Shown here: positions 1 to 64,000 of the stretch, one piece after another
How the letters are laid out: every line of letters starts with the position of its first letter
Numbering within the stretch: the stretch's first letter is position 1
Source: Candidatus Parachristensenella avicola
GTDB lineage: Bacteria > Bacillota > Clostridia > Christensenellales > UMGS416
DNA length: 64,000 nucleotides
NCBI GenBank assembly: GCA_904420205.1
Contig: CAJFUN010000039.1
Span: forward strand, 1 to 64,000
Direction: 5' to 3'
Position numbers and translations under genes: made by a program
The notes under the pieces: generated by a model
What the model saw: the letters and a program-made list of their open reading frames with translations, nothing else
The model's database searches: none
Told to the model about the DNA's origin: nothing

Positions 1-227
1 AGCCCCGTCAGCTCAGGCTCCCCCGCGCGCCCCGTCTGCCCCACGCAGATCTCCGCCGCGTCCTGGTTCCCGATCGTCCCCCGGCTCGCCGGGTGGATCG
101 TCAGGTTCGCTCCCGTCATCTCGTAGAGATAGCGGGATAGTTCCTCCGCCGCCCGCCAGGTGGCGGCGCTGGCCTCGTCGGCCACGATGATATGGGCGCG
201 GGTCGCGCCATGGTTGGCTAGTATCAT
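1..227 (-). CDS. DUF4838 paralogue, N-terminal part only (runs off window)
   Basis: The reading frame opens with ATG at 227 behind a good AAGGAGA site and stays open to the window edge, giving about 75 residues. The N-terminus (MILANHGATRAHIIV, then a Trp/Arg-Ala-Ala-Glu-Glu-Leu helix) matches the starts of the five complete DUF4838 proteins upstream, especially the one at 3812-5548. It is therefore the sixth and most distal visible member of the tandem array. In this family the N-terminal domain resembles the non-catalytic domain of GH67 alpha-glucuronidases and precedes a TIM-barrel domain. No signal peptide is visible. The 32 bases separating it from the previous gene suggest one transcript. 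Function is inferred from family resemblance only. Confidence 0.8.
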   Translation of the reverse strand, partial: MILANHGATRAHIIVADEASAATWRAAEELSRYLYEMTGANLTIHPASRGTIGNQDAAEICVGQTGRAGEPELTG

Positions 228-259
228 GGTTCTGTTCTCCTTCTTTATCTTCTGCCCGC

Positions 260-1990
260 TTAGTCCAGCTCCGGGTCGTGCTGCCGCACATTCAGCGTAC
301 CGTTGCGCATGCGGCGGATGCTCTGCTCCAGGCTCATGCCTTCGCGAATCTTTTCAATGCCATAACGGCGCACATCCGCCTCAAAGGCGTCGATCAGCGC
401 GTCGCGATCCGGGGCGTCCTTAGGCATGCGGTGCAGCTTCACATAACGCACCTGCAGCCGGGATTTACGCACCCGATCCAGTACCTCCGCGTCGTCGGCC
501 AAGGCTTCAGCTTCGTCAAAAAGCGCATCCATTTGCGGGATAAGTTCATCGGGAATATACTGATCCGGGTTATGGTAAATGCCCACATGCAGACCCCGTT
601 CCAGCATCGAATCCCGCAAAAGCCGGATATACCGGGCCAGCGGCGCAGCCGCCATGCCATAGTATCCGGTCATGAACTCCTCCATAGCCTGCTCTACATC
701 CAGATCCAGGTTCCACATGAGCTTTGAGATCACATAGGCCCTGAGCTCGCCGAACTCGCCGGAAGCCGTTTCCGCGTTGCCCTGCTCAAAGAGGCCCGTC
801 ACATGATGGTCGACAAAATAGCGGACGTTGTCCTTGAGCACATGGAAATTGGGGAAGGGGGCCAGATAATGTTTATAGTTGGTGGTGTAGTCCCACACGA
901 ACATGCGGGGGCTGATGGCCTTCCAGTTATCCATGTCGGCCTGGAAGGTTGCTCCCGCTACGGTGCGGTCCTTAAAGGAGGCCGTCTCATTGCATTCACC
1001 CAGGGGGTGGGTGAAGCAGCATTCAATGGAGCAGATGCGCACACACACATTGGGCAGGGGATGCGTCTTGGGCGCCTGGCGGGTGTACTGATAGGCAAAA
1101 GTATCAATAATCACGTCCGGAAATTCCTCGGCGATGGAAGCAGCGCAGGCGTTGATAAAGCGGATCAGCGTACCCGAATAGGCGCCCTCCTCGGCGTCCA
1201 CCCTGGCGCATTCCGGGCACTGGCAGGGGTTGTACCAGTCCATCTGGGCGATGGAGAAGATCTTCGCCTCAGGATGGTCGATAATGTTCTGCCTTAGCTT
1301 TTTCTTGGTGATCTCCAGCACATCGGGATTCGTCAGACAAAGCTGCGTCTGCTCCCGGATGCGCTTGCCATCGACCATGGAGAAGTACTCCGGATGCTCG
1401 TCAAAGTACTCTTCCGGGCTGACATACTCGAAAAAGGAATGGCCAAAATAATAATATTGAATACCGCCGCCCACTTTTTCCGGGTAATTGTTGAAGATGG
1501 ATCCGTTCAGGCCGCGCTTAACGGCAAAAAGCGGGTTCGTCTCCGGACCGTGCCAGAAAGTCTCTCGATATTCCAGCGGTGGGATCCGCATCACGTCCAG
1601 CTCCGGCAGGATCAGATCCGCCCGCCGGGGGATCTTTTCCACCTCGGGAGTTAGGAAGCGGCACCCCAGATAATCCTCCAGAAGGCCGTATACGCCATAC
1701 AGCGTGCCCCGGTCGTTTTCGCCTAGAATGAACAGCCGGTTCCCCTCCGCCTTTAAGATATACCCGTCATTTTTCAATCCATCGCCGCAGGGCGTGCCCG
1801 GCCGATTGGTGCGGCCGATCACAATTTCCTTTTCCTGTGCGTCCATGGCGTCGGATACCACGGGAAGTACGGCGCCGGTTATCCGGGCGGTATAGCCTGC
1901 CAGCTCCGTGGCCGCATAGCGCTGGGCCTCGGTGGCGCCCTCAGCGATGACGATTACATAGTCGGTTAGGCGGTTGTCTACAATGTGCAT
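260..1990 (-). CDS. DUF4838 family glycoside-hydrolase-like protein
   Basis: A 576-residue cytoplasmic protein without signal peptide. Residues 1-125 form a GH67N-like domain ending in the family signature GVYGLLEDYLGCRF (about 99-112). Then comes a barrel-like region with HPEYFSMVDGKR (199-210), a cysteine cluster NPCQCPECA (254-262), SIECCF (321-326), WDYTTNY (366-372) and LFEQGN (400-405). The tail from about 430 is helical. DUF4838 proteins are predicted glycosidases of carbohydrate-use loci, but their substrate is not established; the acidic residues in the last motifs are candidates for catalysis by inference. It is the fifth gene of a six-gene minus-strand array, 78 bases after the previous stop. 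Ribosome site AAGGAG lies about 11 bases before the ATG. Confidence 0.88.
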   Translation of the reverse strand: MHIVDNRLTDYVIVIAEGATEAQRYAATELAGYTARITGAVLPVVSDAMDAQEKEIVIGRTNRPGTPCGDGLKNDGYILKAEGNRLFILGENDRGTLYGVYGLLEDYLGCRFLTPEVEKIPRRADLILPELDVMRIPPLEYRETFWHGPETNPLFAVKRGLNGSIFNNYPEKVGGGIQYYYFGHSFFEYVSPEEYFDEHPEYFSMVDGKRIREQTQLCLTNPDVLEITKKKLRQNIIDHPEAKIFSIAQMDWYNPCQCPECARVDAEEGAYSGTLIRFINACAASIAEEFPDVIIDTFAYQYTRQAPKTHPLPNVCVRICSIECCFTHPLGECNETASFKDRTVAGATFQADMDNWKAISPRMFVWDYTTNYKHYLAPFPNFHVLKDNVRYFVDHHVTGLFEQGNAETASGEFGELRAYVISKLMWNLDLDVEQAMEEFMTGYYGMAAAPLARYIRLLRDSMLERGLHVGIYHNPDQYIPDELIPQMDALFDEAEALADDAEVLDRVRKSRLQVRYVKLHRMPKDAPDRDALIDAFEADVRRYGIEKIREGMSLEQSIRRMRNGTLNVRQHDPELD

Positions 1991-2068
1991 GTACGTTTTA
2001 TCTCCTTGTGCATAGGATATGCGCTTAAGCCGCAGCCAGCGGCAAAAGGTTCGTAATAGGGGACGTCC

Positions 2069-3799
2069 TTACCAGACGTCGTTGGTTTGCCCGGCGCGAA
2101 TCTGCTCAATGCTTTTCTCCAGGTCACGGGCTTCGCGGGTCCGGGTGAAACCAAAACGGTGCAGGTCTCGGATAAATCCTTCCACCACCTCCGCCCGCGC
2201 TGGATCGTCCTTGGCCATCCGGTTCAATCGGCAGTAACGTACCTGCATGCGGGAACACTGCACCCGGTAGAGCACGTCGTCATCGTCGGCCAGCGCTTCG
2301 GCTTCATCCCAGAGGCGATCGGCCTCATCCAGCATTTCATCGGTGATGTGCCCATGGGTGGGGTTATCAAAGATGCCCATATGGATATGGTTTTCTTCGA
2401 CATGGCGTGCAATCATATCAATATACTCGCGAATTGGCGCTCCGGCCTGACCATAGTAGCCTGAAAGGAATTCATTCATCGCCTGGCTCACGTTCATATC
2501 CGGCTCCCACATGAGCCGGCTGATGAGATAAGCCCTAAGCTCGCCGCACTCGCCGGAAACCGATTCGCGGTTCCCTTGCTCGAACAGGCCAGTAACCCCA
2601 TTGCGAATGAAGAACTGGATATTGGGCTGCAACACGTAAAAATTGGGCATGGGGTTGAGATAGTGCCGGAACTGGGTGGTGTAATCCCACACGTGGATAC
2701 GGTTACAGATCTTGGCCCAGTCGGCCATGTCCTTCTGCAGGCTGACGCCTTCCGGGGTATCCTTTTTGAAATATTCGGGCATTACATCGCATTCGGCCAA
2801 GGGATGCGTGAAGCAGCACTCAATGGAGCAGATGCGCACCGCAACATTGGGCTCGGGCTTGGTAATTTTCGGTGCCTGACGGGTATATTGATACGCCAGC
2901 GTATCGATAATCACATGGGGATAGTCCTCGGCAATATCCCGGGCCAGCGCGTTGACAAAGCGAATCAGCGTGCCGGCATGGCTGCCCTCCTCCTCGTCAA
3001 TCCGGGCGCATTCCGGGCACTGGCAGGGGTTATACCAGTCGTTCTGAGAGATGGAAAAGATGGTGGCCTCCGGATGCTCCTCAATATTCCTGCGCAGCTT
3101 ATCCCGAACGATGGCGAATACCTCCGGATTGGTCAGACACAGCTGGCTGCGGTCCCGAAGCCGCTTGCCGTCCACCATGGAGAAATACTCCGGATGCTCG
3201 TCAAAGTATTCCTCCGGGCTGATATAGTTACGGGCAAAGGTATGGACGAAGCCATAATAGCTGATGCAGCCGCCCCGTTTGGGATCGATCCCGTGGCGGT
3301 GCCCATTCAGGCCGCGTTTGTAGGCGATGTCCGGGTCAAAATAGCAGTTCCAGGAGGTTTCCCGGTACTCAAAGGGCGGAATGATTTCGCGATCCATGGC
3401 GGGCAGGTCAATCTCCCGCCGCGCGGGGATCTTTTCCACGCCCGGCGCGAAAAACCGGCAGCCCAGCACCCGTTCCAGCAGGCCATATACGCCGTATAAA
3501 ATGCCCCGGTCGTTTTCGCCCTGGATGAAGAAGCGGTTGCCCACCAGCGTCAACCGGTAGCCGTCGTTTTTCAGCCCGTCCGTGCCGGGGCGTCCTTCCC
3601 GGTCCACCGGACCTATGCAGATCTCAAAGCGCTCCTGCGCGCTCTCCAGCGGATAGCCGTCCTCATACAGCGTAAGCGCAACGCCGCTCATCTTTTTCAG
3701 GTATCGAATAAGCTCTTCAGCGGCAAAGCGGTTGGTCTGGCTGGCGCCGGCAGGGATCACGACAGGAGCCTGCGCGCGCCCATTGGCGATAATCAGCAT
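2069..3799 (-). CDS. DUF4838 family glycoside-hydrolase-like protein
   Basis: A 576-residue paralogue of its neighbours, clearly alignable end to end. It keeps the GH67N-like N-terminus (GVYGLLERVLGCRF), the HPEYFSMVDGKR segment, the NPCQCPECA cysteine cluster, SIECCF, WDYTTQF and LFEQGN. No signal peptide or membrane segment is seen, so it should act in the cytoplasm on imported material. The start is supported by AGGAGGGA just upstream, and only 12 bases separate it from the preceding gene, so co-transcription is likely. Substrate unknown. The barrel region is most like that of the 3812-5548 copy (shared IAYKRGLNGYRHG/HRHG stretch), suggesting a fairly recent duplication. Confidence 0.88.
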   Translation of the reverse strand: MLIIANGRAQAPVVIPAGASQTNRFAAEELIRYLKKMSGVALTLYEDGYPLESAQERFEICIGPVDREGRPGTDGLKNDGYRLTLVGNRFFIQGENDRGILYGVYGLLERVLGCRFFAPGVEKIPARREIDLPAMDREIIPPFEYRETSWNCYFDPDIAYKRGLNGHRHGIDPKRGGCISYYGFVHTFARNYISPEEYFDEHPEYFSMVDGKRLRDRSQLCLTNPEVFAIVRDKLRRNIEEHPEATIFSISQNDWYNPCQCPECARIDEEEGSHAGTLIRFVNALARDIAEDYPHVIIDTLAYQYTRQAPKITKPEPNVAVRICSIECCFTHPLAECDVMPEYFKKDTPEGVSLQKDMADWAKICNRIHVWDYTTQFRHYLNPMPNFYVLQPNIQFFIRNGVTGLFEQGNRESVSGECGELRAYLISRLMWEPDMNVSQAMNEFLSGYYGQAGAPIREYIDMIARHVEENHIHMGIFDNPTHGHITDEMLDEADRLWDEAEALADDDDVLYRVQCSRMQVRYCRLNRMAKDDPARAEVVEGFIRDLHRFGFTRTREARDLEKSIEQIRAGQTNDVW

Positions 3800-3811
3800 C
3801 GTCCGTCCCTC

Positions 3812-5548
3812 CTACTTCATCGGATTATCGTTCACCGTGTTGGCCCGCAGCTTCTCCACGGATTTTTCCATGGGCTCCCATTCCCGCACACGGGTAAGGC
3901 CAAAGCGCGCGAGATCCCGGATCAGGGCCTCGGCCATGGGGCCATAGGCGGGATCTTCCGCCGGGGTAATATTGAGCCGCACATAGCGGATCTGCAGCCG
4001 TGAGCGCTGCACCCGGGCCAGCACATCCTCGTCGTCAGCCAGGGCCTCCGCCCGGTCGAAGAGCTTCTCGGCCTTTTCCAGCAAGGGCTCGGGGATATGC
4101 CCCTGCTGGGGGCTGCAGTAGATACCCACGTGGATATTCTGCTTCACCACATGCTCGCGCAGCATATCGATGTATGCCCGGATCGGCGCGGCCGCCCGGC
4201 CGTAATATCCGGTTAAAAAGTCGTTCATCGCTTCGGATACGTCCAGATCGGGATTCCACATCAGCTTGGTGATTAGGTAAGCCCGAAGTTCACCGAATTC
4301 GCCGGAGGGCGATTCGCCGTTTCCCTGCTCAAAGAGGCCCGTCACGCCGTTCTCCAGGAAAAACTTGATATTGGGCTGGAGCACATGGAAATTGGGCATG
4401 GGGTTGAGATAATGCCGGTAATTGGTCGTGTAATCCCATACGTGCATCCGGCGGCATATTTTGGCCCAATCCCGCATGTCGTCCTGGAAGGTGGCGCCCT
4501 GCCGGGTACGGTCCTTGAAATGCGCCGTCTCATTGCATTCGGCCAAGGGATGGGAAAAGCAGCATTCGATCGAGCAGATGCGGATGCATACGTTGGGCGC
4601 GGGTTTGGTGATTTTGGGCGCCTGCCGGGTGTATTGATAGGCCAGCGTATCAATGATGGCGTGGGGATAATCCTCGGCAATGGCGTTGGCGCAGGCATTG
4701 ACAAAGCGCAGCAGCGTGCCGGCATGGCTCCCCTCTTCCTCATCCACCCGGGCGCATTCCGGGCACTGGCAGGGGTTATACCAGTCATTCTGGGAAATGG
4801 AAAAGATCGTAGCGTCCGGATTGGCTGCCAGCTTTTCCCGGAGCTTGCGGATTACGATCTCCAGCACCTCCGGATTGGTGAGGCACAGCTGCGCATGATC
4901 CCGGATGCGTTTGCCATCCACCATGGAGAAGTACTCGGGATGCTCGTCGAAATATTCCTCCGGGCTGATATAATCGCGGCTGAAGGTGTGCACAAAGCCG
5001 TCGTAACTGATACCGCCGCCCCGCTTTTTGCACAGGCCGTGCCGGTAGCCGTTCAGCCCCCGTTTATAAGCGATATCGGTAGGCAGCGTCGCATTCCAGG
5101 ACGTTTCCCGGTACTCAAAAGGCGAAACATGGGCCTCGTCCAGCTCGGGCACCTGAAGCAGGCTGCGCGTGGGAACTTTCTCCACACCCTGAGCGTAAAA
5201 CCGGCAGCCCAACACTTCTTCCAGAAAGCCATATACACCGTATAGGATGCCACGGTCATTCTCTCCCGCAATGAAAAGGCGGTTATGCTCCGTACGCAGG
5301 ATATAGCCGTCGTTCTTCAGCCCGCTTGTATCCGGCACGCCCTCCCGGTTCACCGGACCCACGCAGACCTCAAGGCGGTCGGCGCAGCTATAGAAGGGAT
5401 AATCGTCCTGGTGGATGGAAAATGCCGCGCCGCCGATGGCCTTTAGATACCGGGCCAACTCCTGAGCGGCGAAACGATTGGTCTCGCTGGCGGCGGCGGG
5501 AATAAGGATCTCCGTCTGGGCCAAGCCATGGTTTGCCAGTGTAATCAT
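3812..5548 (-). CDS. DUF4838 family glycoside-hydrolase-like protein
   Basis: A 578-residue member of the array. The ATG at 5548 is preferred over one 21 bases upstream because AAGGAGGAGC precedes it and because the N-terminus (MITLANHGLAQTEILIP) then aligns with the paralogues. It carries the GVYGFLEEVLGCRF signature, HPEYFSMVDGKR, NPCQCPECA, SIECCF, WDYTTNY and LFEQGN motifs. Cytoplasmic, no signal peptide. The N-terminal half of the barrel shares the run of residues around KRGLNGYRHG with the 2069-3799 protein. A role in cleaving an unidentified glycoside is a family-level inference; the cluster contains no recognisable transporter or regulator that would name the sugar. Confidence 0.88.
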   Translation of the reverse strand: MITLANHGLAQTEILIPAAASETNRFAAQELARYLKAIGGAAFSIHQDDYPFYSCADRLEVCVGPVNREGVPDTSGLKNDGYILRTEHNRLFIAGENDRGILYGVYGFLEEVLGCRFYAQGVEKVPTRSLLQVPELDEAHVSPFEYRETSWNATLPTDIAYKRGLNGYRHGLCKKRGGGISYDGFVHTFSRDYISPEEYFDEHPEYFSMVDGKRIRDHAQLCLTNPEVLEIVIRKLREKLAANPDATIFSISQNDWYNPCQCPECARVDEEEGSHAGTLLRFVNACANAIAEDYPHAIIDTLAYQYTRQAPKITKPAPNVCIRICSIECCFSHPLAECNETAHFKDRTRQGATFQDDMRDWAKICRRMHVWDYTTNYRHYLNPMPNFHVLQPNIKFFLENGVTGLFEQGNGESPSGEFGELRAYLITKLMWNPDLDVSEAMNDFLTGYYGRAAAPIRAYIDMLREHVVKQNIHVGIYCSPQQGHIPEPLLEKAEKLFDRAEALADDEDVLARVQRSRLQIRYVRLNITPAEDPAYGPMAEALIRDLARFGLTRVREWEPMEKSVEKLRANTVNDNPMK

Positions 5549-5594
5549 GCGCTCCTCCTTTTCAGCCACCCATTACGGCGGCCGGCCATCGGGG

Positions 5595-7313
5595 TTACCG
5601 ACCCCGCATGCTTCTTATGCTATCGTCCAGTGGGATCCATTCTTTAAGCCGGGTGATCTGATATTGGTCCAGGTCATCGGCAAAGGCATCTACCAGGCCG
5701 GCTTTTTCAGGGTCAGCCACCGACATGCGGTTTAGCTGCATATAGCGGATCTGCAGCTGGCTGCGCCGGATCCGGGCTTCCAGTTTCCGGTCGCCTTCAA
5801 CAAGCTCCAGCGCCCGATCAAAAAGCGCTTCCCCCTCCGCCAAAAGCTCCGGCGGAAAAAGCTTTACGCCCGGCGCATCATAGATCGACACGTGGATCCC
5901 CTCCTGCTCCACTCGTGTGCATACCTTGTCGATGTATTCGCCGATGGGGCCGGCCCCGTCGCCATAATATCCCTTGAGAAAATCGCGGATATAGGCCTTC
6001 ACATCGCCCTCAGGGTTCCACATCAGTTTGGAAAGCACATAAGCCCTCAGCTCGCCAAACTCGCCGGACACAGACTCCCCATTGCCCTGCTCAAAAAGCC
6101 CCGCTACCGAATTCTCCTGAAAAAACCGGATGTTTTCCCCTAAGACGTATAGGTTGGGGAACGTCATCAGGTAATGGGCAAAATCCGTAGTATAGTCCCA
6201 AATGTAGATGCGGTTGCAGATTTGGCTCCATCCCTTAAGATCCTGCTGCAGGGTCGCCTCCCCCACTCGGCCCTGAAAATCCTTGGAAACGGCGGTGCAC
6301 CGGCTCAGCGGATGGGAGAAGCAGGCTTCAATGGTGCAAAACCGCACGGCCACATTATCCCTCGGGCGCGTAAGCTTCGGCGGCGTGCGGGTATACTGAT
6401 AGGCCAACGTATCGATGATCACATCAGGATACTGTTTTTCCACCTCTTCGGCTACCGCATTGACAAAGCGGATCAATGTGCCGGCATGGCTGCCCTCTTC
6501 CGCGTCCACCCGGGCGCATTCCGGACAGGTGCAGGGATTGTAGCAGTCGTTCTGGGAGATAGAAAAAATCTTCCGGTTTGGGTTAGCCTTAATGTTATCC
6601 AATACGCTTTGGGTCACGATTTCGAGCACCTCTGGGTTGGTCAGGCACAGTTGGGTCTGCTCCCGCAGGCGAACGCCATTGACCATGGAAAAATACTCCG
6701 GGTGCGTTTCGTAATACCGCTCCACCGGCACGTAATCGTTGAAGGTATGGACAAAGTTGCCAAAGTAGGTAATCGCGCCGCCTTCCCGCTGAGTAAGATG
6801 GCTAAATTGGCCATTATAGCCTCTTTTGGCTGCAAAATCCGCCGTTTGCGCCGACAGCCAGTTGGTATCGCGGAATTCAAAGGCCGGATTACGCACCAGA
6901 TTCAGGCCGTCAGGCACGGTCAGCCGCGTGCGCTGCGGCACCTTCTCCACCAGGGCCGTATAGAACCGGCAGCCGAACACTTCTTCCAGCAGACCGTATA
7001 CGCCGTACAATACGCCTCTGTCGTTATCGCCGGCAATAAAAAGTTTATCATCCTGGTTCAGCAGCCAATAGCCGTCGTTATATAGCTCCGGCTCTTCGAC
7101 GCCCTCTGGCTCCCGGTTGGTATCCCCCAGGCAAATTTCCTTTTCCTGCTGAGGCGTCTCGTCGGTGCAGACGGTCAGCCGAACCCCGTTGATCTTAAAG
7201 ATATAATCGCTAAGCTCCTTCGCCGCATAGGTTTCCGTCTCACTGGCCTGCTGGGGAACGACGATGATGGTATCTCCGGTAACCTCCATAGCGATCTCTT
7301 GCGGCGCAATCAT
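5595..7313 (-). CDS. DUF4838 family glycoside-hydrolase-like protein
   Basis: A 572-residue paralogue. Its ATG (7313-7311) overlaps the stop codon of the upstream gene, and GGGAG sits about 9 bases before it, so the two are translationally coupled; an internal ATG at 7289 is an alternative start. It carries GVYGLLEEVFGCRF, HPEYFSMVNGVR, NPCTCPECA, TIEACF, WDYTTDF and LFEQGN. It differs more from the 2069/3812 pair than they do from each other, placing it between them and the more divergent first gene. No signal peptide. Predicted glycosidase-like, substrate unknown. Confidence 0.87.
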   Translation of the reverse strand: MIAPQEIAMEVTGDTIIVVPQQASETETYAAKELSDYIFKINGVRLTVCTDETPQQEKEICLGDTNREPEGVEEPELYNDGYWLLNQDDKLFIAGDNDRGVLYGVYGLLEEVFGCRFYTALVEKVPQRTRLTVPDGLNLVRNPAFEFRDTNWLSAQTADFAAKRGYNGQFSHLTQREGGAITYFGNFVHTFNDYVPVERYYETHPEYFSMVNGVRLREQTQLCLTNPEVLEIVTQSVLDNIKANPNRKIFSISQNDCYNPCTCPECARVDAEEGSHAGTLIRFVNAVAEEVEKQYPDVIIDTLAYQYTRTPPKLTRPRDNVAVRFCTIEACFSHPLSRCTAVSKDFQGRVGEATLQQDLKGWSQICNRIYIWDYTTDFAHYLMTFPNLYVLGENIRFFQENSVAGLFEQGNGESVSGEFGELRAYVLSKLMWNPEGDVKAYIRDFLKGYYGDGAGPIGEYIDKVCTRVEQEGIHVSIYDAPGVKLFPPELLAEGEALFDRALELVEGDRKLEARIRRSQLQIRYMQLNRMSVADPEKAGLVDAFADDLDQYQITRLKEWIPLDDSIRSMRGR

Positions 7314-9088
7314 TCTGCCGCGCTCCCGTAATAGCTGTTCAGGATGCTATGAAGGTTATCCTCCAGCACCGCATCCGGATCAGGATCGCCGCCCACCTCG
7401 CGCAAATAGCCGATTCCGAAAGTTTTGGCCTTCTCGATGAAGGCCGCCAGGGCAGCCCGTCCCTCAGCCCGCGGCATGGAAGCAAAGCCCCGGGTTATCT
7501 TCACATATTCCACCGATAAGGCCGCTTTCTCCACCCGCCATAACACCGTCTCATTGTCGGCCAGCATGCGGGCTTGGCGGAAATACTCCTCCGCCCTGGG
7601 CAGGAAATCCCCGGCTAGATATGGGGCGTTCCACGGCGCGTCATAGAGCCCGGCATGGACGTCAGGCGCGGCCGCCTCCCGATTCACCATGCGCAGATAG
7701 GCCAAGATAGGGCCTGCGGCCATCCCGTAATAACCGGCGCAGAACTCCAGCAGAATCTGGTCGGTACTCCGGCCGGGATTCCAGAGCAGCTTTGCGGATA
7801 AATAGGCCCGCAGGCTGCCCATTTCGCCGGAGCGGCTTTGCCTGTTGCCCTGAAGCCGCAGATCCGTTACGCCGTTTTCCTTTAGAAACGCCATATTGTC
7901 GGCCAGAACCCACAGGTTGGGCACCGGAGCCATATAGTGGGCGAAATTCGTCACATAGGTCCAGCAATTATAATGGGTGCATATTTTCCCCCAATCCGCC
8001 AGGTCTTTATTGAGCAAACCGAACCGACCATTTTTTCCATCCCGCGTTTGCGCATAATTGCCGTTTCGCTCCTGGCAAAGCCGCAGCGGATGGGACAGGC
8101 AGGATTCAATGGTACAAATGCGCACCACCACGTTATGTCGCGGCTGCGTTTGGGCCGGGGCCGTGCGGCTATATTCATACGCCAGCGTGTCGACGATAAC
8201 GTCGGGGAATTCCGCCTCAATGGCTTCGGCCACGGCGTTAACAAAGCGGATCAGCGTGCCCGCATGGCTCCCCTCTTGCGCATCTATTTGGGCGCAAGCG
8301 GGGCACTCGCAGTAACCATAGCAGTCGTTTTGCGCCACGGCGACGATCTTCTTCTCCGGATGGGCCCGGAGGTCCCGCCGGACGTTCTCCGTCACGATCG
8401 CCAGCACGTCGGGGTGGGTGAGGCACAGCTGTGCCGTAAAGGGGCCCGCTCTGCGCTCCCCATCCACCAGCGCGAAATATTCCGGGTGCTCGTGGAAATA
8501 TTCCGCCGCCGGACAAAGGGTGTCAAAAGTATGGCTGCCTGGATATTCCACATTGCCGCCATGGCGCTCGTCCAGCGCGCACATGCTCCCTAAATTGGCG
8601 GTTTTTACTGCAAAATCGGCATTTTGCTCATCCGTCCCCGACATACAAGCTTCATACCATTGATTCTCCCGGAAGGCGAAGGCCGGCTGTTCGCGGATAT
8701 CGATCTTCTCCGGCAGCGGTGCCGGTGCTTTATGCGGGATATATTCCGTATCGGGCGTAAGAAACCGAACGCCCATGAAGCGCTCGATAAAGGCGAAAAC
8801 GCCATACAGCACGCCCCTGGGCGATCCGCCCGCAATGACGACGCCCTGCTGGTCGCGGCGGATAACAAAGCCGTCGCCTTCGGGCGCATCCGCTAATTTT
8901 AAACGCTGCGCCGTACCCACCCGGATCCGAAGGCCGTCTTCCCCCTCCGCTACAATGCCGCCGCCCCACGCCTGCTTGGCATACCGAACCAGCTGCTGGG
9001 CCGCATATACCTCAGCCGCCGAACATGTTCCCTCCGTATCCACCAAAATGGGACGCGCCTGCTCCTTCCCCATGAGCCGATCTCCCAT
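7310..9088 (-). CDS. Divergent DUF4838 family protein, first gene of the array
   Basis: A 592-residue protein, the promoter-proximal member of the six-gene array. AAGGAGGGAG precedes the ATG; a second ATG 15 bases on is possible. It keeps the N-terminal signature (GVFAFIERFMGVRF), HPEYFALVDGE, the cysteine cluster as GYCECPACA, and TIESCL. However, the motif that is WDYTT in the other complete copies is WTYVT here, LFEQGN is LRLQGN, and the following NxES becomes NRQS. Three acidic positions conserved in the four other full copies are therefore lost. If those residues are catalytic, this copy is inactive or works by another mechanism, perhaps as a binding or partner subunit. That is inference from comparing the paralogues. 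Confidence 0.87.
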   Translation of the reverse strand: MGDRLMGKEQARPILVDTEGTCSAAEVYAAQQLVRYAKQAWGGGIVAEGEDGLRIRVGTAQRLKLADAPEGDGFVIRRDQQGVVIAGGSPRGVLYGVFAFIERFMGVRFLTPDTEYIPHKAPAPLPEKIDIREQPAFAFRENQWYEACMSGTDEQNADFAVKTANLGSMCALDERHGGNVEYPGSHTFDTLCPAAEYFHEHPEYFALVDGERRAGPFTAQLCLTHPDVLAIVTENVRRDLRAHPEKKIVAVAQNDCYGYCECPACAQIDAQEGSHAGTLIRFVNAVAEAIEAEFPDVIVDTLAYEYSRTAPAQTQPRHNVVVRICTIESCLSHPLRLCQERNGNYAQTRDGKNGRFGLLNKDLADWGKICTHYNCWTYVTNFAHYMAPVPNLWVLADNMAFLKENGVTDLRLQGNRQSRSGEMGSLRAYLSAKLLWNPGRSTDQILLEFCAGYYGMAAGPILAYLRMVNREAAAPDVHAGLYDAPWNAPYLAGDFLPRAEEYFRQARMLADNETVLWRVEKAALSVEYVKITRGFASMPRAEGRAALAAFIEKAKTFGIGYLREVGGDPDPDAVLEDNLHSILNSYYGSAAE

Positions 9089-9619
9089 GCTCTCCCTCCT
9101 TGGGCGGGACGGACGCCCCGCCGCTTTGGTTGCCCTCTTTTGATTCGCTCTTTTTTTGCATATCCCTGCCGGCCAGGGACAAATTATCCTATGCTCGATG
9201 GTATAGAAAATTTTTGGATTTGTCCATTGAAAAATGTGACCTACAATATGGAGGATGCGATACCCGCAGTTTGCTCAGATAGGATACCACGCTATCCCAC
9301 GCTGGCCTTTGCTCAACCGATATAGCCGGACGGTTGGACAACAAGAAAAGACGGTATGCGCCCCGTGGAAGGGCACCATATCGCCTTTTTTGTGGGAGCA
9401 AAGAGCGCAGCCGCTTCACTGGACACACGACTTTGCAAAGCAAAGTATCGCGCTATGCTTTGTCGGCATTGTCACGAAACGCCACTGCCGCCATGGAGCA
9501 AAGCCATTTCAAGTGGCAATGAAACAAGACTTGTGACTGCGTGGCGTGGAAGCGCAAATGCAAATCGGGTTTCATCAGAGACAGGGCATATTTGAGTGCC
9601 CCTTCCCTCGCCCTACGCT
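9089..9619. other. Intergenic: probable promoter of DUF4838 array plus unexplained sequence
   Basis: The part next to the array (about 9140-9260) is AT-rich and should hold its promoter, but no clear -35/-10 pair could be fixed. It holds a CCCTG/CAGGG hairpin (9164-9178) and two inverted GGACAAAT arms (9177-9184 and 9218-9225) that could bind a regulator. From about 9300 to 9620 every strand has short open frames without a recognisable protein, and no tRNA or riboswitch was identified. Confidence 0.4.
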
Positions 9620-10225
9620 TTAACCGGCGAAAAAACCATCCCAAATATGTAGCCGCACGCCCCAAAAGCAGCAGGACAGCGGGCGACCATTAAGACTAAA
9701 GTTTACGCCTACACCCGGCTCTGACCATTGCCCGCTGTCCCACTTAGTAGGTGAACAATACGGCCAATCGCTCAAGAGGCTCGGCTGCTTTTTTGTGATC
9801 CTAAGCAATTCACGCCTGTTATTCCCAATATCTGCTTGAACATTATCCCACCCAACGGAAACTTCGCTCATCGAAGCTTTTGCTCTCTCAGCAGCGCTAC
9901 AAATCTTTTGGCAAAGTTTATCATAATACGCTTTTTCAACATCAACATTCGCAGCCGCATGGGTATGCGAAAATGATAGCATGACCTTTTCTCTGGATGT
10001 GCCGATGGTTGCGCCGATCATATCCCGAAGCAAATTCGCTTCCTTTTTGTTAAAACCAATATTGTCGATCGCCACCAAACAACAGATCTCTTTATGCTCC
10101 CAAACGGAGACCTATGCCATCAAAGAATCCAATATGCCTCTAGAGGTGTTGTCCGTGCGATTAAATCCAATCAGCGTAACAGGTATTTTAGGCGTAATAT
10201 CCGCTTCCGCAAATCCCATCCTCAT
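9620..10225 (-). pseudogene. Truncated neutral/alkaline ceramidase-like gene with in-frame TAG
   Basis: ATG at 10225 follows an AGGGGGAAG ribosome site and reads MRMGFAEADITP, the typical opening of neutral/alkaline non-lysosomal ceramidase-like proteins. Codon 38 (10114-10112) is TAG. Reading continues in the same frame into VAIDNIGFNKKE, then SFSHTHAAANVD, which matches the family's conserved SATHTH-type metal-binding segment. After about 9810 the sequence no longer looks like the family, and it ends after about 200 codons where about 400 or more are usual. The gene is thus interrupted and 3'-truncated. A CAG-to-TAG change is the simplest origin of the stop. The family is known from lipid amidases and from uncharacterised homologues in glycan loci. 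Confidence 0.65.
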
Positions 10226-10284
10226 CTTTTCTTCCCCCTAAATAGCGAATTCATTATTTGCTCTTTGCAATACAAAAAACTTCA

Positions 10285-10779
10285 TCAATTCGTTTTCTTT
10301 CCCGCTTGTCCAACCATTTTCTTCCTTAAATTGGTTGGCGGTTTCCCCATCAAACGGTATGCGCTTTCCCATCGGATCAACTTGTCCGTTGTGCGAAATG
10401 CCTGTTTCTGTTCCGCCGGTATGTCCGGCATGGTTTGGAACATAGCAGCGATCACAACTTCGCCCGGCTGTTTCCCGTCATCAATATCTTTCTTCATATC
10501 CTTGGGAATAGCCAAAGGCGCACACCCTTGTTTTTTTATTCCCCCATCCTCTGCACGGTCAAAAAGCTGTAAATTATCATTTGCTTCTTCTCGATGTTCC
10601 GTATGTTCTCCTATCAGGTCGGACAGGGAAGCGGTTGCCCTCGCGATAAGCTGGTTCTGTGCCGTTATTCCCTTCGCCGTCGTGTCCCGAAAATAAATCC
10701 GTATGGAATTTATCTGTTTAGGAAGATTCCAGTGGTTCATCAAGCGATGGAGATCTTGCACATCGACAGCACAGAACAC
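10285..10779 (-). CDS. Hypothetical protein in decayed island
   Basis: An open frame of up to 164 codons, with no family I recognise. It is hydrophilic, rich in Gln, Lys and Asp, with no membrane segment. Base composition is more AT-rich than the flanking genes, in keeping with transferred DNA. Its 5' end overlaps, in another frame, the XRE-like fragment upstream, so the true start is uncertain and the frame may be the out-of-register remainder of a larger gene. The stretch from about residue 100 (DMKKDIDDGKQPGEVV) looks like genuine protein. Treat as a possible gene remnant. Confidence 0.35.
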   Translation of the reverse strand: MFCAVDVQDLHRLMNHWNLPKQINSIRIYFRDTTAKGITAQNQLIARATASLSDLIGEHTEHREEANDNLQLFDRAEDGGIKKQGCAPLAIPKDMKKDIDDGKQPGEVVIAAMFQTMPDIPAEQKQAFRTTDKLIRWESAYRLMGKPPTNLRKKMVGQAGKKTN

Positions 10780-10995
10780 CCTTCACTTCTCCCCGGTACA
10801 ATCCTAATTCAGAAATATCATAGCTTTTGCGAACGCCCACGGTGGACAAACCCAGTATGTCGTGCATTGATACTTTGAACGCTTCCGCCACATCCATACG
10901 CATATCGCTGCTGACTGTTCTCGTTTCCCGACCGGCAATGCAGCTCAGCTCGGCAATGGAATCGCCGAGCTTCTCCGCCAGTTTCTCTTATGGGA
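10718..10995 (-). pseudogene. Fragment resembling an XRE-type helix-turn-helix
   Basis: Read on the minus strand, about 30 codons (KLAEKLGDSIAELSCIAG, then SVSMHDILGL-like text) have the spacing of a Cro/CI-type DNA-binding domain: a first helix, an 'AELSCIAGRE' turn-like segment, and a C-terminal 'HDILGL'. The frame has a stop immediately upstream and no convincing start codon or ribosome site, and it ends after about 90 codons in a different frame from the following ORF. It is best seen as the remains of a small regulator. Confidence is low because the match rests on pattern alone. Confidence 0.3.
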
Positions 10996-11149
10996 GGTGG
11001 TCCTCATTTCATCGATCGGGAATCCGCTGTTCGGGCGCTTCGGGTAAAGCAATAGATACGCGCCGCCTCCGCATATTTTCATTATACAGAGCGATTGCAA
11101 AAACACAATTTTCAAAGTAGAAAATTCATTAAAATGCCATTCACTCAAA

Positions 11150-11673
11150 ATTCTGAGATTGCATTTTTCCGAGTAGGCTTAGGGCCGTTGATCAATGGGC
11201 ATCAGCTTGAAAATAGCATGATTATCCCCAAAAGATGCCTGGCTGGGGAAATACCGCGGGGAGCGGGCTTCGGGACACAATGTCGCGAAGTCGCGGGAGC
11301 GTGCCAACGCTGGAACACACTGCGGTTGTGGGGAACCCCGCAAAGCCGCGGGACTTTGTAGAGAGAGGGAGCAGCGGGATGAGTTTTGCCCCTTGCGACA
11401 ACGAGGCGGGCAATCTTTTCGGGAAGAACAATAAGGGAAAGCAAAGGCCGTGAATGCATCAGAGATTTCTTCTAATGAAAGCCTGCGTCAACCCAATGGA
11501 GCTAACCGCTGAACCTTTGAATCTGCTGATTAAAAAGAACCTTGCCCCTGGATCAGCCAAAGTTAGGGACGGAAGCCGGGTACAGGAAGCTAAAATCTTC
11601 TACCTCCTTATCGGCAAAATAGGCTGAATGACATCAATATCTTTAACGATGTGCATCCGGCACGCCATTGGCG
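11150..11673. other. Intergenic stretch, nothing recognised
   Basis: No protein family, RNA gene or repeat could be identified. Several short overlapping frames exist on both strands but none has a credible ribosome site together with a recognisable product. GC content varies within the stretch, consistent with decayed DNA. Confidence 0.4.
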
Positions 11674-11700
11674 CAAAAAAGAGCGGGGAGCCCGCTCTTT
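11674..11700 (-). terminator. Intrinsic terminator after the lamin-tail-domain gene
   Basis: An 8-bp perfect stem AGAGCGGG/CCCGCTCT (11680-11687 with 11691-11698) and a 3-base loop; reading on the minus strand it is followed by a run of six T. It lies just after the stop of the gene at 11717. Confidence 0.8.
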
Positions 11701-11716
11701 GCTTTTTATCTATGCG

Positions 11717-12301
11717 TTATCGCCGCTGCTCCACCAGTCCCATGGGCGCGGCCTGCCCGCTATACCCGTCAATTTGGTTACCGGCGCCCGGCGTAGGCTG
11801 CGCAGTCCTGACCATCGCGCCCTGCTCCGATATACCATAGCTTTCATCCTCGCCCATGGCCGGCATAAAAATCGCTTGCAAAATACGCCCGCTCGGGTCA
11901 GCCAGGCTTAGGAACTCGCCCTGGGCGGAAAGGCGAAAGGGCACGTGGTAATAGTGGCCGTCCCATCCCTCGCCTCCGGAAGCGCACAGCACCAAATACT
12001 CCCCTGGCTGCAACATATAATCAGGCAGCACGGCGAGATCCAGCTTCCGCTTGCTGTCCCCCAGGGTAAAACCCTTGAGGTTCACCGCCTCCTCGCCGGT
12101 GTTGGTCAGCTCAATCCAATCCGGGTGGGCGCCCTTGCCATCCGTTAGGCAACCGTGATTGGAGGCGCACAGCTCCCAAATGGTAATGCCCCCATCCGCG
12201 CCGGCCATGGAGCTTTGCCGTGAAAATATCAGCGCGAGGGTTATGCCCAAGAGCGCTGCCAGGGCCATCACTCGCGCCGGTTTTGCAGAAAAAATACCCA
12301 T
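11717..12301 (-). CDS. Exported lamin-tail-domain protein
   Basis: A 194-residue protein with a short basic N-terminus and a hydrophobic segment (about residues 9-26), acting as signal peptide or anchor. The body, about residues 38-150, reads as a lamin tail domain: ITIWELCASNHG, PDWIELTNTGEEAVNL, FTLGDSKRK and a late PGEYLVLCASG segment. These are the usual beta-strands of the LTD fold, which in bacteria occurs in secreted proteins, often next to nucleases or calcium-binding modules. Here it stands alone with a short C-terminal tail. It should be on the outer face of the membrane. A terminator follows. It sits in a decayed island but appears intact. Confidence 0.75.
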   Translation of the reverse strand: MGIFSAKPARVMALAALLGITLALIFSRQSSMAGADGGITIWELCASNHGCLTDGKGAHPDWIELTNTGEEAVNLKGFTLGDSKRKLDLAVLPDYMLQPGEYLVLCASGGEGWDGHYYHVPFRLSAQGEFLSLADPSGRILQAIFMPAMGEDESYGISEQGAMVRTAQPTPGAGNQIDGYSGQAAPMGLVEQRR

Positions 12302-12408
12302 GTCTTCGCCTCATTTCTTTTTCGCTAGTGTGCCCAAAGACATGGAATCCTATTGCATTTGTTTTTTTATCTGGCCGTCGGCGTGATGCGTTGCGAATCG
12401 TCCGGGGC

Positions 12409-13504
12409 TTTTCGGGGAGTGAATTATACTATCAAGAGCAAGGCTTTAGGGAAATAAAAAGAGGTTCATACAGAACCCTGGTAGAACGAAGTCACCACAC
12501 ACCAAACTATGGAAAGAGAATTATATGAACTACTATCATCTCACCATAGAAAAGCGCAGCTGTATACGGAAATATTATGTGGACGGATAGATTGAGTTAT
12601 CGAAAGATTGCCCGGCTGATCGGGAGGAATGTGCGTACGGTGTCGCGGGAGCTACGGCGGAACTGCACCCACATGTACGACATCCCGACCTACTACCCGC
12701 ACACAGCGCAGAAGAAGTATCTGCTGTGCCGTTCCTACTGCCACCGCGGGATGTTCCATTCACAGGAAGTGATCGACTACATAGAGAAATGGTTGCGGGC
12801 AGCCTGGTCATCGGAGCAGATTACCTGTACCCCTTGTAGGCTGAAGCTGCCAAGTTGGCGGACGATCTACCGGTGGATCTACGAGAAGTACCCGGTAAAC
12901 GGCAATCTGAAAGTGCTTCGCTGCAAGGGAAAGAGCCACGGAGTGAAAGAAACGCGAGGGAAAGTTGATCCGCAAGAGGGGCAAGCCGGTATACAGCCGC
13001 CAGAAGGTCGGGCATTGGGAAGCAGATACATTGGTGAGCGGCCAGGGCAAAAGCAAAGCCTGCTTTGCCACCTTGGTGGAACGCAAGACTCGGTTTTACA
13101 TTGCTGTGAAGATGCCGGACCGACGGGCGGAGACCATAGAAAACGCCATTGTCGCTGTATTGCCCGCTTTCCCTCCGCAGCTGGTCAAGACCATTACCTG
13201 CGACCGGGGCACGGCGTTTGCCAGCTGGCGCCAGATGGAAGAACGATTGCATTGCGAGGCCTATTTAGCCGACCCGTATTGTGCCTGGCAGAAAGGCACA
13301 AATGAGAATCTGAACGGCCTGCTCCGGGAGTTCTATCCCAAGGGAAGGAACCTTTCCCGCGTTGCTCCCGCCACATTAAAACGAAACCTAGCGTTGATCA
13401 ACGCCAAGCCTCGCAAAGTTTTGAACTTCCATTCTGCTCAGGAATTATGGGGCTTCGAGCTCAATTCCTGTTGCATTTAGTTTGACAATTCACTTTTCCG
13501 GAAA
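12409..13504 (+). mobile_element. IS30-type insertion sequence, decayed
   Basis: The element is bounded by imperfect inverted repeats: TTTTCGGGGAGTGAATT at 12409-12425, and the complement of 13487-13504, which reads TTTCCGGAAAAGTGAATT. Between them lies an IS30-family transposase reading frame in pieces. The length of about 1.1 kb fits IS30. Flanking target duplications were not evident by eye. No second copy occurs in the window. Confidence 0.75.
12525..13480 (+). pseudogene. IS30 family transposase, two frameshifts
   Basis: Translation starts at ATG 12525 (MNYYHLTIEKRSCIRKYYVDG), the usual N-terminus of IS30 transposases with a helix-turn-helix. A four-base insertion near 12585-12591 creates TAG (12588-12590) and shifts the frame; without it the sequence runs on as LSYRKIARLIGRN. 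A second shift near 12955 separates this from the catalytic part. The last frame, about 12965-13480, holds the three acidic residues of the DDE core: HWEADT, TCDRGTAF and NENLNGLLREFYP. The enzyme cannot be made in full from this copy without recoding at both sites. It would catalyse cut/copy transposition of the surrounding element. Confidence 0.85.
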
Positions 13505-13780
13505 CAATTCCTGCACATGTGTGCAATTTCTCTTGCCCATAGCAATCCCCCTGATGTAGTTATATTTTCCTACACCATGGGGTGTTTTGCCACTGTCTGT
13601 TTTTACTGGAGCTATTCAACAGTGCTTTCTTATTTTATCAGTTCGGGCGCGTTGGATACATCCTCCCTGGGGCGCAGCGGCGGCATCGTTTCCCTGCCAT
13701 GCCTGGCGGCAAAGGCGATCCCGGCCGGGCGCATTTCAAGCTTCATCGCCCTGCCTACCATGATACGCGCTCATTCTTTG
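13505..13780. other. Intergenic, nothing recognised
   Basis: Between the right end of the IS30 element and the stop of the DUF6886 gene. No gene, RNA or clear terminator was recognised. Confidence 0.4.
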
Positions 13781-14308
13781 TCACAGATCCTCTCTTGGCT
13801 GGGCAAAGCTCATCCTGCAAAGCGACCAATTCAATGTGGAAGACTGAACCGCCTCGGCTATATCCCAAAGGGTATCGGTAATCCGAATCTCCACATTACG
13901 CCGGACAAGCTCGTCCAGCAGGTCGTCGATTCGGTACTTTGCCTGCGGGCGCTGGGTGGTCGTGGCCACATAGTATCCCGCCACCTCATCCTGAAGCGTA
14001 AACGGCGCCGGATCGAATTCATACATATATAGGACGGTTTCCCGCAGCCGTTTTAACCACTTTCTCTCGATCACCAAGGCATGATGCACCGTGGAGCAGG
14101 AAAAAAACCTGCGCCTGTCCGCCATAGTGGTGCCGGATCCCACGTGATACGTAACCCGAGGGCAATCCCGGGGCGTCAGATAATTGGGCAGCCGCGCCTC
14201 ATCAATCGCCCACACCAGTCCGACATTCTGATCAAGATCGGTCCGGGTTGGACGTCGAGGCTCAAATACCGCAATATCCGCCTCCTCGCTAACATGAAAT
14301 ATCCGCAT
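13781..14308 (-). CDS. DUF6886 family protein
   Basis: A 175-residue protein starting at ATG 14308, chosen over an upstream extension because GGAGGGA lies just before it and the family begins MRIFHVSEE. Conserved-looking segments are HVSEEADIAVFEPR, VVWAIDEARLPNYLTPRDCPRV and a Tyr/Phe-rich centre. I recognise this as the DUF6886 type, small cytoplasmic proteins of unknown function; some features (His near the N-terminus, Asp-Cys-Pro-Arg) suggest a ligand or nucleotide pocket, but no activity is established. It follows rsmG by 25 bases on the same strand and may be the last gene of that operon. Confidence 0.75.
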   Translation of the reverse strand: MRIFHVSEEADIAVFEPRRPTRTDLDQNVGLVWAIDEARLPNYLTPRDCPRVTYHVGSGTTMADRRRFFSCSTVHHALVIERKWLKRLRETVLYMYEFDPAPFTLQDEVAGYYVATTTQRPQAKYRIDDLLDELVRRNVEIRITDTLWDIAEAVQSSTLNWSLCRMSFAQPREDL

Positions 14309-14333
14309 GTTTCCCTCCTGTGGCGCCAATTTC

Positions 14334-15047
14334 TTACAGCGGCTGGCGCGCGGGTTTGCCGTTTCGCCTAGGATAAGCCGCCGGTGTGGGGCGCGACTTT
14401 TCAATTCGCGCCAGGGTCATCGGCTGGCCGCCCAGCGTATAGTGGTCCAGCGTCCGCTTGCCGCCGCCCAATAGATCCATCGCCCGCTGAGCCCGGGCCA
14501 GTTCCTCCCCAAGCCCCGGCCCCTTCCAGGCCAGCATAGCCCCGCCCTGGCGCGCCAACGGGAGCAGATACTCTGCCAATGTAGGCAGAGCCGCCACCGC
14601 GCGAGCGCAGGCAAAGTCATAAGCCTCCCGGCGCTGCGCATCTCGGCCCAGCTCTTCCGCCCGAATCCAGAGCATTTCCACCCGCTCCTCCAAACCCAAT
14701 TCCGCTACCATCCGGCGGAGGAAATCCACTCGCTTGCCCAGTGAATCGGCCAACGTCACCCGGATATCGGGACGGGCAATCGCCAGCGGCAGCCCCGGAA
14801 AGCCTGCACCGGTGCCCACATCCACCAGGCTCGCCTCCGGATGGATCCATCCCAATACCAGCGGCCGAAGGCTGTCTAAAAAATGGCGTCGAGCAATGCC
14901 TTCGTCATCGTCTACCGCGGTCAGGTTCATGGTCTGATTGGCCTCCTTCAGCCGTGCGGCGTACAGGTCAAAAGCCTCGAAAGCCTCTGGAGCCAGCGCC
15001 AACTCCCATTTCTGCGCCTGTTCCTTCATCAGCGCGCTCACGCTCAT
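14334..15047 (-). CDS. rsmG: 16S rRNA (guanine527-N7)-methyltransferase RsmG
   Basis: A 237-residue class I SAM-dependent methyltransferase that modifies G527 of 16S rRNA. Visible hallmarks are MNLTAVDDDEGIARRHFLDSL, the SAM-binding VDVGTGAGFPGLPLAI (about 76-91), and the later ARAVAALPTLAEYLLPL. The start codon overlaps the mnmG stop (TAATG), with GGGGAGGCGG in front, so translation is coupled. The mnmE-mnmG-rsmG order is the common Bacillota arrangement. The C-terminus has a short Arg/Pro-rich tail beyond the usual fold. Confidence 0.96.
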   Translation of the reverse strand: MSVSALMKEQAQKWELALAPEAFEAFDLYAARLKEANQTMNLTAVDDDEGIARRHFLDSLRPLVLGWIHPEASLVDVGTGAGFPGLPLAIARPDIRVTLADSLGKRVDFLRRMVAELGLEERVEMLWIRAEELGRDAQRREAYDFACARAVAALPTLAEYLLPLARQGGAMLAWKGPGLGEELARAQRAMDLLGGGKRTLDHYTLGGQPMTLARIEKSRPTPAAYPRRNGKPARQPL

Positions 15048-16930
15048 TACGCCCGCCTCCCCTTACTCTTTACATATACAAGCAGCACGCCGATATCCGC
15101 CGGGGAGACCCCTAGGATGCGGGCAGCCTGCCCGACGGACGCGGGGCGCTGCGCTGCCAGCTTCTGCCGCGCTTCCAGCCTTAATCCCTCGATCCGGCTA
15201 TAATCGATATCCTCGTCAAGGGCCATCTGTTCCAGCCGCTGGAAGCGCTCCACTTCCTGCTGCTGGCGCTGGATATATCCTTCATATTTTACCTGGATCT
15301 CCGCCTCTTCCCGGGCGTCGTCTCCCACATGAGGCGGGTTGGGATCCAGCCCGCCCAATTCAGCCAGCCGTACCGGCGGCCGCCGCAGCAGCTCGGCCAT
15401 CGTCAAGCCTGTCGCGGCGGGAGGATACGCCTTGGCCGCCAAAAAACGGTTCAGCGCTTCGCCGGGCGGCAGGACCGTCTCCTTTAGGTGGCGAACCAGC
15501 CGCTCCGTCTCTTCCCGTTTGCGCATCATGCGGTCGTATCGAGCGTCGCTGACCAGCCCCACACGGCGCCCCATATCGGTTAGCCGCAAATCGGCGTTAT
15601 CCTGCCTCAGCAGCAGCCGGTATTCAGCGCGGCTCGTCATCATGCGGTAGGGTTCGCTGGCCCCTTTGGTCACCAGGTCGTCGATCAGCACGCCGGCATA
15701 GGCGTCGCTGCGGGCCAGCACCAGCGGCGGCTCGCCCCGCACGTATTGGGCGGCGTTGATTCCAGCTACAATCCCCTGGGCTGCCGCTTCTTCATAGCCG
15801 GATGTTCCGTTGACCTGCCCGGCCATGAAAAGGCCGGGCATATCCTTCATCATCAGCGTGGATGTAAGCTGCAGCGAATCGATACAGTCGTATTCTATCG
15901 CATAGCCATAGCGCATAATTTGAGCCCGTTCCATCCCCGGAATGGTATGCAACATAGCGATCTGTACGTCCTCCGGCAGCGACGTGGACATCCCCTGCAC
16001 GTAGTATTCCCTGGTGTGGGCGCCTTCCGGCTCCAGGAATACCTGGTGGCGCTCCTTGTGCGCGAAGCGCACCACCTTATCCTCGATAGAAGGGCAGTAG
16101 CGTACGCCCGTGGCGTCGATCAGCCCCGCATACATGGGAGAACGGTCCAGGTTCTCCCGAATGATGCGGTGAGTCGCTTCATTGGTCCAGGTCAGGTAGC
16201 AGCTCATCTGGGGGCAATCGCGCCCAGTGCTCACAAAAGAAAAAAGAGGCGCAGTCTCGTCGCCGGGTTGCTCGGTCATGCGGGAAAAATCCACCGTATG
16301 GGCGTTGACCCGGGGCGGCGTACCCGTCTTAAAGCGGCGGATGCGGACGCCCTTATCCAGCAGGTCGCCCGTCAGCTCGGTGGCCGCCATCAGGCCCGCG
16401 GGGCCGCCTTCCACCGCTTTGGGCCCGGTAAAGGTGCGGCTGCGCAGATATACGCCGGTGGCCACCACCACTGCCCGGCACCGGTATCGGGCGCCGGAGG
16501 TGGTTTCAATGCCCGATACCCGGCCTCCTTCGGTAAGGATCCGGGCGCACTCCCCCTGCAGTAGGGTCAGGTTTTCCGCGTCCTCCAGCACGCCTTTCAT
16601 CCGGGCCTGGTATGCTTTCTTATCGGCCTGCGCCCGCAGGGACTGCACGGCCGGCCCTTTGGAGGTATTCAGCAGCCTGACCTGGATACAGGTGGCGTCG
16701 GCGTTCAGGCCCATCTCGCCGCCCAGCGCATCCACCTCCCGCACCAAATGCCCCTTGGAGGTGCCGCCGATGGCCGGATTGCACGGCATCAGGGCAACCG
16801 CGTCCAGCTGCAATGTCAGTGCCAGCGTGGATCGCCCCATCCTGGCGGCGGCCAGCGCTGCTTCGCAGCCGGCATGCCCTGCGCCGATTACCACTACGTC
16901 AAATTCTCCCGCCTCATACCGCATCATCAT
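15047..16930 (-). CDS. mnmG: tRNA uridine 5-carboxymethylaminomethyl modification enzyme MnmG (GidA)
   Basis: About 627 residues; FAD-dependent partner of MnmE that installs carboxymethylaminomethyl groups at U34 of certain tRNAs. The N-terminal dinucleotide motif VIGAGHAGCEAA, the NPAIGGTSKGHLVREVDALGG block, the FKTGTPPRV segment and the C-terminal helical domain are all present. Three ATG codons lie at 16930, 16927 and 16924, behind GGGGAAG; the first two have the best spacing. A longer TTG start at 16948 would lie inside mnmE and is less likely. It follows mnmE directly and precedes rsmG with overlapping codons. Confidence 0.96.
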   Translation of the reverse strand: MMMRYEAGEFDVVVIGAGHAGCEAALAAARMGRSTLALTLQLDAVALMPCNPAIGGTSKGHLVREVDALGGEMGLNADATCIQVRLLNTSKGPAVQSLRAQADKKAYQARMKGVLEDAENLTLLQGECARILTEGGRVSGIETTSGARYRCRAVVVATGVYLRSRTFTGPKAVEGGPAGLMAATELTGDLLDKGVRIRRFKTGTPPRVNAHTVDFSRMTEQPGDETAPLFSFVSTGRDCPQMSCYLTWTNEATHRIIRENLDRSPMYAGLIDATGVRYCPSIEDKVVRFAHKERHQVFLEPEGAHTREYYVQGMSTSLPEDVQIAMLHTIPGMERAQIMRYGYAIEYDCIDSLQLTSTLMMKDMPGLFMAGQVNGTSGYEEAAAQGIVAGINAAQYVRGEPPLVLARSDAYAGVLIDDLVTKGASEPYRMMTSRAEYRLLLRQDNADLRLTDMGRRVGLVSDARYDRMMRKREETERLVRHLKETVLPPGEALNRFLAAKAYPPAATGLTMAELLRRPPVRLAELGGLDPNPPHVGDDAREEAEIQVKYEGYIQRQQQEVERFQRLEQMALDEDIDYSRIEGLRLEARQKLAAQRPASVGQAARILGVSPADIGVLLVYVKSKGRRA

Positions 16931-16932
16931 CC

Positions 16933-18279
16933 CTACTTCCCCAGGCAAAATTTTTCAAAGATCCGATCGATCACGTCTTCATCGACCGTACCGCCGGTTA
17001 CCTCGCCCAGCGCCCGCCAAGCAGCCCGAAGCCCGCCGGTGGCCATATCCAGCGGATAACCGGCCTCTAATGCCTCGCAGGCCTCGCCTACGGCTAATCC
17101 CGCCCGGCGTACTGCGTCTCTGTGCCGTGTCTGCGTCAGCACGGCCTCGCCGGGCTGCACCTTCCCCGCGCCGCAAAGGTCGGCCATAGCTTTTATCAGT
17201 CCATCCAGCCCTTGGCCTGTCTTAGCTGAAAGCGCCAGCGCATCCTCACAGCCTGCCGGCGCCGCGCCGGCCAGGTCGCATTTATTGGCAACAACCAGCC
17301 GGGGCATTCCCTCCGTCTGCGCTAAAATCGCCCGGTCGGCCTCCGTCACACCTTCCGACGCATCCAGCACCACTAGAACCAGGTCGGCCTCCTCCAGCGC
17401 CTGCCGGCTTCTGGCCACGCCCAGCGCTTCCACCGGGTCCTTCGTTTCCCGGATCCCGGCCGTGTCGATCAGCGTAACGCAAAGCCCATCCAGATCAGCC
17501 TGGGCCTCCACCGTATCCCGGGTCGTACCGGCCACGGGCGTCACGATTGCCCGTTCCTCACCCATCAGCGCGTTCATCAGGCTGCTCTTACCTACGTTCG
17601 GCCGTCCTACCAGGGCGCAGCGCACCCCTTCACGCAGCACGCGCCCGCCCTGCGCGGTAGCCAGCAGCTGTTCTAGGCGCCGCTGCGTTCGCCGCAGCCG
17701 TTCCACCCATACGTCCACCTGCTCTTGTTCAATATCTTCCTCGGGATAATCGCAGGTTACCTCAATCATGGCGATCAGATCCAACAGCTCATCGGCCATC
17801 TGGGTGATCTCCCGGCCCAGCCGCCCCCGCAGCTGGGCCAGCGCCTGGGCCGCCGCCCGGTCCGTCCGGGCCGCCACCATATCCATAACCGCCTCGGCCT
17901 GGGTTAGATCCATACGCCCATTGAGAAAAGCCCGGCGCGAAAACTCGCCCCGCTGCGCCATCCTGGCTCCGGCTTCCAGCGCCGCCTCCAGCACCCGCCG
18001 GGTCGCCGCTTGGCCCCCGTGGCAGTATAGCTCCGCCGTATCCTCCCCGGTAAAGGAGCCGGGGCCCGGCAGGTAGACGGCAAGGCCCAGGTCGACCGTC
18101 TCCCGCCTCCGCACAAACCGCCCATAGACCATGCGCCGGGGCAAGCTTACCGGGTTCTCTCGGGCGCAAAAGCATCCTTGCAGCACTTTGCCCGCGTCGG
18201 GGCCGCTGATGCGAATGATCGCTACGCCGCCCTCGCCCGGTGCCGTCGCTACCGCGGCGATGGTATCTCCCTGCAGCAT
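16933..18279 (-). CDS. mnmE: tRNA modification GTPase MnmE (TrmE)
   Basis: A 448-residue GTPase that works with MnmG in wobble-uridine modification. The N-terminal formyl-THF-binding domain starts DTIAAVATAPGEGGVAIIRISG. The G domain has GRPNVGKSSLMNAL (G1), GTTRDTVEA (G2 region), DTAGIRE (G3) and NKCDL (G4). The C-terminal half contains the helical domain and ends FEKFCLGK, with the conserved Cys near the end. AGGAGG precedes the ATG. It is the first gene of the mnmE-mnmG-rsmG(-DUF6886) operon. Confidence 0.97.
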   Translation of the reverse strand: MLQGDTIAAVATAPGEGGVAIIRISGPDAGKVLQGCFCARENPVSLPRRMVYGRFVRRRETVDLGLAVYLPGPGSFTGEDTAELYCHGGQAATRRVLEAALEAGARMAQRGEFSRRAFLNGRMDLTQAEAVMDMVAARTDRAAAQALAQLRGRLGREITQMADELLDLIAMIEVTCDYPEEDIEQEQVDVWVERLRRTQRRLEQLLATAQGGRVLREGVRCALVGRPNVGKSSLMNALMGEERAIVTPVAGTTRDTVEAQADLDGLCVTLIDTAGIRETKDPVEALGVARSRQALEEADLVLVVLDASEGVTEADRAILAQTEGMPRLVVANKCDLAGAAPAGCEDALALSAKTGQGLDGLIKAMADLCGAGKVQPGEAVLTQTRHRDAVRRAGLAVGEACEALEAGYPLDMATGGLRAAWRALGEVTGGTVDEDVIDRIFEKFCLGK

Positions 18280-18326
18280 ATTCCCGCCTCCTCGCTATTT
18301 TCTGCATGTCAACTGGCCAGTCTATT

Positions 18327-18355
18327 ATTATACCGGAAACGGCTTCCCTTGAAAA
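18327..18355 (-). promoter_or_regulatory. Promoter of mnmE operon
   Basis: On the minus strand -35 TTTTCA (18355-18350), 17-base spacer, -10 TATAAT (18332-18327), about 48 bases before the mnmE ATG. The -35 overlaps that of the divergent promoter. Confidence 0.65.
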
Positions 18356-18377
18356 GGCCGGGAAATCATGCTATCAT
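18349..18377 (+). promoter_or_regulatory. Promoter of the methyltransferase-dtxR operon
   Basis: -35 TTGAAA (18349-18354), 17-base spacer, -10 TATCAT (18372-18377). It faces away from the mnmE promoter and shares its -35 bases. Confidence 0.65.
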
Positions 18378-18400
18378 CCTTTTTAAAGGAGGTGGCGTGC

Positions 18401-18988
18401 TTGGAGCACTACTATACGTCGGACCCTGCCAGCGAGCACCGGGTTAGCCACGTCAGCGCTGTGCTCCGCGGCCGATCCCTCAGCTTTGTCACAGACTCAG
18501 GCGTATTCAGCCGCGAAGCGGTGGATTTTGGCACCCGGCTCATGGTGGAAACCCTTCCGCCCCTGTCGGGGCGCGTCCTGGATCTGGGCTGCGGCTGGGG
18601 CGCCCTTTCCTTGCCGCTGGCTTTGGCCTATCCAGGCCTGTCGCTGACCTGCGTGGATATAAACCGCCGGGCGCTGGCCCTCTGCCAGGAGAATGCTGTT
18701 CGTTTGGGTGTAAAGGCCGATATCTTAGAAAGCGACGGCTTCAGCGCCGTGACGGGCACCTTTGACGCCATTTTGACCAATCCGCCCATTCGGGCGGGTA
18801 AGTCCGTGTACTATCCTTGGTTTGAGCAAAGCTTTCATCATTTGGTTCCCGGCGGGCTTTTCGCCTGCGTGGTGCAGAAAAAGCAGGGGGCGCCTTCGGT
18901 AAAGAATGAACTGGTTCGGATCTACGGCGAGTGCCAAGTGATCGCTCGGGACGCCGGTTATTGGATCCTGACCGCGCAAAGGAGGTGA
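18401..18988 (+). CDS. RsmC-like class I SAM methyltransferase
   Basis: A 195-residue methyltransferase of the small-subunit (MTS) type related to the catalytic half of RsmC. SAM site VLDLGCGWGALSLPLA, then the acidic VDINRRAL loop and the NPPIRAG catalytic motif (NPPx) typical of N-methylation of guanine or adenine. RsmC-like single-domain proteins in Bacillota are annotated as 16S rRNA guanine methyltransferases; the exact target here is inferred. The start is taken as TTG 18401 because AAAGGAGGT lies 8 bases before it and the family usually begins with the following EHYYTSDP; an upstream ATG at 18368 has no ribosome site. The dtxR-like gene follows after 5 bases. Confidence 0.85.
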   Translation: MEHYYTSDPASEHRVSHVSAVLRGRSLSFVTDSGVFSREAVDFGTRLMVETLPPLSGRVLDLGCGWGALSLPLALAYPGLSLTCVDINRRALALCQENAVRLGVKADILESDGFSAVTGTFDAILTNPPIRAGKSVYYPWFEQSFHHLVPGGLFACVVQKKQGAPSVKNELVRIYGECQVIARDAGYWILTAQRR

Positions 18989-18993
18989 GCGGC

Positions 18994-19380
18994 ATGCAGC
19001 TATCCCCGTCCAACGAAGACTATTTGGAGGCTATCCATCAGCTGCTTAAGGAAGAGCCCCACGTCCATTCCGTGCAGGTGGCCCAGCGGCTGAAGGTATC
19101 TAAGCCTTCGGTCAATAAGGCCATGGGCGTGCTCAAGGAAGCGGGCCTGGTGGAGCAGGAACCCTATGGTACCCTTTGGCTGACCGAGGAGGGCGAGCGC
19201 ATCGCCCGTCAAGTCGCCTTCCGTCACAGCACCCTGAAGCACTTTTTAACGGATGTGCTGGGGATCGACGAGGCTACCGCCGAAACCGACGCTTGCCGTA
19301 TGGAACATGTCATCAGCAACACAACCTTGGCCAAATGGGTGGAATATATGGCCCGCCAGGAAAATGGCGAACAGCCGTGA
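18994..19380 (+). CDS. DtxR/MntR family metal-dependent repressor
   Basis: A 128-residue regulator. The winged helix occupies about residues 5-65 (VAQRLKVSKPSVNKAMGVL is the recognition region) and is followed by the dimer/metal domain. Ligand-like residues are visible: Asp and Glu in SPSNEDYLEAI, His in RHSTLKHFL, and Glu-His in DACRMEHVIS, the pattern of MntR-like manganese or iron sensors. There is no SH3-like third domain, as in MntR. ATG 18994 follows AAAGGAGGTGAGC. Its operon partner is the methyltransferase upstream. Its targets are not evident nearby; an iron-type importer lies 15 kb away. Confidence 0.88.
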   Translation: MQLSPSNEDYLEAIHQLLKEEPHVHSVQVAQRLKVSKPSVNKAMGVLKEAGLVEQEPYGTLWLTEEGERIARQVAFRHSTLKHFLTDVLGIDEATAETDACRMEHVISNTTLAKWVEYMARQENGEQP

Positions 19381-19398
19381 GCACCTGCCCTGCCCTAA

Positions 19399-19443
19399 AA
19401 GCCGCTCGCTCCATGGATAAACCATGGAGCGAGCGGCTTTCAA
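19399..19443. terminator. Bidirectional terminator between convergent genes
   Basis: A perfect 18-bp stem (19399-19416 with 19422-19439) with loop ATAAA, flanked by short A and T runs. It can serve dtxR on the plus strand and the gene ending at 19457 on the minus strand. Confidence 0.85.
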
Positions 19444-19456
19444 ATTTGGTTCCCTA

Positions 19457-19804
19457 TTATGGATAAAGATGAATAACCGCACCCTCTAAACTCACCGAAT
19501 CCAACTGAACCGTACAGGAAATCTTTGTTTCATCTATTATTAAATCAAATACGCCATCCTTTGTTTCCAGATACCCGAAGCTATAGGCCTGCTCCATTTC
19601 AAAGGTGATAACCTTTATGGCATGGTTCGCTTCTGTTACAGCGCCTACCTCCTGCAACGAACAAATGCAGTGCGGTTCGTCTATTACTTCACATAAGCGT
19701 GGATTCAAATCTTTTTCCATCATCGTAGTCAAATCAAAATACCCTCTCCCTGTTGCATACTCAACCGTTTCTAGCACCGCGCAATCGGAAAAATATGCAA
19801 ACAT
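19457..19804 (-). CDS. Hypothetical protein
   Basis: A 115-residue acidic soluble protein with no family I recognise. It has repeated beta-like segments (AIKVITFEMEQAYSFGYLE, VFDLIIDETKISCTV) and four or five cysteines scattered through the chain. No signal peptide or membrane span. The ribosome site before the ATG is weak (ATAGG). Composition is more AT-rich than the neighbours. It could be an immunity-like or accessory protein, but nothing in the sequence establishes that. Confidence 0.55.
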   Translation of the reverse strand: MFAYFSDCAVLETVEYATGRGYFDLTTMMEKDLNPRLCEVIDEPHCICSLQEVGAVTEANHAIKVITFEMEQAYSFGYLETKDGVFDLIIDETKISCTVQLDSVSLEGAVIHLYP

Positions 19805-19899
19805 AACCTATTCGATCATATGGGCTGCACCATATAGATCCATATCAAAAGGCGCTGCCCATCAACATTCATGGATCGTGGCTGTAAGCGCCTGCATTA

Positions 19900-20439
19900 T
19901 CATGATCTTGTCTTGATTCTCCTTTCCATCTCTGAAAGTTCAATCTCCACATATACATGGTCACAATAGGCAAGGCTGACCCGCAGGGGTCTGCATGATC
20001 CGTCAAAGGAAACCTGTATGCTGTCTCCCGGCGGCCCATAAACCATATAGGCCTGCTCACGGCTATCCAGCGGGACGGTTATCACGCTTACGGTAGCCTG
20101 CCTGCTCCAATATCCTTGGCCCCGCCCCCGATAGTTTCTATAGCGGTCGACCGCCATCTTCAAGCCCTGATAGGGCGTGCAAAGGCGCGCTTTGCTGTAT
20201 TCCTTGGTAATCTGGATACGCATACCATAAAGGCGCTGCATTTCCTCGGCAAAATACGGGCTATCCGGCATCATGGCAAGCGCCTGCGCCGCCCGGCCCA
20301 TGGGCTCGTGTATTTCCGCTTCCAAGATCGGCTCCAAAATTAGAGGCAGGCGATTCTCGCGATTCTGGACAAAGCATCTTAATAAAATCCCTGCCAGAAC
20401 CGCCAGCGTTACTGCGGTTTTCCACCCTTTCCTTCCCAT
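19900..20439 (-). CDS. Hypothetical membrane-anchored protein
   Basis: A 179-residue protein with one N-terminal hydrophobic segment (about residues 8-22, AVTLAVLAGILLRCF) after a Lys/Arg start, then a soluble domain expected outside the membrane. The rest shows alternating strands (VSVITVPLD, SIQVSFDG, VYVEIELSEME) and a GRGQGYW loop. I do not recognise the family. It follows the DUF4886 gene by 29 bases on the same strand, which suggests one operon. Confidence 0.6.
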   Translation of the reverse strand: MGRKGWKTAVTLAVLAGILLRCFVQNRENRLPLILEPILEAEIHEPMGRAAQALAMMPDSPYFAEEMQRLYGMRIQITKEYSKARLCTPYQGLKMAVDRYRNYRGRGQGYWSRQATVSVITVPLDSREQAYMVYGPPGDSIQVSFDGSCRPLRVSLAYCDHVYVEIELSEMERRIKTRS

Positions 20440-20468
20440 GCGCGTTGCCCTCCATCGTTTTCAGGCAG

Positions 20469-21221
20469 TTATCCCTGTCCTCCCGCACATACCTCATGCG
20501 CTGTGTCCCGGATCAGCGCCAGCAGGCCCTCATCCGCCTCCGTCAATGGGGTAAAGGCCGTCTCCCGCACATCCCTTCCCGTTAAGCGTTCATACCACAC
20601 AGCCGCCAGGGCGTACCGCCCGTATAGCAGATCCATATGGAATCCGTCGCGGCACAGGCTGCGCCCGCCATGGGCATAATCAAAGGGCTGCAGGGCACGC
20701 AAGCGCTGAATAACGGATCCGCAGGGGATGATCGGCGCGCCGATGGCCGAAGCCGCCTGCTGGTATGCGCTCTCCAGCGCATGAAACATGGCGGATTGGT
20801 TGTGCCCATACCGCGCAAAGGCCGGATGGCTGCTGTCCAGCTCATAGGCCCAAGTTTGATGCACCCACAACTGTGCCTGCGGCGCACGGGCGCGCACTTC
20901 TCCGGCCAGTAGGCCAATATATGGGAAATAGCTTTCCGGCTGGCCGCTGTCATGGCTAGCCTGCTGCAACGTTATCGCATCCCAGCCTCCCTCGTCCAGC
21001 GCATGGGCAAGGGAGGTCATTCGCCCCTCGCTTATGCCGTTGCGTTCCCGCTCATAGGCCTCCGCACCGCTTTGCATATTCTCCCAGTGGGTTGCCAGCG
21101 AGCAACCGCCGATATACAGATTGACCGCTTCCATTTCGACACCCCCGCTTGCAGCCAGCTGCACCAGGTATGCCATCGCGTCCTGCGAAAAGCTGTTGCC
21201 GATTGCCAATACCCTGAACAT
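20469..21221 (-). CDS. DUF4886 (SGNH-hydrolase-like) protein
   Basis: A 250-residue protein. It opens VLAIGNSFSQDAM, where GNSFS is the block I motif of DUF4886, an SGNH/GDSL-like fold with Ser as likely nucleophile (about residue 9). Other family blocks are WDAITLQQASHDSG, a VHQTWAY segment, and a late DGFHMDLLYGRY containing the expected Asp/His pair (DGFHM). Such proteins are predicted carbohydrate esterases or related hydrolases in glycan-use loci. No signal peptide, so cytoplasmic. CAGGAGGG precedes the ATG. Confidence 0.85.
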   Translation of the reverse strand: MFRVLAIGNSFSQDAMAYLVQLAASGGVEMEAVNLYIGGCSLATHWENMQSGAEAYERERNGISEGRMTSLAHALDEGGWDAITLQQASHDSGQPESYFPYIGLLAGEVRARAPQAQLWVHQTWAYELDSSHPAFARYGHNQSAMFHALESAYQQAASAIGAPIIPCGSVIQRLRALQPFDYAHGGRSLCRDGFHMDLLYGRYALAAVWYERLTGRDVRETAFTPLTEADEGLLALIRDTAHEVCAGGQG

Positions 21222-21260
21222 TTTTACCCTCCTGATTGCCCGGTAACATTTCCTTTTTTT

Positions 21261-21269
21261 ATTATACCA
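21261..21269 (-). promoter_or_regulatory. Extended -10 promoter of the DUF4886 gene
   Basis: On the minus strand TGGTATAAT, an extended -10, about 40 bases before the ATG. No good -35 was found. Confidence 0.55.
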
Positions 21270-21370
21270 TGCAATGCCGCCGGGTACATCTAATCCTTGC
21301 TCAATTCTCGGCGCACGCTTTCTTGGCAGGCCAAGTTGTGGTAAGATAGCGGTAGGAGGTAGCCGCCCGT

Positions 21371-22807
21371 ATGTTAAGCATTTTTCAACCCACCTATTTA
21401 TCCACGCCGGTGGAGAACCTGTTTATTGAGGAATTCATGGTAAAAGCGCCCGGCGAGTTTGTTAAGGTCTATCTATACGGCCTGCGTTTTGCCTTCTTCC
21501 CCATGGAGGGCAGCCAGCTGACCTGCGAGGATTTCGCCAAAGCCTTGCACATTGAGCCGGATGTAGTGATCAACGCTTTCTGTTACTGGGACCGGGCGGG
21601 CATCGTGCAGCTGGTTAGTCAAGAGCCGCTCAGCGTGCAATACCTCCCGGTGCAGCAGGGATTCCAGAACCGGGTTGAACATCGGGAGCTCTACCGGTAT
21701 CAGGAACTGAACCAGAACCTGCAGGCGGTCGTAGGCGCGCAGCGGCTCATCACCCATGAGGATTTTCAAATGGTCTACGAGTGGGTGGAACAGCTGGGGG
21801 TAGAGCCCGACGCTATCCCGCTTTTGGTGGAATTCTTCATGGATTCCAAGCATAATCGCAAGCTTTCCTTCGCATATATGGATAAAGCCATCCGCGGCCT
21901 GGTAGAAGAGAAAAAAATCACCACCCTGCAGCAGGCGGAGCAATACATCCATGGCGAAACCCTGTGCCGCCCAGCCCGCGACGTGCTAGCGCTTTGGAAT
22001 ATCCACCGTAACGCCACATTGGAGGAAGGCTCCCTCTGGGCGAAATGGACCCGCGAAATGAAATTCGACCGGCAGGGAATCCTGCTGGCTGCTAAGCATA
22101 TGTCCCATGTTGCCAATCCTAACTTCCGCTATTTAGACCGGATGCTGGAAACGCTTCATCAGCAGGGAATCACCCGCACAGCGGATATCCGGCAGTATTA
22201 TCTAAGGCAGGATGAAGAGTCCGACCGGCTCGCCCCCATTCTGCGTAGTCTGGGATACCGCGGCGCACATAGCCCGCAGATCCGCGAAATGGCCCGGGAA
22301 TGGTTTGCTTTAGGCTTTTCCCAGGGAGCGCTGGAGAAACTGGCTGCCTCCCTCTCCCGGGAGGGGCGCAACCGGCCGGAGGATTTGGATGCGCTGGTAC
22401 GGCGGCAGGGGAAAGCCGGCGCGGTGTCCGACGAAGCAGTGGACCGGCTTTTGGCCGATGCGGCCGAATCCCGCGCCGCCTTCTCCGAGCTGCTAGCCGC
22501 CTGGGGCGACGACCGGGCCCCTACGGCCCGGGAGCGCCGCGCCTGGAGCCGCTGGCGGGAGGCTGGCCATAGCCCTGAGTTGATCGCCCTGGCTGCCGAA
22601 TTTTCGCAAAGCGCCCAGGACAGGGTGCGGTATATGAGCGCCATCCTGGCCCGCTGGAAGGAAGAGGGGATCGCCACGCCGGAGGCTGCGCGCGCCGGCT
22701 ATGGCCCATCCCGTTCCGGCGCCGCCGGCTCCGGGAAGCTGGAGTTTGAGCGGGACGCTTCAGCCTATGACCAATACTTTGACGATGAGGAGGATCGCCT
22801 GCCATGA
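21371..22807 (+). CDS. dnaD: DnaD-domain primosome protein
   Basis: A 478-residue protein of the DnaD/DnaB-like type of Bacillota. An N-terminal winged-helix region (about 1-120: FMVKAPGEFVKVYLYGLR, CEDFAKALHIEPDVVINAF) is followed by two DnaD C-terminal-type segments (around 125-215 and 220-280) with the YIHG/YDKA-like helices, e.g. EDFQMVYEWVEQLGV and AKWTREMKFDRQGILLAAKH. The C-terminal third is Arg/Ala-rich and variable. It overlaps the next gene, an AAA+ helicase loader, by ATGA, matching the DnaD/DnaB-DnaI partnership in primosome assembly at the origin and at restart sites. GGAGGTAG precedes the ATG. Confidence 0.87.
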   Translation: MLSIFQPTYLSTPVENLFIEEFMVKAPGEFVKVYLYGLRFAFFPMEGSQLTCEDFAKALHIEPDVVINAFCYWDRAGIVQLVSQEPLSVQYLPVQQGFQNRVEHRELYRYQELNQNLQAVVGAQRLITHEDFQMVYEWVEQLGVEPDAIPLLVEFFMDSKHNRKLSFAYMDKAIRGLVEEKKITTLQQAEQYIHGETLCRPARDVLALWNIHRNATLEEGSLWAKWTREMKFDRQGILLAAKHMSHVANPNFRYLDRMLETLHQQGITRTADIRQYYLRQDEESDRLAPILRSLGYRGAHSPQIREMAREWFALGFSQGALEKLAASLSREGRNRPEDLDALVRRQGKAGAVSDEAVDRLLADAAESRAAFSELLAAWGDDRAPTARERRAWSRWREAGHSPELIALAAEFSQSAQDRVRYMSAILARWKEEGIATPEAARAGYGPSRSGAAGSGKLEFERDASAYDQYFDDEEDRLP

Positions 22808-23766
22808 CCCGGGGACAAATTCTGGAGCAAATTGCCGCCCAACGGCGTAACCGCCGGATCGCAGGGGGAGCCGCGGCTTATGAGGCGATGAAGCGTTATG
22901 TATTTGCCCATCCCGCCCTGCGTGATAAGTGGTCGGATTGGGTTTCGGAGAACATGGCCGCCGCCCGGGCCGCCGCGCAAGGCGAGCCTGCCGGGCGGCG
23001 CGAGGCTGGCGCGGCCTTTCACCGTGCGCTAGCCGATACATTGGCGCGGGAAGGGCTTGACGGTGAAACCTTTGCCTACCGCCCGCTATGTTCCCGTTGC
23101 GGCGATCTCGGCATGATCGGGGAAGGCGCGCAGCGCTACTGCAGCTGTGTGCTGAACGCCGCGGCGCTTACGTTGCGGGAAGCCACCGGGATTCGCGAGG
23201 ATTTCACCTTTGAGCGCTTCGATCTTTCCATCTTTCCCGAAGAACCCCTTCCGACCATGCAGGGCACCCAGCGGGAGCTGATGCAGGCGCGGCGGGACCA
23301 GTGCCTGGCTTTTGCCGAGGCTTTCCCCGGCGGCGAAGGCCGCTCGCTGCTGCTTACTGGCGGCACCGGCCTGGGCAAGACCTACCTGATGCATGCCATT
23401 GCCAACGCTTTGGTCGACCGGGGCTTTACCGTCATGATGGCGACAGCCTACCAGCTGGTGCGCGCCAGCCTCGACCGGCAGGAAGGCCCCAACTCGCTGG
23501 CGCTTTACAACGATGCCGACCTTCTTTTAATCGACGATTTGGGCAGCGAACCGCTCTATCAGAAGATCACCATCGAGACGCTCTTCGCATTGATTAACGA
23601 CCGCATGGCCCGCCTCCAGCCCATGGTTTTTTCCACCAATCTTACGCCCTCTGAGCTGCATGATCGCTATGGCGCCCGAATGGCCTCCCGCCTTATGGAC
23701 CGCAGCGTTGTCCGTGTGCTTCGTCTGGAGGGGCGCGACGTGCGCCTTCAGCGAAAAAAAGGATAA
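22804..23766 (+). CDS. DnaC/DnaI-like helicase loader, AAA+ ATPase
   Basis: A 320-residue ATPase that should load the replicative helicase. N-terminal part (1-90) is helical; a zinc-binding cluster follows with Cys96, Cys99, Cys113 and Cys115 (CSRCG and YCSC). Walker A is GGTGLGKT (186-193), Walker B LLLIDDLG (Asp244, Asp245), and sensor-type residues occur in MVFSTNLTP; ARMASRLMDRS carries the likely arginine finger. This layout is that of the Bacillota DnaI and DnaC-like proteins. It overlaps dnaD by four bases and ends before a strong terminator. Confidence 0.9.
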   Translation: MTRGQILEQIAAQRRNRRIAGGAAAYEAMKRYVFAHPALRDKWSDWVSENMAAARAAAQGEPAGRREAGAAFHRALADTLAREGLDGETFAYRPLCSRCGDLGMIGEGAQRYCSCVLNAAALTLREATGIREDFTFERFDLSIFPEEPLPTMQGTQRELMQARRDQCLAFAEAFPGGEGRSLLLTGGTGLGKTYLMHAIANALVDRGFTVMMATAYQLVRASLDRQEGPNSLALYNDADLLLIDDLGSEPLYQKITIETLFALINDRMARLQPMVFSTNLTPSELHDRYGARMASRLMDRSVVRVLRLEGRDVRLQRKKG

Positions 23767-23800
23767 TCCCACGTTTGGCTGTCGCCTTCTATGTATACCG

Positions 23801-23840
23801 AAAACCGCCGCTAAAGCTTACGTTCAGCGGCGGTTTTCTT
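23801..23840 (+). terminator. Intrinsic terminator after dnaD operon
   Basis: 12-bp stem AAAACCGCCGCT/AGCGGCGGTTTT (23801-23812 with 23826-23837) followed by TCTT. Confidence 0.85.
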
Positions 23841-23915
23841 ATAGTGAAAGAAGCGTATGATCAGCAAACTTTACCAGCGTTTCAATCGTGTTATCGATAA
23901 AGGAGGTGAAGCCTG

Positions 23916-24464
23916 ATGGAAAATCTATCGGCCCTGCGTGCCGGGCCCGTCGAGAAGATACGGTCCCGGGGCCGAACCATGGAGGAGGTCGAAACGATCT
24001 ATCATCGCCATGTCGGGACGGTTTACGGGGTCTGCTTTGCGCTGATGGGCAATCGCTCCGACGCCGAGGATGCCGTGCAGGCCGTATTCGTTAAGCTGAT
24101 GAAGGATCGGACACCCTTCTCCGATTCCGAACACGAAAAGGCATGGCTGATTACAACCGCCCGGAACCATTGCAGGGATATGCACCGGCAGTGGTGGCGC
24201 CGGAAGACGACGGGGCTTTCGGAGCAAGCCAGCGCGGCTTCCAGCGCCGCTTATGAGCCCGGCATATTAGCCGCAGCGTTTATGGCGCTACCGCCGAATC
24301 AGCGCATACTGCTGTATCTGCATTACTACGAGGGATATAAACTCAGCGAAATTGCGGCCATGCTTCGACTGAATCTTAACACGGTTAAAACGCGTATCCG
24401 CTGTGCCCGGCAGCGTCTCAGACTTGAATTGGAGGAGGATTCCGATGACGAAGAACGTACTTAA
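23916..24464 (+). CDS. ECF-type RNA polymerase sigma factor
   Basis: A 182-residue sigma-70 family factor of the extracytoplasmic-function group. Region 2 lies at about 23-90 (YHRHVGTVYGVCFALMG, DAEDAVQAVFVKLM, AWLITTARNHCRD). Region 4 is at about 120-175 (ALPPNQRILLYLHYYEGYKLSEIAAML, NTVKTRIRCARQRLR). AAAGGAGGTGA precedes the ATG. Its 3' end overlaps the start of the membrane protein that follows, a usual arrangement for a sigma factor and its anti-sigma. Confidence 0.93.
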   Translation: MENLSALRAGPVEKIRSRGRTMEEVETIYHRHVGTVYGVCFALMGNRSDAEDAVQAVFVKLMKDRTPFSDSEHEKAWLITTARNHCRDMHRQWWRRKTTGLSEQASAASSAAYEPGILAAAFMALPPNQRILLYLHYYEGYKLSEIAAMLRLNLNTVKTRIRCARQRLRLELEEDSDDEERT

Positions 24465-25326
24465 CGCAGCCTTCCACCCCATGAAGCCCGATGCCCAGCA
24501 AAAAGAGCGGATGCTGGCGGCCATACGCCGCGCCGGTCAGCCTCAAGCCGGGCGGGAACGCCGTCCCATCGGACGGATGCTGGGCCTTCGTATGGCGGCC
24601 GCTTGCCTGCTGCTGGCCGCCGCCTTGATAGTGGGTTTAATCTTCACGGATGCGCCCACCGCCTTTGCCCTCTCCGTCGGCGTCCCCGACGGCAGTTCCG
24701 CCACGCTAATCGACCCGGAAGACGGCGGAAGCCGCCCATCGATCAGCTATGTGGATAGTGGGCCGGAGCTTCGCTTTTCCATCACCGGCGAGGATATCGC
24801 AAAGGTGGAGATCACCTGTGAGCAGGAATCGGTCAAAGCCAAGGATTGGACTAAAACGCTGGACGAGCGGTACTGGAACCCTGATCTGTATTATAAGCAG
24901 ACGGAGATTGACGGCGTCGTCTATCAATACGTACCTGCTCAAAGCGGCTATGCGCCTCGTTTAGAGATTACCTTCCCGAAGGGTTTCACCCAATACGATA
25001 AGGTCTGGTATACCTGGTATGGCTGGAATCTGCGCAACTGGGCCTCACAGCAAAATTACGCCCATATCCAAGGCTACGATCCTGATGCGGAAAAGCGGCT
25101 GGAAAACGCCTCGGAGGAAGAAAAGCTGGCGATTGCCAGCGGCGGCGGCAGCACCTCGGCCGCCGGCCATATCCTGCTGGATGGTTATCCGGAGGAGAAA
25201 TTGACCGATCATCTGACCATTACCATTACCGATCGGCAAGGCCGTACGGTTACCCAGACCATGACAATCCAGATCAGTAACAACACGCTGGGGCAAACGG
25301 TCGTAACGGCCGACATGGGAAACTAA
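24445..25326 (+). CDS. Membrane-anchored putative anti-sigma factor
   Basis: A 293-residue single-pass membrane protein starting at ATG 24445, inside the sigma gene, behind GGAGGAGG. The N-terminal 40 residues are cytoplasmic (PMKPDAQQKERMLAAI recalls the anti-sigma domain of RsgI/DUF4179-like proteins). A transmembrane segment follows at about 49-66 (AACLLLAAALIVGLIF), then a 220-residue external beta-rich domain with paired Tyr/Trp (WYTWYGWNLRNW). By context it should hold the upstream ECF sigma at the membrane and sense an external cue. No zinc-type HxxxCxxC motif is present. Confidence 0.78.
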   Translation: MTKNVLNAAFHPMKPDAQQKERMLAAIRRAGQPQAGRERRPIGRMLGLRMAAACLLLAAALIVGLIFTDAPTAFALSVGVPDGSSATLIDPEDGGSRPSISYVDSGPELRFSITGEDIAKVEITCEQESVKAKDWTKTLDERYWNPDLYYKQTEIDGVVYQYVPAQSGYAPRLEITFPKGFTQYDKVWYTWYGWNLRNWASQQNYAHIQGYDPDAEKRLENASEEEKLAIASGGGSTSAAGHILLDGYPEEKLTDHLTITITDRQGRTVTQTMTIQISNNTLGQTVVTADMGN

Positions 25327-25360
25327 CACGCCCCTTTCTTCCTCTCCAGAGGATAGCCGC

Positions 25361-25397
25361 AAAAAAGAGCCAGGTCGTAGCAACTTGGCTCTTTTCT
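25361..25397. terminator. Bidirectional terminator
   Basis: 11-bp stem AAGAGCCAGGT/ACTTGGCTCTT (one G-U pair) with A and T runs on either side, between the convergent anti-sigma and MATE genes. Confidence 0.85.
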
Positions 25398-25401
25398 CAT
25401 G

Positions 25402-26787
25402 CTAGATCGCCGTCTGGAGCGTTCCCTCACGGATCTGGCGGTTTAACTTTTTCTTCACGTAAATATACGTGATCAAGTGCATGGCTGCGGTGATAATCCA
25501 GGAAATCGGATAGGAGAGATATAAGGTAGTCAGGTCATGATGCCATGCGAAAATCGTATAGATCCATAGAATACGCAGGCCACAGGCGCCGGCCAGCGAC
25601 ACGATCATGGGCACCACGGAATAACCCAGACCCCGGAGCACACCCACCAGCATATCCATAAGCCCGCAGGTGAAATAAGTCGTGCAAATGATCTCCATTC
25701 GCAGCATGCCCATCCGGATTACCTCCGGGTCAGAGGAATAGACGCCCAACAGCTGCGGCGCAAAGAGATATGCCAGCCAACCGATAACCAAACCGATGGT
25801 CGTAACGCTAAGCGCGCAAAGCCCTGCGATGCGGTTGATCCGTTCATATCGCTTCGCGCCCATATTCTGGCTTGTAAAGGTCACGGCAGCCTGATAAATG
25901 GCGTTCATGGAGGTATAAACAAACCCTTCAATATTGGCGGCAGCGGCGTTGCCCGCCATAACCACGGATCCAAAGGAATTGATAGCTGACTGAATCAACA
26001 CATTCGATATCGAAAACAGCGATCCCTGCAGGCCTGCAGGCAAGCCGATGCGGATCATGCTTAGCAGCTTATCTTTCTTGACCGTAAGCCGTTTAATATT
26101 CAGATGGATCGATCCGCTGGAATGCATAAGGCAGTACAGCACCATCGCGGCCGACAGATATTGGCTGATGACGGTCGGCCATGCCACACCGTCTACGCCC
26201 ATACCAAATACGATAACAAAAAGCAGGTTAAAGCATACGTTCACCAGGCCCGATATGGTCAAAAAGTACAGCGGGCGGCGGGTATCCCCGATGGCCCGAA
26301 GCACGCTGGCGCCAAAGTTATACAGCATAAAGGCCGGCATGCCCACAAAGTAAATGCGCATATACAGCGTCGCATGATCCAGCACATCGTCGGGCGAGCC
26401 CATGAGGCGCAACAGGGGCTTGGCCATCACGATGCCAAATACGCCCAAAATAACGCCGCTGATACCGGCTACCGCAATTGACGTATGCACAGCCTCGCTG
26501 ACATCCTTATGGGCGTTCGCGCCATAATACTGCGCCACCATTACGCTGGTACCAACGGATAGCCCAATAAACAGATTAGTAATCAGGTTAATCAATGAGC
26601 CGGTAGAGCCCACCGCGGCCAGCGCCACGCTGCCTACATACTGGCCCACCACCACGATGTCCGCCGCATTATACAGCAACTGCAGGATGCCCGTAAGCAT
26701 CAGGGGAAAGGAAAATGCCAAAATTTTCGACAGCAGCGGCCCGTTGCACATGTCCATTTCGTAGCTTTTCGATCGTCTTCCAAACAT
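25402..26787 (-). CDS. MATE family efflux transporter
   Basis: A 461-residue polytopic membrane protein with about 12 hydrophobic segments in two repeats. Family features include the opening PLLSKILAFSFPLMLTGIL, YNAADIVVVGQYVG, and FVYTSMNAIYQAAVTFTSQN in the second half. These are Na+- or H+-coupled exporters of drugs or metabolites; the substrate is not predictable here. ATG 26787 is preferred to TTG 26790. The gene has an unusual leader that can fold into a hairpin (see regulatory entry) and is transcribed from an extended -10 promoter. Confidence 0.92.
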   Translation of the reverse strand: MFGRRSKSYEMDMCNGPLLSKILAFSFPLMLTGILQLLYNAADIVVVGQYVGSVALAAVGSTGSLINLITNLFIGLSVGTSVMVAQYYGANAHKDVSEAVHTSIAVAGISGVILGVFGIVMAKPLLRLMGSPDDVLDHATLYMRIYFVGMPAFMLYNFGASVLRAIGDTRRPLYFLTISGLVNVCFNLLFVIVFGMGVDGVAWPTVISQYLSAAMVLYCLMHSSGSIHLNIKRLTVKKDKLLSMIRIGLPAGLQGSLFSISNVLIQSAINSFGSVVMAGNAAAANIEGFVYTSMNAIYQAAVTFTSQNMGAKRYERINRIAGLCALSVTTIGLVIGWLAYLFAPQLLGVYSSDPEVIRMGMLRMEIICTTYFTCGLMDMLVGVLRGLGYSVVPMIVSLAGACGLRILWIYTIFAWHHDLTTLYLSYPISWIITAAMHLITYIYVKKKLNRQIREGTLQTAI

Positions 26788-26806
26788 CAATACTATCTCC
26801 GGATTC

Positions 26807-26843
26807 TTGCAGTAAAAATGCCCTTTTCAGGGCGATGCTGCAA
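26807..26843 (-). promoter_or_regulatory. Leader hairpin upstream of MATE gene, possible attenuator
   Basis: On the minus strand the leader has arms TTGCAG and CTGCAA enclosing a smaller stem GCCCT/AGGGC with a four-base loop, followed by ATTTTTA. The inner stem with its T run resembles a small terminator and the outer arms would extend it. Confidence 0.45.
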
Positions 26844-26854
26844 AATTTTATTTC

Positions 26855-26863
26855 ATTATACCA
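26855..26863 (-). promoter_or_regulatory. Extended -10 promoter of MATE gene
   Basis: On the minus strand TGGTATAAT, about 68 bases before the ATG; the -35 is weak. Confidence 0.55.
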
Positions 26864-26919
26864 CATTTTACAGGAAAATCGCATGGCAGCAAGATTTTTT
26901 TGACCTTTTATGCAAAGGC

Positions 26920-26957
26920 AACGGGCGGACCCTGCGCCATATGCAGGTCCGCCCGTT
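26920..26957. terminator. Terminator-like hairpin after URO-D-like gene
   Basis: A long stem (CGGGCGGAC with GTCCGCCCG plus inner CTGC/GCAG) just beyond the stop at 26966. The T run is better on the plus strand (GCGTTTTTA), so direction is not certain. Confidence 0.6.
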
Positions 26958-26965
26958 TCGCGTTT

Positions 26966-28198
26966 TTATTGCCAGTCGCGCTCCAGCGTCTGCCGGATTA
27001 GTTCCACATACCGGCGCACTTTGTCCGGCGTATTGTGCAGCTCGTATACATCCCGCTGCGCGATCTCCAAGCAGCATCCCCGGGCTGCCCGGGCCGTCGC
27101 AGAAAAATGCCGGCGCACCTCGTCTTCATCCAGAGTCGAGCCTACGCCCAGCAGGTTCGGCGTCGGCTTTCTCAGGTAGACGATATCCCGCCCGGCAAGG
27201 CGTTCTCCCATATAATGCTCGTCGCACCAAGGTGAAATCGAGACTTTCGCCAGGTTTTTCACCTTGCTGAGGCAAGGCTCCCAGATTGCATGGACGGGCT
27301 CGCAGCAGCCATACGAAACCAGGCCAAAGCGCTCCATCACCCGCTGATAATAGGGGAACACCTGGCGCGCGTACAGCGCCGGCGATATGCCGCTCGTCTC
27401 CTGGGAATCCATGTAAAGCCACAGCTCGTCCAGGGAAGCCCCTTCTTTTTCATCTGGCAGCCGGTCCGTAAAGCAATAGCTCCCCTGGCAAAGGTGCTGG
27501 TCCCTGGCCGCCGATTGCAGCAGCCCGCGCTGCTGAAGCATCTCAAAGAACTTAAGATAGTCGGCGGTAAGCTGATCCATCATCTGCCCAAAGCGCTCCG
27601 GCGTATCAAACATGGCCAGATACATATCTTCCATGTTCATGATATGCACAATATCTTGGGTGGGGCAGCACACCAGGCTATAGCCCGCCGTCCGCACGGG
27701 CAGCAGGTCTCCGAAGACGTCTTGAAGCTGGCTGATCTCATCCTTCTCGGCCTGAGGGCTGGCCTCAAAGTCCGAGGGGCCCAGCAGGTGGAAGTCCTCA
27801 TCCAGATCCTTCAGGTAAGGGATAAAATGATGTCCTACACCGCTGGTTTCCTGACGCCTGACGGCAAGGCCAAAGGGCGTAAACCGCTGACGCCTTGCCA
27901 CCGTGTAATAAGCCGGCACCAGCGTATCATCGTCAAAGAGCTCATGGTTGACCATGTTGGCCAACAGCGTCCGCTCAATTTTACGCGCGTCCTCTCCCTG
28001 GCAGCGCATCAGCGGGGGCAGTACATCCTGCTCAAAGGTCCAAAGCTCGATCCGGATCATCGGCCGCGCACCTTTTTCAAAGCGTCCGTGCCGCTCCCAC
28101 TCGCCCCGCAGCTTTTCCATAGCCGGGCTGTGGGCCAGCTCCGCCTGCCGGGCCGCTAAGGCCCGCAGCCGTTCTCTATCCTGTTGGGATATTGTCAT
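26966..28198 (-). CDS. URO-D / cobalamin-methyltransferase-like TIM-barrel protein
   Basis: A 410-residue cytoplasmic protein of the uroporphyrinogen-decarboxylase superfamily. The C-terminal half shows the expected barrel pattern: FGLVSYGCCEPVHAIW, NLAKVSISPWCDEHYMGE, and DIVYLRKPTPN. In this superfamily true URO-D enzymes make coproporphyrinogen, while many relatives move methyl groups to corrinoid or other thiol carriers. The Cys-Cys in GYGCCEP and the divergence from HemE favour a methyltransferase-type role by inference. It follows a ROK-family gene by 22 bases, probably in one operon. Confidence 0.75.
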   Translation of the reverse strand: MTISQQDRERLRALAARQAELAHSPAMEKLRGEWERHGRFEKGARPMIRIELWTFEQDVLPPLMRCQGEDARKIERTLLANMVNHELFDDDTLVPAYYTVARRQRFTPFGLAVRRQETSGVGHHFIPYLKDLDEDFHLLGPSDFEASPQAEKDEISQLQDVFGDLLPVRTAGYSLVCCPTQDIVHIMNMEDMYLAMFDTPERFGQMMDQLTADYLKFFEMLQQRGLLQSAARDQHLCQGSYCFTDRLPDEKEGASLDELWLYMDSQETSGISPALYARQVFPYYQRVMERFGLVSYGCCEPVHAIWEPCLSKVKNLAKVSISPWCDEHYMGERLAGRDIVYLRKPTPNLLGVGSTLDEDEVRRHFSATARAARGCCLEIAQRDVYELHNTPDKVRRYVELIRQTLERDWQ

Positions 28199-28220
28199 GA
28201 TATACTCCTTTTTCTATGGG

Positions 28221-29075
28221 TCATGCTTCGCCGCCCGCCTGGTGCTGCCGGTAGGCAAACAGCCGCGCGCCCAGCGCAACAATGCGCTTGGGATCCTGCG
28301 GGCGTACAATCCTGCAGTCCTGCCAGATGTCCGGATAGGTGTAGGATTCGGCGGTCCGAAGCGCCGTCTCCATATAGCCTTTATAGGTGGCCGTGCTACC
28401 GCCCACCACCAATACCTCCGGGTTAAAGCTGTGCAGCACATCCACCAGCGCAAGGCCAAAATAGAAGCCGGCCTCTTCAATGATCGCCCGGGCCCAGCCC
28501 TCCTCCCGCTCCAATGCCGCCAAAAGCTCCTCAACCGGGCAGCCGGCCGCCTCGAGGATCGCATAACCTCCGGAAATTTTATCCAGCGCCCGGATCTCCC
28601 CGTGATAGGGATAGACATTGCTGCCCAGCTCGCCGGCCCAGCCGTGACGGCCGGACACAAACACGCCCTGATCTCGCACGCTCATGGCAAAACCCGAACC
28701 GGCCATGATGAGGGCCATGCTTTCACCGTTCGGATAAGCCTCGCTTTCCGCTACCATGGCCGCCTTTACGTCGTTGATGAAACTGCATGGGCAGCCTGGC
28801 CGGGCAAACAACGACGTCTTCATCCCCTCCAGCGCGCGCAAGTGGCTGCTGGCTAGCGTATCCCCTTCCACCAGCCCGACGGTGGCCATGCCAATCCCCT
28901 CGGGCTGATAGGGTAACCCATCGATGAAGGCGCTGATCTCCCGCACCAGATAATCGGGCGTTACATCCATGCCGGTGGGCACCGTTTTGTCGATATACCC
29001 GCCCTCCACCTGAGCGGTCATCAGCATTTTGGTGCATCCCTGGTCGACGCCGATCCAACGACTCAATCCTGCCAT
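28221..29075 (-). CDS. ROK family protein (sugar kinase-like)
   Basis: A 284-residue ROK (repressor/ORF/kinase) protein without DNA-binding domain, hence kinase-like. It has the N-terminal phosphate loop GVDQGCTKMLM, the central NDVKAAMVAES with catalytic Asp, and ALIMAGSGFAMSV. The ROK zinc-binding pattern (CXCGXXGC type) is absent; the corresponding region reads HGWAGELGSNVYPYHGE. This absence is unusual and may indicate a divergent subgroup. The likely substrate is a hexose or N-acetyl sugar. GGGAGGAACC precedes the ATG. Confidence 0.82.
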   Translation of the reverse strand: MAGLSRWIGVDQGCTKMLMTAQVEGGYIDKTVPTGMDVTPDYLVREISAFIDGLPYQPEGIGMATVGLVEGDTLASSHLRALEGMKTSLFARPGCPCSFINDVKAAMVAESEAYPNGESMALIMAGSGFAMSVRDQGVFVSGRHGWAGELGSNVYPYHGEIRALDKISGGYAILEAAGCPVEELLAALEREEGWARAIIEEAGFYFGLALVDVLHSFNPEVLVVGGSTATYKGYMETALRTAESYTYPDIWQDCRIVRPQDPKRIVALGARLFAYRQHQAGGEA

Positions 29076-29135
29076 TGGTTCCTCCCTTCCACGCTTTCGG
29101 CGCGTCAGTTATTATGCCCCTCCCGCTTGCCGCGG

Positions 29136-29164
29136 TTGACGGCGATCAAGCCCCGGCGTATAAT
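29136..29164 (+). promoter_or_regulatory. Promoter of the small XRE regulator
   Basis: -35 TTGACG (29136-29141), 17-base spacer, -10 TATAAT (29159-29164): close to the vegetative consensus, 28 bases before the start codon. Confidence 0.85.
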
Positions 29165-29191
29165 ACATCCACCGGCTTACAGGAGGGCATC

Positions 29192-29443
29192 ATGTACAAA
29201 AACAAAATACCCGGCCGCAATAACCTCTGCGGGCTTGCGATCCGCCGCCTTCGGGAGTCCCTGCCCGAAGGCGTATCCCAGCGTCAAATGGCCGATGATC
29301 TCCGGCTGCTGGGGCTGGAGCTGGACAAGAATGCGATTCAGCGTATCGAAAGCGGCCGGCGCTTTGTCACCGATATCGAACTCAAGGCCTTCGCCGCATA
29401 TTTTTCCGTAACGGCGGATCAGCTGCTAAAACCTATGAAATAA
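29192..29443 (+). CDS. XRE family HTH transcriptional regulator
   Basis: An 83-residue protein made almost wholly of a Cro/CI-type helix-turn-helix: IRRLRESLPEGVSQRQMADDL, then NAIQRIESGRRFVTDIELKAFAAYF split over the recognition and last helices, ending VTADQLLK. ATG 29192 follows CAGGAGGGC. It is a single-gene unit with its own consensus promoter and terminator, opposite to the ROK gene. Targets are unknown; control of the divergent ROK/URO-D-like operon is possible. Confidence 0.85.
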   Translation: MYKNKIPGRNNLCGLAIRRLRESLPEGVSQRQMADDLRLLGLELDKNAIQRIESGRRFVTDIELKAFAAYFSVTADQLLKPMK

Positions 29444-29453
29444 TCCGGCTGGG

Positions 29454-29477
29454 AATGGCGCATACGCGCCATTTTTT
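29454..29477 (+). terminator. Intrinsic terminator after XRE gene
   Basis: 8-bp stem AATGGCGC/GCGCCATT with loop ATAC, then TTTT and more T. Confidence 0.85.
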
Positions 29478-29484
29478 GTTTTTC

Positions 29485-31587
29485 CTATGCCTCCAGGCGG
29501 GCCTGAAGATCCCAGAGGTTTAGAAGCTTTTCCATCAGCTCCCGCTGGCCATAGTAGTAATGGTTGCTGGCCTCAAAACCCAGCCGGGAGTCGGCAGCCC
29601 GCAGCGCCATAAGCGCTTGAGTCGTCCGGCGCTCCTCCTCCAGCAGGGGCAGGAGGACCTCCTTTGGCGCGCCTGCATCCCGTGCCCGTACATACCGAAT
29701 CTGGTTCAGCGCGCTGGAAAAATGGCACAGGCAGGTATGCGCCATCCGCACAAACTCCTCAAAGGCTGCGCCGCCCTTTTCCCCCTCCAGCAGCGCAAGG
29801 CCTTGCCTCCACTTTTCGCAAAGCAAGCCAAACTGCCGTTCAAAAATGTCCTCCGGATAAATCGAACGCCAACCCTTTAAATCGTCATAGGGGAAACCGA
29901 TCATGGTGGCTTTCCAGCCCGTGGGTTCCGGATACAGCAGCGACATGGGCCCGTAATTCTGCGGTCCCAGATACAATACGCCCACGTCAAAGGGGAATTG
30001 CCGGAAAGCCTCGGAAAACAGCTGCTGAGCCCGGTTCACCAGACCGGCCTGCGCGCCATATTCCTCTTCAAGGAAGTCCTGAAGCGCTGATTCGCCGGCT
30101 TGCGCATCCAGCATGCGCGCGGCCAGCTTCAGCATGGGCGTAGGAGCGCCTCCCAGCGTCCAGCTGAGCATCACATGTTCGACGCCGCATGCCTTGAGCT
30201 GCCGCGCATGCTGGGCCACCAGATCGAATACCGGCAGATATGGAACCGCCGACATCTCCCACGAATTGTTGAACTGCACCTTGGCGCATGCAGGCAACCC
30301 AGCTTTCCGGGCCAGCTGCCACAGCCGCTGGGCCGGCTCCCCGGGGCCTGGGTTGGAGATGGTATAATCGATCACGCTGCCGCGAACGCCGCCCACATGG
30401 GTTGGCAGCCCCGTTTCGCTGGTGCACATTACGCTCTGCCCTTCGCTGAGCGCCGCCACCACCTGGCCGGCCCATTCCTCGTTCCATCCCCAGTTCCACG
30501 CAATACACCGAGCCTCGGGATTCGCCCGTCGCGCCCCCCGCGCCAGCAAATTATTCACCTCGGCTACTACCTCAGCCGGAGAACGGGCCGCGCAGGCTGG
30601 GCAGGTGGTATCTAGATTATGTGAGTAGCAATGCGTCAGATTCTCGCTCATGGTGATGGTAAAAAAGCCCGCCAACCCCGGCGCGCTGGAGAACAGCGCG
30701 TAAGCTGCATGCTCCAGATATGCCTTTACCTCGGCCCGGGAAGTGCACATGGCGGCCTCGTCTCCCTCAACATAGCCCTTTAGCTGCGGATAAGCGCGGA
30801 AGAAGGCCTCGTCCATGCACCTGGGCTCGTTCAGATAGAGATATACGCCGATCCCATACCGACCCGCCCGTTCTATCAGCGCACGAAGCCCTTCGATCCG
30901 CTTTTCCCAGCCGGATGAAAGCTCCGGCGCAAAGGGAAAGGGCGTCAGCTGATAGAGGATTCCCTGCAGCCAAATCCCGTTCACGCCTTGGGCCGCATAC
31001 TGTGCCAACAGCGCTTCCGGGTAGGGATCAATCTCCCGGTCCATCAGCGGGTCGCCATAAACTGCAAAATAGGAATAGACCATACGCAGACCGCCGCCAG
31101 CCACTGGATCCACTGGCTGGGCGGGGCCGTAAAAGGCGTCCAGAAAATCAAAGGCGTTCTCTCGATATTGGGGGAAAGACATGACCTTTTGGCCGACGGC
31201 CTGGGCCTGCCGGCGCCACTGCTCCGGAAGATCCTTCCATAGGGGCGGCTCCGTCTCCGGCTTCTGCCGGCCCAGTTTCACCCACATAAAGTCGTCTTCC
31301 TTTAGGATAAAATCAAGCTTCTTCCGGGTAATCCCCAAGAGCTCCGTTAATCCTTCATACGTCAGCAGGTGCCAATTGCTGCGGATCAATGTCAAATAGC
31401 CGCGGGACAGCCAACGCCCGTCGCAGGCGCCGCCGTCCAACCCCATCAGGCCGGCGGCCTCCTTTAGCTCCGCCTCGGGCGCCTGGAGCACCCGAGCCAG
31501 CCGAGCCACTGGCACCCGGTTCCAGTTCCGCCAGACGACAGCCAAACAGGGATGCGGAAAATGGGGCAAAGCAACCGAACGCATCAT
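29485..31587 (-). CDS. Large glycosidase-like TIM-barrel protein, distant DUF4838 relative
   Basis: A 700-residue cytoplasmic protein. Up to about residue 170 it has no recognised domain; then a barrel region (YSYFAVYGDPLMDREIDPY, IGVYLYLNEPRCMDE) and a segment with TTCPACAARSPAEV followed by WNWGWNEEW. The CPxCA cluster followed by a helix and an edge strand recalls the NPCQCPECA region of the DUF4838 proteins at 260-9088, suggesting a remote common fold. The last 200 residues are helical (LSWTLGGAPTPMLKLA onwards). It is probably a glycoside hydrolase, with unknown substrate. A terminator-separated single gene, with GGGGAGG before the ATG. Confidence 0.7.
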   Translation of the reverse strand: MMRSVALPHFPHPCLAVVWRNWNRVPVARLARVLQAPEAELKEAAGLMGLDGGACDGRWLSRGYLTLIRSNWHLLTYEGLTELLGITRKKLDFILKEDDFMWVKLGRQKPETEPPLWKDLPEQWRRQAQAVGQKVMSFPQYRENAFDFLDAFYGPAQPVDPVAGGGLRMVYSYFAVYGDPLMDREIDPYPEALLAQYAAQGVNGIWLQGILYQLTPFPFAPELSSGWEKRIEGLRALIERAGRYGIGVYLYLNEPRCMDEAFFRAYPQLKGYVEGDEAAMCTSRAEVKAYLEHAAYALFSSAPGLAGFFTITMSENLTHCYSHNLDTTCPACAARSPAEVVAEVNNLLARGARRANPEARCIAWNWGWNEEWAGQVVAALSEGQSVMCTSETGLPTHVGGVRGSVIDYTISNPGPGEPAQRLWQLARKAGLPACAKVQFNNSWEMSAVPYLPVFDLVAQHARQLKACGVEHVMLSWTLGGAPTPMLKLAARMLDAQAGESALQDFLEEEYGAQAGLVNRAQQLFSEAFRQFPFDVGVLYLGPQNYGPMSLLYPEPTGWKATMIGFPYDDLKGWRSIYPEDIFERQFGLLCEKWRQGLALLEGEKGGAAFEEFVRMAHTCLCHFSSALNQIRYVRARDAGAPKEVLLPLLEEERRTTQALMALRAADSRLGFEASNHYYYGQRELMEKLLNLWDLQARLEA

Positions 31588-31710
31588 ATACCTCCCCTCA
31601 TGGTTAGGATGCCCCTATTGTATCACAGCGGCAGCGTCCACCCTATGGAGAAATGCATCTTTTCTATCGTTTTCCTTGCTTTCGCCGCGCATCGGGGCTT
31701 TATGCAAAAT

Positions 31711-31733
31711 AAGAGGGCGCTTCCCGCCCTCTT
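31711..31733 (-). terminator. Intrinsic terminator after ppk
   Basis: 9-bp stem AAGAGGGCG/CGCCCTCTT (31711-31719 with 31725-31733), followed on the minus strand by ATTTTG. Confidence 0.75.
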
Positions 31734-31743
31734 TGTCGCTATT

Positions 31744-34086
31744 CTATTTATCGGGCCTCGGCAGGGGCGGATCGTCTTCCAAAATATCATCCCCGCCATC
31801 CTTCATGGTCCAGGTAGCCTCTCTGAAGAAGGCATCCAGCCGTCGCCGATCCTCCTCGCCTAGAGGCGCCGGCTCCATCGCCTGGCCCTGGGCCAGCCCA
31901 GCCTGCTCGGCCTCCGGAAAGGGCTGCGGGGGAGAGACCTCCTCGCTCTCCCGCTGAGCCTCTTGAGCTTTCGTCCGGTCCGGCACCGGCTGGGCGGCCT
32001 CCGGTTCCTCGCCGCTGCGCTGCAGTTGCGCATAGCACCACTTCTGGAAATCCAGCGGCGGCTGCCCCGGGCTGCGTACCCGACGGTAGTTTCCCTCAGC
32101 GTCCATCTCACGGGCCTTTTGGTTGTCGGCCAGGGCAGCCTCCAGCGTGCGGCGCACCTGCTCCCGCAGGGAAGGATCATCTATGGGGAAGCAGGTTTCC
32201 ACCCGGCGATCCAGGTTTCGGGGCATCCAATCCGCGCTGGAAAGGTATACCCGGTTCCGCCCACCATCAAAGAAATAGAAGATCCGGTGATGCTCCAGAT
32301 AGCGTCCTACGATGGATATGACCCGAATATTATCACTGATCCCTGGAATTCCCGGCCGGATGGCGCAGATACCCCGCACCACAAGATCCACCTTGACGCC
32401 TGCCTGAGAGGCTTCATACAGCCGCTCGATCACGCCGGGATCCAGCAGCGAATTGACTTTTGCTGCAATGCGGGCCGGACGGCCTTCCCGGGCATGGCGG
32501 ATCTCTGCATCGATCCGCTCATATAGAAAGCTTCGCAACCCCTTGGGCGCTACATGAAGGCGCTGGAAATGCGGCGGGCGGCTATAGCCGGTGATGAGGT
32601 TAAAGAGCTCCGTCGCATCCTCTCCCAGCTGGTCAGAGGCGGTAAATAGGCCCATGTCCGTATAAATTCGGGCGGTAGCATCGTTATAGTTGCCGGTGCC
32701 CCAATGCATATAGCGGCGCAGCGCGCCATTCTCCCGCCGCACCACCAGCAGCGCTTTACAGTGCACCTTCAGCGCTGGCAAGCCATAGATCACGTGGCAT
32801 CCCGCCTGTTCCAACACCCTGGCCCAGCCAATGTTGTTTTCTTCGTCAAAGCGGGCTTTAAGCTCCACCAGCACGGTAACCTGTTTGCCGTTGCCCGCCG
32901 CCTCCACCAGCGCCTCCACCACCGGCGAATTGCGGCTTACCCGGTATAGCGTCTGCTTGATGGCAAGCACCTGGGGATCCTGAGCGGCGCTGCGCAGCAG
33001 GGTCAGCACGGGATCGAAACTTTGGTAGGGGTGGTGCACCAGCACGTCGCCGCGGGCGATAACGTCGAAGATGCTCTCTCCTTCAGGGAAATCCGCTACC
33101 GGCAGGGGCGGTTGCTTGGGATACTTTAGATGAGGGGCATCCACCTGGCCGCCCAGCTTGGAGAAGGCCGTCAGATCCAGCAGTCCCGGCTGGGGGAAGA
33201 GGTCGCGCTTGCGCATGCCCAGCTTGGAGATCATGAAGTCAAGCAGCCAGGGATCTGCCTGCCGCCCGGCAAAAGAGATCCCCCACTCCAGCCGCACGGG
33301 GCTGCCCCAGCGCCGCTTTTTGATGGACTTCTCAATTTCGCTCATCAGGTCCTCAGCGTCGTCATCGATAGTCAGATCGCTGTCCCTTGTCAGGCGCATC
33401 AGCAGCGTACCCGCTACTTTATATTTATCAAAGAGCTTGGGCAGCATCATCTCAATGACGTCCTCCAGCATGACGAACAGCGCATGGCCGTCGCTGCCGC
33501 TGGGCACGCGAACCCACCGATCCAGATTGCTGGGCACCTGTACCATCGCCACCTTGGGCAGCCCGCGGCCCAGCTTCTCCCGGCTTTCTTTCTTGGTCAG
33601 AAGCCGCACCGCCACGTACAACCGGCGGCCGGAAAGATAGGGCAGCGGCCGTTCCGGATCCAGCGCGATTGGCGTCAGCACGGGAAAAACCTGCTTTTTG
33701 TAAAAATCTTTCACATAATCCCGCTGTGTTCCCGTCAGGTCGCGGCAGGAAGCGATCTCAATCCCCTCGCCCTCCAAGAGCCTGATGAGCTCCCGCCCAC
33801 AGGCGTACTGCTGCTCGTTAAGCTCATGGGCGGAAATGGCCACCTGCTTGAGCTGCTCTTTGGGCGTCAGGCCCGCAGGGTCGGGATGGGTATAGTTGGC
33901 TGCGATCTGCTGCTTCAGCCCAGCCACGCGCACCATATAGAATTCATCCAAATTGGAGGCTGTAATGCCCAAGAAATTGCACCGCTCCAATAGCGGGTTG
34001 CGGGGGTCGTTGGCTTCCTCCAGCACCCGTCGGTCGAAATTGAGCCATGACAGTTCCCGGTTTATCAATAACGCCGGATCCAGCAT
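31744..34086 (-). CDS. ppk1: Polyphosphate kinase 1
   Basis: 780 residues. It makes inorganic polyphosphate from ATP via a phosphohistidine. N domain: NRELSWLNFDRRVLEEA. The catalytic core has FDEENNIGWARVLEQAGCHVIYG and MHWGTGNYNDATARIYTD, whose His is the expected autophosphorylated residue; later comes GRYLEHHRIFYFFDGG with a second conserved His region. Beyond the usual end (about residue 690) there is a further tail of about 90 residues, rich in Glu, Pro and Gln, not part of the enzyme family fold. ATG 34086 is chosen because AAAGGAGC precedes it and the family starts there. Transcribed alone from an extended -10. Confidence 0.95.
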   Translation of the reverse strand: MLDPALLINRELSWLNFDRRVLEEANDPRNPLLERCNFLGITASNLDEFYMVRVAGLKQQIAANYTHPDPAGLTPKEQLKQVAISAHELNEQQYACGRELIRLLEGEGIEIASCRDLTGTQRDYVKDFYKKQVFPVLTPIALDPERPLPYLSGRRLYVAVRLLTKKESREKLGRGLPKVAMVQVPSNLDRWVRVPSGSDGHALFVMLEDVIEMMLPKLFDKYKVAGTLLMRLTRDSDLTIDDDAEDLMSEIEKSIKKRRWGSPVRLEWGISFAGRQADPWLLDFMISKLGMRKRDLFPQPGLLDLTAFSKLGGQVDAPHLKYPKQPPLPVADFPEGESIFDVIARGDVLVHHPYQSFDPVLTLLRSAAQDPQVLAIKQTLYRVSRNSPVVEALVEAAGNGKQVTVLVELKARFDEENNIGWARVLEQAGCHVIYGLPALKVHCKALLVVRRENGALRRYMHWGTGNYNDATARIYTDMGLFTASDQLGEDATELFNLITGYSRPPHFQRLHVAPKGLRSFLYERIDAEIRHAREGRPARIAAKVNSLLDPGVIERLYEASQAGVKVDLVVRGICAIRPGIPGISDNIRVISIVGRYLEHHRIFYFFDGGRNRVYLSSADWMPRNLDRRVETCFPIDDPSLREQVRRTLEAALADNQKAREMDAEGNYRRVRSPGQPPLDFQKWCYAQLQRSGEEPEAAQPVPDRTKAQEAQRESEEVSPPQPFPEAEQAGLAQGQAMEPAPLGEEDRRRLDAFFREATWTMKDGGDDILEDDPPLPRPDK

Positions 34087-34135
34087 GAACGACGCTCCTT
34101 TCTGCTTTGCCGCAGCCATGCGGCCAGTTTTTCTC

Positions 34136-34144
34136 ATTATAGCA
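34136..34144 (-). promoter_or_regulatory. Extended -10 promoter of ppk1
   Basis: On the minus strand TGCTATAAT, about 50 bases before the ATG at 34086. The -35 is poor, as expected for an extended -10. Confidence 0.55.
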
Positions 34145-34219
34145 TACTTTCCCCTGTTTCCCCACCGCTTGCGCCCGGTGATTTATGTAAAATTTCCCAT
34201 GTCTTAAAGGTAAAATGAA

Positions 34220-34243
34220 AAGCCGCGGTTTGTACCGCGGCTT
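34220..34243 (-). terminator. Intrinsic terminator of the iron-transport operon
   Basis: 10-bp stem AAGCCGCGGT/ACCGCGGCTT with loop TTGT, starting at the stop codon of the ATPase gene; TTTTCATTTT follows on the minus strand. Confidence 0.8.
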
Positions 34244-35015
34244 ACTCTTTTACCCGTTCGGGCGCTTCAAACAAGACTCGATCCCGTCCCCGGCCATCGC
34301 GCAGAGCCAGCGCGCGCACGGTAAAAGCCCGCTCGATCGCCGGCAAAAGCGCCCTGCCATCCCCCTGGGCGGTAATTCGGCCCTCCTCCAACAGGCAAAT
34401 CCGGCCGCCCAGCTCCAGCGCATGGGTCAGATCATGCATCACCACCACCAGCGTTTTGCCCTCATCGCTGAGCGTCCGGATCAAGGCCAGCATCTCCAGC
34501 TGATGGCCAATGTCCAAATAGGTGGCCGGTTCATCCAGCAGCAAAAGGTCTGCCTGCTGGGCCAGCAGCATAGCCAGATAGACCCGCTGGCGTTCGCCCC
34601 CGGACAGGGTTTGCAGGGGCCTGTCGGTCAGACCTTCCGCGCCCACGCGCTCCAGCGCCTGGCGGGCCGCCTGTTGGTCCTGCTGGGTAAGCGTACGGGG
34701 AAAGGCCAAGTAAGGATACCTTCCATGCATCACAAGCTGGCCTGCCGTGAGCGCAGGAACGGACCGCATCTGGGGGAGCAGAGCCACCCGCCGGGCCCAC
34801 TGCCGGGGCGTATACCGGGCCGCCTCCCGCCCTTCGAGCCATATCCCGCCTGTCAGCGGGGAAAGCAGCCCTGCCATGGCTCGCAGCAGGGTGCTTTTGC
34901 CGCTGCCATTGGGCCCAATCAGCACGGTCAGACTTCCCCGCGTCAATCGCAGGTCAATATGGTGAATCGCCGGGCGCCCCCGGTAACCGGCGCTTACGTC
35001 CCGAAGCTCCATCAT
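34242..35015 (-). CDS. ABC transporter ATP-binding protein, FecE/FhuC type
   Basis: 257 residues. Walker A GPNGSGKSTL, Q loop region, signature LSGGERQRVYLAML, Walker B LLLLDEPATYLDIGHQ, and switch VMHDLTHAL: the layout of iron-siderophore/haem/cobalamin importer ATPases. ATG 35015 (or 35012) overlaps the permease stop codon (ATGATG/TGA), with GGGAGG upstream. It powers the permease and lipoprotein encoded before it. The metal or chelate is not named by sequence; the reductase in the same operon suggests iron or an iron-siroheme-related need by inference. Confidence 0.92.
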   Translation of the reverse strand: MMELRDVSAGYRGRPAIHHIDLRLTRGSLTVLIGPNGSGKSTLLRAMAGLLSPLTGGIWLEGREAARYTPRQWARRVALLPQMRSVPALTAGQLVMHGRYPYLAFPRTLTQQDQQAARQALERVGAEGLTDRPLQTLSGGERQRVYLAMLLAQQADLLLLDEPATYLDIGHQLEMLALIRTLSDEGKTLVVVMHDLTHALELGGRICLLEEGRITAQGDGRALLPAIERAFTVRALALRDGRGRDRVLFEAPERVKE

Positions 35016-36052
35016 CCGAAGGGCGCCTCCCTTCTTTTCAGCAGCAGCCACAGGAAAAAGGGGCCGCCTAAGGCTGACATGACGATTCCGACCGGCAGCT
35101 CGTAGGGCGCAAAGAGCAGCCGTGCGACCAGATCGCAAGCCAGGGCAAACGCCGCCCCCGCCAGGGCGCACAGCGGCAGCTGGTAGCGCGCGTCGGGTCC
35201 CACCAGGAAGCGGACTGCATGGGGGGTAACCAGCCCCACAAATCCCACCAAACCGGCTAGGCTGACGGCGCTTCCGGCCAGAAGGGCTGCCAACATAAGA
35301 AAGACGAACCGCATCAGCCCCGTCCGCATGCCCAATGACCGCGCCGTTTCATCACCCAGCGACAGCACGTTTAAGTCATATCCTAGGATCCAGGCTGCCA
35401 GGATACCCCCGGATACGGTAAAGAGGCAGGGGGTGATGCGGGCCATCGACATGCCCGAGAAGCCGCCGATCATAAAGTCCATCCTGCCTGCCTGAATTTC
35501 CGGATACAACGTCAGAAGGGTGTCGGTCGCCGCGCCTAAGATGGTGGATACCGCGACGCCCGCCAATACCAGCGTCATGCGCCCCGCTCCGCTGTGTAGC
35601 GCCAGCAGATAGACTGTCAACGCCGCCAATAACGCGCCAATAAAAGCCGCCAACGGTGCCCAGCGGGTTAGATGCGGAAAAAAGGCGGAAAGCGCCAGCA
35701 CGGAAAGCCCGGCGCCCGCATTGACGCCCATGATATTGGGGCCCGCTAAACCGTTGCCCAACACGGCCTGCAAAAGCGCGCCGGCCACAGCCAGCGCGCC
35801 GCCTGCCAGCGCCGCACCCAGCACACGGGGCCAGCGTACCAGCGTCAAGATCTGGCGCGCTGTCTCCGGCGCTTCGCCCCCGGTAGCAACAGCCCACTGC
35901 TGCGCCGGCGGGATGGGTACCGCGCCCAGCCCCAGGCTCATCATGACCAGCGCCGCAAGCCCCAATCCCGTTAAACTGAATGCCAGCGTCCGCTTCAGAG
36001 CCGCCCGCTTATTGCCCGTCATCGGAATAGAGGATTTCATACAGCGTCTCAT
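35012..36052 (-). CDS. FecCD-type ABC transporter permease
   Basis: Up to 346 residues with about ten hydrophobic segments. FecCD features: LALPRVLGAALAGGALAVAGALLQ-type text (here RWPRVLGAALAGG), NPLA-equivalent GPNIMGVNAG, and late GLVGFVGLVTPHAVRFLVG, the motif that contacts the ATPase. The start is not settled: ATG at 36052, 36040 or 36022 all lie within the end of the binding-protein gene and none has a strong ribosome site, which suggests coupled translation. A single subunit probably dimerises. Confidence 0.92.
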   Translation of the reverse strand: MRRCMKSSIPMTGNKRAALKRTLAFSLTGLGLAALVMMSLGLGAVPIPPAQQWAVATGGEAPETARQILTLVRWPRVLGAALAGGALAVAGALLQAVLGNGLAGPNIMGVNAGAGLSVLALSAFFPHLTRWAPLAAFIGALLAALTVYLLALHSGAGRMTLVLAGVAVSTILGAATDTLLTLYPEIQAGRMDFMIGGFSGMSMARITPCLFTVSGGILAAWILGYDLNVLSLGDETARSLGMRTGLMRFVFLMLAALLAGSAVSLAGLVGFVGLVTPHAVRFLVGPDARYQLPLCALAGAAFALACDLVARLLFAPYELPVGIVMSALGGPFFLWLLLKRREAPFG

Positions 36053-37043
36053 AGCTCTCGGCCCACCGGTTATTGGGCTTATAGTGGAAAAGCTCCTTGT
36101 CCAGCACGATATACCGGCCGCTTTTCACCGCGGAAAGGCTGCTCCAGGCTGGATCGGCTTCTATGGACGCAGCCAGGGCCGCTTTGGCCTTCTCTGTATC
36201 GCCCATGGGCACCGCCAGGATATAGTCGGGATCCTCCTGAAGGATCGATTCCATGCTCAGCTCCTCCAAAAGCGAAGGCTGCCGCGCCGTGATGCTATCC
36301 GCGCCCAACTCCGCCGCCATCAGGCTGACCATATTATCTTCAGGCAGTGCCTTGGCCTTGGTACTCAGCGCCCGGATCAGCAGTACGGTGGGATGCCCAT
36401 CCGCCGCTGAAGCCTTGCCCTTGACCGCTTCGATGCGCTGTGCGATCCGCTCTCCGTTTTCCTCATAAAGGTCCGCCCGGCCGGTCAACGTTGTGCAGCA
36501 CTTGAGCATGTCCAAATATTCCTTAAAGGTCTCCACCCGGAAAAAGGCGCAGGGGATCCCCGCCGCCTCCAAGGTTTCGGCCACCTGCGTATGGCTTTCA
36601 ATGTCGGTGGAAAGCAGCACAAGATCCGGCTCCATGGCCAAAAGCCGTTCCACATTGGGTTCCTTAACCGAGCCGATCACCTCGGTGTCCGCCGGCAGGT
36701 CGATCCCGCGTTCCACGGCGTCCTCCGTGGTGCCGGCCAACGCCCCGCCAGCCAGCAGCCACACCTGGGCATAAGAGCCCATCAGCGCGGCGACCTTATC
36801 GGGCTTGGCGCTCAGCGTGACTGTCTGCCCACGGCTGTCGGTAATCGTCAGCGCGCTGTCCGAAGGGAGTACAGCCGGACTGGCTGCAGGCGCGCCAGGC
36901 GATGAGGATGCGGTCGTATCGGCCTCCGGTGCGTCGGGCGATGAGGATGCGGTCGAACCGGCTGGGGGCGCGCCTGCGCATCCGGATAGCAGCAGCGCCA
37001 TCAAGGCTGCGCAGGCCGCTCGAAAAATCCGGTTTTTATTCAC
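36009..37043 (-). CDS. ABC transporter substrate-binding lipoprotein, iron-complex type
   Basis: 344 residues. A lipoprotein signal peptide with lipobox LLLSGC (Cys22) is followed by a flexible Ala/Ser/Pro stretch holding a near-repeat of TASSSPDAP/TTASSSPGAP, then a periplasmic-binding fold of class III (FepB/BtuF type): LTITDSRGQTVTL, VGSVKEPN-like segment (GSVKEPNVERLLAMEPDLVLL), and a long helical linker. This class binds siderophores, haem or B12. It overlaps the reductase-like gene by eight bases and the permease gene by about 44, so all four genes are one unit. Confidence 0.9.
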   Translation of the reverse strand: MNKNRIFRAACAALMALLLSGCAGAPPAGSTASSSPDAPEADTTASSSPGAPAASPAVLPSDSALTITDSRGQTVTLSAKPDKVAALMGSYAQVWLLAGGALAGTTEDAVERGIDLPADTEVIGSVKEPNVERLLAMEPDLVLLSTDIESHTQVAETLEAAGIPCAFFRVETFKEYLDMLKCCTTLTGRADLYEENGERIAQRIEAVKGKASAADGHPTVLLIRALSTKAKALPEDNMVSLMAAELGADSITARQPSLLEELSMESILQEDPDYILAVPMGDTEKAKAALAASIEADPAWSSLSAVKSGRYIVLDKELFHYKPNNRWAESYETLYEILYSDDGQ

Positions 37044-37953
37044 GGGCCAGAATCGCCTCCTTCTGCTCCATCAGTTCGTCGGAATCCAGCAACGCCTGCA
37101 CGTTTTCCTCGCCCAGCCTGTCTACCAGGCTGCCGAAGCGCTCCCCAGGCGCCGCCTCCCGCTTAAAGAGCAGAATCGCTTTTTCCACCATATCGACCGC
37201 CTGTTCCCGGGTATATAGCCCTTTTAGCGCCGTACCCATGCGGGTCTTCTTGCCCCAACGCCCGCCCACATAAATTTTATAGCCTACCTGGCCGTCCGGC
37301 ACAGCCTTAAAAGGGCACTTCCCCACACACCGGCCGCACTGACTGCATGCATCCCGATTGATGCTCACCCGGCCGTCCCCGTCGCGCGTTACCGCGCCGC
37401 AAGGGCATGCCGCCTCAATCGCGCATTTTTTGCAGCCCCGGCAAAGATCGCTGTGGAATTCCGGCACCCGCTGGCCTACTATGCCAATATCGTTAAGGTC
37501 CGGTTTTACGCAGTTATTGGGGCACCCGCCCACGGCGATCTTAAACTTATGCGGCAGCTTCACCTGCCGCCATCCTTTATAGAACCGCTCATGGAGCTCC
37601 TGCCCCAGCGCCTGGGTATCGATCAGGCCGAATACGCATACCGTACCCTTACAGGCCACCACCGGCCGCACCTTTGCACCCGTCCCTCCTGTCTCCAGGC
37701 CCGCCTGAGCCAGCTCCGCCTTCAGCGGCTCGATATGCTCATAGGGAATACCCATAATCTCCAGGGTCATCCTGGAGGTCAAAGCCACCTGGCCGTTGCC
37801 ATAGCGCTGCGCCGCTTCAGCCACTGCCGCCAAGTGTTCCGCAGTAATCACGCCGTTGCCGGTGATTACCCGGCCGTTGAACCGTGCGCCATCCCGGTTA
37901 CATAGGAAACCTTCGCCTTTTAACGCCTTCTTTTCTTCCGCCGTCATGCCCAT
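37036..37953 (-). CDS. Siroheme/4Fe-4S sulfite or nitrite reductase-like protein with two ferredoxin clusters
   Basis: 305 residues. N-terminal ferredoxin-like reductase domain (QVALTSRMTLEIMGI) leads to two cysteine pairs ACKGTVC and GGCPNNC, the pattern that ligates the siroheme-coupled 4Fe-4S cluster. Two further clusters follow: CRGCKKCAIEAACPCGA and CSQCGRCVGKCPF. The size and layout match the small single-subunit sulfite/nitrite reductase-like proteins of anaerobes rather than full assimilatory enzymes, so the true substrate is uncertain. First gene of the operon with the iron-type importer, which would fit a high iron demand. AAGGAGAAAATGGGC precedes the ATG. Confidence 0.82.
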   Translation of the reverse strand: MGMTAEEKKALKGEGFLCNRDGARFNGRVITGNGVITAEHLAAVAEAAQRYGNGQVALTSRMTLEIMGIPYEHIEPLKAELAQAGLETGGTGAKVRPVVACKGTVCVFGLIDTQALGQELHERFYKGWRQVKLPHKFKIAVGGCPNNCVKPDLNDIGIVGQRVPEFHSDLCRGCKKCAIEAACPCGAVTRDGDGRVSINRDACSQCGRCVGKCPFKAVPDGQVGYKIYVGGRWGKKTRMGTALKGLYTREQAVDMVEKAILLFKREAAPGERFGSLVDRLGEENVQALLDSDELMEQKEAILARE

Positions 37954-37982
37954 TTTCTCCTTATGGTGAATTTTGTCTTTTT

Positions 37983-38011
37983 ATTATACATGGGATAATG
38001 TATAGTGTAAA
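37983..38011 (-). promoter_or_regulatory. Promoter of reductase-ABC operon
   Basis: On the minus strand -35 TTTACA (38011-38006), 17-base spacer, -10 TATAAT (37988-37983), about 30 bases before the ATG. A perfect inverted repeat TATACAT/ATGTATA (37985-37991 with 37998-38004) overlaps the -10 and spacer. Confidence 0.75.
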
Positions 38012-38033
38012 ATACCATTCTATAATTGATTCC

Positions 38034-38049
38034 ATAGGTTTTTACCTAT
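38034..38049. promoter_or_regulatory. Inverted repeat, candidate LysR operator
   Basis: Perfect ATAGGT-TTTT-ACCTAT in the divergent spacer between the reductase operon and the LysR gene, the usual place for a LysR-type site. It lies 23 bases upstream of the reductase-operon -35. Confidence 0.6.
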
Positions 38050-38067
38050 ATGGATAAGGAGCCTTCC

Positions 38068-38940
38068 ATGACGCTACGCCATCTGGAAATCTTTGTTGCC
38101 GTGGCCGACCACGGCAGCATGAGCGGAGCCGCTCATGCCCTGTACATCGCACAGCCCACCGTCAGCCAAGCGGTGGCGGACTTGGAGCACACCTATCAGG
38201 TGCGGCTTTTCGAGCGGCTCTCCCGCCGCCTTTACCTGACGCCGGAAGGTCAGGAGATGCTGGGATATGCCCGCCATATCCTAGCATCCGTGGACGAGAT
38301 GGAGCGCCGCCTGCAGGACGCGGCGGGGCGCCCGCTTCTGCGGGTCGGCGCCACCATTACGGTAGCCACCTGCCTGATGCCGGCGATCCTTTCACGCTTC
38401 GAGGCTGACCATGCCGATACCCGGGTAAATGCCTGGGTGGGCAACACCCGAAGCATCGAAGAACGCGTGCTTTCCAGCCGGCTGGATCTGGGTTTCGTTG
38501 AAGGGGAGGCGTCGAGCCCCGATATCCGGTCCGTGCCCGCACGGGAAGACGAACTCATCCTAGTGTCATCCCCCGCACATCCGTTGGCATCCAGGGGCGT
38601 GATAACCGCCCACGACCTGCAGGGCATGGATTTCGTCCTGCGGGAGCCGGGCAGCGGTACGCGCGCCCTTTTTGAGCAATATTTAAAGGATTACCGGGTA
38701 CGCATTGAGGAAAAATGGACCTGCAACAATTCGGAAGCGATCAAGAACGCGGTGATCGGCGGCCAAGGGCTCACCGTGATCTCCCGCCTGCTGGTGCAGC
38801 GGGAGCTAAACGAGCGCCTGCTGGTGCGCCTTCCCCTGCAGGAGCGGCGTCTTACCCGCCGCTTTTCGCTGATCCTCCATAAGCATAAGTATCTTTCCCC
38901 ATCCCTCGAGTCGTTCCTAAAGGTCTGCAGGGCCGGATGA
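38068..38940 (+). CDS. LysR family transcriptional regulator
   Basis: 290 residues from ATG 38068, which follows AAGGAG (the ATG 18 bases upstream carries that site itself). Winged helix at 1-60 (FVAVADHGSMSGAAHALYIAQ, PTVSQAVADLE, RRLYLTPEGQ). Two-lobe effector domain from about 88, starting LLRVGATITVATCLMP. The effector part resembles CysB/CysL-type regulators of sulfur or nitrogen assimilation. It stands divergent to the reductase and importer operon and very probably controls it through the spacer repeats. Confidence 0.92.
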   Translation: MTLRHLEIFVAVADHGSMSGAAHALYIAQPTVSQAVADLEHTYQVRLFERLSRRLYLTPEGQEMLGYARHILASVDEMERRLQDAAGRPLLRVGATITVATCLMPAILSRFEADHADTRVNAWVGNTRSIEERVLSSRLDLGFVEGEASSPDIRSVPAREDELILVSSPAHPLASRGVITAHDLQGMDFVLREPGSGTRALFEQYLKDYRVRIEEKWTCNNSEAIKNAVIGGQGLTVISRLLVQRELNERLLVRLPLQERRLTRRFSLILHKHKYLSPSLESFLKVCRAG

Positions 38941-38946
38941 TTGCCA

Positions 38947-38978
38947 AACGCGCACGCTCCAACTGAAGCGTGCGCGTT
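38947..38978 (+). terminator. Intrinsic terminator after LysR gene
   Basis: 12-bp stem AACGCGCACGCT/AGCGTGCGCGTT just after the stop codon; the T run is short. Confidence 0.7.
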
Positions 38979-39045
38979 GTCAGGGGATATCCTTTCGTAT
39001 GCTTACCTCTTGCAAGAACCGTTCCCTCCGGGGCGCTTTCGCATC

Positions 39046-40434
39046 TTACAGCACCTTGCCCGGGTTCAGCAGCCCTTTTGGATCGAACACCGCTTTAACG
39101 CCCCGCATCAGCGCCATCACATCCTCGCCCACGGACTGGGCCAGGTAAGCCCGTTTGGCCCGGCCGATGCCGTGCTCGCCGGAAACCTGCCCGCCCATTT
39201 CGCGAGCCTTGTCGTAAAGCGCATCCATGACCGCCTGCAGCGTGCGAGGCCACGCCTGTTCGTCCAGCCCGTCCCGTAGAGCGTAGCTGTGCAGGTTCCC
39301 GTCGCCGGCATGGCCGAAGGAGATAATACGCATCCCCGTTTCCTGGGAAAGCGCCGCGCAGAAATCAAAGTAATCCGGCATCCTGTCCCGGGGCACCACC
39401 ACGTCGCACTCGTCCATCTGGCTGGTCGATCCTTTAATGGCTTCCAGGAAGGCTCCGCGGGCCGTCCATAGTCCGCCCTGGCGCTCGTCGGTATCGGCAA
39501 TCAGCGCGTCGATGGCCCCGGCCTCCAACATCAGCCGGGCAGCCTCCTCCATAAGCCCTTCTACCTCTTCAAGCGTACGCCCGTCAAAGCGCAGCAGCAG
39601 GTACACCTGGGCCGAATGGTCGGGGAAGGGCCTGCCCAGGTACTCCTGGGATAGGGCGATGACCGCTTCCTGCATGAACTCCACCGCCGTGGGCGTAATG
39701 CGCTGGGCGAGTAGCTTGGTCATCGCTTCCATACATAGCCGGTTATCCGGAAAGGGCACCAGCAGCGAACGGAAAAAGCGCGGCAGCGGAATCAGGCGCA
39801 GCGTAGCCTCCACCACCACACCCAGCGTTCCTTCGGAGCCGATCATCAGCTGCATCAGGCTATAGCCGGAGGAATTTTTGGCGGTCTTGCCGCCCAGGGT
39901 AACCAGCCGCCCGTCGGGCAGCACCACCTTCAGCTCCCGCACATAGTCGCGGGTCACGCCGTATTTCACCGCCCGCATGCCGCCGGCGTTCGTCATGATA
40001 TTGCCTCCGATGGTGGCGGTCTTTTCGCCGGGATCCGGCGGATAGAATAAGCCCTCGGCCTCAACTGCCTGCGCCAGCTCCATCAGCAATACGCCGCACT
40101 GGCAGGTGACCGTCAGGTTTTCCTTATCGATTTCAAGGATCCGATTCATCCCGGCCAGCGCCAGCACGATGCCGCCGCCTACCGGTACGCACGCCCCGCA
40201 AAGCCCTGTCCCCGCGCCCCGGGGAATCACCGGGATCCCCTGGCGATAAGCCCAGGCCATGACCTGGGATACGGTTTCACTGCTGTCTGCCAGCACCACC
40301 GCATCCGGATGCCCGGCGCCATAGATGGGCATCTCGTCATGCTCATAGTCGGTAGGAATATCCGCCCCGGCCAGCACCCTACCGGGGCAGAGGGCCCGGA
40401 GCTCGTCCAGCTGCTGTTCTGTCAGCCTATTCAT
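39046..40434 (-). CDS. lctD: FAD-binding D-lactate/glycolate dehydrogenase (LctD/GlcD type)
   Basis: 462 residues. N-terminal PCMH-type FAD domain with PVIPRGAGTGLCGACVPVGGG and TNAGGMRAVKYGVTRDYV; C-terminal substrate domain with FGHAGDGNLH and SGEHGIGRAK. Together with the adjacent EtfA and EtfB genes it matches the lactate dehydrogenase/Etf complex of anaerobes such as Acetobacterium, which oxidises lactate with NAD+ by confurcating electrons with reduced ferredoxin. It overlaps the etfA gene by eight bases. Substrate (lactate versus glycolate or another 2-hydroxyacid) is inferred from the context. Confidence 0.9.
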   Translation of the reverse strand: MNRLTEQQLDELRALCPGRVLAGADIPTDYEHDEMPIYGAGHPDAVVLADSSETVSQVMAWAYRQGIPVIPRGAGTGLCGACVPVGGGIVLALAGMNRILEIDKENLTVTCQCGVLLMELAQAVEAEGLFYPPDPGEKTATIGGNIMTNAGGMRAVKYGVTRDYVRELKVVLPDGRLVTLGGKTAKNSSGYSLMQLMIGSEGTLGVVVEATLRLIPLPRFFRSLLVPFPDNRLCMEAMTKLLAQRITPTAVEFMQEAVIALSQEYLGRPFPDHSAQVYLLLRFDGRTLEEVEGLMEEAARLMLEAGAIDALIADTDERQGGLWTARGAFLEAIKGSTSQMDECDVVVPRDRMPDYFDFCAALSQETGMRIISFGHAGDGNLHSYALRDGLDEQAWPRTLQAVMDALYDKAREMGGQVSGEHGIGRAKRAYLAQSVGEDVMALMRGVKAVFDPKGLLNPGKVL

Positions 40435-41617
40435 GGATGATGCCCTCCTCTCTGAGCGCCGCCTCGAAAGCGGGCAGTACTTCGTATAGATCCCCTACTA
40501 TCCCGATATGCGCGATCGAGAAAATCGGGGCCTCGCGGTCGGTATTGACGGCCACAATGGTTTCCGCTGCGCTCATGCCGGCTGCAAACTGAATCGCGCC
40601 TGAAACGCCAAAGGTCAGGATCAACCGCGGCCGCACGGTACGGCCCGATAGGCCGATCTGTTTGGACTGATCTGCCCACCCGGCCTCCACCAGCGGCCGG
40701 GTGACCGCCAGCTGGCCGCCAAGGCGCCGGGCCAAATCCTCCAGCATCGCTAGATCCTCCCGCTTCTTCAGCCCGCGGCCGCCGACCACCAGTACATCAG
40801 CCTGGGCGATGTCAGCCGCCGGAGGCTTGGCCTTCAGCGACACGACCTCGGCGCGGGTGGAAAGATTTTCCGATGTCAGGCGGCAGATCTCCACTTTACC
40901 GGCAGCTTCAGGCCTTCTCTGGGCCGCCTCCATCACCTTATAGCGCACCGTGGCAAACTGCGGCCGCGTATGGGGCGTCAAAATCTGGGCCATTATGTTG
41001 CCGCCAAAGGCGGGTCGAATCTGCACCAGGTCGCCGTTTTCCCGCAGTTCAAGCTGGGTGCAGTCCGCCGTTAGGCCCGTCCGCAGCCGTGTCGCCGTCC
41101 TTGGGGCCAGCGACCGGCCCAAAGGCGTGGCACCCACCAACACCACCGCCGGCAAAAGGCGGGCGACGGCATCCTCCAGCATAGCGGCATACCGCTCGCA
41201 AATAAAGTGCTTAAGCTCCTGCTGCGGATACTGCAGCACGCGGTCTACGCCGTAATACGTCAGCTCTTGGGCCAGCGCACTGTCCTGGGCGGCCAGCGCC
41301 GCATAAACCGGATGCCGTCCGGCGGAAAGGGCCAGCGCCTTGCCGATCAGTTCCAGCGTTACCGGATGCAGCGCCCCTTCTTCCACCTCGGCAAAGACCA
41401 AGATCCCCTTCCACGCTGATTTGTCCACCTTTTTCCTGGGCGTATCCTCCAGGGCCAGCGCCGCCTGAGGGCATCCCTTCACGCACAGGCGGCACATCCG
41501 GCAGCCCGCTCCGATCTCCACCTTTCCATCTGCCAGGGTAATCGCCCCAAAGGGGCATTGTTCCGCACACAGGCCGCACAGCGTGCAGGCCTCACGGTTC
41601 CATACCAATCCAGCCAT
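40427..41617 (-). CDS. etfA: Electron transfer flavoprotein alpha subunit with N-terminal ferredoxin domain
   Basis: 396 residues. The first 60 carry two 4Fe-4S motifs, CTLCGLCAEQCPFGAI and CRMCRLCVKGCPQAAL, then an EtfA N-domain (GILVFAEVEEGALHPVTLEL) and the FAD-binding C-domain with GLSGRTVRPRLILTFGVSGA and VAVNTDREAPIFSIAHIGI. The extra ferredoxin domain is typical of the LctC subunit of confurcating lactate dehydrogenases and passes electrons to or from ferredoxin. It lies between etfB and lctD in one operon. Confidence 0.93.
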   Translation of the reverse strand: MAGLVWNREACTLCGLCAEQCPFGAITLADGKVEIGAGCRMCRLCVKGCPQAALALEDTPRKKVDKSAWKGILVFAEVEEGALHPVTLELIGKALALSAGRHPVYAALAAQDSALAQELTYYGVDRVLQYPQQELKHFICERYAAMLEDAVARLLPAVVLVGATPLGRSLAPRTATRLRTGLTADCTQLELRENGDLVQIRPAFGGNIMAQILTPHTRPQFATVRYKVMEAAQRRPEAAGKVEICRLTSENLSTRAEVVSLKAKPPAADIAQADVLVVGGRGLKKREDLAMLEDLARRLGGQLAVTRPLVEAGWADQSKQIGLSGRTVRPRLILTFGVSGAIQFAAGMSAAETIVAVNTDREAPIFSIAHIGIVGDLYEVLPAFEAALREEGIIHE

Positions 41618-41626
41618 GCCAGCCTC

Positions 41627-42409
41627 CTATAGCACGCGCTGGCGGATCAGCAGCTCCGCCAGAGCTTGTCCCGCATCCGCACCCTCCAGCAGCACTTTTT
41701 CCCCGGCAGCCTTGGGTGGGAAGATACGCTCCACCTGCGTGGGCGAGCCGGAAAGGCCGTAGTGCTCCGGATTTTTGTCCTCCAAATCGTCCAGCCCCAA
41801 CACATCGATCTCCCCCCGGCCGATTGCAAGGCGGCGGCGATAACTGGGGAGCCTGGGTTCAAAGCTGTCCTTTTCCACGGTAATTAGGCAGGGATAGCTC
41901 ATACGCACAGTCTCCACCGACCGGGCCAGCTCCTGGCTCACGGTAAGATGCGACGCATCGGCCTCGTCGATACGGCTGACCCACGCCGCATGAGGTATGC
42001 CTAGCCACTGGGCCACAGCCGGCCCCACCTGCGCGGTATCGCCGTCTGTGGTCTGCCGTCCCATTAGAATCAGGTCAAATCCGCCTAAAGCGCGGATCCC
42101 CTGGGAAAGGGTATAACTGGTCGCCAATACGTCCGCGCCGGCAAAGCGCCGGTCCGATAGCAGTACGCCCCGGTCTGCGCCCATCCACAGCGCTTCGCGC
42201 AGGGCATCCTCGGCCTGGTTGGGTCCCATGGAAAGCACGGTAATCGAACCGCCCAGCCGCTCCCGCAGCGTAAGCGCCGCCTCCAAGGCGTATAGGTCAT
42301 AGGGATTGATTTTGGATAAGACGCCGTCTCGCTTTAAGACGCCGGTCTCCGGATCCACCTCCACCTGCTGGGTGGCAGGAACCTGCTTGATACATACCAA
42401 CAGCTTCAT
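41627..42409 (-). CDS. etfB: Electron transfer flavoprotein beta subunit
   Basis: 260 residues. Opens [20 protein letters not shown], then [17 protein letters not shown], the nucleotide-binding [17 protein letters not shown] and the partner-recognition loop [10 protein letters not shown]. In confurcating Etf enzymes this subunit holds the flavin at which NAD+ meets. First gene of etfB-etfA-lctD, with 9 bases to etfA. Confidence 0.94.
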
Positions 42410-42484
42410 TGTCCTCTTTTGTCCGGCTGTGCCGGCACGTCCCTTTCTTCGCGGCCGCCCTCACAAGCCGCTGATGCTGCTTTC

Positions 42485-42512
42485 ATTGTATCATAAAAAT
42501 TCCCGGAAACAA
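42485..42512 (-). promoter_or_regulatory. Promoter of etfB-etfA-lctD
   Basis: On the minus strand -35 TTGTTT (42512-42507), 16-base spacer, -10 TACAAT (42490-42485), about 75 bases before the ATG. Confidence 0.6.
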
Positions 42513-42537
42513 CGGAAATCCTTTGCATTCCCTCCAG

Positions 42538-42570
42538 AGAAAAACGCCCTCCGGCTTTTCCGAAGGGCGT
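42538..42570 (-). terminator. Intrinsic terminator after URO-D family gene
   Basis: 11-bp stem ACGCCCTTCGG/CCGGAGGGCGT (one mismatch-type G-U) followed by TTTTTC on the minus strand. Confidence 0.8.
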
Positions 42571-42613
42571 ATGCTTGTTTGAGTTTATCCGTTTTCCTTT
42601 TTTGTGCCGACCC

Positions 42614-43726
42614 CTACAGGGCTTGCATCTTCTCACAGTAGTACTGCACATTCTCCCACTTGGCGTCGGGGGCGATACGGTGATCGGGGCAGGGGATGTA
42701 ACCGCCCAGGGCAATCAGCCCCTTGAGCCGTTCCACCTCGGCATCGATATCCGCCCGTTCCCGAGCGAAAACCGTCTTATTCATCCCGCCTACGCCGCGA
42801 ACCTGCGCGCCGTACTGCGCCCTCCAGGGGGCGATGGAAGCATCCCACACGCCCACCTCGATGGGGAACATGGTGTTCACGCCGTTATCCAGCCAGATCG
42901 GCACAAGCTTATCAATGCATCCGTCGCAATCCAGCGATACAATATCGATACCATGGGCAGCCAATAGGTCGGTAATCCGCTTATAGTGGGGGCCCACCTT
43001 CTCCCGGAAAATCCGCGGGCTGACCAAGGGGCCGTTCTTAAAGCAGATGTCTTCCCAGAAGTGGGCAAAATCAAAGCCGTCATAAACCGCAAGGATCCTT
43101 TCGGCCACGCGGTAGGCCAGCTCGCCCACCGTGTCAATGACTTCGTCGTAGAGTTCCTCATCGTCGGCTTGCAGGTAGGCCAGATCCGTCACGCCGATCA
43201 TGTCACGAATAGCGCCGTAAAGCGAGCCGCAGTGGATGCATTTGGGCAGCGTGCGCTGTCCATCTTCCTCCGCCAGCTTTTTCAGCGCTACAAAGTCGAT
43301 CCGCTCATCGCTATAGGCCAGGCGAGGCTTGTAAAGCTCCTCCCAGGCTTCGCGGCCGGTCATCAGCGTGCCGACCTGAGCGGGTATGGAATCCACGCCG
43401 GGCTTAATGATGTTGATATTGCCCTTCTCGTCGATCACCTTACGCTTTCCGTCGGGATATTCCTCCAACAGCTTGGGCTCAAAGCCGGGCATCAGCCCCG
43501 CGTTGCCTCCGAAGCATTCGTTCCAGTTGAAGTCAAAGCCCAGGCGGGCCGCGATCTCCTTATCGGCTTCATTGCCGTCGGTCCAGGCATGGGCCAGCTC
43601 CTGGCTGATATGCCCCTCGTCGGCCCACTTTTGAAGCGTCTCGGTCCAATAGCCAAAATGCACCACCGGCATCTTGTCATAATCCTGATAATGCAAAATC
43701 GCCTTCACTCGTTCACGATGCGTCAT
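42614..43726 (-). CDS. URO-D family (methyltransferase-type) protein
   Basis: 370 residues, starting MTHRERVKAILHYQDYDKMPV, the standard opening of URO-D superfamily methyltransferase-like proteins. Barrel segments: CIHCGSLYGAIRDMIG, FAHFWEDICFKNGPLVSP, IVSLDCDGCIDKLVPIWLDNGV, and a late GGYIPCPDHRIAPDA, where His/Asp/Cys could bind zinc. Relatives transfer methyl groups from methylamines, methoxy compounds or corrinoids; others have no assigned role. It has its own promoter and terminator and no corrinoid protein next to it. A second family member is at 26966-28198. Confidence 0.8.
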   Translation of the reverse strand: MTHRERVKAILHYQDYDKMPVVHFGYWTETLQKWADEGHISQELAHAWTDGNEADKEIAARLGFDFNWNECFGGNAGLMPGFEPKLLEEYPDGKRKVIDEKGNINIIKPGVDSIPAQVGTLMTGREAWEELYKPRLAYSDERIDFVALKKLAEEDGQRTLPKCIHCGSLYGAIRDMIGVTDLAYLQADDEELYDEVIDTVGELAYRVAERILAVYDGFDFAHFWEDICFKNGPLVSPRIFREKVGPHYKRITDLLAAHGIDIVSLDCDGCIDKLVPIWLDNGVNTMFPIEVGVWDASIAPWRAQYGAQVRGVGGMNKTVFARERADIDAEVERLKGLIALGGYIPCPDHRIAPDAKWENVQYYCEKMQAL

Positions 43727-43762
43727 GTTCTACTCTCTCTGCCTTTCTTGGGATATAGGGGC

Positions 43763-43792
43763 ATTGTACCATATCGGGCCGTCCCTGCTCAA
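43763..43792 (-). promoter_or_regulatory. Promoter of URO-D family gene
   Basis: On the minus strand -35 TTGAGC (43792-43787), 18-base spacer ending TGG, -10 TACAAT (43768-43763). Confidence 0.7.
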
Positions 43793-43822
43793 TGGGCAAA
43801 ATCAAGCCGCCGCAAGCAAAGA

Positions 43823-43842
43823 GGGCGGCCACAAAGCCGCCC
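43823..43842 (-). terminator. Terminator-like hairpin after namZ-type gene
   Basis: 7-bp stem GGGCGGC/GCCGCCC with a 6-base loop, 20 bases after the stop; TCTTTG follows on the minus strand. Confidence 0.6.
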
Positions 43843-43862
43843 CGGTCTGATAAAGTCGCGCT

Positions 43863-45026
43863 TTACTCGTATAGCAGATAGGGTTTTACCGCTTTCCTGT
43901 AGGCTTCCAAGCCCGCCTTATTCGCTTCCAGCACACCCTGGCAGGAGAGCGCGCCGGTGCGGAATTGGTCGGTCCCCATCAGGCTGTCCAGGAAATACCG
44001 CCGCCCATCCTGAGGCCGGTCGACAAAGCGGTACTCAAAGCGATCCGGATGCAGGTCACGGATCACCTCCAGCAGATACAGCCCCGTTTCAAAAGAACGG
44101 AACGCGCGGCGGTCGGTCACATGGGGCTGCACCGCATAGCACAGCTCTCCCTGGTACTTGCTGAAGGTCGGCGTAAAGCATCCGGCGCGGAATTTGACGC
44201 CGGGCAGGTTCTTAGCCTGCATGGCTTCCACCACCTCGTAGCTTTTCAGCCACGGCGCGCCGATAATCTCAAAGGGAATCGTGGTGCCGCGGCCCTCGGA
44301 AACGTTGGTGCCTTCAAAAACGCAGGTGCCGATATAGAGTTCCGCCCCGTCGATGGTGGGCAAATTCGGCGAGGGAATCACCCAGCTCAGGTCGGTCTCG
44401 TCGGCGTACAGGTCGCGGCTCCATCCTTTGCAGGGAACAACGGTGAGCTCGCAGGCGAACTCCTCCGGCCGAGTGCCGGCCAGATACCGGGCCAGCTCGC
44501 CGATGGTAATGCCGGTGCGGGTGGGGAGCCCGTAATCGCCTACAAAGGAGCGGAAACGCTCGTCCAGGATGGTCCCTTCCACTTTCACGCCGCCAATGGG
44601 ATTGATGCGGTCAAAAATCACCATGGGCAGCCCCAGCTTCTTGCAGCAGGCCATGGAATAGCTCATGGTATAAAGGTATGTATAAAACCGCGCGCCCACG
44701 TCTTGGATGTCCACCACAATCATATCGACATCCTTGGTGTTTTCCTCGGTGAGCTGGTCGCCCTCGCCATAGAGCGAATAGGCCATCACCCCGGTTAAAG
44801 GATCGATCCGGTCGGCGATCTTTACCCCGGCCTGGGCGTCGCCCCGGACGCCATGCTCCGGAGAATACAGGGCGGCCAGCTGATAGCGCTCATTCAATAA
44901 ATCGATGGTGGCCGTCAGATCCTTGCGCGTACCCGTCGGGTTGGTAATCAGGCCCAGGCGCTTGCCCTTGAGCAGCGCGTCCACCGATTCAATCTGGTCA
45001 ATCCCGTTGAATACCGTAGCCTTCAT
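43863..45026 (-). CDS. namZ: DUF1343 / NamZ-type exo-beta-N-acetylmuramidase
   Basis: 387 residues, cytoplasmic (no signal peptide). Family hallmarks are LGLITNPTGTRKD, LYSPEHGVRGDAQAG (the Glu-His lies in the proposed active site of GH171), DVDMIVVDIQDVGARFYTYL, IFDRINPIGG, and FEGTNVSEGRGTT. NamZ enzymes release N-acetylmuramic acid from the non-reducing end of peptidoglycan fragments. The operon partners murQ and a MurNAc/GlcNAc kinase fit this role closely. The lack of a signal peptide suggests that it acts on imported disaccharides or short fragments. Third gene of the operon, 37 bases after the kinase. Confidence 0.9.
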   Translation of the reverse strand: MKATVFNGIDQIESVDALLKGKRLGLITNPTGTRKDLTATIDLLNERYQLAALYSPEHGVRGDAQAGVKIADRIDPLTGVMAYSLYGEGDQLTEENTKDVDMIVVDIQDVGARFYTYLYTMSYSMACCKKLGLPMVIFDRINPIGGVKVEGTILDERFRSFVGDYGLPTRTGITIGELARYLAGTRPEEFACELTVVPCKGWSRDLYADETDLSWVIPSPNLPTIDGAELYIGTCVFEGTNVSEGRGTTIPFEIIGAPWLKSYEVVEAMQAKNLPGVKFRAGCFTPTFSKYQGELCYAVQPHVTDRRAFRSFETGLYLLEVIRDLHPDRFEYRFVDRPQDGRRYFLDSLMGTDQFRTGALSCQGVLEANKAGLEAYRKAVKPYLLYE

Positions 45027-45062
45027 TATCGTTGTCCTCCTCTTATCTCAGCCGTCCCCGGC

Positions 45063-45959
45063 TTAATCCTCCATCATCCGGGCGTAATACCAGGCACCCC
45101 GGGTGAGCTCCTCGTCCATCGGAGCCAGCTTGCAGCTAACGCCTGCCTCCTCCACGGCTTTAAGCATCCGCTCCCGCACCTGGGGCACCTTGCGCAGGAT
45201 AGATCCCTGCAGCGCCAAGGTGAAGCCGGGCTCCAGCTTCATCCTGCGGGCCAGGCACACCACAAGCTTAGCCAGCTCCTCACCGGCTTTCGTCAAGATC
45301 GCCCGTGCATCCGGATCCCCCTCGGCGGCGCAGCGCACGACCGCCGGCGCGGCGGCCGCAATGTCCGCCTTCACGTGGCTGTGGATATATTTAATAACTT
45401 CCCTGGCGTCCGCCGCGCCAAAGAACTCGCGCACCGCCCGGCATACGGGTTTCTCCGGCCAGCCGTAGTCGCAGTCGCGAATCATCTGGCGAATGGTCTG
45501 CGCAACCAGATCATAGCCGCTGCCCTCATCGCCTACCAGGTAGCCCCAGCCGCCCACCGTGAGCAATTCGCCGCCCTTTCGTCCCTGGGCGATGGAACCG
45601 GTGCCGGAGATCACGAGGATTCCGTCGCCGCCTTTAAGCGCGCCTTCCAGCGCCAGCCGCGCATCGGTATCCACCGTCACCGGGCACCCAAAGCGTTGGG
45701 AAAGCGCTGCGATCACCTGTTGGTTAAGGCCGCCGGTAATGGCTCCGGCCGCGCCCACAAAAATCAACCGGCACGTTCCCTCCAGTCCCTCGGTTGCCTG
45801 GGCTACCGCCTCCTTCAGGTGCTCCACCGCTTCCTCGAAATGCATTACCACGTTGCCAAAGCCGCTGCGGCCCCTTCCCAAAGTCCGGCCGGAATCATAT
45901 TCATAGGCTGCTGCGGTGGTCGTGGTTCCCCCCGCGTCTACGCCTACCACATACTGCAT
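45063..45959 (-). CDS. BadF/BadG-type N-acetylmuramic acid/N-acetylglucosamine kinase
   Basis: 298 residues of the acetate/sugar-kinase-HSP70 fold. Phosphate loops VGVDAGGTTTTAAAY and ILVISGTGSIAQGRK, adenosine region GDEGSGYDLVAQTIR. It resembles GlcNAc kinases and the clostridial MurK that phosphorylates MurNAc and GlcNAc. In this operon it would make MurNAc-6-phosphate for MurQ from the sugar freed by the NamZ-type enzyme, replacing a phosphotransferase import step. It ends two bases before the ATG region of nothing else and starts 2 bases after murQ, so translation is coupled. Confidence 0.88.
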   Translation of the reverse strand: MQYVVGVDAGGTTTTAAAYEYDSGRTLGRGRSGFGNVVMHFEEAVEHLKEAVAQATEGLEGTCRLIFVGAAGAITGGLNQQVIAALSQRFGCPVTVDTDARLALEGALKGGDGILVISGTGSIAQGRKGGELLTVGGWGYLVGDEGSGYDLVAQTIRQMIRDCDYGWPEKPVCRAVREFFGAADAREVIKYIHSHVKADIAAAAPAVVRCAAEGDPDARAILTKAGEELAKLVVCLARRMKLEPGFTLALQGSILRKVPQVRERMLKAVEEAGVSCKLAPMDEELTRGAWYYARMMED

Positions 45960-45961
45960 CT

Positions 45962-46864
45962 TTATCTCCTCTCCAATACGGTCCTGAGCCGGCCGCCCGC
46001 AGCTTCCAGCTCGGTCTGCGCTGCGGCCCGGTCAAGCCCGGTCAGCGTCATGCAGATGGCCAGCTTTACCTGTCCGCCCGCAGCCTCCAACGCAGTCCGG
46101 GCTGCGGCCCGGTCAAGCCCGGTAGCCTCCATCACAATGTTCTCGCATCGCACTTTCAGCTTTTGGTTTGTGGCCTGCACGTCCACCATTAGGTTGCCGT
46201 ACACCTTGCCCATCATCACCATGCTGCCGGTCGAAAGCATGTTCAGCACCATCTTCTGCGCTGTTCCCGCTTTCATGCGGGTAGATCCGCTGACTACCTC
46301 CGGCCCCACCTCGGGCACGATGGCAATCCGGGCCATGCGCGTCATGGGGGAGCCCGGATTACAGGTCACTGCCAGCGTTTCGGCCTTGATGGCCTGGGCA
46401 TAACGCAGCGCGCCGATGCAATAGGGCGTACGTCCCGAAGCGGCGATGGCGCAAACCACATCCTGTTCACCCAACCCCACGGCCTTAAGATCCGATTCGC
46501 CCAGCGCTTCCGAATCCTCTACATTCTCCTGCGCCTTAAACATGGCGTCCCGGCCGCCGGCAATCAAACCCATCACCAGCTGGTCGCTCACCCCATAGGT
46601 CGGCGGGCATTCGCTGGCATCCAGCACGCCCAGCCTTCCGGAGGTACCGGCGCCCACATAGATAAGCCGCCCACCCCGGCGCATGCGGGCTACAATGGCC
46701 TCAATCGCTTCCCCGATGGCCCCAAGCTGTGTCCCGACTGCTGGGGCTACTTTCTGATCCTCCTCGTTTATCAGCCGGGCAATGTCATATGCGCTCAGGC
46801 AATCCAGCTGCTTTGTCGCCGGATTGACGGATTCCGTCGACAGCCCGCTCAGATCGATTTGCAT
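45962..46864 (-). CDS. murQ: N-acetylmuramic acid 6-phosphate etherase MurQ
   Basis: 300 residues. Removes the lactyl ether from MurNAc-6-phosphate to give GlcNAc-6-phosphate and D-lactate. SIS-domain features: LIYVGAGTSGRLGVLDASE with CPPTYG, where the Glu is the catalytic-type residue, and SGSTRMKAGTAQKMVLNML. The C-terminal UBA-like helices (EATGLDRAAARTALEAAGG, then TGLDRAAAQTELEAAGG) are the normal double repeat. The lactate it yields could feed the LctD/Etf system encoded 4 kb downstream, by inference. First gene of the operon, with AAGGAGG ahead of the ATG. Confidence 0.96.
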   Translation of the reverse strand: MQIDLSGLSTESVNPATKQLDCLSAYDIARLINEEDQKVAPAVGTQLGAIGEAIEAIVARMRRGGRLIYVGAGTSGRLGVLDASECPPTYGVSDQLVMGLIAGGRDAMFKAQENVEDSEALGESDLKAVGLGEQDVVCAIAASGRTPYCIGALRYAQAIKAETLAVTCNPGSPMTRMARIAIVPEVGPEVVSGSTRMKAGTAQKMVLNMLSTGSMVMMGKVYGNLMVDVQATNQKLKVRCENIVMEATGLDRAAARTALEAAGGQVKLAICMTLTGLDRAAAQTELEAAGGRLRTVLERR

Positions 46865-46897
46865 GGCGAATCCTCCTTTTTTCTGGCATATGTACCT

Positions 46898-46926
46898 ATT
46901 GTATCGAGGTATGGCATACGAATCAA
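46898..46926 (-). promoter_or_regulatory. Promoter of murQ operon
   Basis: On the minus strand -35 TTGATT (46926-46921), 17-base spacer, -10 TACAAT (46903-46898). The spacer holds a small inverted repeat GTATGCCATAC (46909-46919) that may be an operator. Confidence 0.75.
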
Positions 46927-46955
46927 GGGGCTTTTCCCTTTTACCGCTGCCGCCG

Positions 46956-46988
46956 CAAAAAAAATACGGGCAGGCCGCAGCCTGCCCG
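46956..46988 (-). terminator. Intrinsic terminator after the sigma-like membrane protein gene
   Basis: 9-bp stem CGGGCAGGC/GCCTGCCCG with 4-base loop, followed on the minus strand by TATTTTTTTT. Confidence 0.9.
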
Positions 46989-47031
46989 ATGGGCGTACGG
47001 GCATCGCCCGTAGCCCTCGCCTCTCATAGAT

Positions 47032-48825
47032 CTATTGAACCTTCAAGATATAGTCGCTACCATCCAGCGTCTGCCAGGTGCCGTCGCCTTTGGCCTTGAA
47101 ATCCACCCCATCCACGGTATTGTGCCAGTACAAGTTACCTTCAGCATCATATCGGGGCTGGCAGGCGCCCGTACCCTCATCGTCCGGCCGGTAGGGGTCG
47201 GTATCCTTCATGGTATAGGGCGCGCCTGATTCCTTCTCTGTGAAGGTGCGATTCTCCGTGGAGTATACGATTTGCTTGCCGGTGTGCGCATGGATATAGG
47301 TATACTCCGTCCCGTTTACCGCCGAAAGCATATACCACTCGCCGATATCGGGCAGTTTGGCTTCATCAACGCTCAGCGGGTTCCCGTTTATATCATAGTA
47401 CTGCCGCTGGCTTCCGCTTGCTGAGTAGACAACGCCTTTGGCCGGGTCGTAGGTCACAGGGAATTTCGTATCGCCCGAACCGGCAAACAGTTGAGCCGGC
47501 CCCGAGGGGCTGGACTTGGTTTCCGCATCCCAAAAGAAGGCGGTTCCTGCCAGCACATAGGTACCGTCCGATTCGTCGTAGGCTAAGGCCATCCCCTCCT
47601 TAAGCGCTTGCTTATACGCGGCCTGGGCTGCGCTGGGCAGTTCGCTGGGCTCGGGATGTTCCGGCGAAGGCGTTGGCGTCGGGGTTGGCGTAACCGTCGG
47701 GGTTGGCGTAACCGTCGGGGTTGGCGTCGGCGTGGGGCTCGGCGTCGGCGTGGGGCTCGGCGCAGGCGTCGTTATCGGCGCCGTCGTGCGTGTAGGTGTC
47801 GGTGTCGGCCGGGCTGTAGGCCGGGTTGTGGTAGCTGGCTGCGTAGCAGTCGTTGTCCGTGTGGTCGTCGTCCGCGTGGTCGTGGCCCGCGTGGTCACTG
47901 CCGGGCGGCGGGTCGTGGTGACCGGTTCCGTAGCTCGGGTGGTCGTCCGCCTGGTTGCCGTAGTCGTCCGCCTGGACGTGGCCGTGGCGGTAGGCGTAAC
48001 CGTTGGGGTTGGCGTCGGGGTAAGGGTAGGCGTAACCGTCGGGGTTGGCGTGGCCGTCACCGTAGGTGTAGGCGTCAAAATCACGCCTGCCGGCGTGGGG
48101 GTTGACGTAACCAGCTCCGGCGGGCTTGTCAATACCTGCGGGTTTGAAGCAGGCGTTCTGCCCCACAATGCCGCCGTCACCGCAGTGCCCCCTAGCAGCA
48201 CCAACAGCACCAGCAAAAGGATACCCACGCGCTTGCGCTTGATTCCATTATCCGGGGGATCTGGCGGCAGGCCGCCGTCCTCCCCGTCGAACACCTCATC
48301 CTCAAAGCCGACCTGCTGTGCCGGCTGCTCCTCTGGCTCCGCTGGCACCTCCTGCAGCGGCTCTTCCTCCTGGCCGTCCTCCAGCGCTTCAGCGGACGTT
48401 TCCGCTTCCTCCGATTCCGCTCCGTCTGCGGTCTTCGTCGCGGCGGCAGCCATACCGGCCCCAGCCGCTGCGCCGCCGATGGCCGCTCCCCAGCCGCCCA
48501 TGATCGAATCCGCCTTATGCAGTACATGGTTCAGCATGCGGGCCATGCAGGCTACGTCCGGCGTAATCGCTTCAAAAGACGGCTCCGCGCCGCTTAGCGC
48601 GCCGCTTGCCTTATCCAATTCCGCCCCCAGCACCAAAATGAGCTGATTGGGCTGCAGATGCTTACGCTGGCGATATACCCGCACAAAGGCGTCCTCGACC
48701 ATGCGCTCTGTGGCCGCCTCGTCACCTGTTATCGAATAGATATAGCTGTATGCCGCCTCTGCGAACTCGTTAAAGAATTCCGGCAGCGTTTCCCGGGTCA
48801 GCGGTTCACTCCAAAACTGGGCCAT
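47032..48825 (-). CDS. Single-pass membrane protein with sigma-region-2-like N-terminus and Thr/Pro stalk
   Basis: 597 residues. Residues 14-57 (EFFNEFAEAAYSYIYSITG, AATERMVEDAFVRVYRQ) resemble region 2 of ECF sigma factors; no region 4 follows. Residues 60-110 may be a helical pair, 110-130 Gly/Ala-rich, 133-195 strongly acidic. A transmembrane helix spans about 200-220 (GILLLVLLVLLGGTAVTAAL), preceded by KRKR, so the N-terminus is inside. A stalk of about 170 residues of Thr-Pro and Arg-Thr repeats follows, then an external domain (409-597) with short repeated strands such as DGTYVLAGTAFFWD, RQYYDINGNPLSVDEA and NLYWHNTVDG. I know no named family with this order. Ribosome site GGGGAGG and a promoter precede it. 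Whether the N-terminus binds polymerase or DNA is unknown. Confidence 0.75.
   Translation of the reverse strand: MAQFWSEPLTRETLPEFFNEFAEAAYSYIYSITGDEAATERMVEDAFVRVYRQRKHLQPNQLILVLGAELDKASGALSGAEPSFEAITPDVACMARMLNHVLHKADSIMGGWGAAIGGAAAGAGMAAAATKTADGAESEEAETSAEALEDGQEEEPLQEVPAEPEEQPAQQVGFEDEVFDGEDGGLPPDPPDNGIKRKRVGILLLVLLVLLGGTAVTAALWGRTPASNPQVLTSPPELVTSTPTPAGVILTPTPTVTATPTPTVTPTLTPTPTPTVTPTATATSRRTTTATRRTTTRATEPVTTTRRPAVTTRATTTRTTTTRTTTATQPATTTRPTARPTPTPTRTTAPITTPAPSPTPTPSPTPTPTPTVTPTPTVTPTPTPTPSPEHPEPSELPSAAQAAYKQALKEGMALAYDESDGTYVLAGTAFFWDAETKSSPSGPAQLFAGSGDTKFPVTYDPAKGVVYSASGSQRQYYDINGNPLSVDEAKLPDIGEWYMLSAVNGTEYTYIHAHTGKQIVYSTENRTFTEKESGAPYTMKDTDPYRPDDEGTGACQPRYDAEGNLYWHNTVDGVDFKAKGDGTWQTLDGSDYILKVQ
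47655..48105. repeat. Short tandem repeats encoding the Thr/Pro stalk
   Basis: Degenerate tandem units within the gene above: GGGGTTGGCGTAACCGTC (18 bases) twice in a row near 47694-47730, a GGCGTCGGCGTGGGGCTC unit twice after that, and ACT-rich Arg-Thr codon repeats up to about 47990. Copy number is likely to vary between strains. Confidence 0.75.
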
Positions 48826-48896
48826 CTATGGAACCTCCCCCTTTTCCCAATTTCCTGGCCGCCTTGCTCAGGCGACACGAAAGCTCTGATTTCTTT

Positions 48897-48925
48897 ATCT
48901 TAGCCAATTTTGCCGCAAAAAGCAA
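48897..48925 (-). promoter_or_regulatory. Promoter of sigma-like membrane protein gene
   Basis: On the minus strand -35 TTGCTT (48925-48920), 17-base spacer, -10 TAAGAT (48902-48897), about 70 bases before the ATG. Confidence 0.6.
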
Positions 48926-48937
48926 CACGCTTTGCCC

Positions 48938-48961
48938 GCCTGGCCGCTAAAACCGCCAGGC
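48938..48961 (-). terminator. Hairpin after TIM-barrel epimerase gene
   Basis: 7-bp stem GCCTGGC/GCCAGGC with a 10-base loop, 36 bases after the stop; no T run, so only a possible terminator. Confidence 0.35.
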
Positions 48962-48996
48962 AATATCCCCCAAAGCGGGAAATTCCGGGCAAAGTA

Positions 48997-49824
48997 CTAT
49001 GAGTAAGCCTCCGCAGCCGCCATTACCCTCAGCAGCTCCCGCGTATAGTCCAGCGACAGCTTCAGATCTCCATAGGGGTCTCGGTCATAGGCCATGTCAT
49101 GATCCATCACCAGCCAGTCCGGGCGGCATGCCAGGCACAATGGCATGAGCCGGGCGATATTCAGCACGCCGTAACCGACGGGGCGAAATTCAAAGCAGCC
49201 CATCGTTCGATCCCCGGGCTGCGGTATCCTGTCCTGAATATCGCCCGGGAGGCTGCCTAGCGCATAATAGTCCTTAAGATGAATAACCGGGCATCGGTCG
49301 CGATAGCGGATCAGGTATTCCGCTGGATCACCGCCGCCAATTTCCATCCAGCCTAGATCCGGTTCCAGCGCCATCACCGGTGCAGGCACCGCTTCCAGGA
49401 TCGCATCCAGCTCCCTTCGCCCGCCGCGCATACGCGCCAGTTCCCGAGCATGGTTATGATATAGCAGGCGAATCCCCCGCTGGGCAGCCAGCTCCGCCGC
49501 CTTTTTCAGCGAACCTGCCAGCGGTTCAAGCTCCCCCTCCGGCAGGTTCGCCACCGTTAGATAGCTGCAACCCACCTGACGGTGAAAGTCCAGCGTCCGC
49601 TCCGGTTCGGCGGCTAACTCGCTATATGGCACATGGTTCCCCAGCGCCTGAAGGCCCAACGCCTCCAGCCTTTCACGCACCGCCGCAGCTCCATGGCCAA
49701 AAAATCCCAAAAACTCCACTCCGTCAAAGCCCAGGTCAGCCAAGCGCTCCAGCACGCCGAATAGGTCCCGGGCACAGGCTTCCCGCAGAATATACAGCGG
49801 GGAAGCCATCCGAATTTTTTCCAT
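48997..49824 (-). CDS. Sugar phosphate isomerase/epimerase (xylose-isomerase-like TIM barrel)
   Basis: 275 residues from ATG 49824, one base after the stop of the preceding gene and behind GGAGGAATTTTAGG. AP-endonuclease-2-like barrel: LADLGFDGVEFLGFFGHG, LLYHNHARELAR, ALEPDLGWMEIGGGDP, PVIHLKDYYALG. These carry the His, Glu, Asp and His residues that bind the metal in this family (HNH, E/D, HLKD). Reaction not predictable: isomerisation or epimerisation of a sugar or inositol derivative. Third gene of an apparent operon with a HAD phosphatase and the GNAT fusion. Confidence 0.88.
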   Translation of the reverse strand: MEKIRMASPLYILREACARDLFGVLERLADLGFDGVEFLGFFGHGAAAVRERLEALGLQALGNHVPYSELAAEPERTLDFHRQVGCSYLTVANLPEGELEPLAGSLKKAAELAAQRGIRLLYHNHARELARMRGGRRELDAILEAVPAPVMALEPDLGWMEIGGGDPAEYLIRYRDRCPVIHLKDYYALGSLPGDIQDRIPQPGDRTMGCFEFRPVGYGVLNIARLMPLCLACRPDWLVMDHDMAYDRDPYGDLKLSLDYTRELLRVMAAAEAYS

Positions 49825-49825
49825 C

Positions 49826-50755
49826 CTAAAATTCCTCCGATCCGTTACCCTCGCGAAGGATTTTGTCGCGATACACAATATCGGTGCGGACAGCAAAGCC
49901 CATGTGCGACCAAAAAGCATTCCCGCCCTCATTATGGGCAAACACGACCAGATTGGCTTTAGGGATCCCTTCTTGATCTAAAGCGCGAAGCGCCCGGCGT
50001 ACCAGCGCGCGGCCCAATCCCCTGCCCTGATATTCGGCCGCCACGGCAGCGTGATACAAAAATCCCCTCCGTCCGTCGTGCCCTGCCAGAATGCAGCCGA
50101 CCACCCGGCCGTCCCGGCGGGCGACAAAACTCATGCCCGGGTTGCGGGCTAACAAGCCGGCAATGCCCTGACGGCTGTCGTCCAGCCTTCGCAGGCCCAT
50201 GCCCGGCGTCGCTCTCCATAGGGCATAGGCTTCGTCGTAGTCCTTCTCCATCATGGGCGCGATCCCATCGGCATCCGCCGTGCCCAGCAAAACGCCGCCC
50301 ACTGCCTCGGCCGGCCAAAAGCGGTAAAGGGAAACCCCGGTAATCCACCCTTGAAAGGCGGCAAAGCGCCCAACCGTCCGGTGAACGGCTTCGGTTATAT
50401 CCTTTTCCCTGCGCGTAAAAAGCGTAACGTGAGGCGTCCAGCCGGGATCGGGCGCCTGTCCGCAGGCCGCCCGGGCCAGGGCCATTAACCCGCTGCTGGC
50501 AGCCGGGGCCGCATAGAGCACGTCCGGCGGGAGGATTCCCAGTGAGGTAAAGCATACTGGTATGGGCGCAAAGCGGTCCATCGATGCCAACCGCGCCTGA
50601 ACCTCCGCCAGGCTTTCCGGCGCAAAGCAGCCCAGGGACAGATGCGCAGGAAGATCCAGCATCCGGGTGCCGGCGAGGCTTGCGATCCGGTCCTGGCTAT
50701 CTTTATCCAGCCAGGCCAACAGGGATATGAATGGGCGCTGTCCAGCATGACACAT
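49826..50755 (-). CDS. Fusion of 2H phosphoesterase-like and GNAT acetyltransferase domains
   Basis: 309 residues. Residues 1-150 show the 2H (2'-5' RNA ligase/cyclic phosphodiesterase) superfamily with both catalytic motifs, HLS (38-40, PAHLSLG) and HVT (109-111, TPHVTLF), about 70 residues apart as expected. Residues 155-300 are a GNAT acetyltransferase: YDEAYALWRATPGMGL, GRVVGCILAGHDGRRGFLYHAAV, the acetyl-CoA loop YQGRGLGRALV and AHNEGGNAFWSHMGF. The 2H enzymes open cyclic phosphates at RNA ends or nucleotides; the GNAT partner would acetylate a small molecule or protein. What joins the two activities is not known. It ends 1 base before the TIM-barrel gene and begins next to the HAD gene. 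Confidence 0.82.
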   Translation of the reverse strand: MCHAGQRPFISLLAWLDKDSQDRIASLAGTRMLDLPAHLSLGCFAPESLAEVQARLASMDRFAPIPVCFTSLGILPPDVLYAAPAASSGLMALARAACGQAPDPGWTPHVTLFTRREKDITEAVHRTVGRFAAFQGWITGVSLYRFWPAEAVGGVLLGTADADGIAPMMEKDYDEAYALWRATPGMGLRRLDDSRQGIAGLLARNPGMSFVARRDGRVVGCILAGHDGRRGFLYHAAVAAEYQGRGLGRALVRRALRALDQEGIPKANLVVFAHNEGGNAFWSHMGFAVRTDIVYRDKILREGNGSEEF

Positions 50756-51421
50756 TTATGCCTCCGATTTAACCAGCTCAAGCAGCGCCTCGGGCCTGTC
50801 CACCACCCATTGAGCGCCGGCTTCCAGCAGCTCCTGGCGGGAACGGAATCCCCAGGTCACCCCTGCGCACCTTACCCCGGCCGCCTTTGCTGTTTGGGCG
50901 TCCACATTGGAATCCCCTACAAACAGGCATTGTTCCCGGCGGTAGCCGCCCTGCGTCAGAAATAGATGGACCCCCCAGGGGTCGGGCTTGGTGGGCCGGT
51001 CAATCCGCTGGCCCGCCACGCCCGCGAAGCGCCCCGGATAAAGGGCTTCCACGATCGCCTGAGCCTGAGCTTGAGGTTTATTGGTCACCACATAAAGCCC
51101 AACGCCTTGGCGGGAGAGCGCCTCTATCAGCGCTTCCATGCCTGGATAAGGGCGGGTATAATCCAAAAGATGCGCCTGATAATAGGCCAGCATGGCGGCG
51201 CGGCAGCCGGCAATCTCCTCAGGATCCGGCGATTGCTGCGGCAGGGCCCGCTCAATCAGCTTGGTAATCCCGTTCCCCACCATCTGCTTATACTTTTCCA
51301 GCGGATGCTCCGGATACCCGGCCTGCCGGAGCGCATAATTTGTCGCCTCGGCCAGGTCTCGCAGCGTATCGCAGAGCGTACCGTCCAGATCAAACATCAC
51401 GCATGAAATCACATCGATCAC
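50756..51421 (-). CDS. HAD family phosphatase, phosphoglycolate-phosphatase-like
   Basis: 221 residues. HAD motif I CVMFDLDGTLCDT, motif II VVTNKPQ, motif III Lys in RPTKPDPW, motif IV CLFVGDSNVDAQTA; cap domain of the C1 type (about 15-85). The family includes phosphoglycolate phosphatase Gph and pyrophosphatase PpaX; substrate is uncertain. Start ATG 51421 has AAGGAG at good spacing and an extended -10 TGGTATGAT just upstream. First gene of a three-gene operon with the 2H/GNAT fusion and the TIM-barrel protein. Confidence 0.9.
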   Translation of the reverse strand: MIDVISCVMFDLDGTLCDTLRDLAEATNYALRQAGYPEHPLEKYKQMVGNGITKLIERALPQQSPDPEEIAGCRAAMLAYYQAHLLDYTRPYPGMEALIEALSRQGVGLYVVTNKPQAQAQAIVEALYPGRFAGVAGQRIDRPTKPDPWGVHLFLTQGGYRREQCLFVGDSNVDAQTAKAAGVRCAGVTWGFRSRQELLEAGAQWVVDRPEALLELVKSEA

Positions 51422-51594
51422 TCCTTACGGGCCTATCATACCATGGCGGCGGCGTCATTTCCACCAAAGAAGCTGGCAAGGAGGGCAACCTTCTGATACA
51501 AAAGCCCAAGATTCTGGATCGTCCGCCGCCGTCAAAGGGAATATACAAAGATTATTCTGGGATTTGGAGGTCCAACCTTGCCCCACACGCCCCA

Positions 51595-52319
51595 TCCGGC
51601 AAGGAGGGAAAGATCAATTCTTTGATTTCCGACGGCTTCCGTCAGGGCTTTATGCAGATGCTGCCCGGCCTGCTTCCTCCGTTAGGCGCAGCCGATATTC
51701 GTTGCACCCAGGGCGTCCCTAATCTTGTCTATAATGACGGGCAAAACTAGGGCGTGATTTCTATCTTTTTTCAACCAAAGCACGCGCCAGCAGCCGGTGG
51801 ATACGCCGGTATACTTCCCTCTAAAAAACCCGGCCAAGCTGTATGATCCCGCGAGCGGCCGGCTATCGGCCGCGCCCATGGAGGGTAAGGCGCTATGGCT
51901 TATGCCCAATACTGCGCGCTTTGTCATTTTCGGCGAAACATCCTGCGCGTCCGCCCCGCGGAGGCTTTGGATTGCCGGCATACCGAGCCACTGAACGGCG
52001 CATGGCCCCTCTCCTGCACTTCGGCCGAGCGTTATCCAGTGTTTATGTCCATGGAATTCCCCGGGCTTGTCAATTTATCTGCACCGGATTTACTTCCGGA
52101 TCTTTCCGGCATCTTCTGCTACGAGTTGACCTTTGACCGTCCGCGGCAGGGGCCTGCCTGCTGGAAGCTGGCCGAAGTCATGGCGAACAGCCATGTGCTG
52201 CCCAAAATGGTCGCCCTGCCTTATCTGGCGGAACTGCCGGATGGCTGCTACAGGCGAAAGCCCACCGCCTCATCATCGAGGTAACCAATGCTTGTCACGG
52301 TAATCCCTATGATGGATAA
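51595..52319 (+). pseudogene. C-terminal remnant of a glycoside hydrolase (GH106/GH2-like), frameshifted
   Basis: Three frames in turn carry pieces of one protein. First, about 51600-51747: LLPPLGAADIRCTQGVPNLVYNDG, ending in TAG (51748-51750). Second, about 51765-51935: YFPLKNPAKLYDPASGR and LWLMPNTARFVIFGE. Third, about 51990-52230: ERYPVFMSMEFPGLVNLSAPD and DLSGIFCYELTFD. Last, ending TAA at 52319: HRLIIEVTNACHGNPYDG. This order matches the C-terminal beta-sandwich of large rhamnosidase-type or GH2-like glycosidases, which end with such a 'xRLxIEVTN' strand. The 5' two-thirds are missing. The gene has at least two frameshifts and a stop and cannot be functional. Confidence 0.7.
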
Positions 52320-52380
52320 ATAGCATCCGGGGCTGTTGGGGCCGGTACGCCTGCTTCTCCCGGAAGCATAGCGGGCAAAA

Positions 52381-52417
52381 TGCAAAACTCCGGAGGCGCT
52401 GCCTCCGGAGTTTTGCA
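52381..52417. terminator. Strong bidirectional terminator
   Basis: Perfect stem TGCAAAACTCCGGAGGC paired with its complement around loop GCT (52381-52397 and 52401-52417), with A and T runs inside the stem base. Lies after the AlkX-like gene (minus). Confidence 0.85.
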
Positions 52418-52447
52418 TTTGTCGAACTTATAGTTTTCCACCATTCT

Positions 52448-53620
52448 TTATCGGGGCCAGCATACGCCCTTAGCGCCACAGCTGGCAGCCAGCTCCTCCA
52501 GCCGCATCTGCAGCGCCTGTTCGTAGCGCATCCGATCCCGGTCGCTCTCCCACCACAAGCCGCGCACCTCCATCAAACCGGTATCCCGGTTCAGCCAGGG
52601 CTCAATCCGCCCTGCAAAGTGATCCTCCGCCAAAATGGGCAGCACATAGTAACCGTAGCGCCGCTGGTGGGCGGGTTTATAGACCTCCCAGGTATAATCA
52701 AAGTCAAAGAGCCAGGCCGTCCACTTGCGATCCCATAGCAGGTTATCCAAGGGCGCCAACAGCTCCACGCGGCCGCCACCACCGGGGATCAAGGGAATCA
52801 GCGGCGCGTCGCCCGCCTGCACATAGGCCGTCACACCATCCACAGATACGCAGACAAGCCTCCCTTGCTCCGTCAGCCTGGCCAGCGCTTTTTGCCGAAC
52901 GCCTGCCCGGCCCGCCCCATGGATCCCCAGCCAGCCGTCGCCGGACTTGTCCCATAAAATCCCCAGCCCACGGATACGGTCGAAGATCCGCTGCTCCAGC
53001 CAAGCCTCTTCATCGCCGTTAAAGGGATCGGGCGCGTCCAGCACGTCCTGGGGAATCCGGCCCTGCGCCGGCGCATAGCGCTTGGCGTTCCCCTGCTTGC
53101 CTTCGATCACCGCCTCACCCGTGGTATAGAGCGTCTCCAGGAGCACTTTGCCCAGGCTGCCCGAATTCCAAGCATTGCCGGGGCCCGGCGCTTTGCCGGT
53201 CAGGCGCAGCGAATCGGTCAGCTCTGCAGCCGTCAACGCACCCCGCTGCTTCAGCAGCACGCGCGCCTGCTGAAGCAGCGGCTCTCGCTCCGGAGGAATC
53301 TGTGCACGTATCCGTGCCCGTTCCTGGGCAAAGAGTGGATAGCGCTCGGTTGGATAGATACACATGCATTTATCCCATCCGTCCATCAGCCGCCGCGTGC
53401 CATACAGTTCGCGGGCCAGCTTTTCCGGCGTAAAGTCCTCCACCCGAGCCGCCAGCGTCAGCTCGGCGCTACGCATAAAGGGATTCAGCGGGTCGAACTG
53501 CACCGCGCCCAGGCGGCCGACCCAGTTCATCACATCGCCCTTTCGGGGGCCCAAGAGGCCCTGATACCAAAGCATAAACCGCCGGGCCTCGCCCCGGGTA
53601 ACAGGAATGGGTGACGTCAT
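52448..53620 (-). CDS. AlkX/YcaQ-type winged-helix DNA glycosylase
   Basis: 390 residues of the HTH_42 (YcaQ) family. Members in this family unhook interstrand DNA crosslinks and remove bulky N7 adducts. The characteristic Q-x-D/Q motif is present as AVQFDPLNPF near residue 38-47. Several winged-helix segments follow (RGALTAAELTDSLRLTG, RRYGYYVLPILAEDHFAGRIEPWLNR, a strongly conserved family block). No membrane segment. AAGGAGG precedes the ATG, and an extended -10 TGGTACAAT lies upstream. Confidence 0.87.
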   Translation of the reverse strand: MTSPIPVTRGEARRFMLWYQGLLGPRKGDVMNWVGRLGAVQFDPLNPFMRSAELTLAARVEDFTPEKLARELYGTRRLMDGWDKCMCIYPTERYPLFAQERARIRAQIPPEREPLLQQARVLLKQRGALTAAELTDSLRLTGKAPGPGNAWNSGSLGKVLLETLYTTGEAVIEGKQGNAKRYAPAQGRIPQDVLDAPDPFNGDEEAWLEQRIFDRIRGLGILWDKSGDGWLGIHGAGRAGVRQKALARLTEQGRLVCVSVDGVTAYVQAGDAPLIPLIPGGGGRVELLAPLDNLLWDRKWTAWLFDFDYTWEVYKPAHQRRYGYYVLPILAEDHFAGRIEPWLNRDTGLMEVRGLWWESDRDRMRYEQALQMRLEELAASCGAKGVCWPR

Positions 53621-53748
53621 GGGATCGGCCTCCTTGCAAAGGATTTTCTATGATTGTACCAAAAAGATCACAGGATAGGAAGGGCCTTCGGACGCCGGCG
53701 GAAGAAGCGGCACCCCGCCGCAATAGGCAACCATCGTGCGGACGCCGC

Positions 53749-53784
53749 AAAAGGCAAGACACGCCAACCCGAATCTTGCCTTTT
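53749..53784 (-). terminator. Intrinsic terminator after XRE/membrane-protein operon
   Basis: 11-bp stem AAAAGGCAAGA/TCTTGCCTTTT with 14-base loop, immediately downstream of the stop at 53806 on the minus strand. Confidence 0.8.
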
Positions 53785-53805
53785 TGATCTTTTTCCGCCC
53801 GCCGG

Positions 53806-54276
53806 CTATAGCTTTTTGTTATAGTATAGCTTCAGCCCAAGGCGCACCAGGCAGATATACATCAAGCAGCCCAGGCATACGAAGGAGACGACCGGGTTAA
53901 AGTATCCGCCGATCAGCACGCCCAGCAGAAGGCCCATGGTTTCAAACCAATAGGACATATGCCCGGCGCAGCGGCTGATGGCCTGGGCTCGCTCGTCGTG
54001 TTCCCGGATATACAGCTTCCGAAGGCGCTGATCATCCCGCAGGGCTCGGAGGTTTACGCTCAATCCATACACCATGATGGCAAACGTCGCCAGGCTTATA
54101 CCGCCTAAAAACCCGTTCCAAGCCCCCGCCCATCGCTCGCTGGGGACGGCGGGGGTTATGACCTGGACAAAGCTCAGGGCCATCAAGGCCGCAACGGCCA
54201 CAGCCGCCGCAAGATAAAGGATATTCTGCAATTTCAGGGCCTTTCTGTATTGCTCCAGCTGTTTTTCCATGTTCAC
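53806..54276 (-). CDS. Four-helix membrane protein, operon partner of XRE regulator
   Basis: 156 residues with four hydrophobic segments at about 20-37 (LYLAAAVAVAALMALSF), 53-70, 110-127 and 130-148. A cytoplasmic loop between the second and third carries RALRDDQRLRKLYIREHDER. Small membrane proteins of this kind occur very often behind a small XRE gene in Bacillota; a signalling role with the regulator is inferred from that linkage only. Its ATG overlaps the regulator's stop (ATGA). Confidence 0.75.
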   Translation of the reverse strand: MNMEKQLEQYRKALKLQNILYLAAAVAVAALMALSFVQVITPAVPSERWAGAWNGFLGGISLATFAIMVYGLSVNLRALRDDQRLRKLYIREHDERAQAISRCAGHMSYWFETMGLLLGVLIGGYFNPVVSFVCLGCLMYICLVRLGLKLYYNKKL

Positions 54277-54491
54277 TCCTCCTGATCCGAAAGATCAAAT
54301 ACTTCTTCAATGGTCAACCCGAAATATCGGGCGATACGGTATGCCAACGGCAACGAGGCAATATATTTGCCCGTTTCAATGGACGTAATCGTCTGCCGGG
54401 TGGCGCCTACTGCCTCGGCAAGCTCTTCTTGGGATAGCTTTCGCGCCTTGCGAAGCTCTTTGATTTTTGTTTTCACGGTGTCACCATCCAT
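54273..54491 (-). CDS. XRE family HTH regulator
   Basis: 72 residues, a complete Cro/CI-type DNA-binding domain: IKELRKARKLSQEELAEAVG, ATRQTITSIETGKYIASLPLA, YRIARYFGLTIEEVF. The family usually starts at the MKTKIKEL position, so GTG 54476, which has GGATGGTGA in front, is as good a start as ATG 54491, which has none. Its promoter is embedded in direct repeats that look like its own operators. It heads a two-gene operon with a membrane protein. Confidence 0.9.
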   Translation of the reverse strand: MDGDTVKTKIKELRKARKLSQEELAEAVGATRQTITSIETGKYIASLPLAYRIARYFGLTIEEVFDLSDQEE

Positions 54492-54503
54492 ACTGCTAAG
54501 TTA

Positions 54504-54557
54504 ACTTTGCATTTTATGTATAGCATACTTTGCATTTTATGTCAAGCTTACTTTGCA
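54504..54557 (-). promoter_or_regulatory. XRE promoter with three direct repeats (candidate operators)
   Basis: On the minus strand -35 TTGACA (54545-54540), 17-base spacer, -10 TATACA (54522-54517), TGC-extended. ACATAAAATGCAAAGT occurs at 54504-54519 and 54527-54542, and TGCAAAGT again at 54550-54557; the spacing is 23 bases each time. The copies cover the -35/spacer and the start-site side. Confidence 0.8.
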
Positions 54558-54670
54558 AAATTTGCATATGCGCGATGGACAGCTTTCAGGCAAAGCCTTA
54601 TACTAAAAAGGGAGCGGATCAGACGCAAGCGGGCGATCCGCCTGACAAAATCTACCGCCGGGAGGAAAAT

Positions 54671-55417
54671 ATGCCGTCAAAATACCTGGAACCCCTGCTG
54701 AAACAGCTCGCCCTGGAATACAATTGCGCGCCTGGGGATTTTCTCCGTCCCGACAATATCGTAACCCAATCATGCCTCCGGGAAAACCGGCGCCATTACA
54801 GCGACGAGAAACCCTTTTTCCATATGGCGACATTGGGACAGAATGCCGTTATTACGGCGGATCGGAAACTGCACCCCTTTCTTCGGATCTTTGCCCGCGA
54901 AAAGGGGCGGGCCTTGTTTGAATTTCCCAGTCTGCTGCCCCTAGAGCGGGAGCTTTCGCAGTATGGCTATACGCTCATGTCTTCCTTTCATATGTTCCTG
55001 CCCAAGCATGACGTGCGCCCCGAGTCCCGTTATCCCGTGCAATGGTTCTATGGCGAAGCGATTCATCCCTTTTATGATAAGGCGGGATTTGAGAATGCGC
55101 TAAATGGAAAAAACTGCGCCCGGCCCGACCGGATCGCCGTATGCGCCCTGGATGGCACGGCCATCATGGGAATGGCCGGCTGCTCCGAGGATGCGCCGGG
55201 TTGGCTGCAGATCGGCGTGGATGTCATGCCCGCTTACCGTTCCCGCGGCGTGGGCACCTATCTTGTTGCCTTGCTGAAAAACGAAATTATCGCCCGCGGC
55301 GCAATCCCTTTTTACGGCACCAGCCTATCCAATTATCACTCCTGGAATATCGCGATCAACAGCGGCTTTTATCCCGCCTGGGTGGAAATCGGAGCGAAGA
55401 AAAAGCCGCTTTCCTAG
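54671..55417 (+). CDS. GNAT family N-acetyltransferase with N-terminal extra domain
   Basis: 248 residues from ATG 54671 (GGAGGAAAAT before it). The first 110 residues form an unassigned domain seen in some Bacillota GNATs (FLRPDNIVTQSCLRENRR, FFHMATLGQNAVITADRKLHPFL). The GNAT core begins near 130: AVCALDGTAIMGMAG, LQIGVDVMPAYRSRGVGTYLV (acetyl-CoA loop RSRGVG), GTSLSNYHSWNIAINSGF. Substrate unknown. It is divergent from the XRE operon, sharing its regulatory spacer. Confidence 0.85.
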   Translation: MPSKYLEPLLKQLALEYNCAPGDFLRPDNIVTQSCLRENRRHYSDEKPFFHMATLGQNAVITADRKLHPFLRIFAREKGRALFEFPSLLPLERELSQYGYTLMSSFHMFLPKHDVRPESRYPVQWFYGEAIHPFYDKAGFENALNGKNCARPDRIAVCALDGTAIMGMAGCSEDAPGWLQIGVDVMPAYRSRGVGTYLVALLKNEIIARGAIPFYGTSLSNYHSWNIAINSGFYPAWVEIGAKKKPLS

Positions 55418-55424
55418 GCAAAGA

Positions 55425-55476
55425 AAAAGCGCGGCGTCCAAGGCCCCAATAAGTGGCTTGGACGCCGCGCTTTTTT
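55425..55476. terminator. Bidirectional terminator between GNAT and aldehyde dehydrogenase
   Basis: 18-bp stem (55425-55442 with 55457-55474) ending in TTTTTT on plus and a matching T run on minus. Confidence 0.88.
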
Positions 55477-55482
55477 CCGGCA

Positions 55483-56841
55483 TTACTTCATCAACCGTCG
55501 CACCACGCGCTCGGCCTTTTCATGATAGGGCGGATAGCGCACCGGCAGGTCCAGCCACGCGCCCCGGGTCATAATGGCCTTTTTATGGCTGAAGGCCTCA
55601 AAGCTGTGGCGTCCATGGTAGCAGCCCATGCCGGAGCTTCCCACTCCGCCGAAAGGTAGATGTGGATTGACCAAGTGCACCACCGTATCGTTCACGCAGC
55701 CCCCGCCGAAGCTGACAGAACGCATCACCCGCCGGGCCAGAGGCCTGCTGCCGGTAAAAAAATACAGCGCCAGCGGACGCGGCCGGAGGCGCACCTGATC
55801 CAGCGCCTCCTCCAGCCGGTCATAGGCCACCACCGGCAGCAGCGGTCCGAAGATTTCTTCCTCCATGACGGGGCTGTCCCAGCCGGCAGCGATCACCGTG
55901 GGCCCAATGCGCAGCCGCTCTCGGTCGCTTTCCCCGCCCCAGATTACGTCGCTGGCCTTTATCAGCCGGGTAAGCCTGTCAAAATGCTTCTCATTGATGA
56001 TCCTGGGATAATCGCCGCTTTCCAGCGGCTGCGGGCCGAACTGGCGAACCGCAGCCTGCCGCAGCCGCTCCGCCGTCTCTTCCACCTTGTCCTTGGGGCA
56101 AAGCACATAATCCGGAGCTACGCAGGTCTGCCCGGCATTCAGCCACTTGCCCCAGGCGATGCGCCGGGCCGCCAACGGAAGATCCGCGTCCGGCGCCAGG
56201 ATACAGGGGCTTTTTCCGCCCAGCTCCAGCACCACCGGCGTCAGGTTTTGGGCCGCCGCGGCCATGACCGCTTTTCCAACTTCCACTGACCCGGTAAAGA
56301 AAATCAAATCAAAAGGCTGCTTGAGCAGCGCCTGGGTTTCTTCCCGGCCGCCCTGCATACAAGCCGCTGCCGGCGACGCCATATCGCCGATCACAGCCTC
56401 CAGAACCTGCGCCACTGCCGGCGCATGCTCTGAAGGCTTTACCAGCGCCGCATTGCCGGCGGCAAGCGCGCCCACCAGCGGGCTTAACGATAGCTGAACC
56501 GGATAGTTCCAGGGGGCTATGATCAGCGCCGTTCCGTAGGGTTCGTAGTGGATGCAGCTGCGGGCTGGAAACTGGCTAATGGGCGTCGGCCTCCTCCGAT
56601 CCCGCATCCAACGGTTCAGATGCTTTAGCGCCAGGGCGATCTCCTCATACACCATGCCGATCTCGGTAGCGTAGGCCTCGAAGGGCGCTTTGCCCAGGTC
56701 GGCCTGCAAAGCCTCCGTCAGCTGGGCTTCCCGCTTCTTGACCGCACGGCGCAGCGCTTCCAGCTGGCCGCGGCGGAAATCCGCTTCCAGCGTCGCCCCG
56801 CTATGGTAGCAATCCTGTAGCCCAATTATTCTCTCTTGCAT
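55483..56841 (-). CDS. Aldehyde dehydrogenase
   Basis: 452 residues of the class 3 / coniferyl-type ALDH group. ALIIAPWNYPVQLSL, GNAALVKPSE, FFTGSVEVGK, catalytic Glu in VLELGGKSPCIL, catalytic Cys in NAGQTCVAPDYVL, and MEEEIFGPLLPVVAYD. It oxidises a fatty or aromatic aldehyde with NAD(P)+. Start ATG 56841 aligns with the family; an upstream in-frame TTG has no ribosome site. Single gene, divergent from the epimerase at 56935. Confidence 0.93.
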   Translation of the reverse strand: MQERIIGLQDCYHSGATLEADFRRGQLEALRRAVKKREAQLTEALQADLGKAPFEAYATEIGMVYEEIALALKHLNRWMRDRRRPTPISQFPARSCIHYEPYGTALIIAPWNYPVQLSLSPLVGALAAGNAALVKPSEHAPAVAQVLEAVIGDMASPAAACMQGGREETQALLKQPFDLIFFTGSVEVGKAVMAAAAQNLTPVVLELGGKSPCILAPDADLPLAARRIAWGKWLNAGQTCVAPDYVLCPKDKVEETAERLRQAAVRQFGPQPLESGDYPRIINEKHFDRLTRLIKASDVIWGGESDRERLRIGPTVIAAGWDSPVMEEEIFGPLLPVVAYDRLEEALDQVRLRPRPLALYFFTGSRPLARRVMRSVSFGGGCVNDTVVHLVNPHLPFGGVGSSGMGCYHGRHSFEAFSHKKAIMTRGAWLDLPVRYPPYHEKAERVVRRLMK

Positions 56842-56874
56842 CCTTTTTCCCGTCCTTTCCGGCAATTTCTATGC

Positions 56875-56904
56875 TTGCCTTTATTTTATCATTGGCGTTA
56901 TAGT
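56875..56904 (+). promoter_or_regulatory. Promoter of epimerase gene
   Basis: -35 TTGCCT (56875-56880), 18-base spacer, -10 TATAGT (56899-56904), 30 bases before the ATG. Confidence 0.6.
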
Positions 56905-56934
56905 AAAAGTATAGAAAAAAAGGAGGAATTCATC

Positions 56935-57831
56935 ATGCCTAAGTTCGGTGTAAGTATCTACAGCATCTGCCGCAAGTTCTACTCCAAGGAATGGACGCCC
57001 ATGCAGGGGATCCGCTGGCTGGCGGAGCAGGGGGCCGAAGCCATCGAGCTTGTGCCCTTTGGGATCGACTTTCTTGGTGAACCCGATATGGTCGACAAGT
57101 GCCTGGCCGCCGCAGCCGACGCCAAGGTGCGGATTGAGAATTTCTCCTTGAACGCTAACTTCCTGCAGCTGACCGACGAGGAATATCTGGCCGAGGTGGC
57201 CCGCGTAAAGCAGTTTATCGACGTATCCGGCCGTCTGGGTGTGCCCACGATGCGGGTGGACTGCGCCGGCTTCCGCCGCCCCATCGAGACCAACACCACC
57301 GCTAACTTCCTCAAAGAGTTGCCCACCATCGTAAAAACCTATCATGAGCTGTGCGACTATGCCGCCCAGTATGGCATCACCATTTTATTGGAAAATCATG
57401 GCTTCCATGTAAACGGCTCTGAGCGCACGGCTATCGTCTTTGAGCACATGAAGGGGAAAAATTTCGGTGGCCAGCTGGACTGCGGTAACTTTGTCTGCGT
57501 AGATGAGCGCCCTGAGGTCGCCGTTAAGAAAAACATCGGTTACGCTACCACCGTCCACATGAAGGATTTCTACATTCGGCCCGAAAACCGCGATCCCGGC
57601 GACGCCAGCCAGTTTAACTGCTCCAATTCCTGGTTCCGCTCCGTAGCCGGCAGCTACCTGCGCGGTTCCATCCTGGCCCAGGGTGATTTGGATATTCCCA
57701 GTGTAATCGCAACCATTAAGCACGCCGGATTTGACGGCAATATTTTTATCGAATATGAGGGCATGGAAGACTGCGAATACGGTACCCGGGTATCTTTAGA
57801 TAACCTCAAGCGCATCTGGGCTCAAGCGTAG
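56935..57831 (+). CDS. Sugar phosphate isomerase/epimerase (TIM barrel)
   Basis: 298 residues from ATG 56935 with AGGAGG. Barrel features: WLAEQGAEAIELVPFGID, the metal-site-like LLENHGFHVNGS (E and H), QLDCGNFVCVDE, TVHMKDFYIRPEN and FIEYEGMEDCEYG (final Glu). This metal-site pattern is typical of the xylose-isomerase-like superfamily; reaction and substrate are not predictable. Transcribed alone between an ALDH and a terminator. Confidence 0.88.
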   Translation: MPKFGVSIYSICRKFYSKEWTPMQGIRWLAEQGAEAIELVPFGIDFLGEPDMVDKCLAAAADAKVRIENFSLNANFLQLTDEEYLAEVARVKQFIDVSGRLGVPTMRVDCAGFRRPIETNTTANFLKELPTIVKTYHELCDYAAQYGITILLENHGFHVNGSERTAIVFEHMKGKNFGGQLDCGNFVCVDERPEVAVKKNIGYATTVHMKDFYIRPENRDPGDASQFNCSNSWFRSVAGSYLRGSILAQGDLDIPSVIATIKHAGFDGNIFIEYEGMEDCEYGTRVSLDNLKRIWAQA

Positions 57832-57890
57832 TCTTTCCCCGGGGCTGCACATATGATTCAGCGCGGCCATCGCCTCACAGCACGCGCACA

Positions 57891-57922
57891 AAAACCGGCA
57901 TGATGTCCGTCATGCCGGTTTT
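57891..57922 (+). terminator. Intrinsic terminator after epimerase gene
   Basis: 13-bp perfect stem AAAACCGGCATGA with TCATGCCGGTTTT and loop TGTCCG. Confidence 0.88.
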
Positions 57923-58037
57923 ATCCTGTTCATGCTTTTCCCCGAGGGCGGCACGCAATAGCGCCTACCCGGAGGGGGTCGCCGTCCCAAAGTGTGTTTC
58001 ATTGTTCCTCCGGCGCCATGCGCCCTGCTGTCCCATG

Positions 58038-58475
58038 CTATGGCTTTTGGTCCTCCGCCTGCGGCTGGCTTGTCAGCTTCTCAAAAAGAGAGACCACATA
58101 TGCTGCAATCTCGCAATCCTGGGCTTCTGTTCCGCCTCCAACGCCGACTCCGCCGGCGATTTTTCCCTGTACAAATAAAGGGTACCCGCCGGCAACCAAT
58201 GTAATGCGGGGATCATTGGTCTCAATGCCCATAAGAGAGCCCCCTTCTCCAGCGCAGGCGGCAACATCCTTGGTGCTGCACTGGGTAACGGCGGCTGTAT
58301 ACGCTTTCCCCGGCACAAGGGTAACGCTCAGCGCCAGTGCATCTTTATATCGACGATATACCCTTGGCAATCCGGCTTCATCGCAAATGGCGAAGCTGAT
58401 ATCAATGCCTACCGCTTTGCTTTTTTCCCTTGCAGCGTCGCAGAGCCTGTCGCATAGCTCATCTGTCAAAATCAT
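58038..58475 (-). CDS. GlcG/HbpS (DUF336) family protein
   Basis: 145 residues starting at ATG 58475, behind GGGAGGAATGCC. Typical segments are LCDAAREKSKAVGIDISFAICDEAG, AYTAAVTQCSTKDVA, and a GGYPLFVQGKIAGGVGVGGG C-terminal loop. The family includes GlcG, haem-binding HbpS and the C-terminal module of the PduO adenosyltransferase; small haem or cofactor binding is a family-level guess. The neighbour is an AraC pseudogene upstream. Confidence 0.87.
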   Translation of the reverse strand: MILTDELCDRLCDAAREKSKAVGIDISFAICDEAGLPRVYRRYKDALALSVTLVPGKAYTAAVTQCSTKDVAACAGEGGSLMGIETNDPRITLVAGGYPLFVQGKIAGGVGVGGGTEAQDCEIAAYVVSLFEKLTSQPQAEDQKP

Positions 58476-58599
58476 ATGGCATTCCTCCCATGCTATGAAT
58501 CGATACGAAAGGCCTGTCCGTTTCGTACCGATTACAGCATAGCGCAAAGTTCCGACGGGCGCTTGCCCGTTTCTCTGCAAAACTTGCCTATTGCTTCAG

Positions 58600-59487
58600 C
58601 TAACGCCGTATATTTAAAATATCCTCCTTTGGCGCCAAGCCGAACATTCTCCGATAATCCCGAATAAACTGCGATAGGCTCTCATATCCAACATCTGCGG
58701 AGGCCTCCGTTACATTCCTGTTCTCGTCCAGCATAAGCCGCCTGGCCTCGGTTAGCCGCAGCCGTTTTTGGCATTGAAGCGGCCCCATGCCCACTAAGCT
58801 TTTAAATTTCTGGTGGAACTGTGAAATGCTCATATTTCTTTGCCCAGCCAGATTTTCTACTGAAAAAGAATCGCGGAAATTGGCCTTTATCCAGCTATTG
58901 GCCTTATAGATTTCCTCTGTCTCTGCCACGTTTGCAGCGCTTTGCAGGAATGCTCGCCCACACGAACCGCAAAGGATAGAATAAATAATTTCCCGCACCC
59001 TATTTTTGCGGAGAAATTCCGATGGAACCGGTTGCTTCATCGCGCAAAAAAGCCTGTAAACCGATTCGATGACCTGATGATCTGCGAGGAGCATGCTATC
59101 TTCATCCATGCCTGCGCCCGTTATTTTTTCAGTCAGCTTGTCATCCAAGTCTAAAACGACCGATATAATCTCGTTCACCGAAAATTCCAGGGCGGCCGCA
59201 AGAAAATCGTGCTAAGCCGAAAAGGCGGTCACAGCGCCTGAAATCGGCGTATTGATTTGGGATATGGCGTATTGCCCTGCCATATAGTCCATCATCCCAG
59301 AAGGGGTATGAAGCCGAAGCGTGCCGTCCAGCACCACATACAGGTAAGGGTTCCTTGTTTGGGGCATCGCAATGGTTTCCGTCGTCGATCGATAGATGGT
59401 GACATGCGCAATCCCGGATTGATATGCTCCATCCTCAAAGGGCAGGGCGCGCACGAGATCTCGCAAGTCGTATCCATATCTTTCCAT
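58600..59487 (-). pseudogene. AraC family regulator interrupted by in-frame TAG
   Basis: ATG 59487 opens an AraC-type N-terminal domain (HVTIYRSTTETIAMPQTRNP, GTLRLHTPSG, YAISQINTPISGAV). Codon 92 (59214-59212) is TAG. The frame then continues without shift: LAAALEFSVNEIISVVLDLDD, and the C-terminal double helix-turn-helix (WIKANFRDSFSVENLAGQRNMS, QKRLRLTEARRLMLDE, VGYESLSQFIRDYRRMFG). The two halves form one full-length regulator of about 295 residues if the TAG is read as an amino acid; CAG to TAG is the simplest change. A GTG at 59178 could restart translation and yield a C-terminal piece. Confidence 0.85.
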
Positions 59488-59622
59488 TTTTCACCTGCTG
59501 CTTCATGGTTTAAGCGTATTATAGCTTAGGATTGAGCATCACGCTACCGCTTTCACAGAGGGAAATCGGATTTATCCTGCGCTTGTTCTGCCTGCGCACG
59601 CCCGGGTCTTCTGCCGGGGCCG

Positions 59623-60219
59623 CTATTTTTGTGCGCCCCAAATCCCGGCATGACGGGATATGACCGTCTCCATGTCGCTATAGCTATCCCGGTAGGCAGG
59701 ATCCCTTTGGAATTCCAGGATTACCTGCGGCCAGGTGACGGGCCGCACGCCTGCCTGGATCATCCGAGCCATCGCCGTATCATGGGCTAGGCGGGAAACG
59801 CCGCCGCAGGCGTCAGCCGCTACGAAAACCTCGTAACCTCCGGCTGAAGCGCATAGCGCCAGGAAGCACAGCGCAGCTTCCGTCCATATCCCCGCCAGGA
59901 TCAACCGCCGACGGCCCGTCCCCTCTAAAGCGGTCTTTAGCTTGGGGTCTTCCCAACCATTATACCCGCTTCGCAGCAGCGTGGGGATATCTGGATTAAG
60001 GTCGTGCAAACGCATCGCCATAGGGCTCACGGCTTCGCCCATGGCTGTAATCAAACATGGCGCATGAAAAATGGCGGCCGTTTCGGCCAGCGCCGCTGTG
60101 CGGTCCAATATACGTGCTCGCGGCACGCCGTCCACTGCGGCGAAATCCTGAGGCTGCTGGTCAATAAAAAGGAATACGCACTGCTCCGGATCCAGCAGGC
60201 AATTGGGATAATTTCGCAT
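59623..60219 (-). CDS. Isochorismatase-like hydrolase (YcaC type), catalytic Cys missing
   Basis: 198 residues of the cysteine-hydrolase fold. N-terminal Asp in FLFIDQQPQDF is kept. The family's conserved TEVCV nucleophile region reads GIWTEAALCFLAL here: the position of the catalytic Cys is Ala, and a Cys lies two residues further on. The cis-peptide-type segment and the following GYEVFVAADACGGVS match YcaC relatives. It may be inactive, may use the shifted Cys, or may have a non-enzymatic role. Start is supported by AAGGAGG. Divergent from the aldo/keto reductase gene. Confidence 0.83.
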   Translation of the reverse strand: MRNYPNCLLDPEQCVFLFIDQQPQDFAAVDGVPRARILDRTAALAETAAIFHAPCLITAMGEAVSPMAMRLHDLNPDIPTLLRSGYNGWEDPKLKTALEGTGRRRLILAGIWTEAALCFLALCASAGGYEVFVAADACGGVSRLAHDTAMARMIQAGVRPVTWPQVILEFQRDPAYRDSYSDMETVISRHAGIWGAQK

Positions 60220-60370
60220 GGTATGCCTCCTTCGATTGGCGATGGGATTATTTTACCCATGCGCGGCGAAATTAGCTTTCCAAGCGCCGTTATTTTTTGG
60301 TGCATTCATAAGCCAATCGCGATATACTGATGATATCCCCGGTATCATTTACGACAAAGGAGACTTCATC

Positions 60371-61522
60371 ATGAAAAAGCGTCCCCTTGGCCGATCCGGC
60401 CTCATGCTTACGGAAATCAGCCTAGGCTGCGAACACCTGGAGCACGCCTCCCAGGAAGTGATCGACGCCACGCTGGGCTGCGCCCTGGACCATGGCGTTA
60501 ACTACATTGACATGTTCATGGCCACCGCCCCGGTGCGCGACCGGGTGGGCCGGGCGCTTCGGGCCCACGATCGGGGGCGGGAGTGCCTGGTCGCCACGCA
60601 TCTTGGCTCTTGCCTGACCGCCGACGGCCAGTATACCCGGGGCCGGGATCCTAAGGGCTGCGTCGCGCATGTGGAGGATATGCTTCGCCGCTTGGGCCGC
60701 GACACAGTGGATGTGCTGTATCTACACTTTTTTGACGAGCTAGAGGATATTAAACGCCAGATGGAGCCCGGCGGATTGGTGGAAATTGCCCTCAAAATGA
60801 AAAAAGAAGGTAAATGCCGCGCTGTCGCCATGAGCAGCCACCGGGTACCGCCCTCGCTGCTGGCGGTGGAAGCGGGCTTCCTGGATGGGCTGATGTTCCC
60901 CGTTAACCCCTCTTTTGACCGGGTGAACGGCGACCTGGAGCTGGACGTGTTCTTCCAGGAGAGCACCCAGAGCATCCTGGCCCGCGACGGTGCGGATACC
61001 TCGCGCCGGGAGCTTTTCTTAGCCTGCGAACGGCAGGGTGTGGGCGTGGTAGCCATGAAGCCCTATGCTGCTGGTCTGCTCTTTTCGCAGGAGCGCAGCC
61101 CGGGCCTGACCTTGACGCCGGTGCAATGTCTGCACTACGCCTTAAGCCAGCCCGGCGTCACCTGCGCGGTGCCCGGCTGCCGCTCCCCCCAGGAAGTCAT
61201 GGCGGCTCTGGCCTACTACGAGGCTAGCGAAGAAGAAAAAAATTACGCCGATGCCCTGGCCGCCTTTTCCTTCGCCGGCGAGGGCGACTGCATGTACTGC
61301 AACCACTGCCTGCCTTGCCCTGTGCAGATCGACATCGCCGCTACCACACGGCTGTACGATTCGGCCCGTCTGGGCGATCCCGGCGCCGTGAAGGCCAAAT
61401 ATGACGCCCTGCCGGTTAAGGCCTCGGCCTGCATCGCCTGCCACGCCTGTGAAAAGCGCTGTCCTTTCCATGTTCCGGTGGCTGAGAATATGGCCCGCTG
61501 CGCCGTGCTCTTGGAGAGGTAA
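60371..61522 (+). CDS. Aldo/keto reductase with C-terminal 4Fe-4S cluster domain
   Basis: 383 residues. NADPH-dependent barrel: RPLGRSGLMLTEISLGCEHLE, then NYIDMF and VDVLYLHFFDE; the tetrad Tyr of the classical family is not obvious, as in many of this subgroup. The C-terminal 80 residues carry CMYCNHCLPCPVQIDI and CIACHACEKRCPF, binding two iron-sulfur clusters. Such proteins are widespread in anaerobic Bacillota and are oxidoreductases of uncertain substrate. ATG 60371 behind AAAGGAG. The carboxylesterase gene follows after 2 bases. Confidence 0.9.
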   Translation: MKKRPLGRSGLMLTEISLGCEHLEHASQEVIDATLGCALDHGVNYIDMFMATAPVRDRVGRALRAHDRGRECLVATHLGSCLTADGQYTRGRDPKGCVAHVEDMLRRLGRDTVDVLYLHFFDELEDIKRQMEPGGLVEIALKMKKEGKCRAVAMSSHRVPPSLLAVEAGFLDGLMFPVNPSFDRVNGDLELDVFFQESTQSILARDGADTSRRELFLACERQGVGVVAMKPYAAGLLFSQERSPGLTLTPVQCLHYALSQPGVTCAVPGCRSPQEVMAALAYYEASEEEKNYADALAAFSFAGEGDCMYCNHCLPCPVQIDIAATTRLYDSARLGDPGAVKAKYDALPVKASACIACHACEKRCPFHVPVAENMARCAVLLER

Positions 61523-61524
61523 TC

Positions 61525-63045
61525 GTGGCTGTCAAAGGGCTGGCGGAGGGCTATGCTCCCACCGTCTACGGTATGGTACGGGGGGACTGCCTCTCCGGCG
61601 GCATAAAACGCTTTCTTGGCATTCCTTACGGCGCGCCCACTTGGGGTGAAAACCGATGGCGGCTGCCCCAACCGCCGCAAGGCTGGCTGGGCGTCCGCTA
61701 TGCCGACGCCTGGGGGCCTATTGCACCTCAGGGTGTGCCGGATGATGAGAATACGCTGGAGAGCCATCGCAGCGAGGACTGCCTGTATCTGAACGTATGG
61801 ACGCCCGCCCACACGGCGGATGAAGGGCTGCCTGTCTTTTTCTTCATCCACGGCGGCGGATATATGGGGGGATCCAGCGGCCAGCTCTATGACGGCGCCA
61901 GCTTAGCCGCTACGGGTATGGTCGTCGTCACCCTCAATTATCGGCTGGGCATCCTGGGCTTTTTCGCCCATCCGGAGCTGTCGGCCGAATCGGAGCGCGG
62001 CGTCTCGGGCAATTATGGCCTCTATGATCAGATTCTTGCCCTCAAATGGGTACGGGACAACATCTCCGCCTTTGGCGGCGACCCTCAAAAGGTTACGATC
62101 GGCGGGCAGTCGGCCGGCGGCGGCAGCGTGCTCACCTTGATGGCTTCGCCCTTGGCTCAGGGGCTGTTCCGGGGCGCGGCTGTGGAAAGCGGCCTGTTTA
62201 ACCATACCTTCTACCGCCCCCGCAGCCTAGCCCAGCAGGAGGCTGACGGCGAAGCCTTTGCCCGCCGGCTGGGGGCCGGGTCGCTCCGGATGCTGCGGTC
62301 GGCCTCCGTCGCCCAGCTTTTAACCTGCCCCTGGGATCCCCAAACTTACCCGGATGCCTATACGCCCATGACGCTGTCACCCATCGTGGACGGCGTGCTG
62401 CTGCCCGAGCCGGTGGAAGACGCCATCGCCCATGGCGCTTCCCGAAAGGTCAGCCTCATCATCGGCTCCAATAGCGACGAATTCGCCACGCTCTACAACC
62501 CTGAGAAGCCTTTTGGTTTTCAGCGCTATGCGGATAAGCTCAAAGCCTGCTTTGGCCTTACGCCCGATGACGTCCGGCCGCTGTATCCGGACGAAACCGA
62601 TGTAGATCGGATGCGGACGCTGATTCGCCTGGAATCCGACGAGATGCTGGCCATGAATCTGCGTCTGGCCGCGTCCCGGGCGGCGATTGGCGCTGCGCCC
62701 ACCTATGTCTACTATTTCAGCCACCCTATTCCCCACGATAAGGCGGATTTTTATGGTGCGCCCCATTCCTGCGAACTTCCTTACCTCTTTGGCAACCGGG
62801 ACACCGGCGCAATCAATCCTTGGGACGATCGCCCTTGGGTGGACTGGGACGAAACCATGCAGCAGCTTTTCCAGCGCTGGTGGTATCATTTTGCCGCGTC
62901 CGGCTCGCCCAATGGCCCCGGCCTTCCCCCATGGATCGCCTACGAGCCCGTGCAGGAAACGCTTTTGCACATCTCCGATCCCGTCCACTCCGAGGCCAAT
63001 CCCCGCAGCCGCCAAACCGCCCGCTTTGGTTATGGGCCTGCATGA
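61525..63045 (+). CDS. Type B carboxylesterase
   Basis: 506 residues, alpha/beta-hydrolase of the cholinesterase/carboxylesterase group. Oxyanion loop HGGG (109-112), nucleophile Ser196 in GGQSAGG, acid Glu319 in SNSDEF, and His414 in APHSCELPYLFG, with the standard EDCLYLNVW start block. GTG 61525 is the start, with GGAGAGG in front. No signal peptide. Substrate is likely a small ester; co-transcription with the aldo/keto reductase suggests joint detoxification or use of one compound, by inference. Confidence 0.92.
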   Translation: MAVKGLAEGYAPTVYGMVRGDCLSGGIKRFLGIPYGAPTWGENRWRLPQPPQGWLGVRYADAWGPIAPQGVPDDENTLESHRSEDCLYLNVWTPAHTADEGLPVFFFIHGGGYMGGSSGQLYDGASLAATGMVVVTLNYRLGILGFFAHPELSAESERGVSGNYGLYDQILALKWVRDNISAFGGDPQKVTIGGQSAGGGSVLTLMASPLAQGLFRGAAVESGLFNHTFYRPRSLAQQEADGEAFARRLGAGSLRMLRSASVAQLLTCPWDPQTYPDAYTPMTLSPIVDGVLLPEPVEDAIAHGASRKVSLIIGSNSDEFATLYNPEKPFGFQRYADKLKACFGLTPDDVRPLYPDETDVDRMRTLIRLESDEMLAMNLRLAASRAAIGAAPTYVYYFSHPIPHDKADFYGAPHSCELPYLFGNRDTGAINPWDDRPWVDWDETMQQLFQRWWYHFAASGSPNGPGLPPWIAYEPVQETLLHISDPVHSEANPRSRQTARFGYGPA

Positions 63046-63056
63046 GGTTAGCATCT

Positions 63057-63785
63057 ATGCGAATCTGGTTATGCGACGACGAAGAGGTGGAGCGGAGCTA
63101 TCTGGCCGCTTTGGTGGAGGAATGGGCAAAGGCTCGGGGAATCCCGCTGCAGCTATGCGTCTTCTCAGGGGCGGAGGCCTTGCTGTTTGCCCAAAATGGC
63201 AGACCGCAGGCTGACTTACTCCTTCTAGATATACAAATGGGTCCCCTGGACGGCATAACCCTGGCAAGAAGCATACGGCAGACCGATACACGTTTGGAGA
63301 TCGTTTTTATCACTGGCTTTCCCGACTATATGGCCGAGGGATATGATGTAGCGGCTTTGCATTACCTTATGAAGCCTGTAGGTCAGGATAAGCTTTTTCC
63401 GGTACTGGATCGAGCTCGCCAGCGGCTGCAGGCCGCAGGCCGTAGGGTGCTGATCCCCCACTCCGGAGGCAGCCTCCGGCTGTGGGTCGAGGATATTTTC
63501 TATGCCGAGGCTTTTTCACACAGCATGACGCTGCATGTAAACCAAAATGAACCCATCAGCTTGCAGATACGCTTAAAGGACCTGCAGGCGTTGCTTGGCC
63601 CGTCGTTTTTCCGCTGTCACCGCTCCTATCTTGTAAATATGGCCCATGTATATCAAGTAACGCGCGCTGGCTTGGTGTTGGATACGGGGGAAACTATCCC
63701 GATAGCCCGCGGGCTTTATGCAGAAGCCAATGACAGGCTAATCCGGTTCTGTTACAGAGAAGAAGGAGAAAACCGTGATGATTAG
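63057..63785 (+). CDS. LytTR-type response regulator
   Basis: 242 residues. Receiver domain 1-115: IWLCDDEEVERSYL (acidic pocket), phosphoacceptor Asp in LLLLDIQMGPLDG, ITGFPDYMAEGYDVAALHYLMKP with Lys. LytTR DNA-binding domain 135-235: IFYAEAFSHSMTLHV, FFRCHRSYLVNMAHV. ATG 63057 has GAGG at good spacing; ATG 63042 overlaps the esterase stop and is a second choice. It forms a pair with the histidine kinase that follows, as in AgrA/AgrC-type peptide or sugar sensing. Confidence 0.92.
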   Translation: MRIWLCDDEEVERSYLAALVEEWAKARGIPLQLCVFSGAEALLFAQNGRPQADLLLLDIQMGPLDGITLARSIRQTDTRLEIVFITGFPDYMAEGYDVAALHYLMKPVGQDKLFPVLDRARQRLQAAGRRVLIPHSGGSLRLWVEDIFYAEAFSHSMTLHVNQNEPISLQIRLKDLQALLGPSFFRCHRSYLVNMAHVYQVTRAGLVLDTGETIPIARGLYAEANDRLIRFCYREEGENRDD

Positions 63786-64000
63786 TATTTCCTGGTGGGG
63801 TTGGTGCCTGATGGGGCTGGCGCTGGTGGCTGTGGTCAGCGCGGGGGCATTGGCTTTCCGTGCTTGGCTGCGCCGGCGGATGCATCGCAGCATCGCCAGC
63901 TATCAGAACGAGCTGATGGCCCGGCATCTGGAGGAAGTACAGCATATCTACCGCCAGATGCGCGGCTGGCGGCATGATTATCACAACCATATTCAAATTA
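63778..64000 (+). CDS. Sensor histidine kinase, N-terminal part (runs off window)
   Basis: About 74 residues before the window ends. One transmembrane helix (residues 8-27, LMGLALVAVVSAGALAFRAW), then a helical linker and the H-box WRHDYHNHIQ, the form typical of LytS/AgrC-like kinases that pair with LytTR regulators. Start ATG 63778 lies within the end of the response regulator gene and follows GAAGGAGAAAACC. The ATPase domain is beyond the window. Confidence 0.87.
   Translation, partial: MISISWWGWCLMGLALVAVVSAGALAFRAWLRRRMHRSIASYQNELMARHLEEVQHIYRQMRGWRHDYHNHIQI

Follow-up and report, generated by a model that had tools for sequence, protein, structure and literature searches.

Why does one bacterial genome carry a long, closely packed series of genes for a single family of putative glycoside hydrolases, how far does that series extend, and what might its products do? 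These questions arise at one edge of the stretch of DNA analyzed here (the window, 64,000 nucleotides), which represents positions 1–64000 of contig C39 in a genome of 2.96 Mb (51 contigs, ~91% complete). On the minus strand of window positions 1–9088 there are five complete DUF4838 open reading frames (ORFs) and a sixth that is cut at the contig end (Table 1). All five complete copies matched the DUF4838 profile (PF16126) over nearly its full length with scores of 311–361 bits (cut-off 26.6), and they also matched the Glyco_hydro_67N profile (PF03648) at the N terminus, marginally so in gene 1. The six tandem paralogues on one strand that were described in the initial annotation are thus borne out by the ORFs and the profile matches, and the array is in fact longer. 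The intergenic gaps in this half of the array measure -4, 25, 12, 78 and 32 bp (the negative value being the overlap of genes 1 and 2), which is nearly exactly the 0–78 bases first reported, and the copies differ as clearly in sequence as had been claimed, those of the window being 38–67% identical at the amino acid level. Given this divergence, and a longest exact stretch of only 47 nt common to array copies, duplicates created by assembly or by a recent event were excluded as the source of the repeated ORFs.

Table 1. Features of the array and its leader in the window.
Feature	Position	Strand	Description
Array gene 1	7310..9088	-	592 aa, DUF4838/GH163-like; divergent member, 34–44% identity to other copies
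Array gene 2	5595..7313	-	572 aa, DUF4838; 4-bp overlap with gene 1
Array gene 3	3812..5569	-	585 aa, DUF4838; structure modelled, pLDDT 95.3
Array gene 4	2069..3799	-	576 aa, DUF4838; sister is gene 3, 67% identity
Array gene 5	260..1990	-	576 aa, DUF4838; sister is gene 11 on contig C5
Array gene 6	1..227	-	N-terminal 76 residues, with 75 whole codons (3–227); remainder at G000:C5:1–1416, 471 codons
Leader 5' of gene 1	9089..9188	-	GC-rich hairpin 9103–9122 and ribosome-binding site

Window position 1 is the end of contig C39 itself, and the further copies that had been proposed as something to look for beyond it were found on another contig, C5. This contig opens within a DUF4838 gene (471 codons, the remainder of copy six) and continues with six more complete DUF4838 genes on the same strand, separated by gaps of 9–68 bp. 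When the whole genome was searched with PF16126, every array gene scored at least 312 bits, above the curated cut-off, which places all of them in DUF4838. The part of gene 6 on C39 matches the N terminus of L021, a gene of another Clostridia MAG, at 76% identity, and its second-best match is a paralogue at 39%; for the part on C5 the best match, at 68% identity, is the remainder of L021, ahead of one at 60%. A comparison of the L021 N terminus with the whole genome returned exactly one fragment for residues 1–75 (C39:3–227) and one fragment from residue 112 (C5:4–84, residues 112–138, 85% identical). Because the two halves have their best match in a single external gene, they were assigned to a single gene and the array to a total of 12. 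The compared ends of C39 and C5 showed no sequence overlap, and from the sequence matches we strongly infer that they belong to one split gene from which ~35 codons are absent. Most likely, then, the array consists of 12 genes (11 complete and one split by the contig gap) that span ~21 kb on one strand and are spaced at -4 to 78 bp. The lack of overlap would also suit two contigs that are not adjacent and carry separate arrays of about six genes each. We consider this extremely improbable, because apart from this pair the genome has no DUF4838 N-terminal fragment and no DUF4838 gene whose N terminus is missing at a contig end, and because both cover the one L021 gene, at 76% and 85% identity.

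The PF16126 search gave 22 matches in the genome, two of them both weak and partial, on contig C11, and the total is ~21 DUF4838 genes. Across the order, DUF4838 was detected in 40 of 297 genomes and was absent from 257, with one to three copies in most carriers and a top scored count of at least 7, these copy counts, like those of a phylum sample in which 9 of 398 genomes were positive, being lower bounds from the best 5–7 candidates scored per genome. The remaining seven genomes of the family had 0 or 1 match. The expectation of one or a few such genes in most genomes accordingly holds for the order, but it fails for the Lentisphaerota and Armatimonadota, which have 20–34 copies per genome, mostly dispersed. 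A run of this kind was not found to be common in related genomes, as would have undermined the initial annotation, but runs of two or three do occur: three genes are adjacent in one rumen Lentisphaeria (G706:C72), relatives of the L021 genome have short runs of 2–3, and among the 80 best related loci directly adjacent copies were present in only two (L025 and L092). Tandem growth recurs in the DUF4838 family, and twelve is the longest run among the genomes examined, although contig breaks may conceal longer ones. DUF4838 is a known enzyme family, and what is new is the unusually long, old tandem array. The genome also has a second tandem DUF4838 pair (L010 8178–11766, at C39:90–94 kb), which is younger (71% identical) and is flanked by an esterase-like gene on one side and the gene of a BadF-type kinase on the other.

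The age of the array is apparent from the divergence of its members, which share 34–67% amino acid identity in pairwise comparisons, with dS of ~1.1–2.1 and dN/dS of ~0.15–0.29 (approximate values, dS being near saturation). In a careful tree, 11 of the 12 array genes fell into one clade (bootstrap 99, SH-aLRT 97) that also takes in one paralogue dispersed to contig C45 and, from other Clostridia, three genes that each neighbour a particular array gene (support 100/99, 100/100 and 97/88). A fourth external gene was placed inside the array clade in a wider quick tree, and a clade made up of array genes only was rejected by the AU test. Since 11 of the 12 genes form one clade in which genes of other Clostridia are nested, we conclude that they are old local tandem duplicates that have been retained under purifying selection, not recent ones and not an assembly of unrelated genes. 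The recent amplification that had been offered as one explanation of the run is contradicted by this nesting, by the AU test and by the identity and dS values, and the tree proposed at the same time supports local duplication for eleven genes but not for gene 1, which lies outside the main array clade and whose long branch makes its exact position uncertain.

Horizontal transfer that put the array together from unrelated DUF4838 genes would be compatible with the nested external genes, with the placement of gene 1 and with the location of the L021 gene directly downstream of a recombinase-like ORF (an ORF read by eye). It is nevertheless highly unlikely in view of the single clade of eleven, which contains only three external genes (plus one in the wider tree) and one dispersed paralogue, the close kinship in the tree of the array neighbours 3/4 and 7/8/9, and the G+C content of the array (0.58 versus 0.59 in the rest of the window), which indicates that its composition is native and uniform. 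A phage origin was rejected, a PHROGs search with three array proteins having given no match. Another possibility is dosage, in which equivalent copies were amplified to provide more of one enzyme, and the tight tandem arrangement, common strand, equal length and identical core residues are what it would predict. Copies in dosage arrays usually stay near-identical, however, and we regard this explanation as unlikely given the divergence of the copies, their near-saturated dS, the lack of any sign of homogenisation and the fact that single orthologues of individual array members are kept in other species.

The leader ahead of gene 1 is the presumed start of an operon, and in it an SD-like AAGGAGGGAGAGC precedes the ATG. 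Promoter-like matches in this leader were at chance level, and internal promoters or terminators in the array were dismissed as candidates, promoter-like matches there being likewise no more frequent than by chance. On the 5' side of the array, at 9.1–13.5 kb, are decayed ORFs and an IS30-like fragment, followed by rsmG-mnmG-mnmE. Window positions 9089–13500 are lower in GC and include a ceramidase-like fragment (9620–10078, recognized by eye and having no Pfam match) and an IS30-like HTH ORF (12577–13305). On the 3' side, on C5, a gene for an iron-type alcohol dehydrogenase follows after 42 bp and then one for an alpha/beta hydrolase; beyond these, in the opposite orientation, are an AraC gene (~4.4 kb from the array) and a gene for a GHL6-type hydrolase. 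Neither in the window nor on C5 does a transporter, sugar kinase or dedicated regulator lie immediately next to the array, so the locus does not have the content of a PUL or glycan operon; the earlier observation that there is no adjacent transporter therefore holds on both sides. The C5 half (L009) contains strong GC-rich hairpins at 1417–1484 (between genes 6 and 7), 3270–3317 (genes 7 and 8) and 10380–10431 (genes 11 and 12), such structures being weak or absent in most other gaps. These three hairpins may tune expression, break the transcript or belong to a small repeat family.

With respect to function, DUF4838 proteins carry the annotation GH163 in the literature (PMC9870897), and the GH163 enzyme of B. 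thetaiotaomicron is a cell-surface enzyme that hydrolyses GlcNAc-beta-1,2-Man in complex N-glycans (PMC10154615; cited also in PMC11288935). The link of the array proteins to GH163 is this literature annotation of DUF4838 rather than an alignment with a characterised GH163 enzyme, and no NCBIfam model matched them. An AlphaFold2 model of gene 3 (pLDDT as in Table 1, pTM 0.94) had structural matches to GH115 (Z 18.7 over 486 residues), GH84 (Z ~16) and GH67 (~14.5), GH20 being also among its Foldseek matches, and the fold as modelled is a GH67/GH115/GH84-like barrel. Sequence matches to GH67 and GH115 were confined to the N-terminal domain (GH67N, residues ~15–115), the remainder matching PF16126 only, and the similarity to GH84 and GH20 is one of fold alone, with sequence matches in the N-terminal accessory domain; a catalytic domain of these four families was not recognised from sequence. 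A sequence search of solved structures gave no match in the DUF4838 catalytic domain, the matches being mainly to the N-terminal domain.

All 12 array genes retain Q260, D262, C267, C269, C272, Y311, C332, E335 and W378, of which D262 follows strand 4 and E335 follows strand 6. In gene 1, the nearly invariant D379 and E414 are replaced by T and L, respectively, a pattern of substitution that may reflect altered chemistry or a pseudoenzyme. Among genes 2–12, average identity is 67–90% in the barrel strands and the motifs beside them, whereas mean pairwise identity falls to 0.38 in the loop at 157–190 and to 0.23 in that at 346–360, versus 0.53 overall. The putative catalytic residues and the loop positions were assigned by means of conservation and secondary structure rather than a structure with bound ligand. 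As had been reported for the first six genes, there is no signal peptide: no hydrophobic N-terminal leader was found in any DUF4838 copy of the genome, in contrast to the secreted copies of other genomes, which have one.

Additional indications of the substrate come from the dispersed copies, which in this genome and in other Clostridia adjoin BadF-type sugar kinases, SIS proteins and sugar ABC transporters. A copy on contig C22 (L015 8623–13800) is located with a BadF-type kinase and an SIS protein, and the nearby sulfatase with an SGSH-type C-terminal domain is a hint of sulfated amino-sugar glycans. The pair at C39:90–93 kb adjoins another BadF kinase, and a copy on contig C30 adjoins two ABC permeases (of an LplB/YtcP-type transporter), with GH127 nearby. 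There are six BadF matches in the genome, two of them within ~1 kb of a DUF4838 gene, and the association of the two families recurs at five other Clostridial loci. The BadF and SIS neighbours suggest that the dispersed copies act in amino-sugar release in the cytosol. Elsewhere in the window, genes for NamZ (an exo-beta-N-acetylmuramidase), a BadF-type kinase and a GKRP/MurQ-like SIS protein are adjacent at 43863–46864 and probably form an operon for peptidoglycan amino-sugar recycling, and a DUF4886 protein (PF16227, 220.7 bits) is encoded at 20469–21221. That the array acts on a sugar other than N-acetylhexosamine, such as a uronic acid or a plant side chain, is a serious though somewhat unlikely alternative. 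The fold is as near to the GH115/GH67 alpha-glucuronidases as to the GH84/GH20 hexosaminidases, GH115 gives the top structural matches, the N-terminal domain is GH67N, and the C30 copy has its GH127 and LplB/YtcP-type neighbours; against this, the GH84 score is nearly as high, and both the GH163 kinship and the BadF, SIS and SGSH-type sulfatase neighbours point to amino sugars.

Taken together, we infer that the array is best read as an enzyme set for related glycans, close to the first of the two explanations in the initial annotation (enzymes for one complex glycan). The best explanation overall, to which we would give about an even chance, is that co-transcribed cytosolic enzymes of GH163 type act on imported oligosaccharides by means of diversified substrate loops. 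Under this proposal, the array genes would be transcribed together and their products would be cytosolic glycoside hydrolases; a transporter encoded elsewhere would import oligosaccharides, candidates being fragments of host N-glycans or mucin, and the enzymes would free beta-linked N-acetylhexosamine from them or cut at a bond beside it. After duplication the catalytic core would have been fixed and the two loops on the presumed substrate face of the barrel (one following strand 1, the other strand 6) would have diverged, such that each copy might recognize its own branch, aglycone or decoration within a single heterogeneous glycan. Counting against this explanation are that the reference GH163 activity is that of a surface enzyme of Bacteroidota and that the array is without a kinase, transporter or regulator of its own, and the hairpins described above could break a single transcript. 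More tentatively, and with somewhat less than even confidence, we speculate that all twelve genes are one operon that encodes a combinatorial intracellular toolkit, in which one scaffold provides about twelve specificities through the two variable barrel loops. If true, such a toolkit would let a 3-Mb bacterium use a single fold to deal with most forms of a heterogeneous host glycan.

Few members of GH163 have been characterised, and twelve natural variants in one cell, with a fixed core and two variable loops, represent a panel for specificity determinants. The array is also a long-maintained bacterial tandem duplication, single orthologues of which are kept in other species. By literature annotation it has its domain family (DUF4838, PF16126) in common with the GH163 endo-beta-N-acetylglucosaminidase of B. 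thetaiotaomicron (PMC9870897; PMC10154615), but the B. thetaiotaomicron protein is located at the cell surface (PMC10154615), whereas the array comprises twelve tandem copies, none of which has a signal peptide. The GH115/GH67 alpha-glucuronidases and GH84/GH20 hexosaminidases share an N-terminal domain and the barrel fold with the array proteins, at 10–16% identity over the structural alignments listed and with no sequence similarity in the catalytic domain. The sets in Lentisphaerota and Armatimonadota are comparable or higher in total copy number (20–34 per genome), but they consist of longer proteins that are mostly scattered, with a longest adjacent run of 3, and that are secreted where checked (Lentisphaeria). 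A parallel in arrangement is in G720, a relative of the L021 genome, in which DUF4838 underwent an independent local tandem amplification that is likewise broken at contig ends; its runs (L100–L103), with 2–3 genes per contig, are probably another array broken by assembly, and they differ from the array described here in forming a separate clade and in encoding exported lipoproteins.
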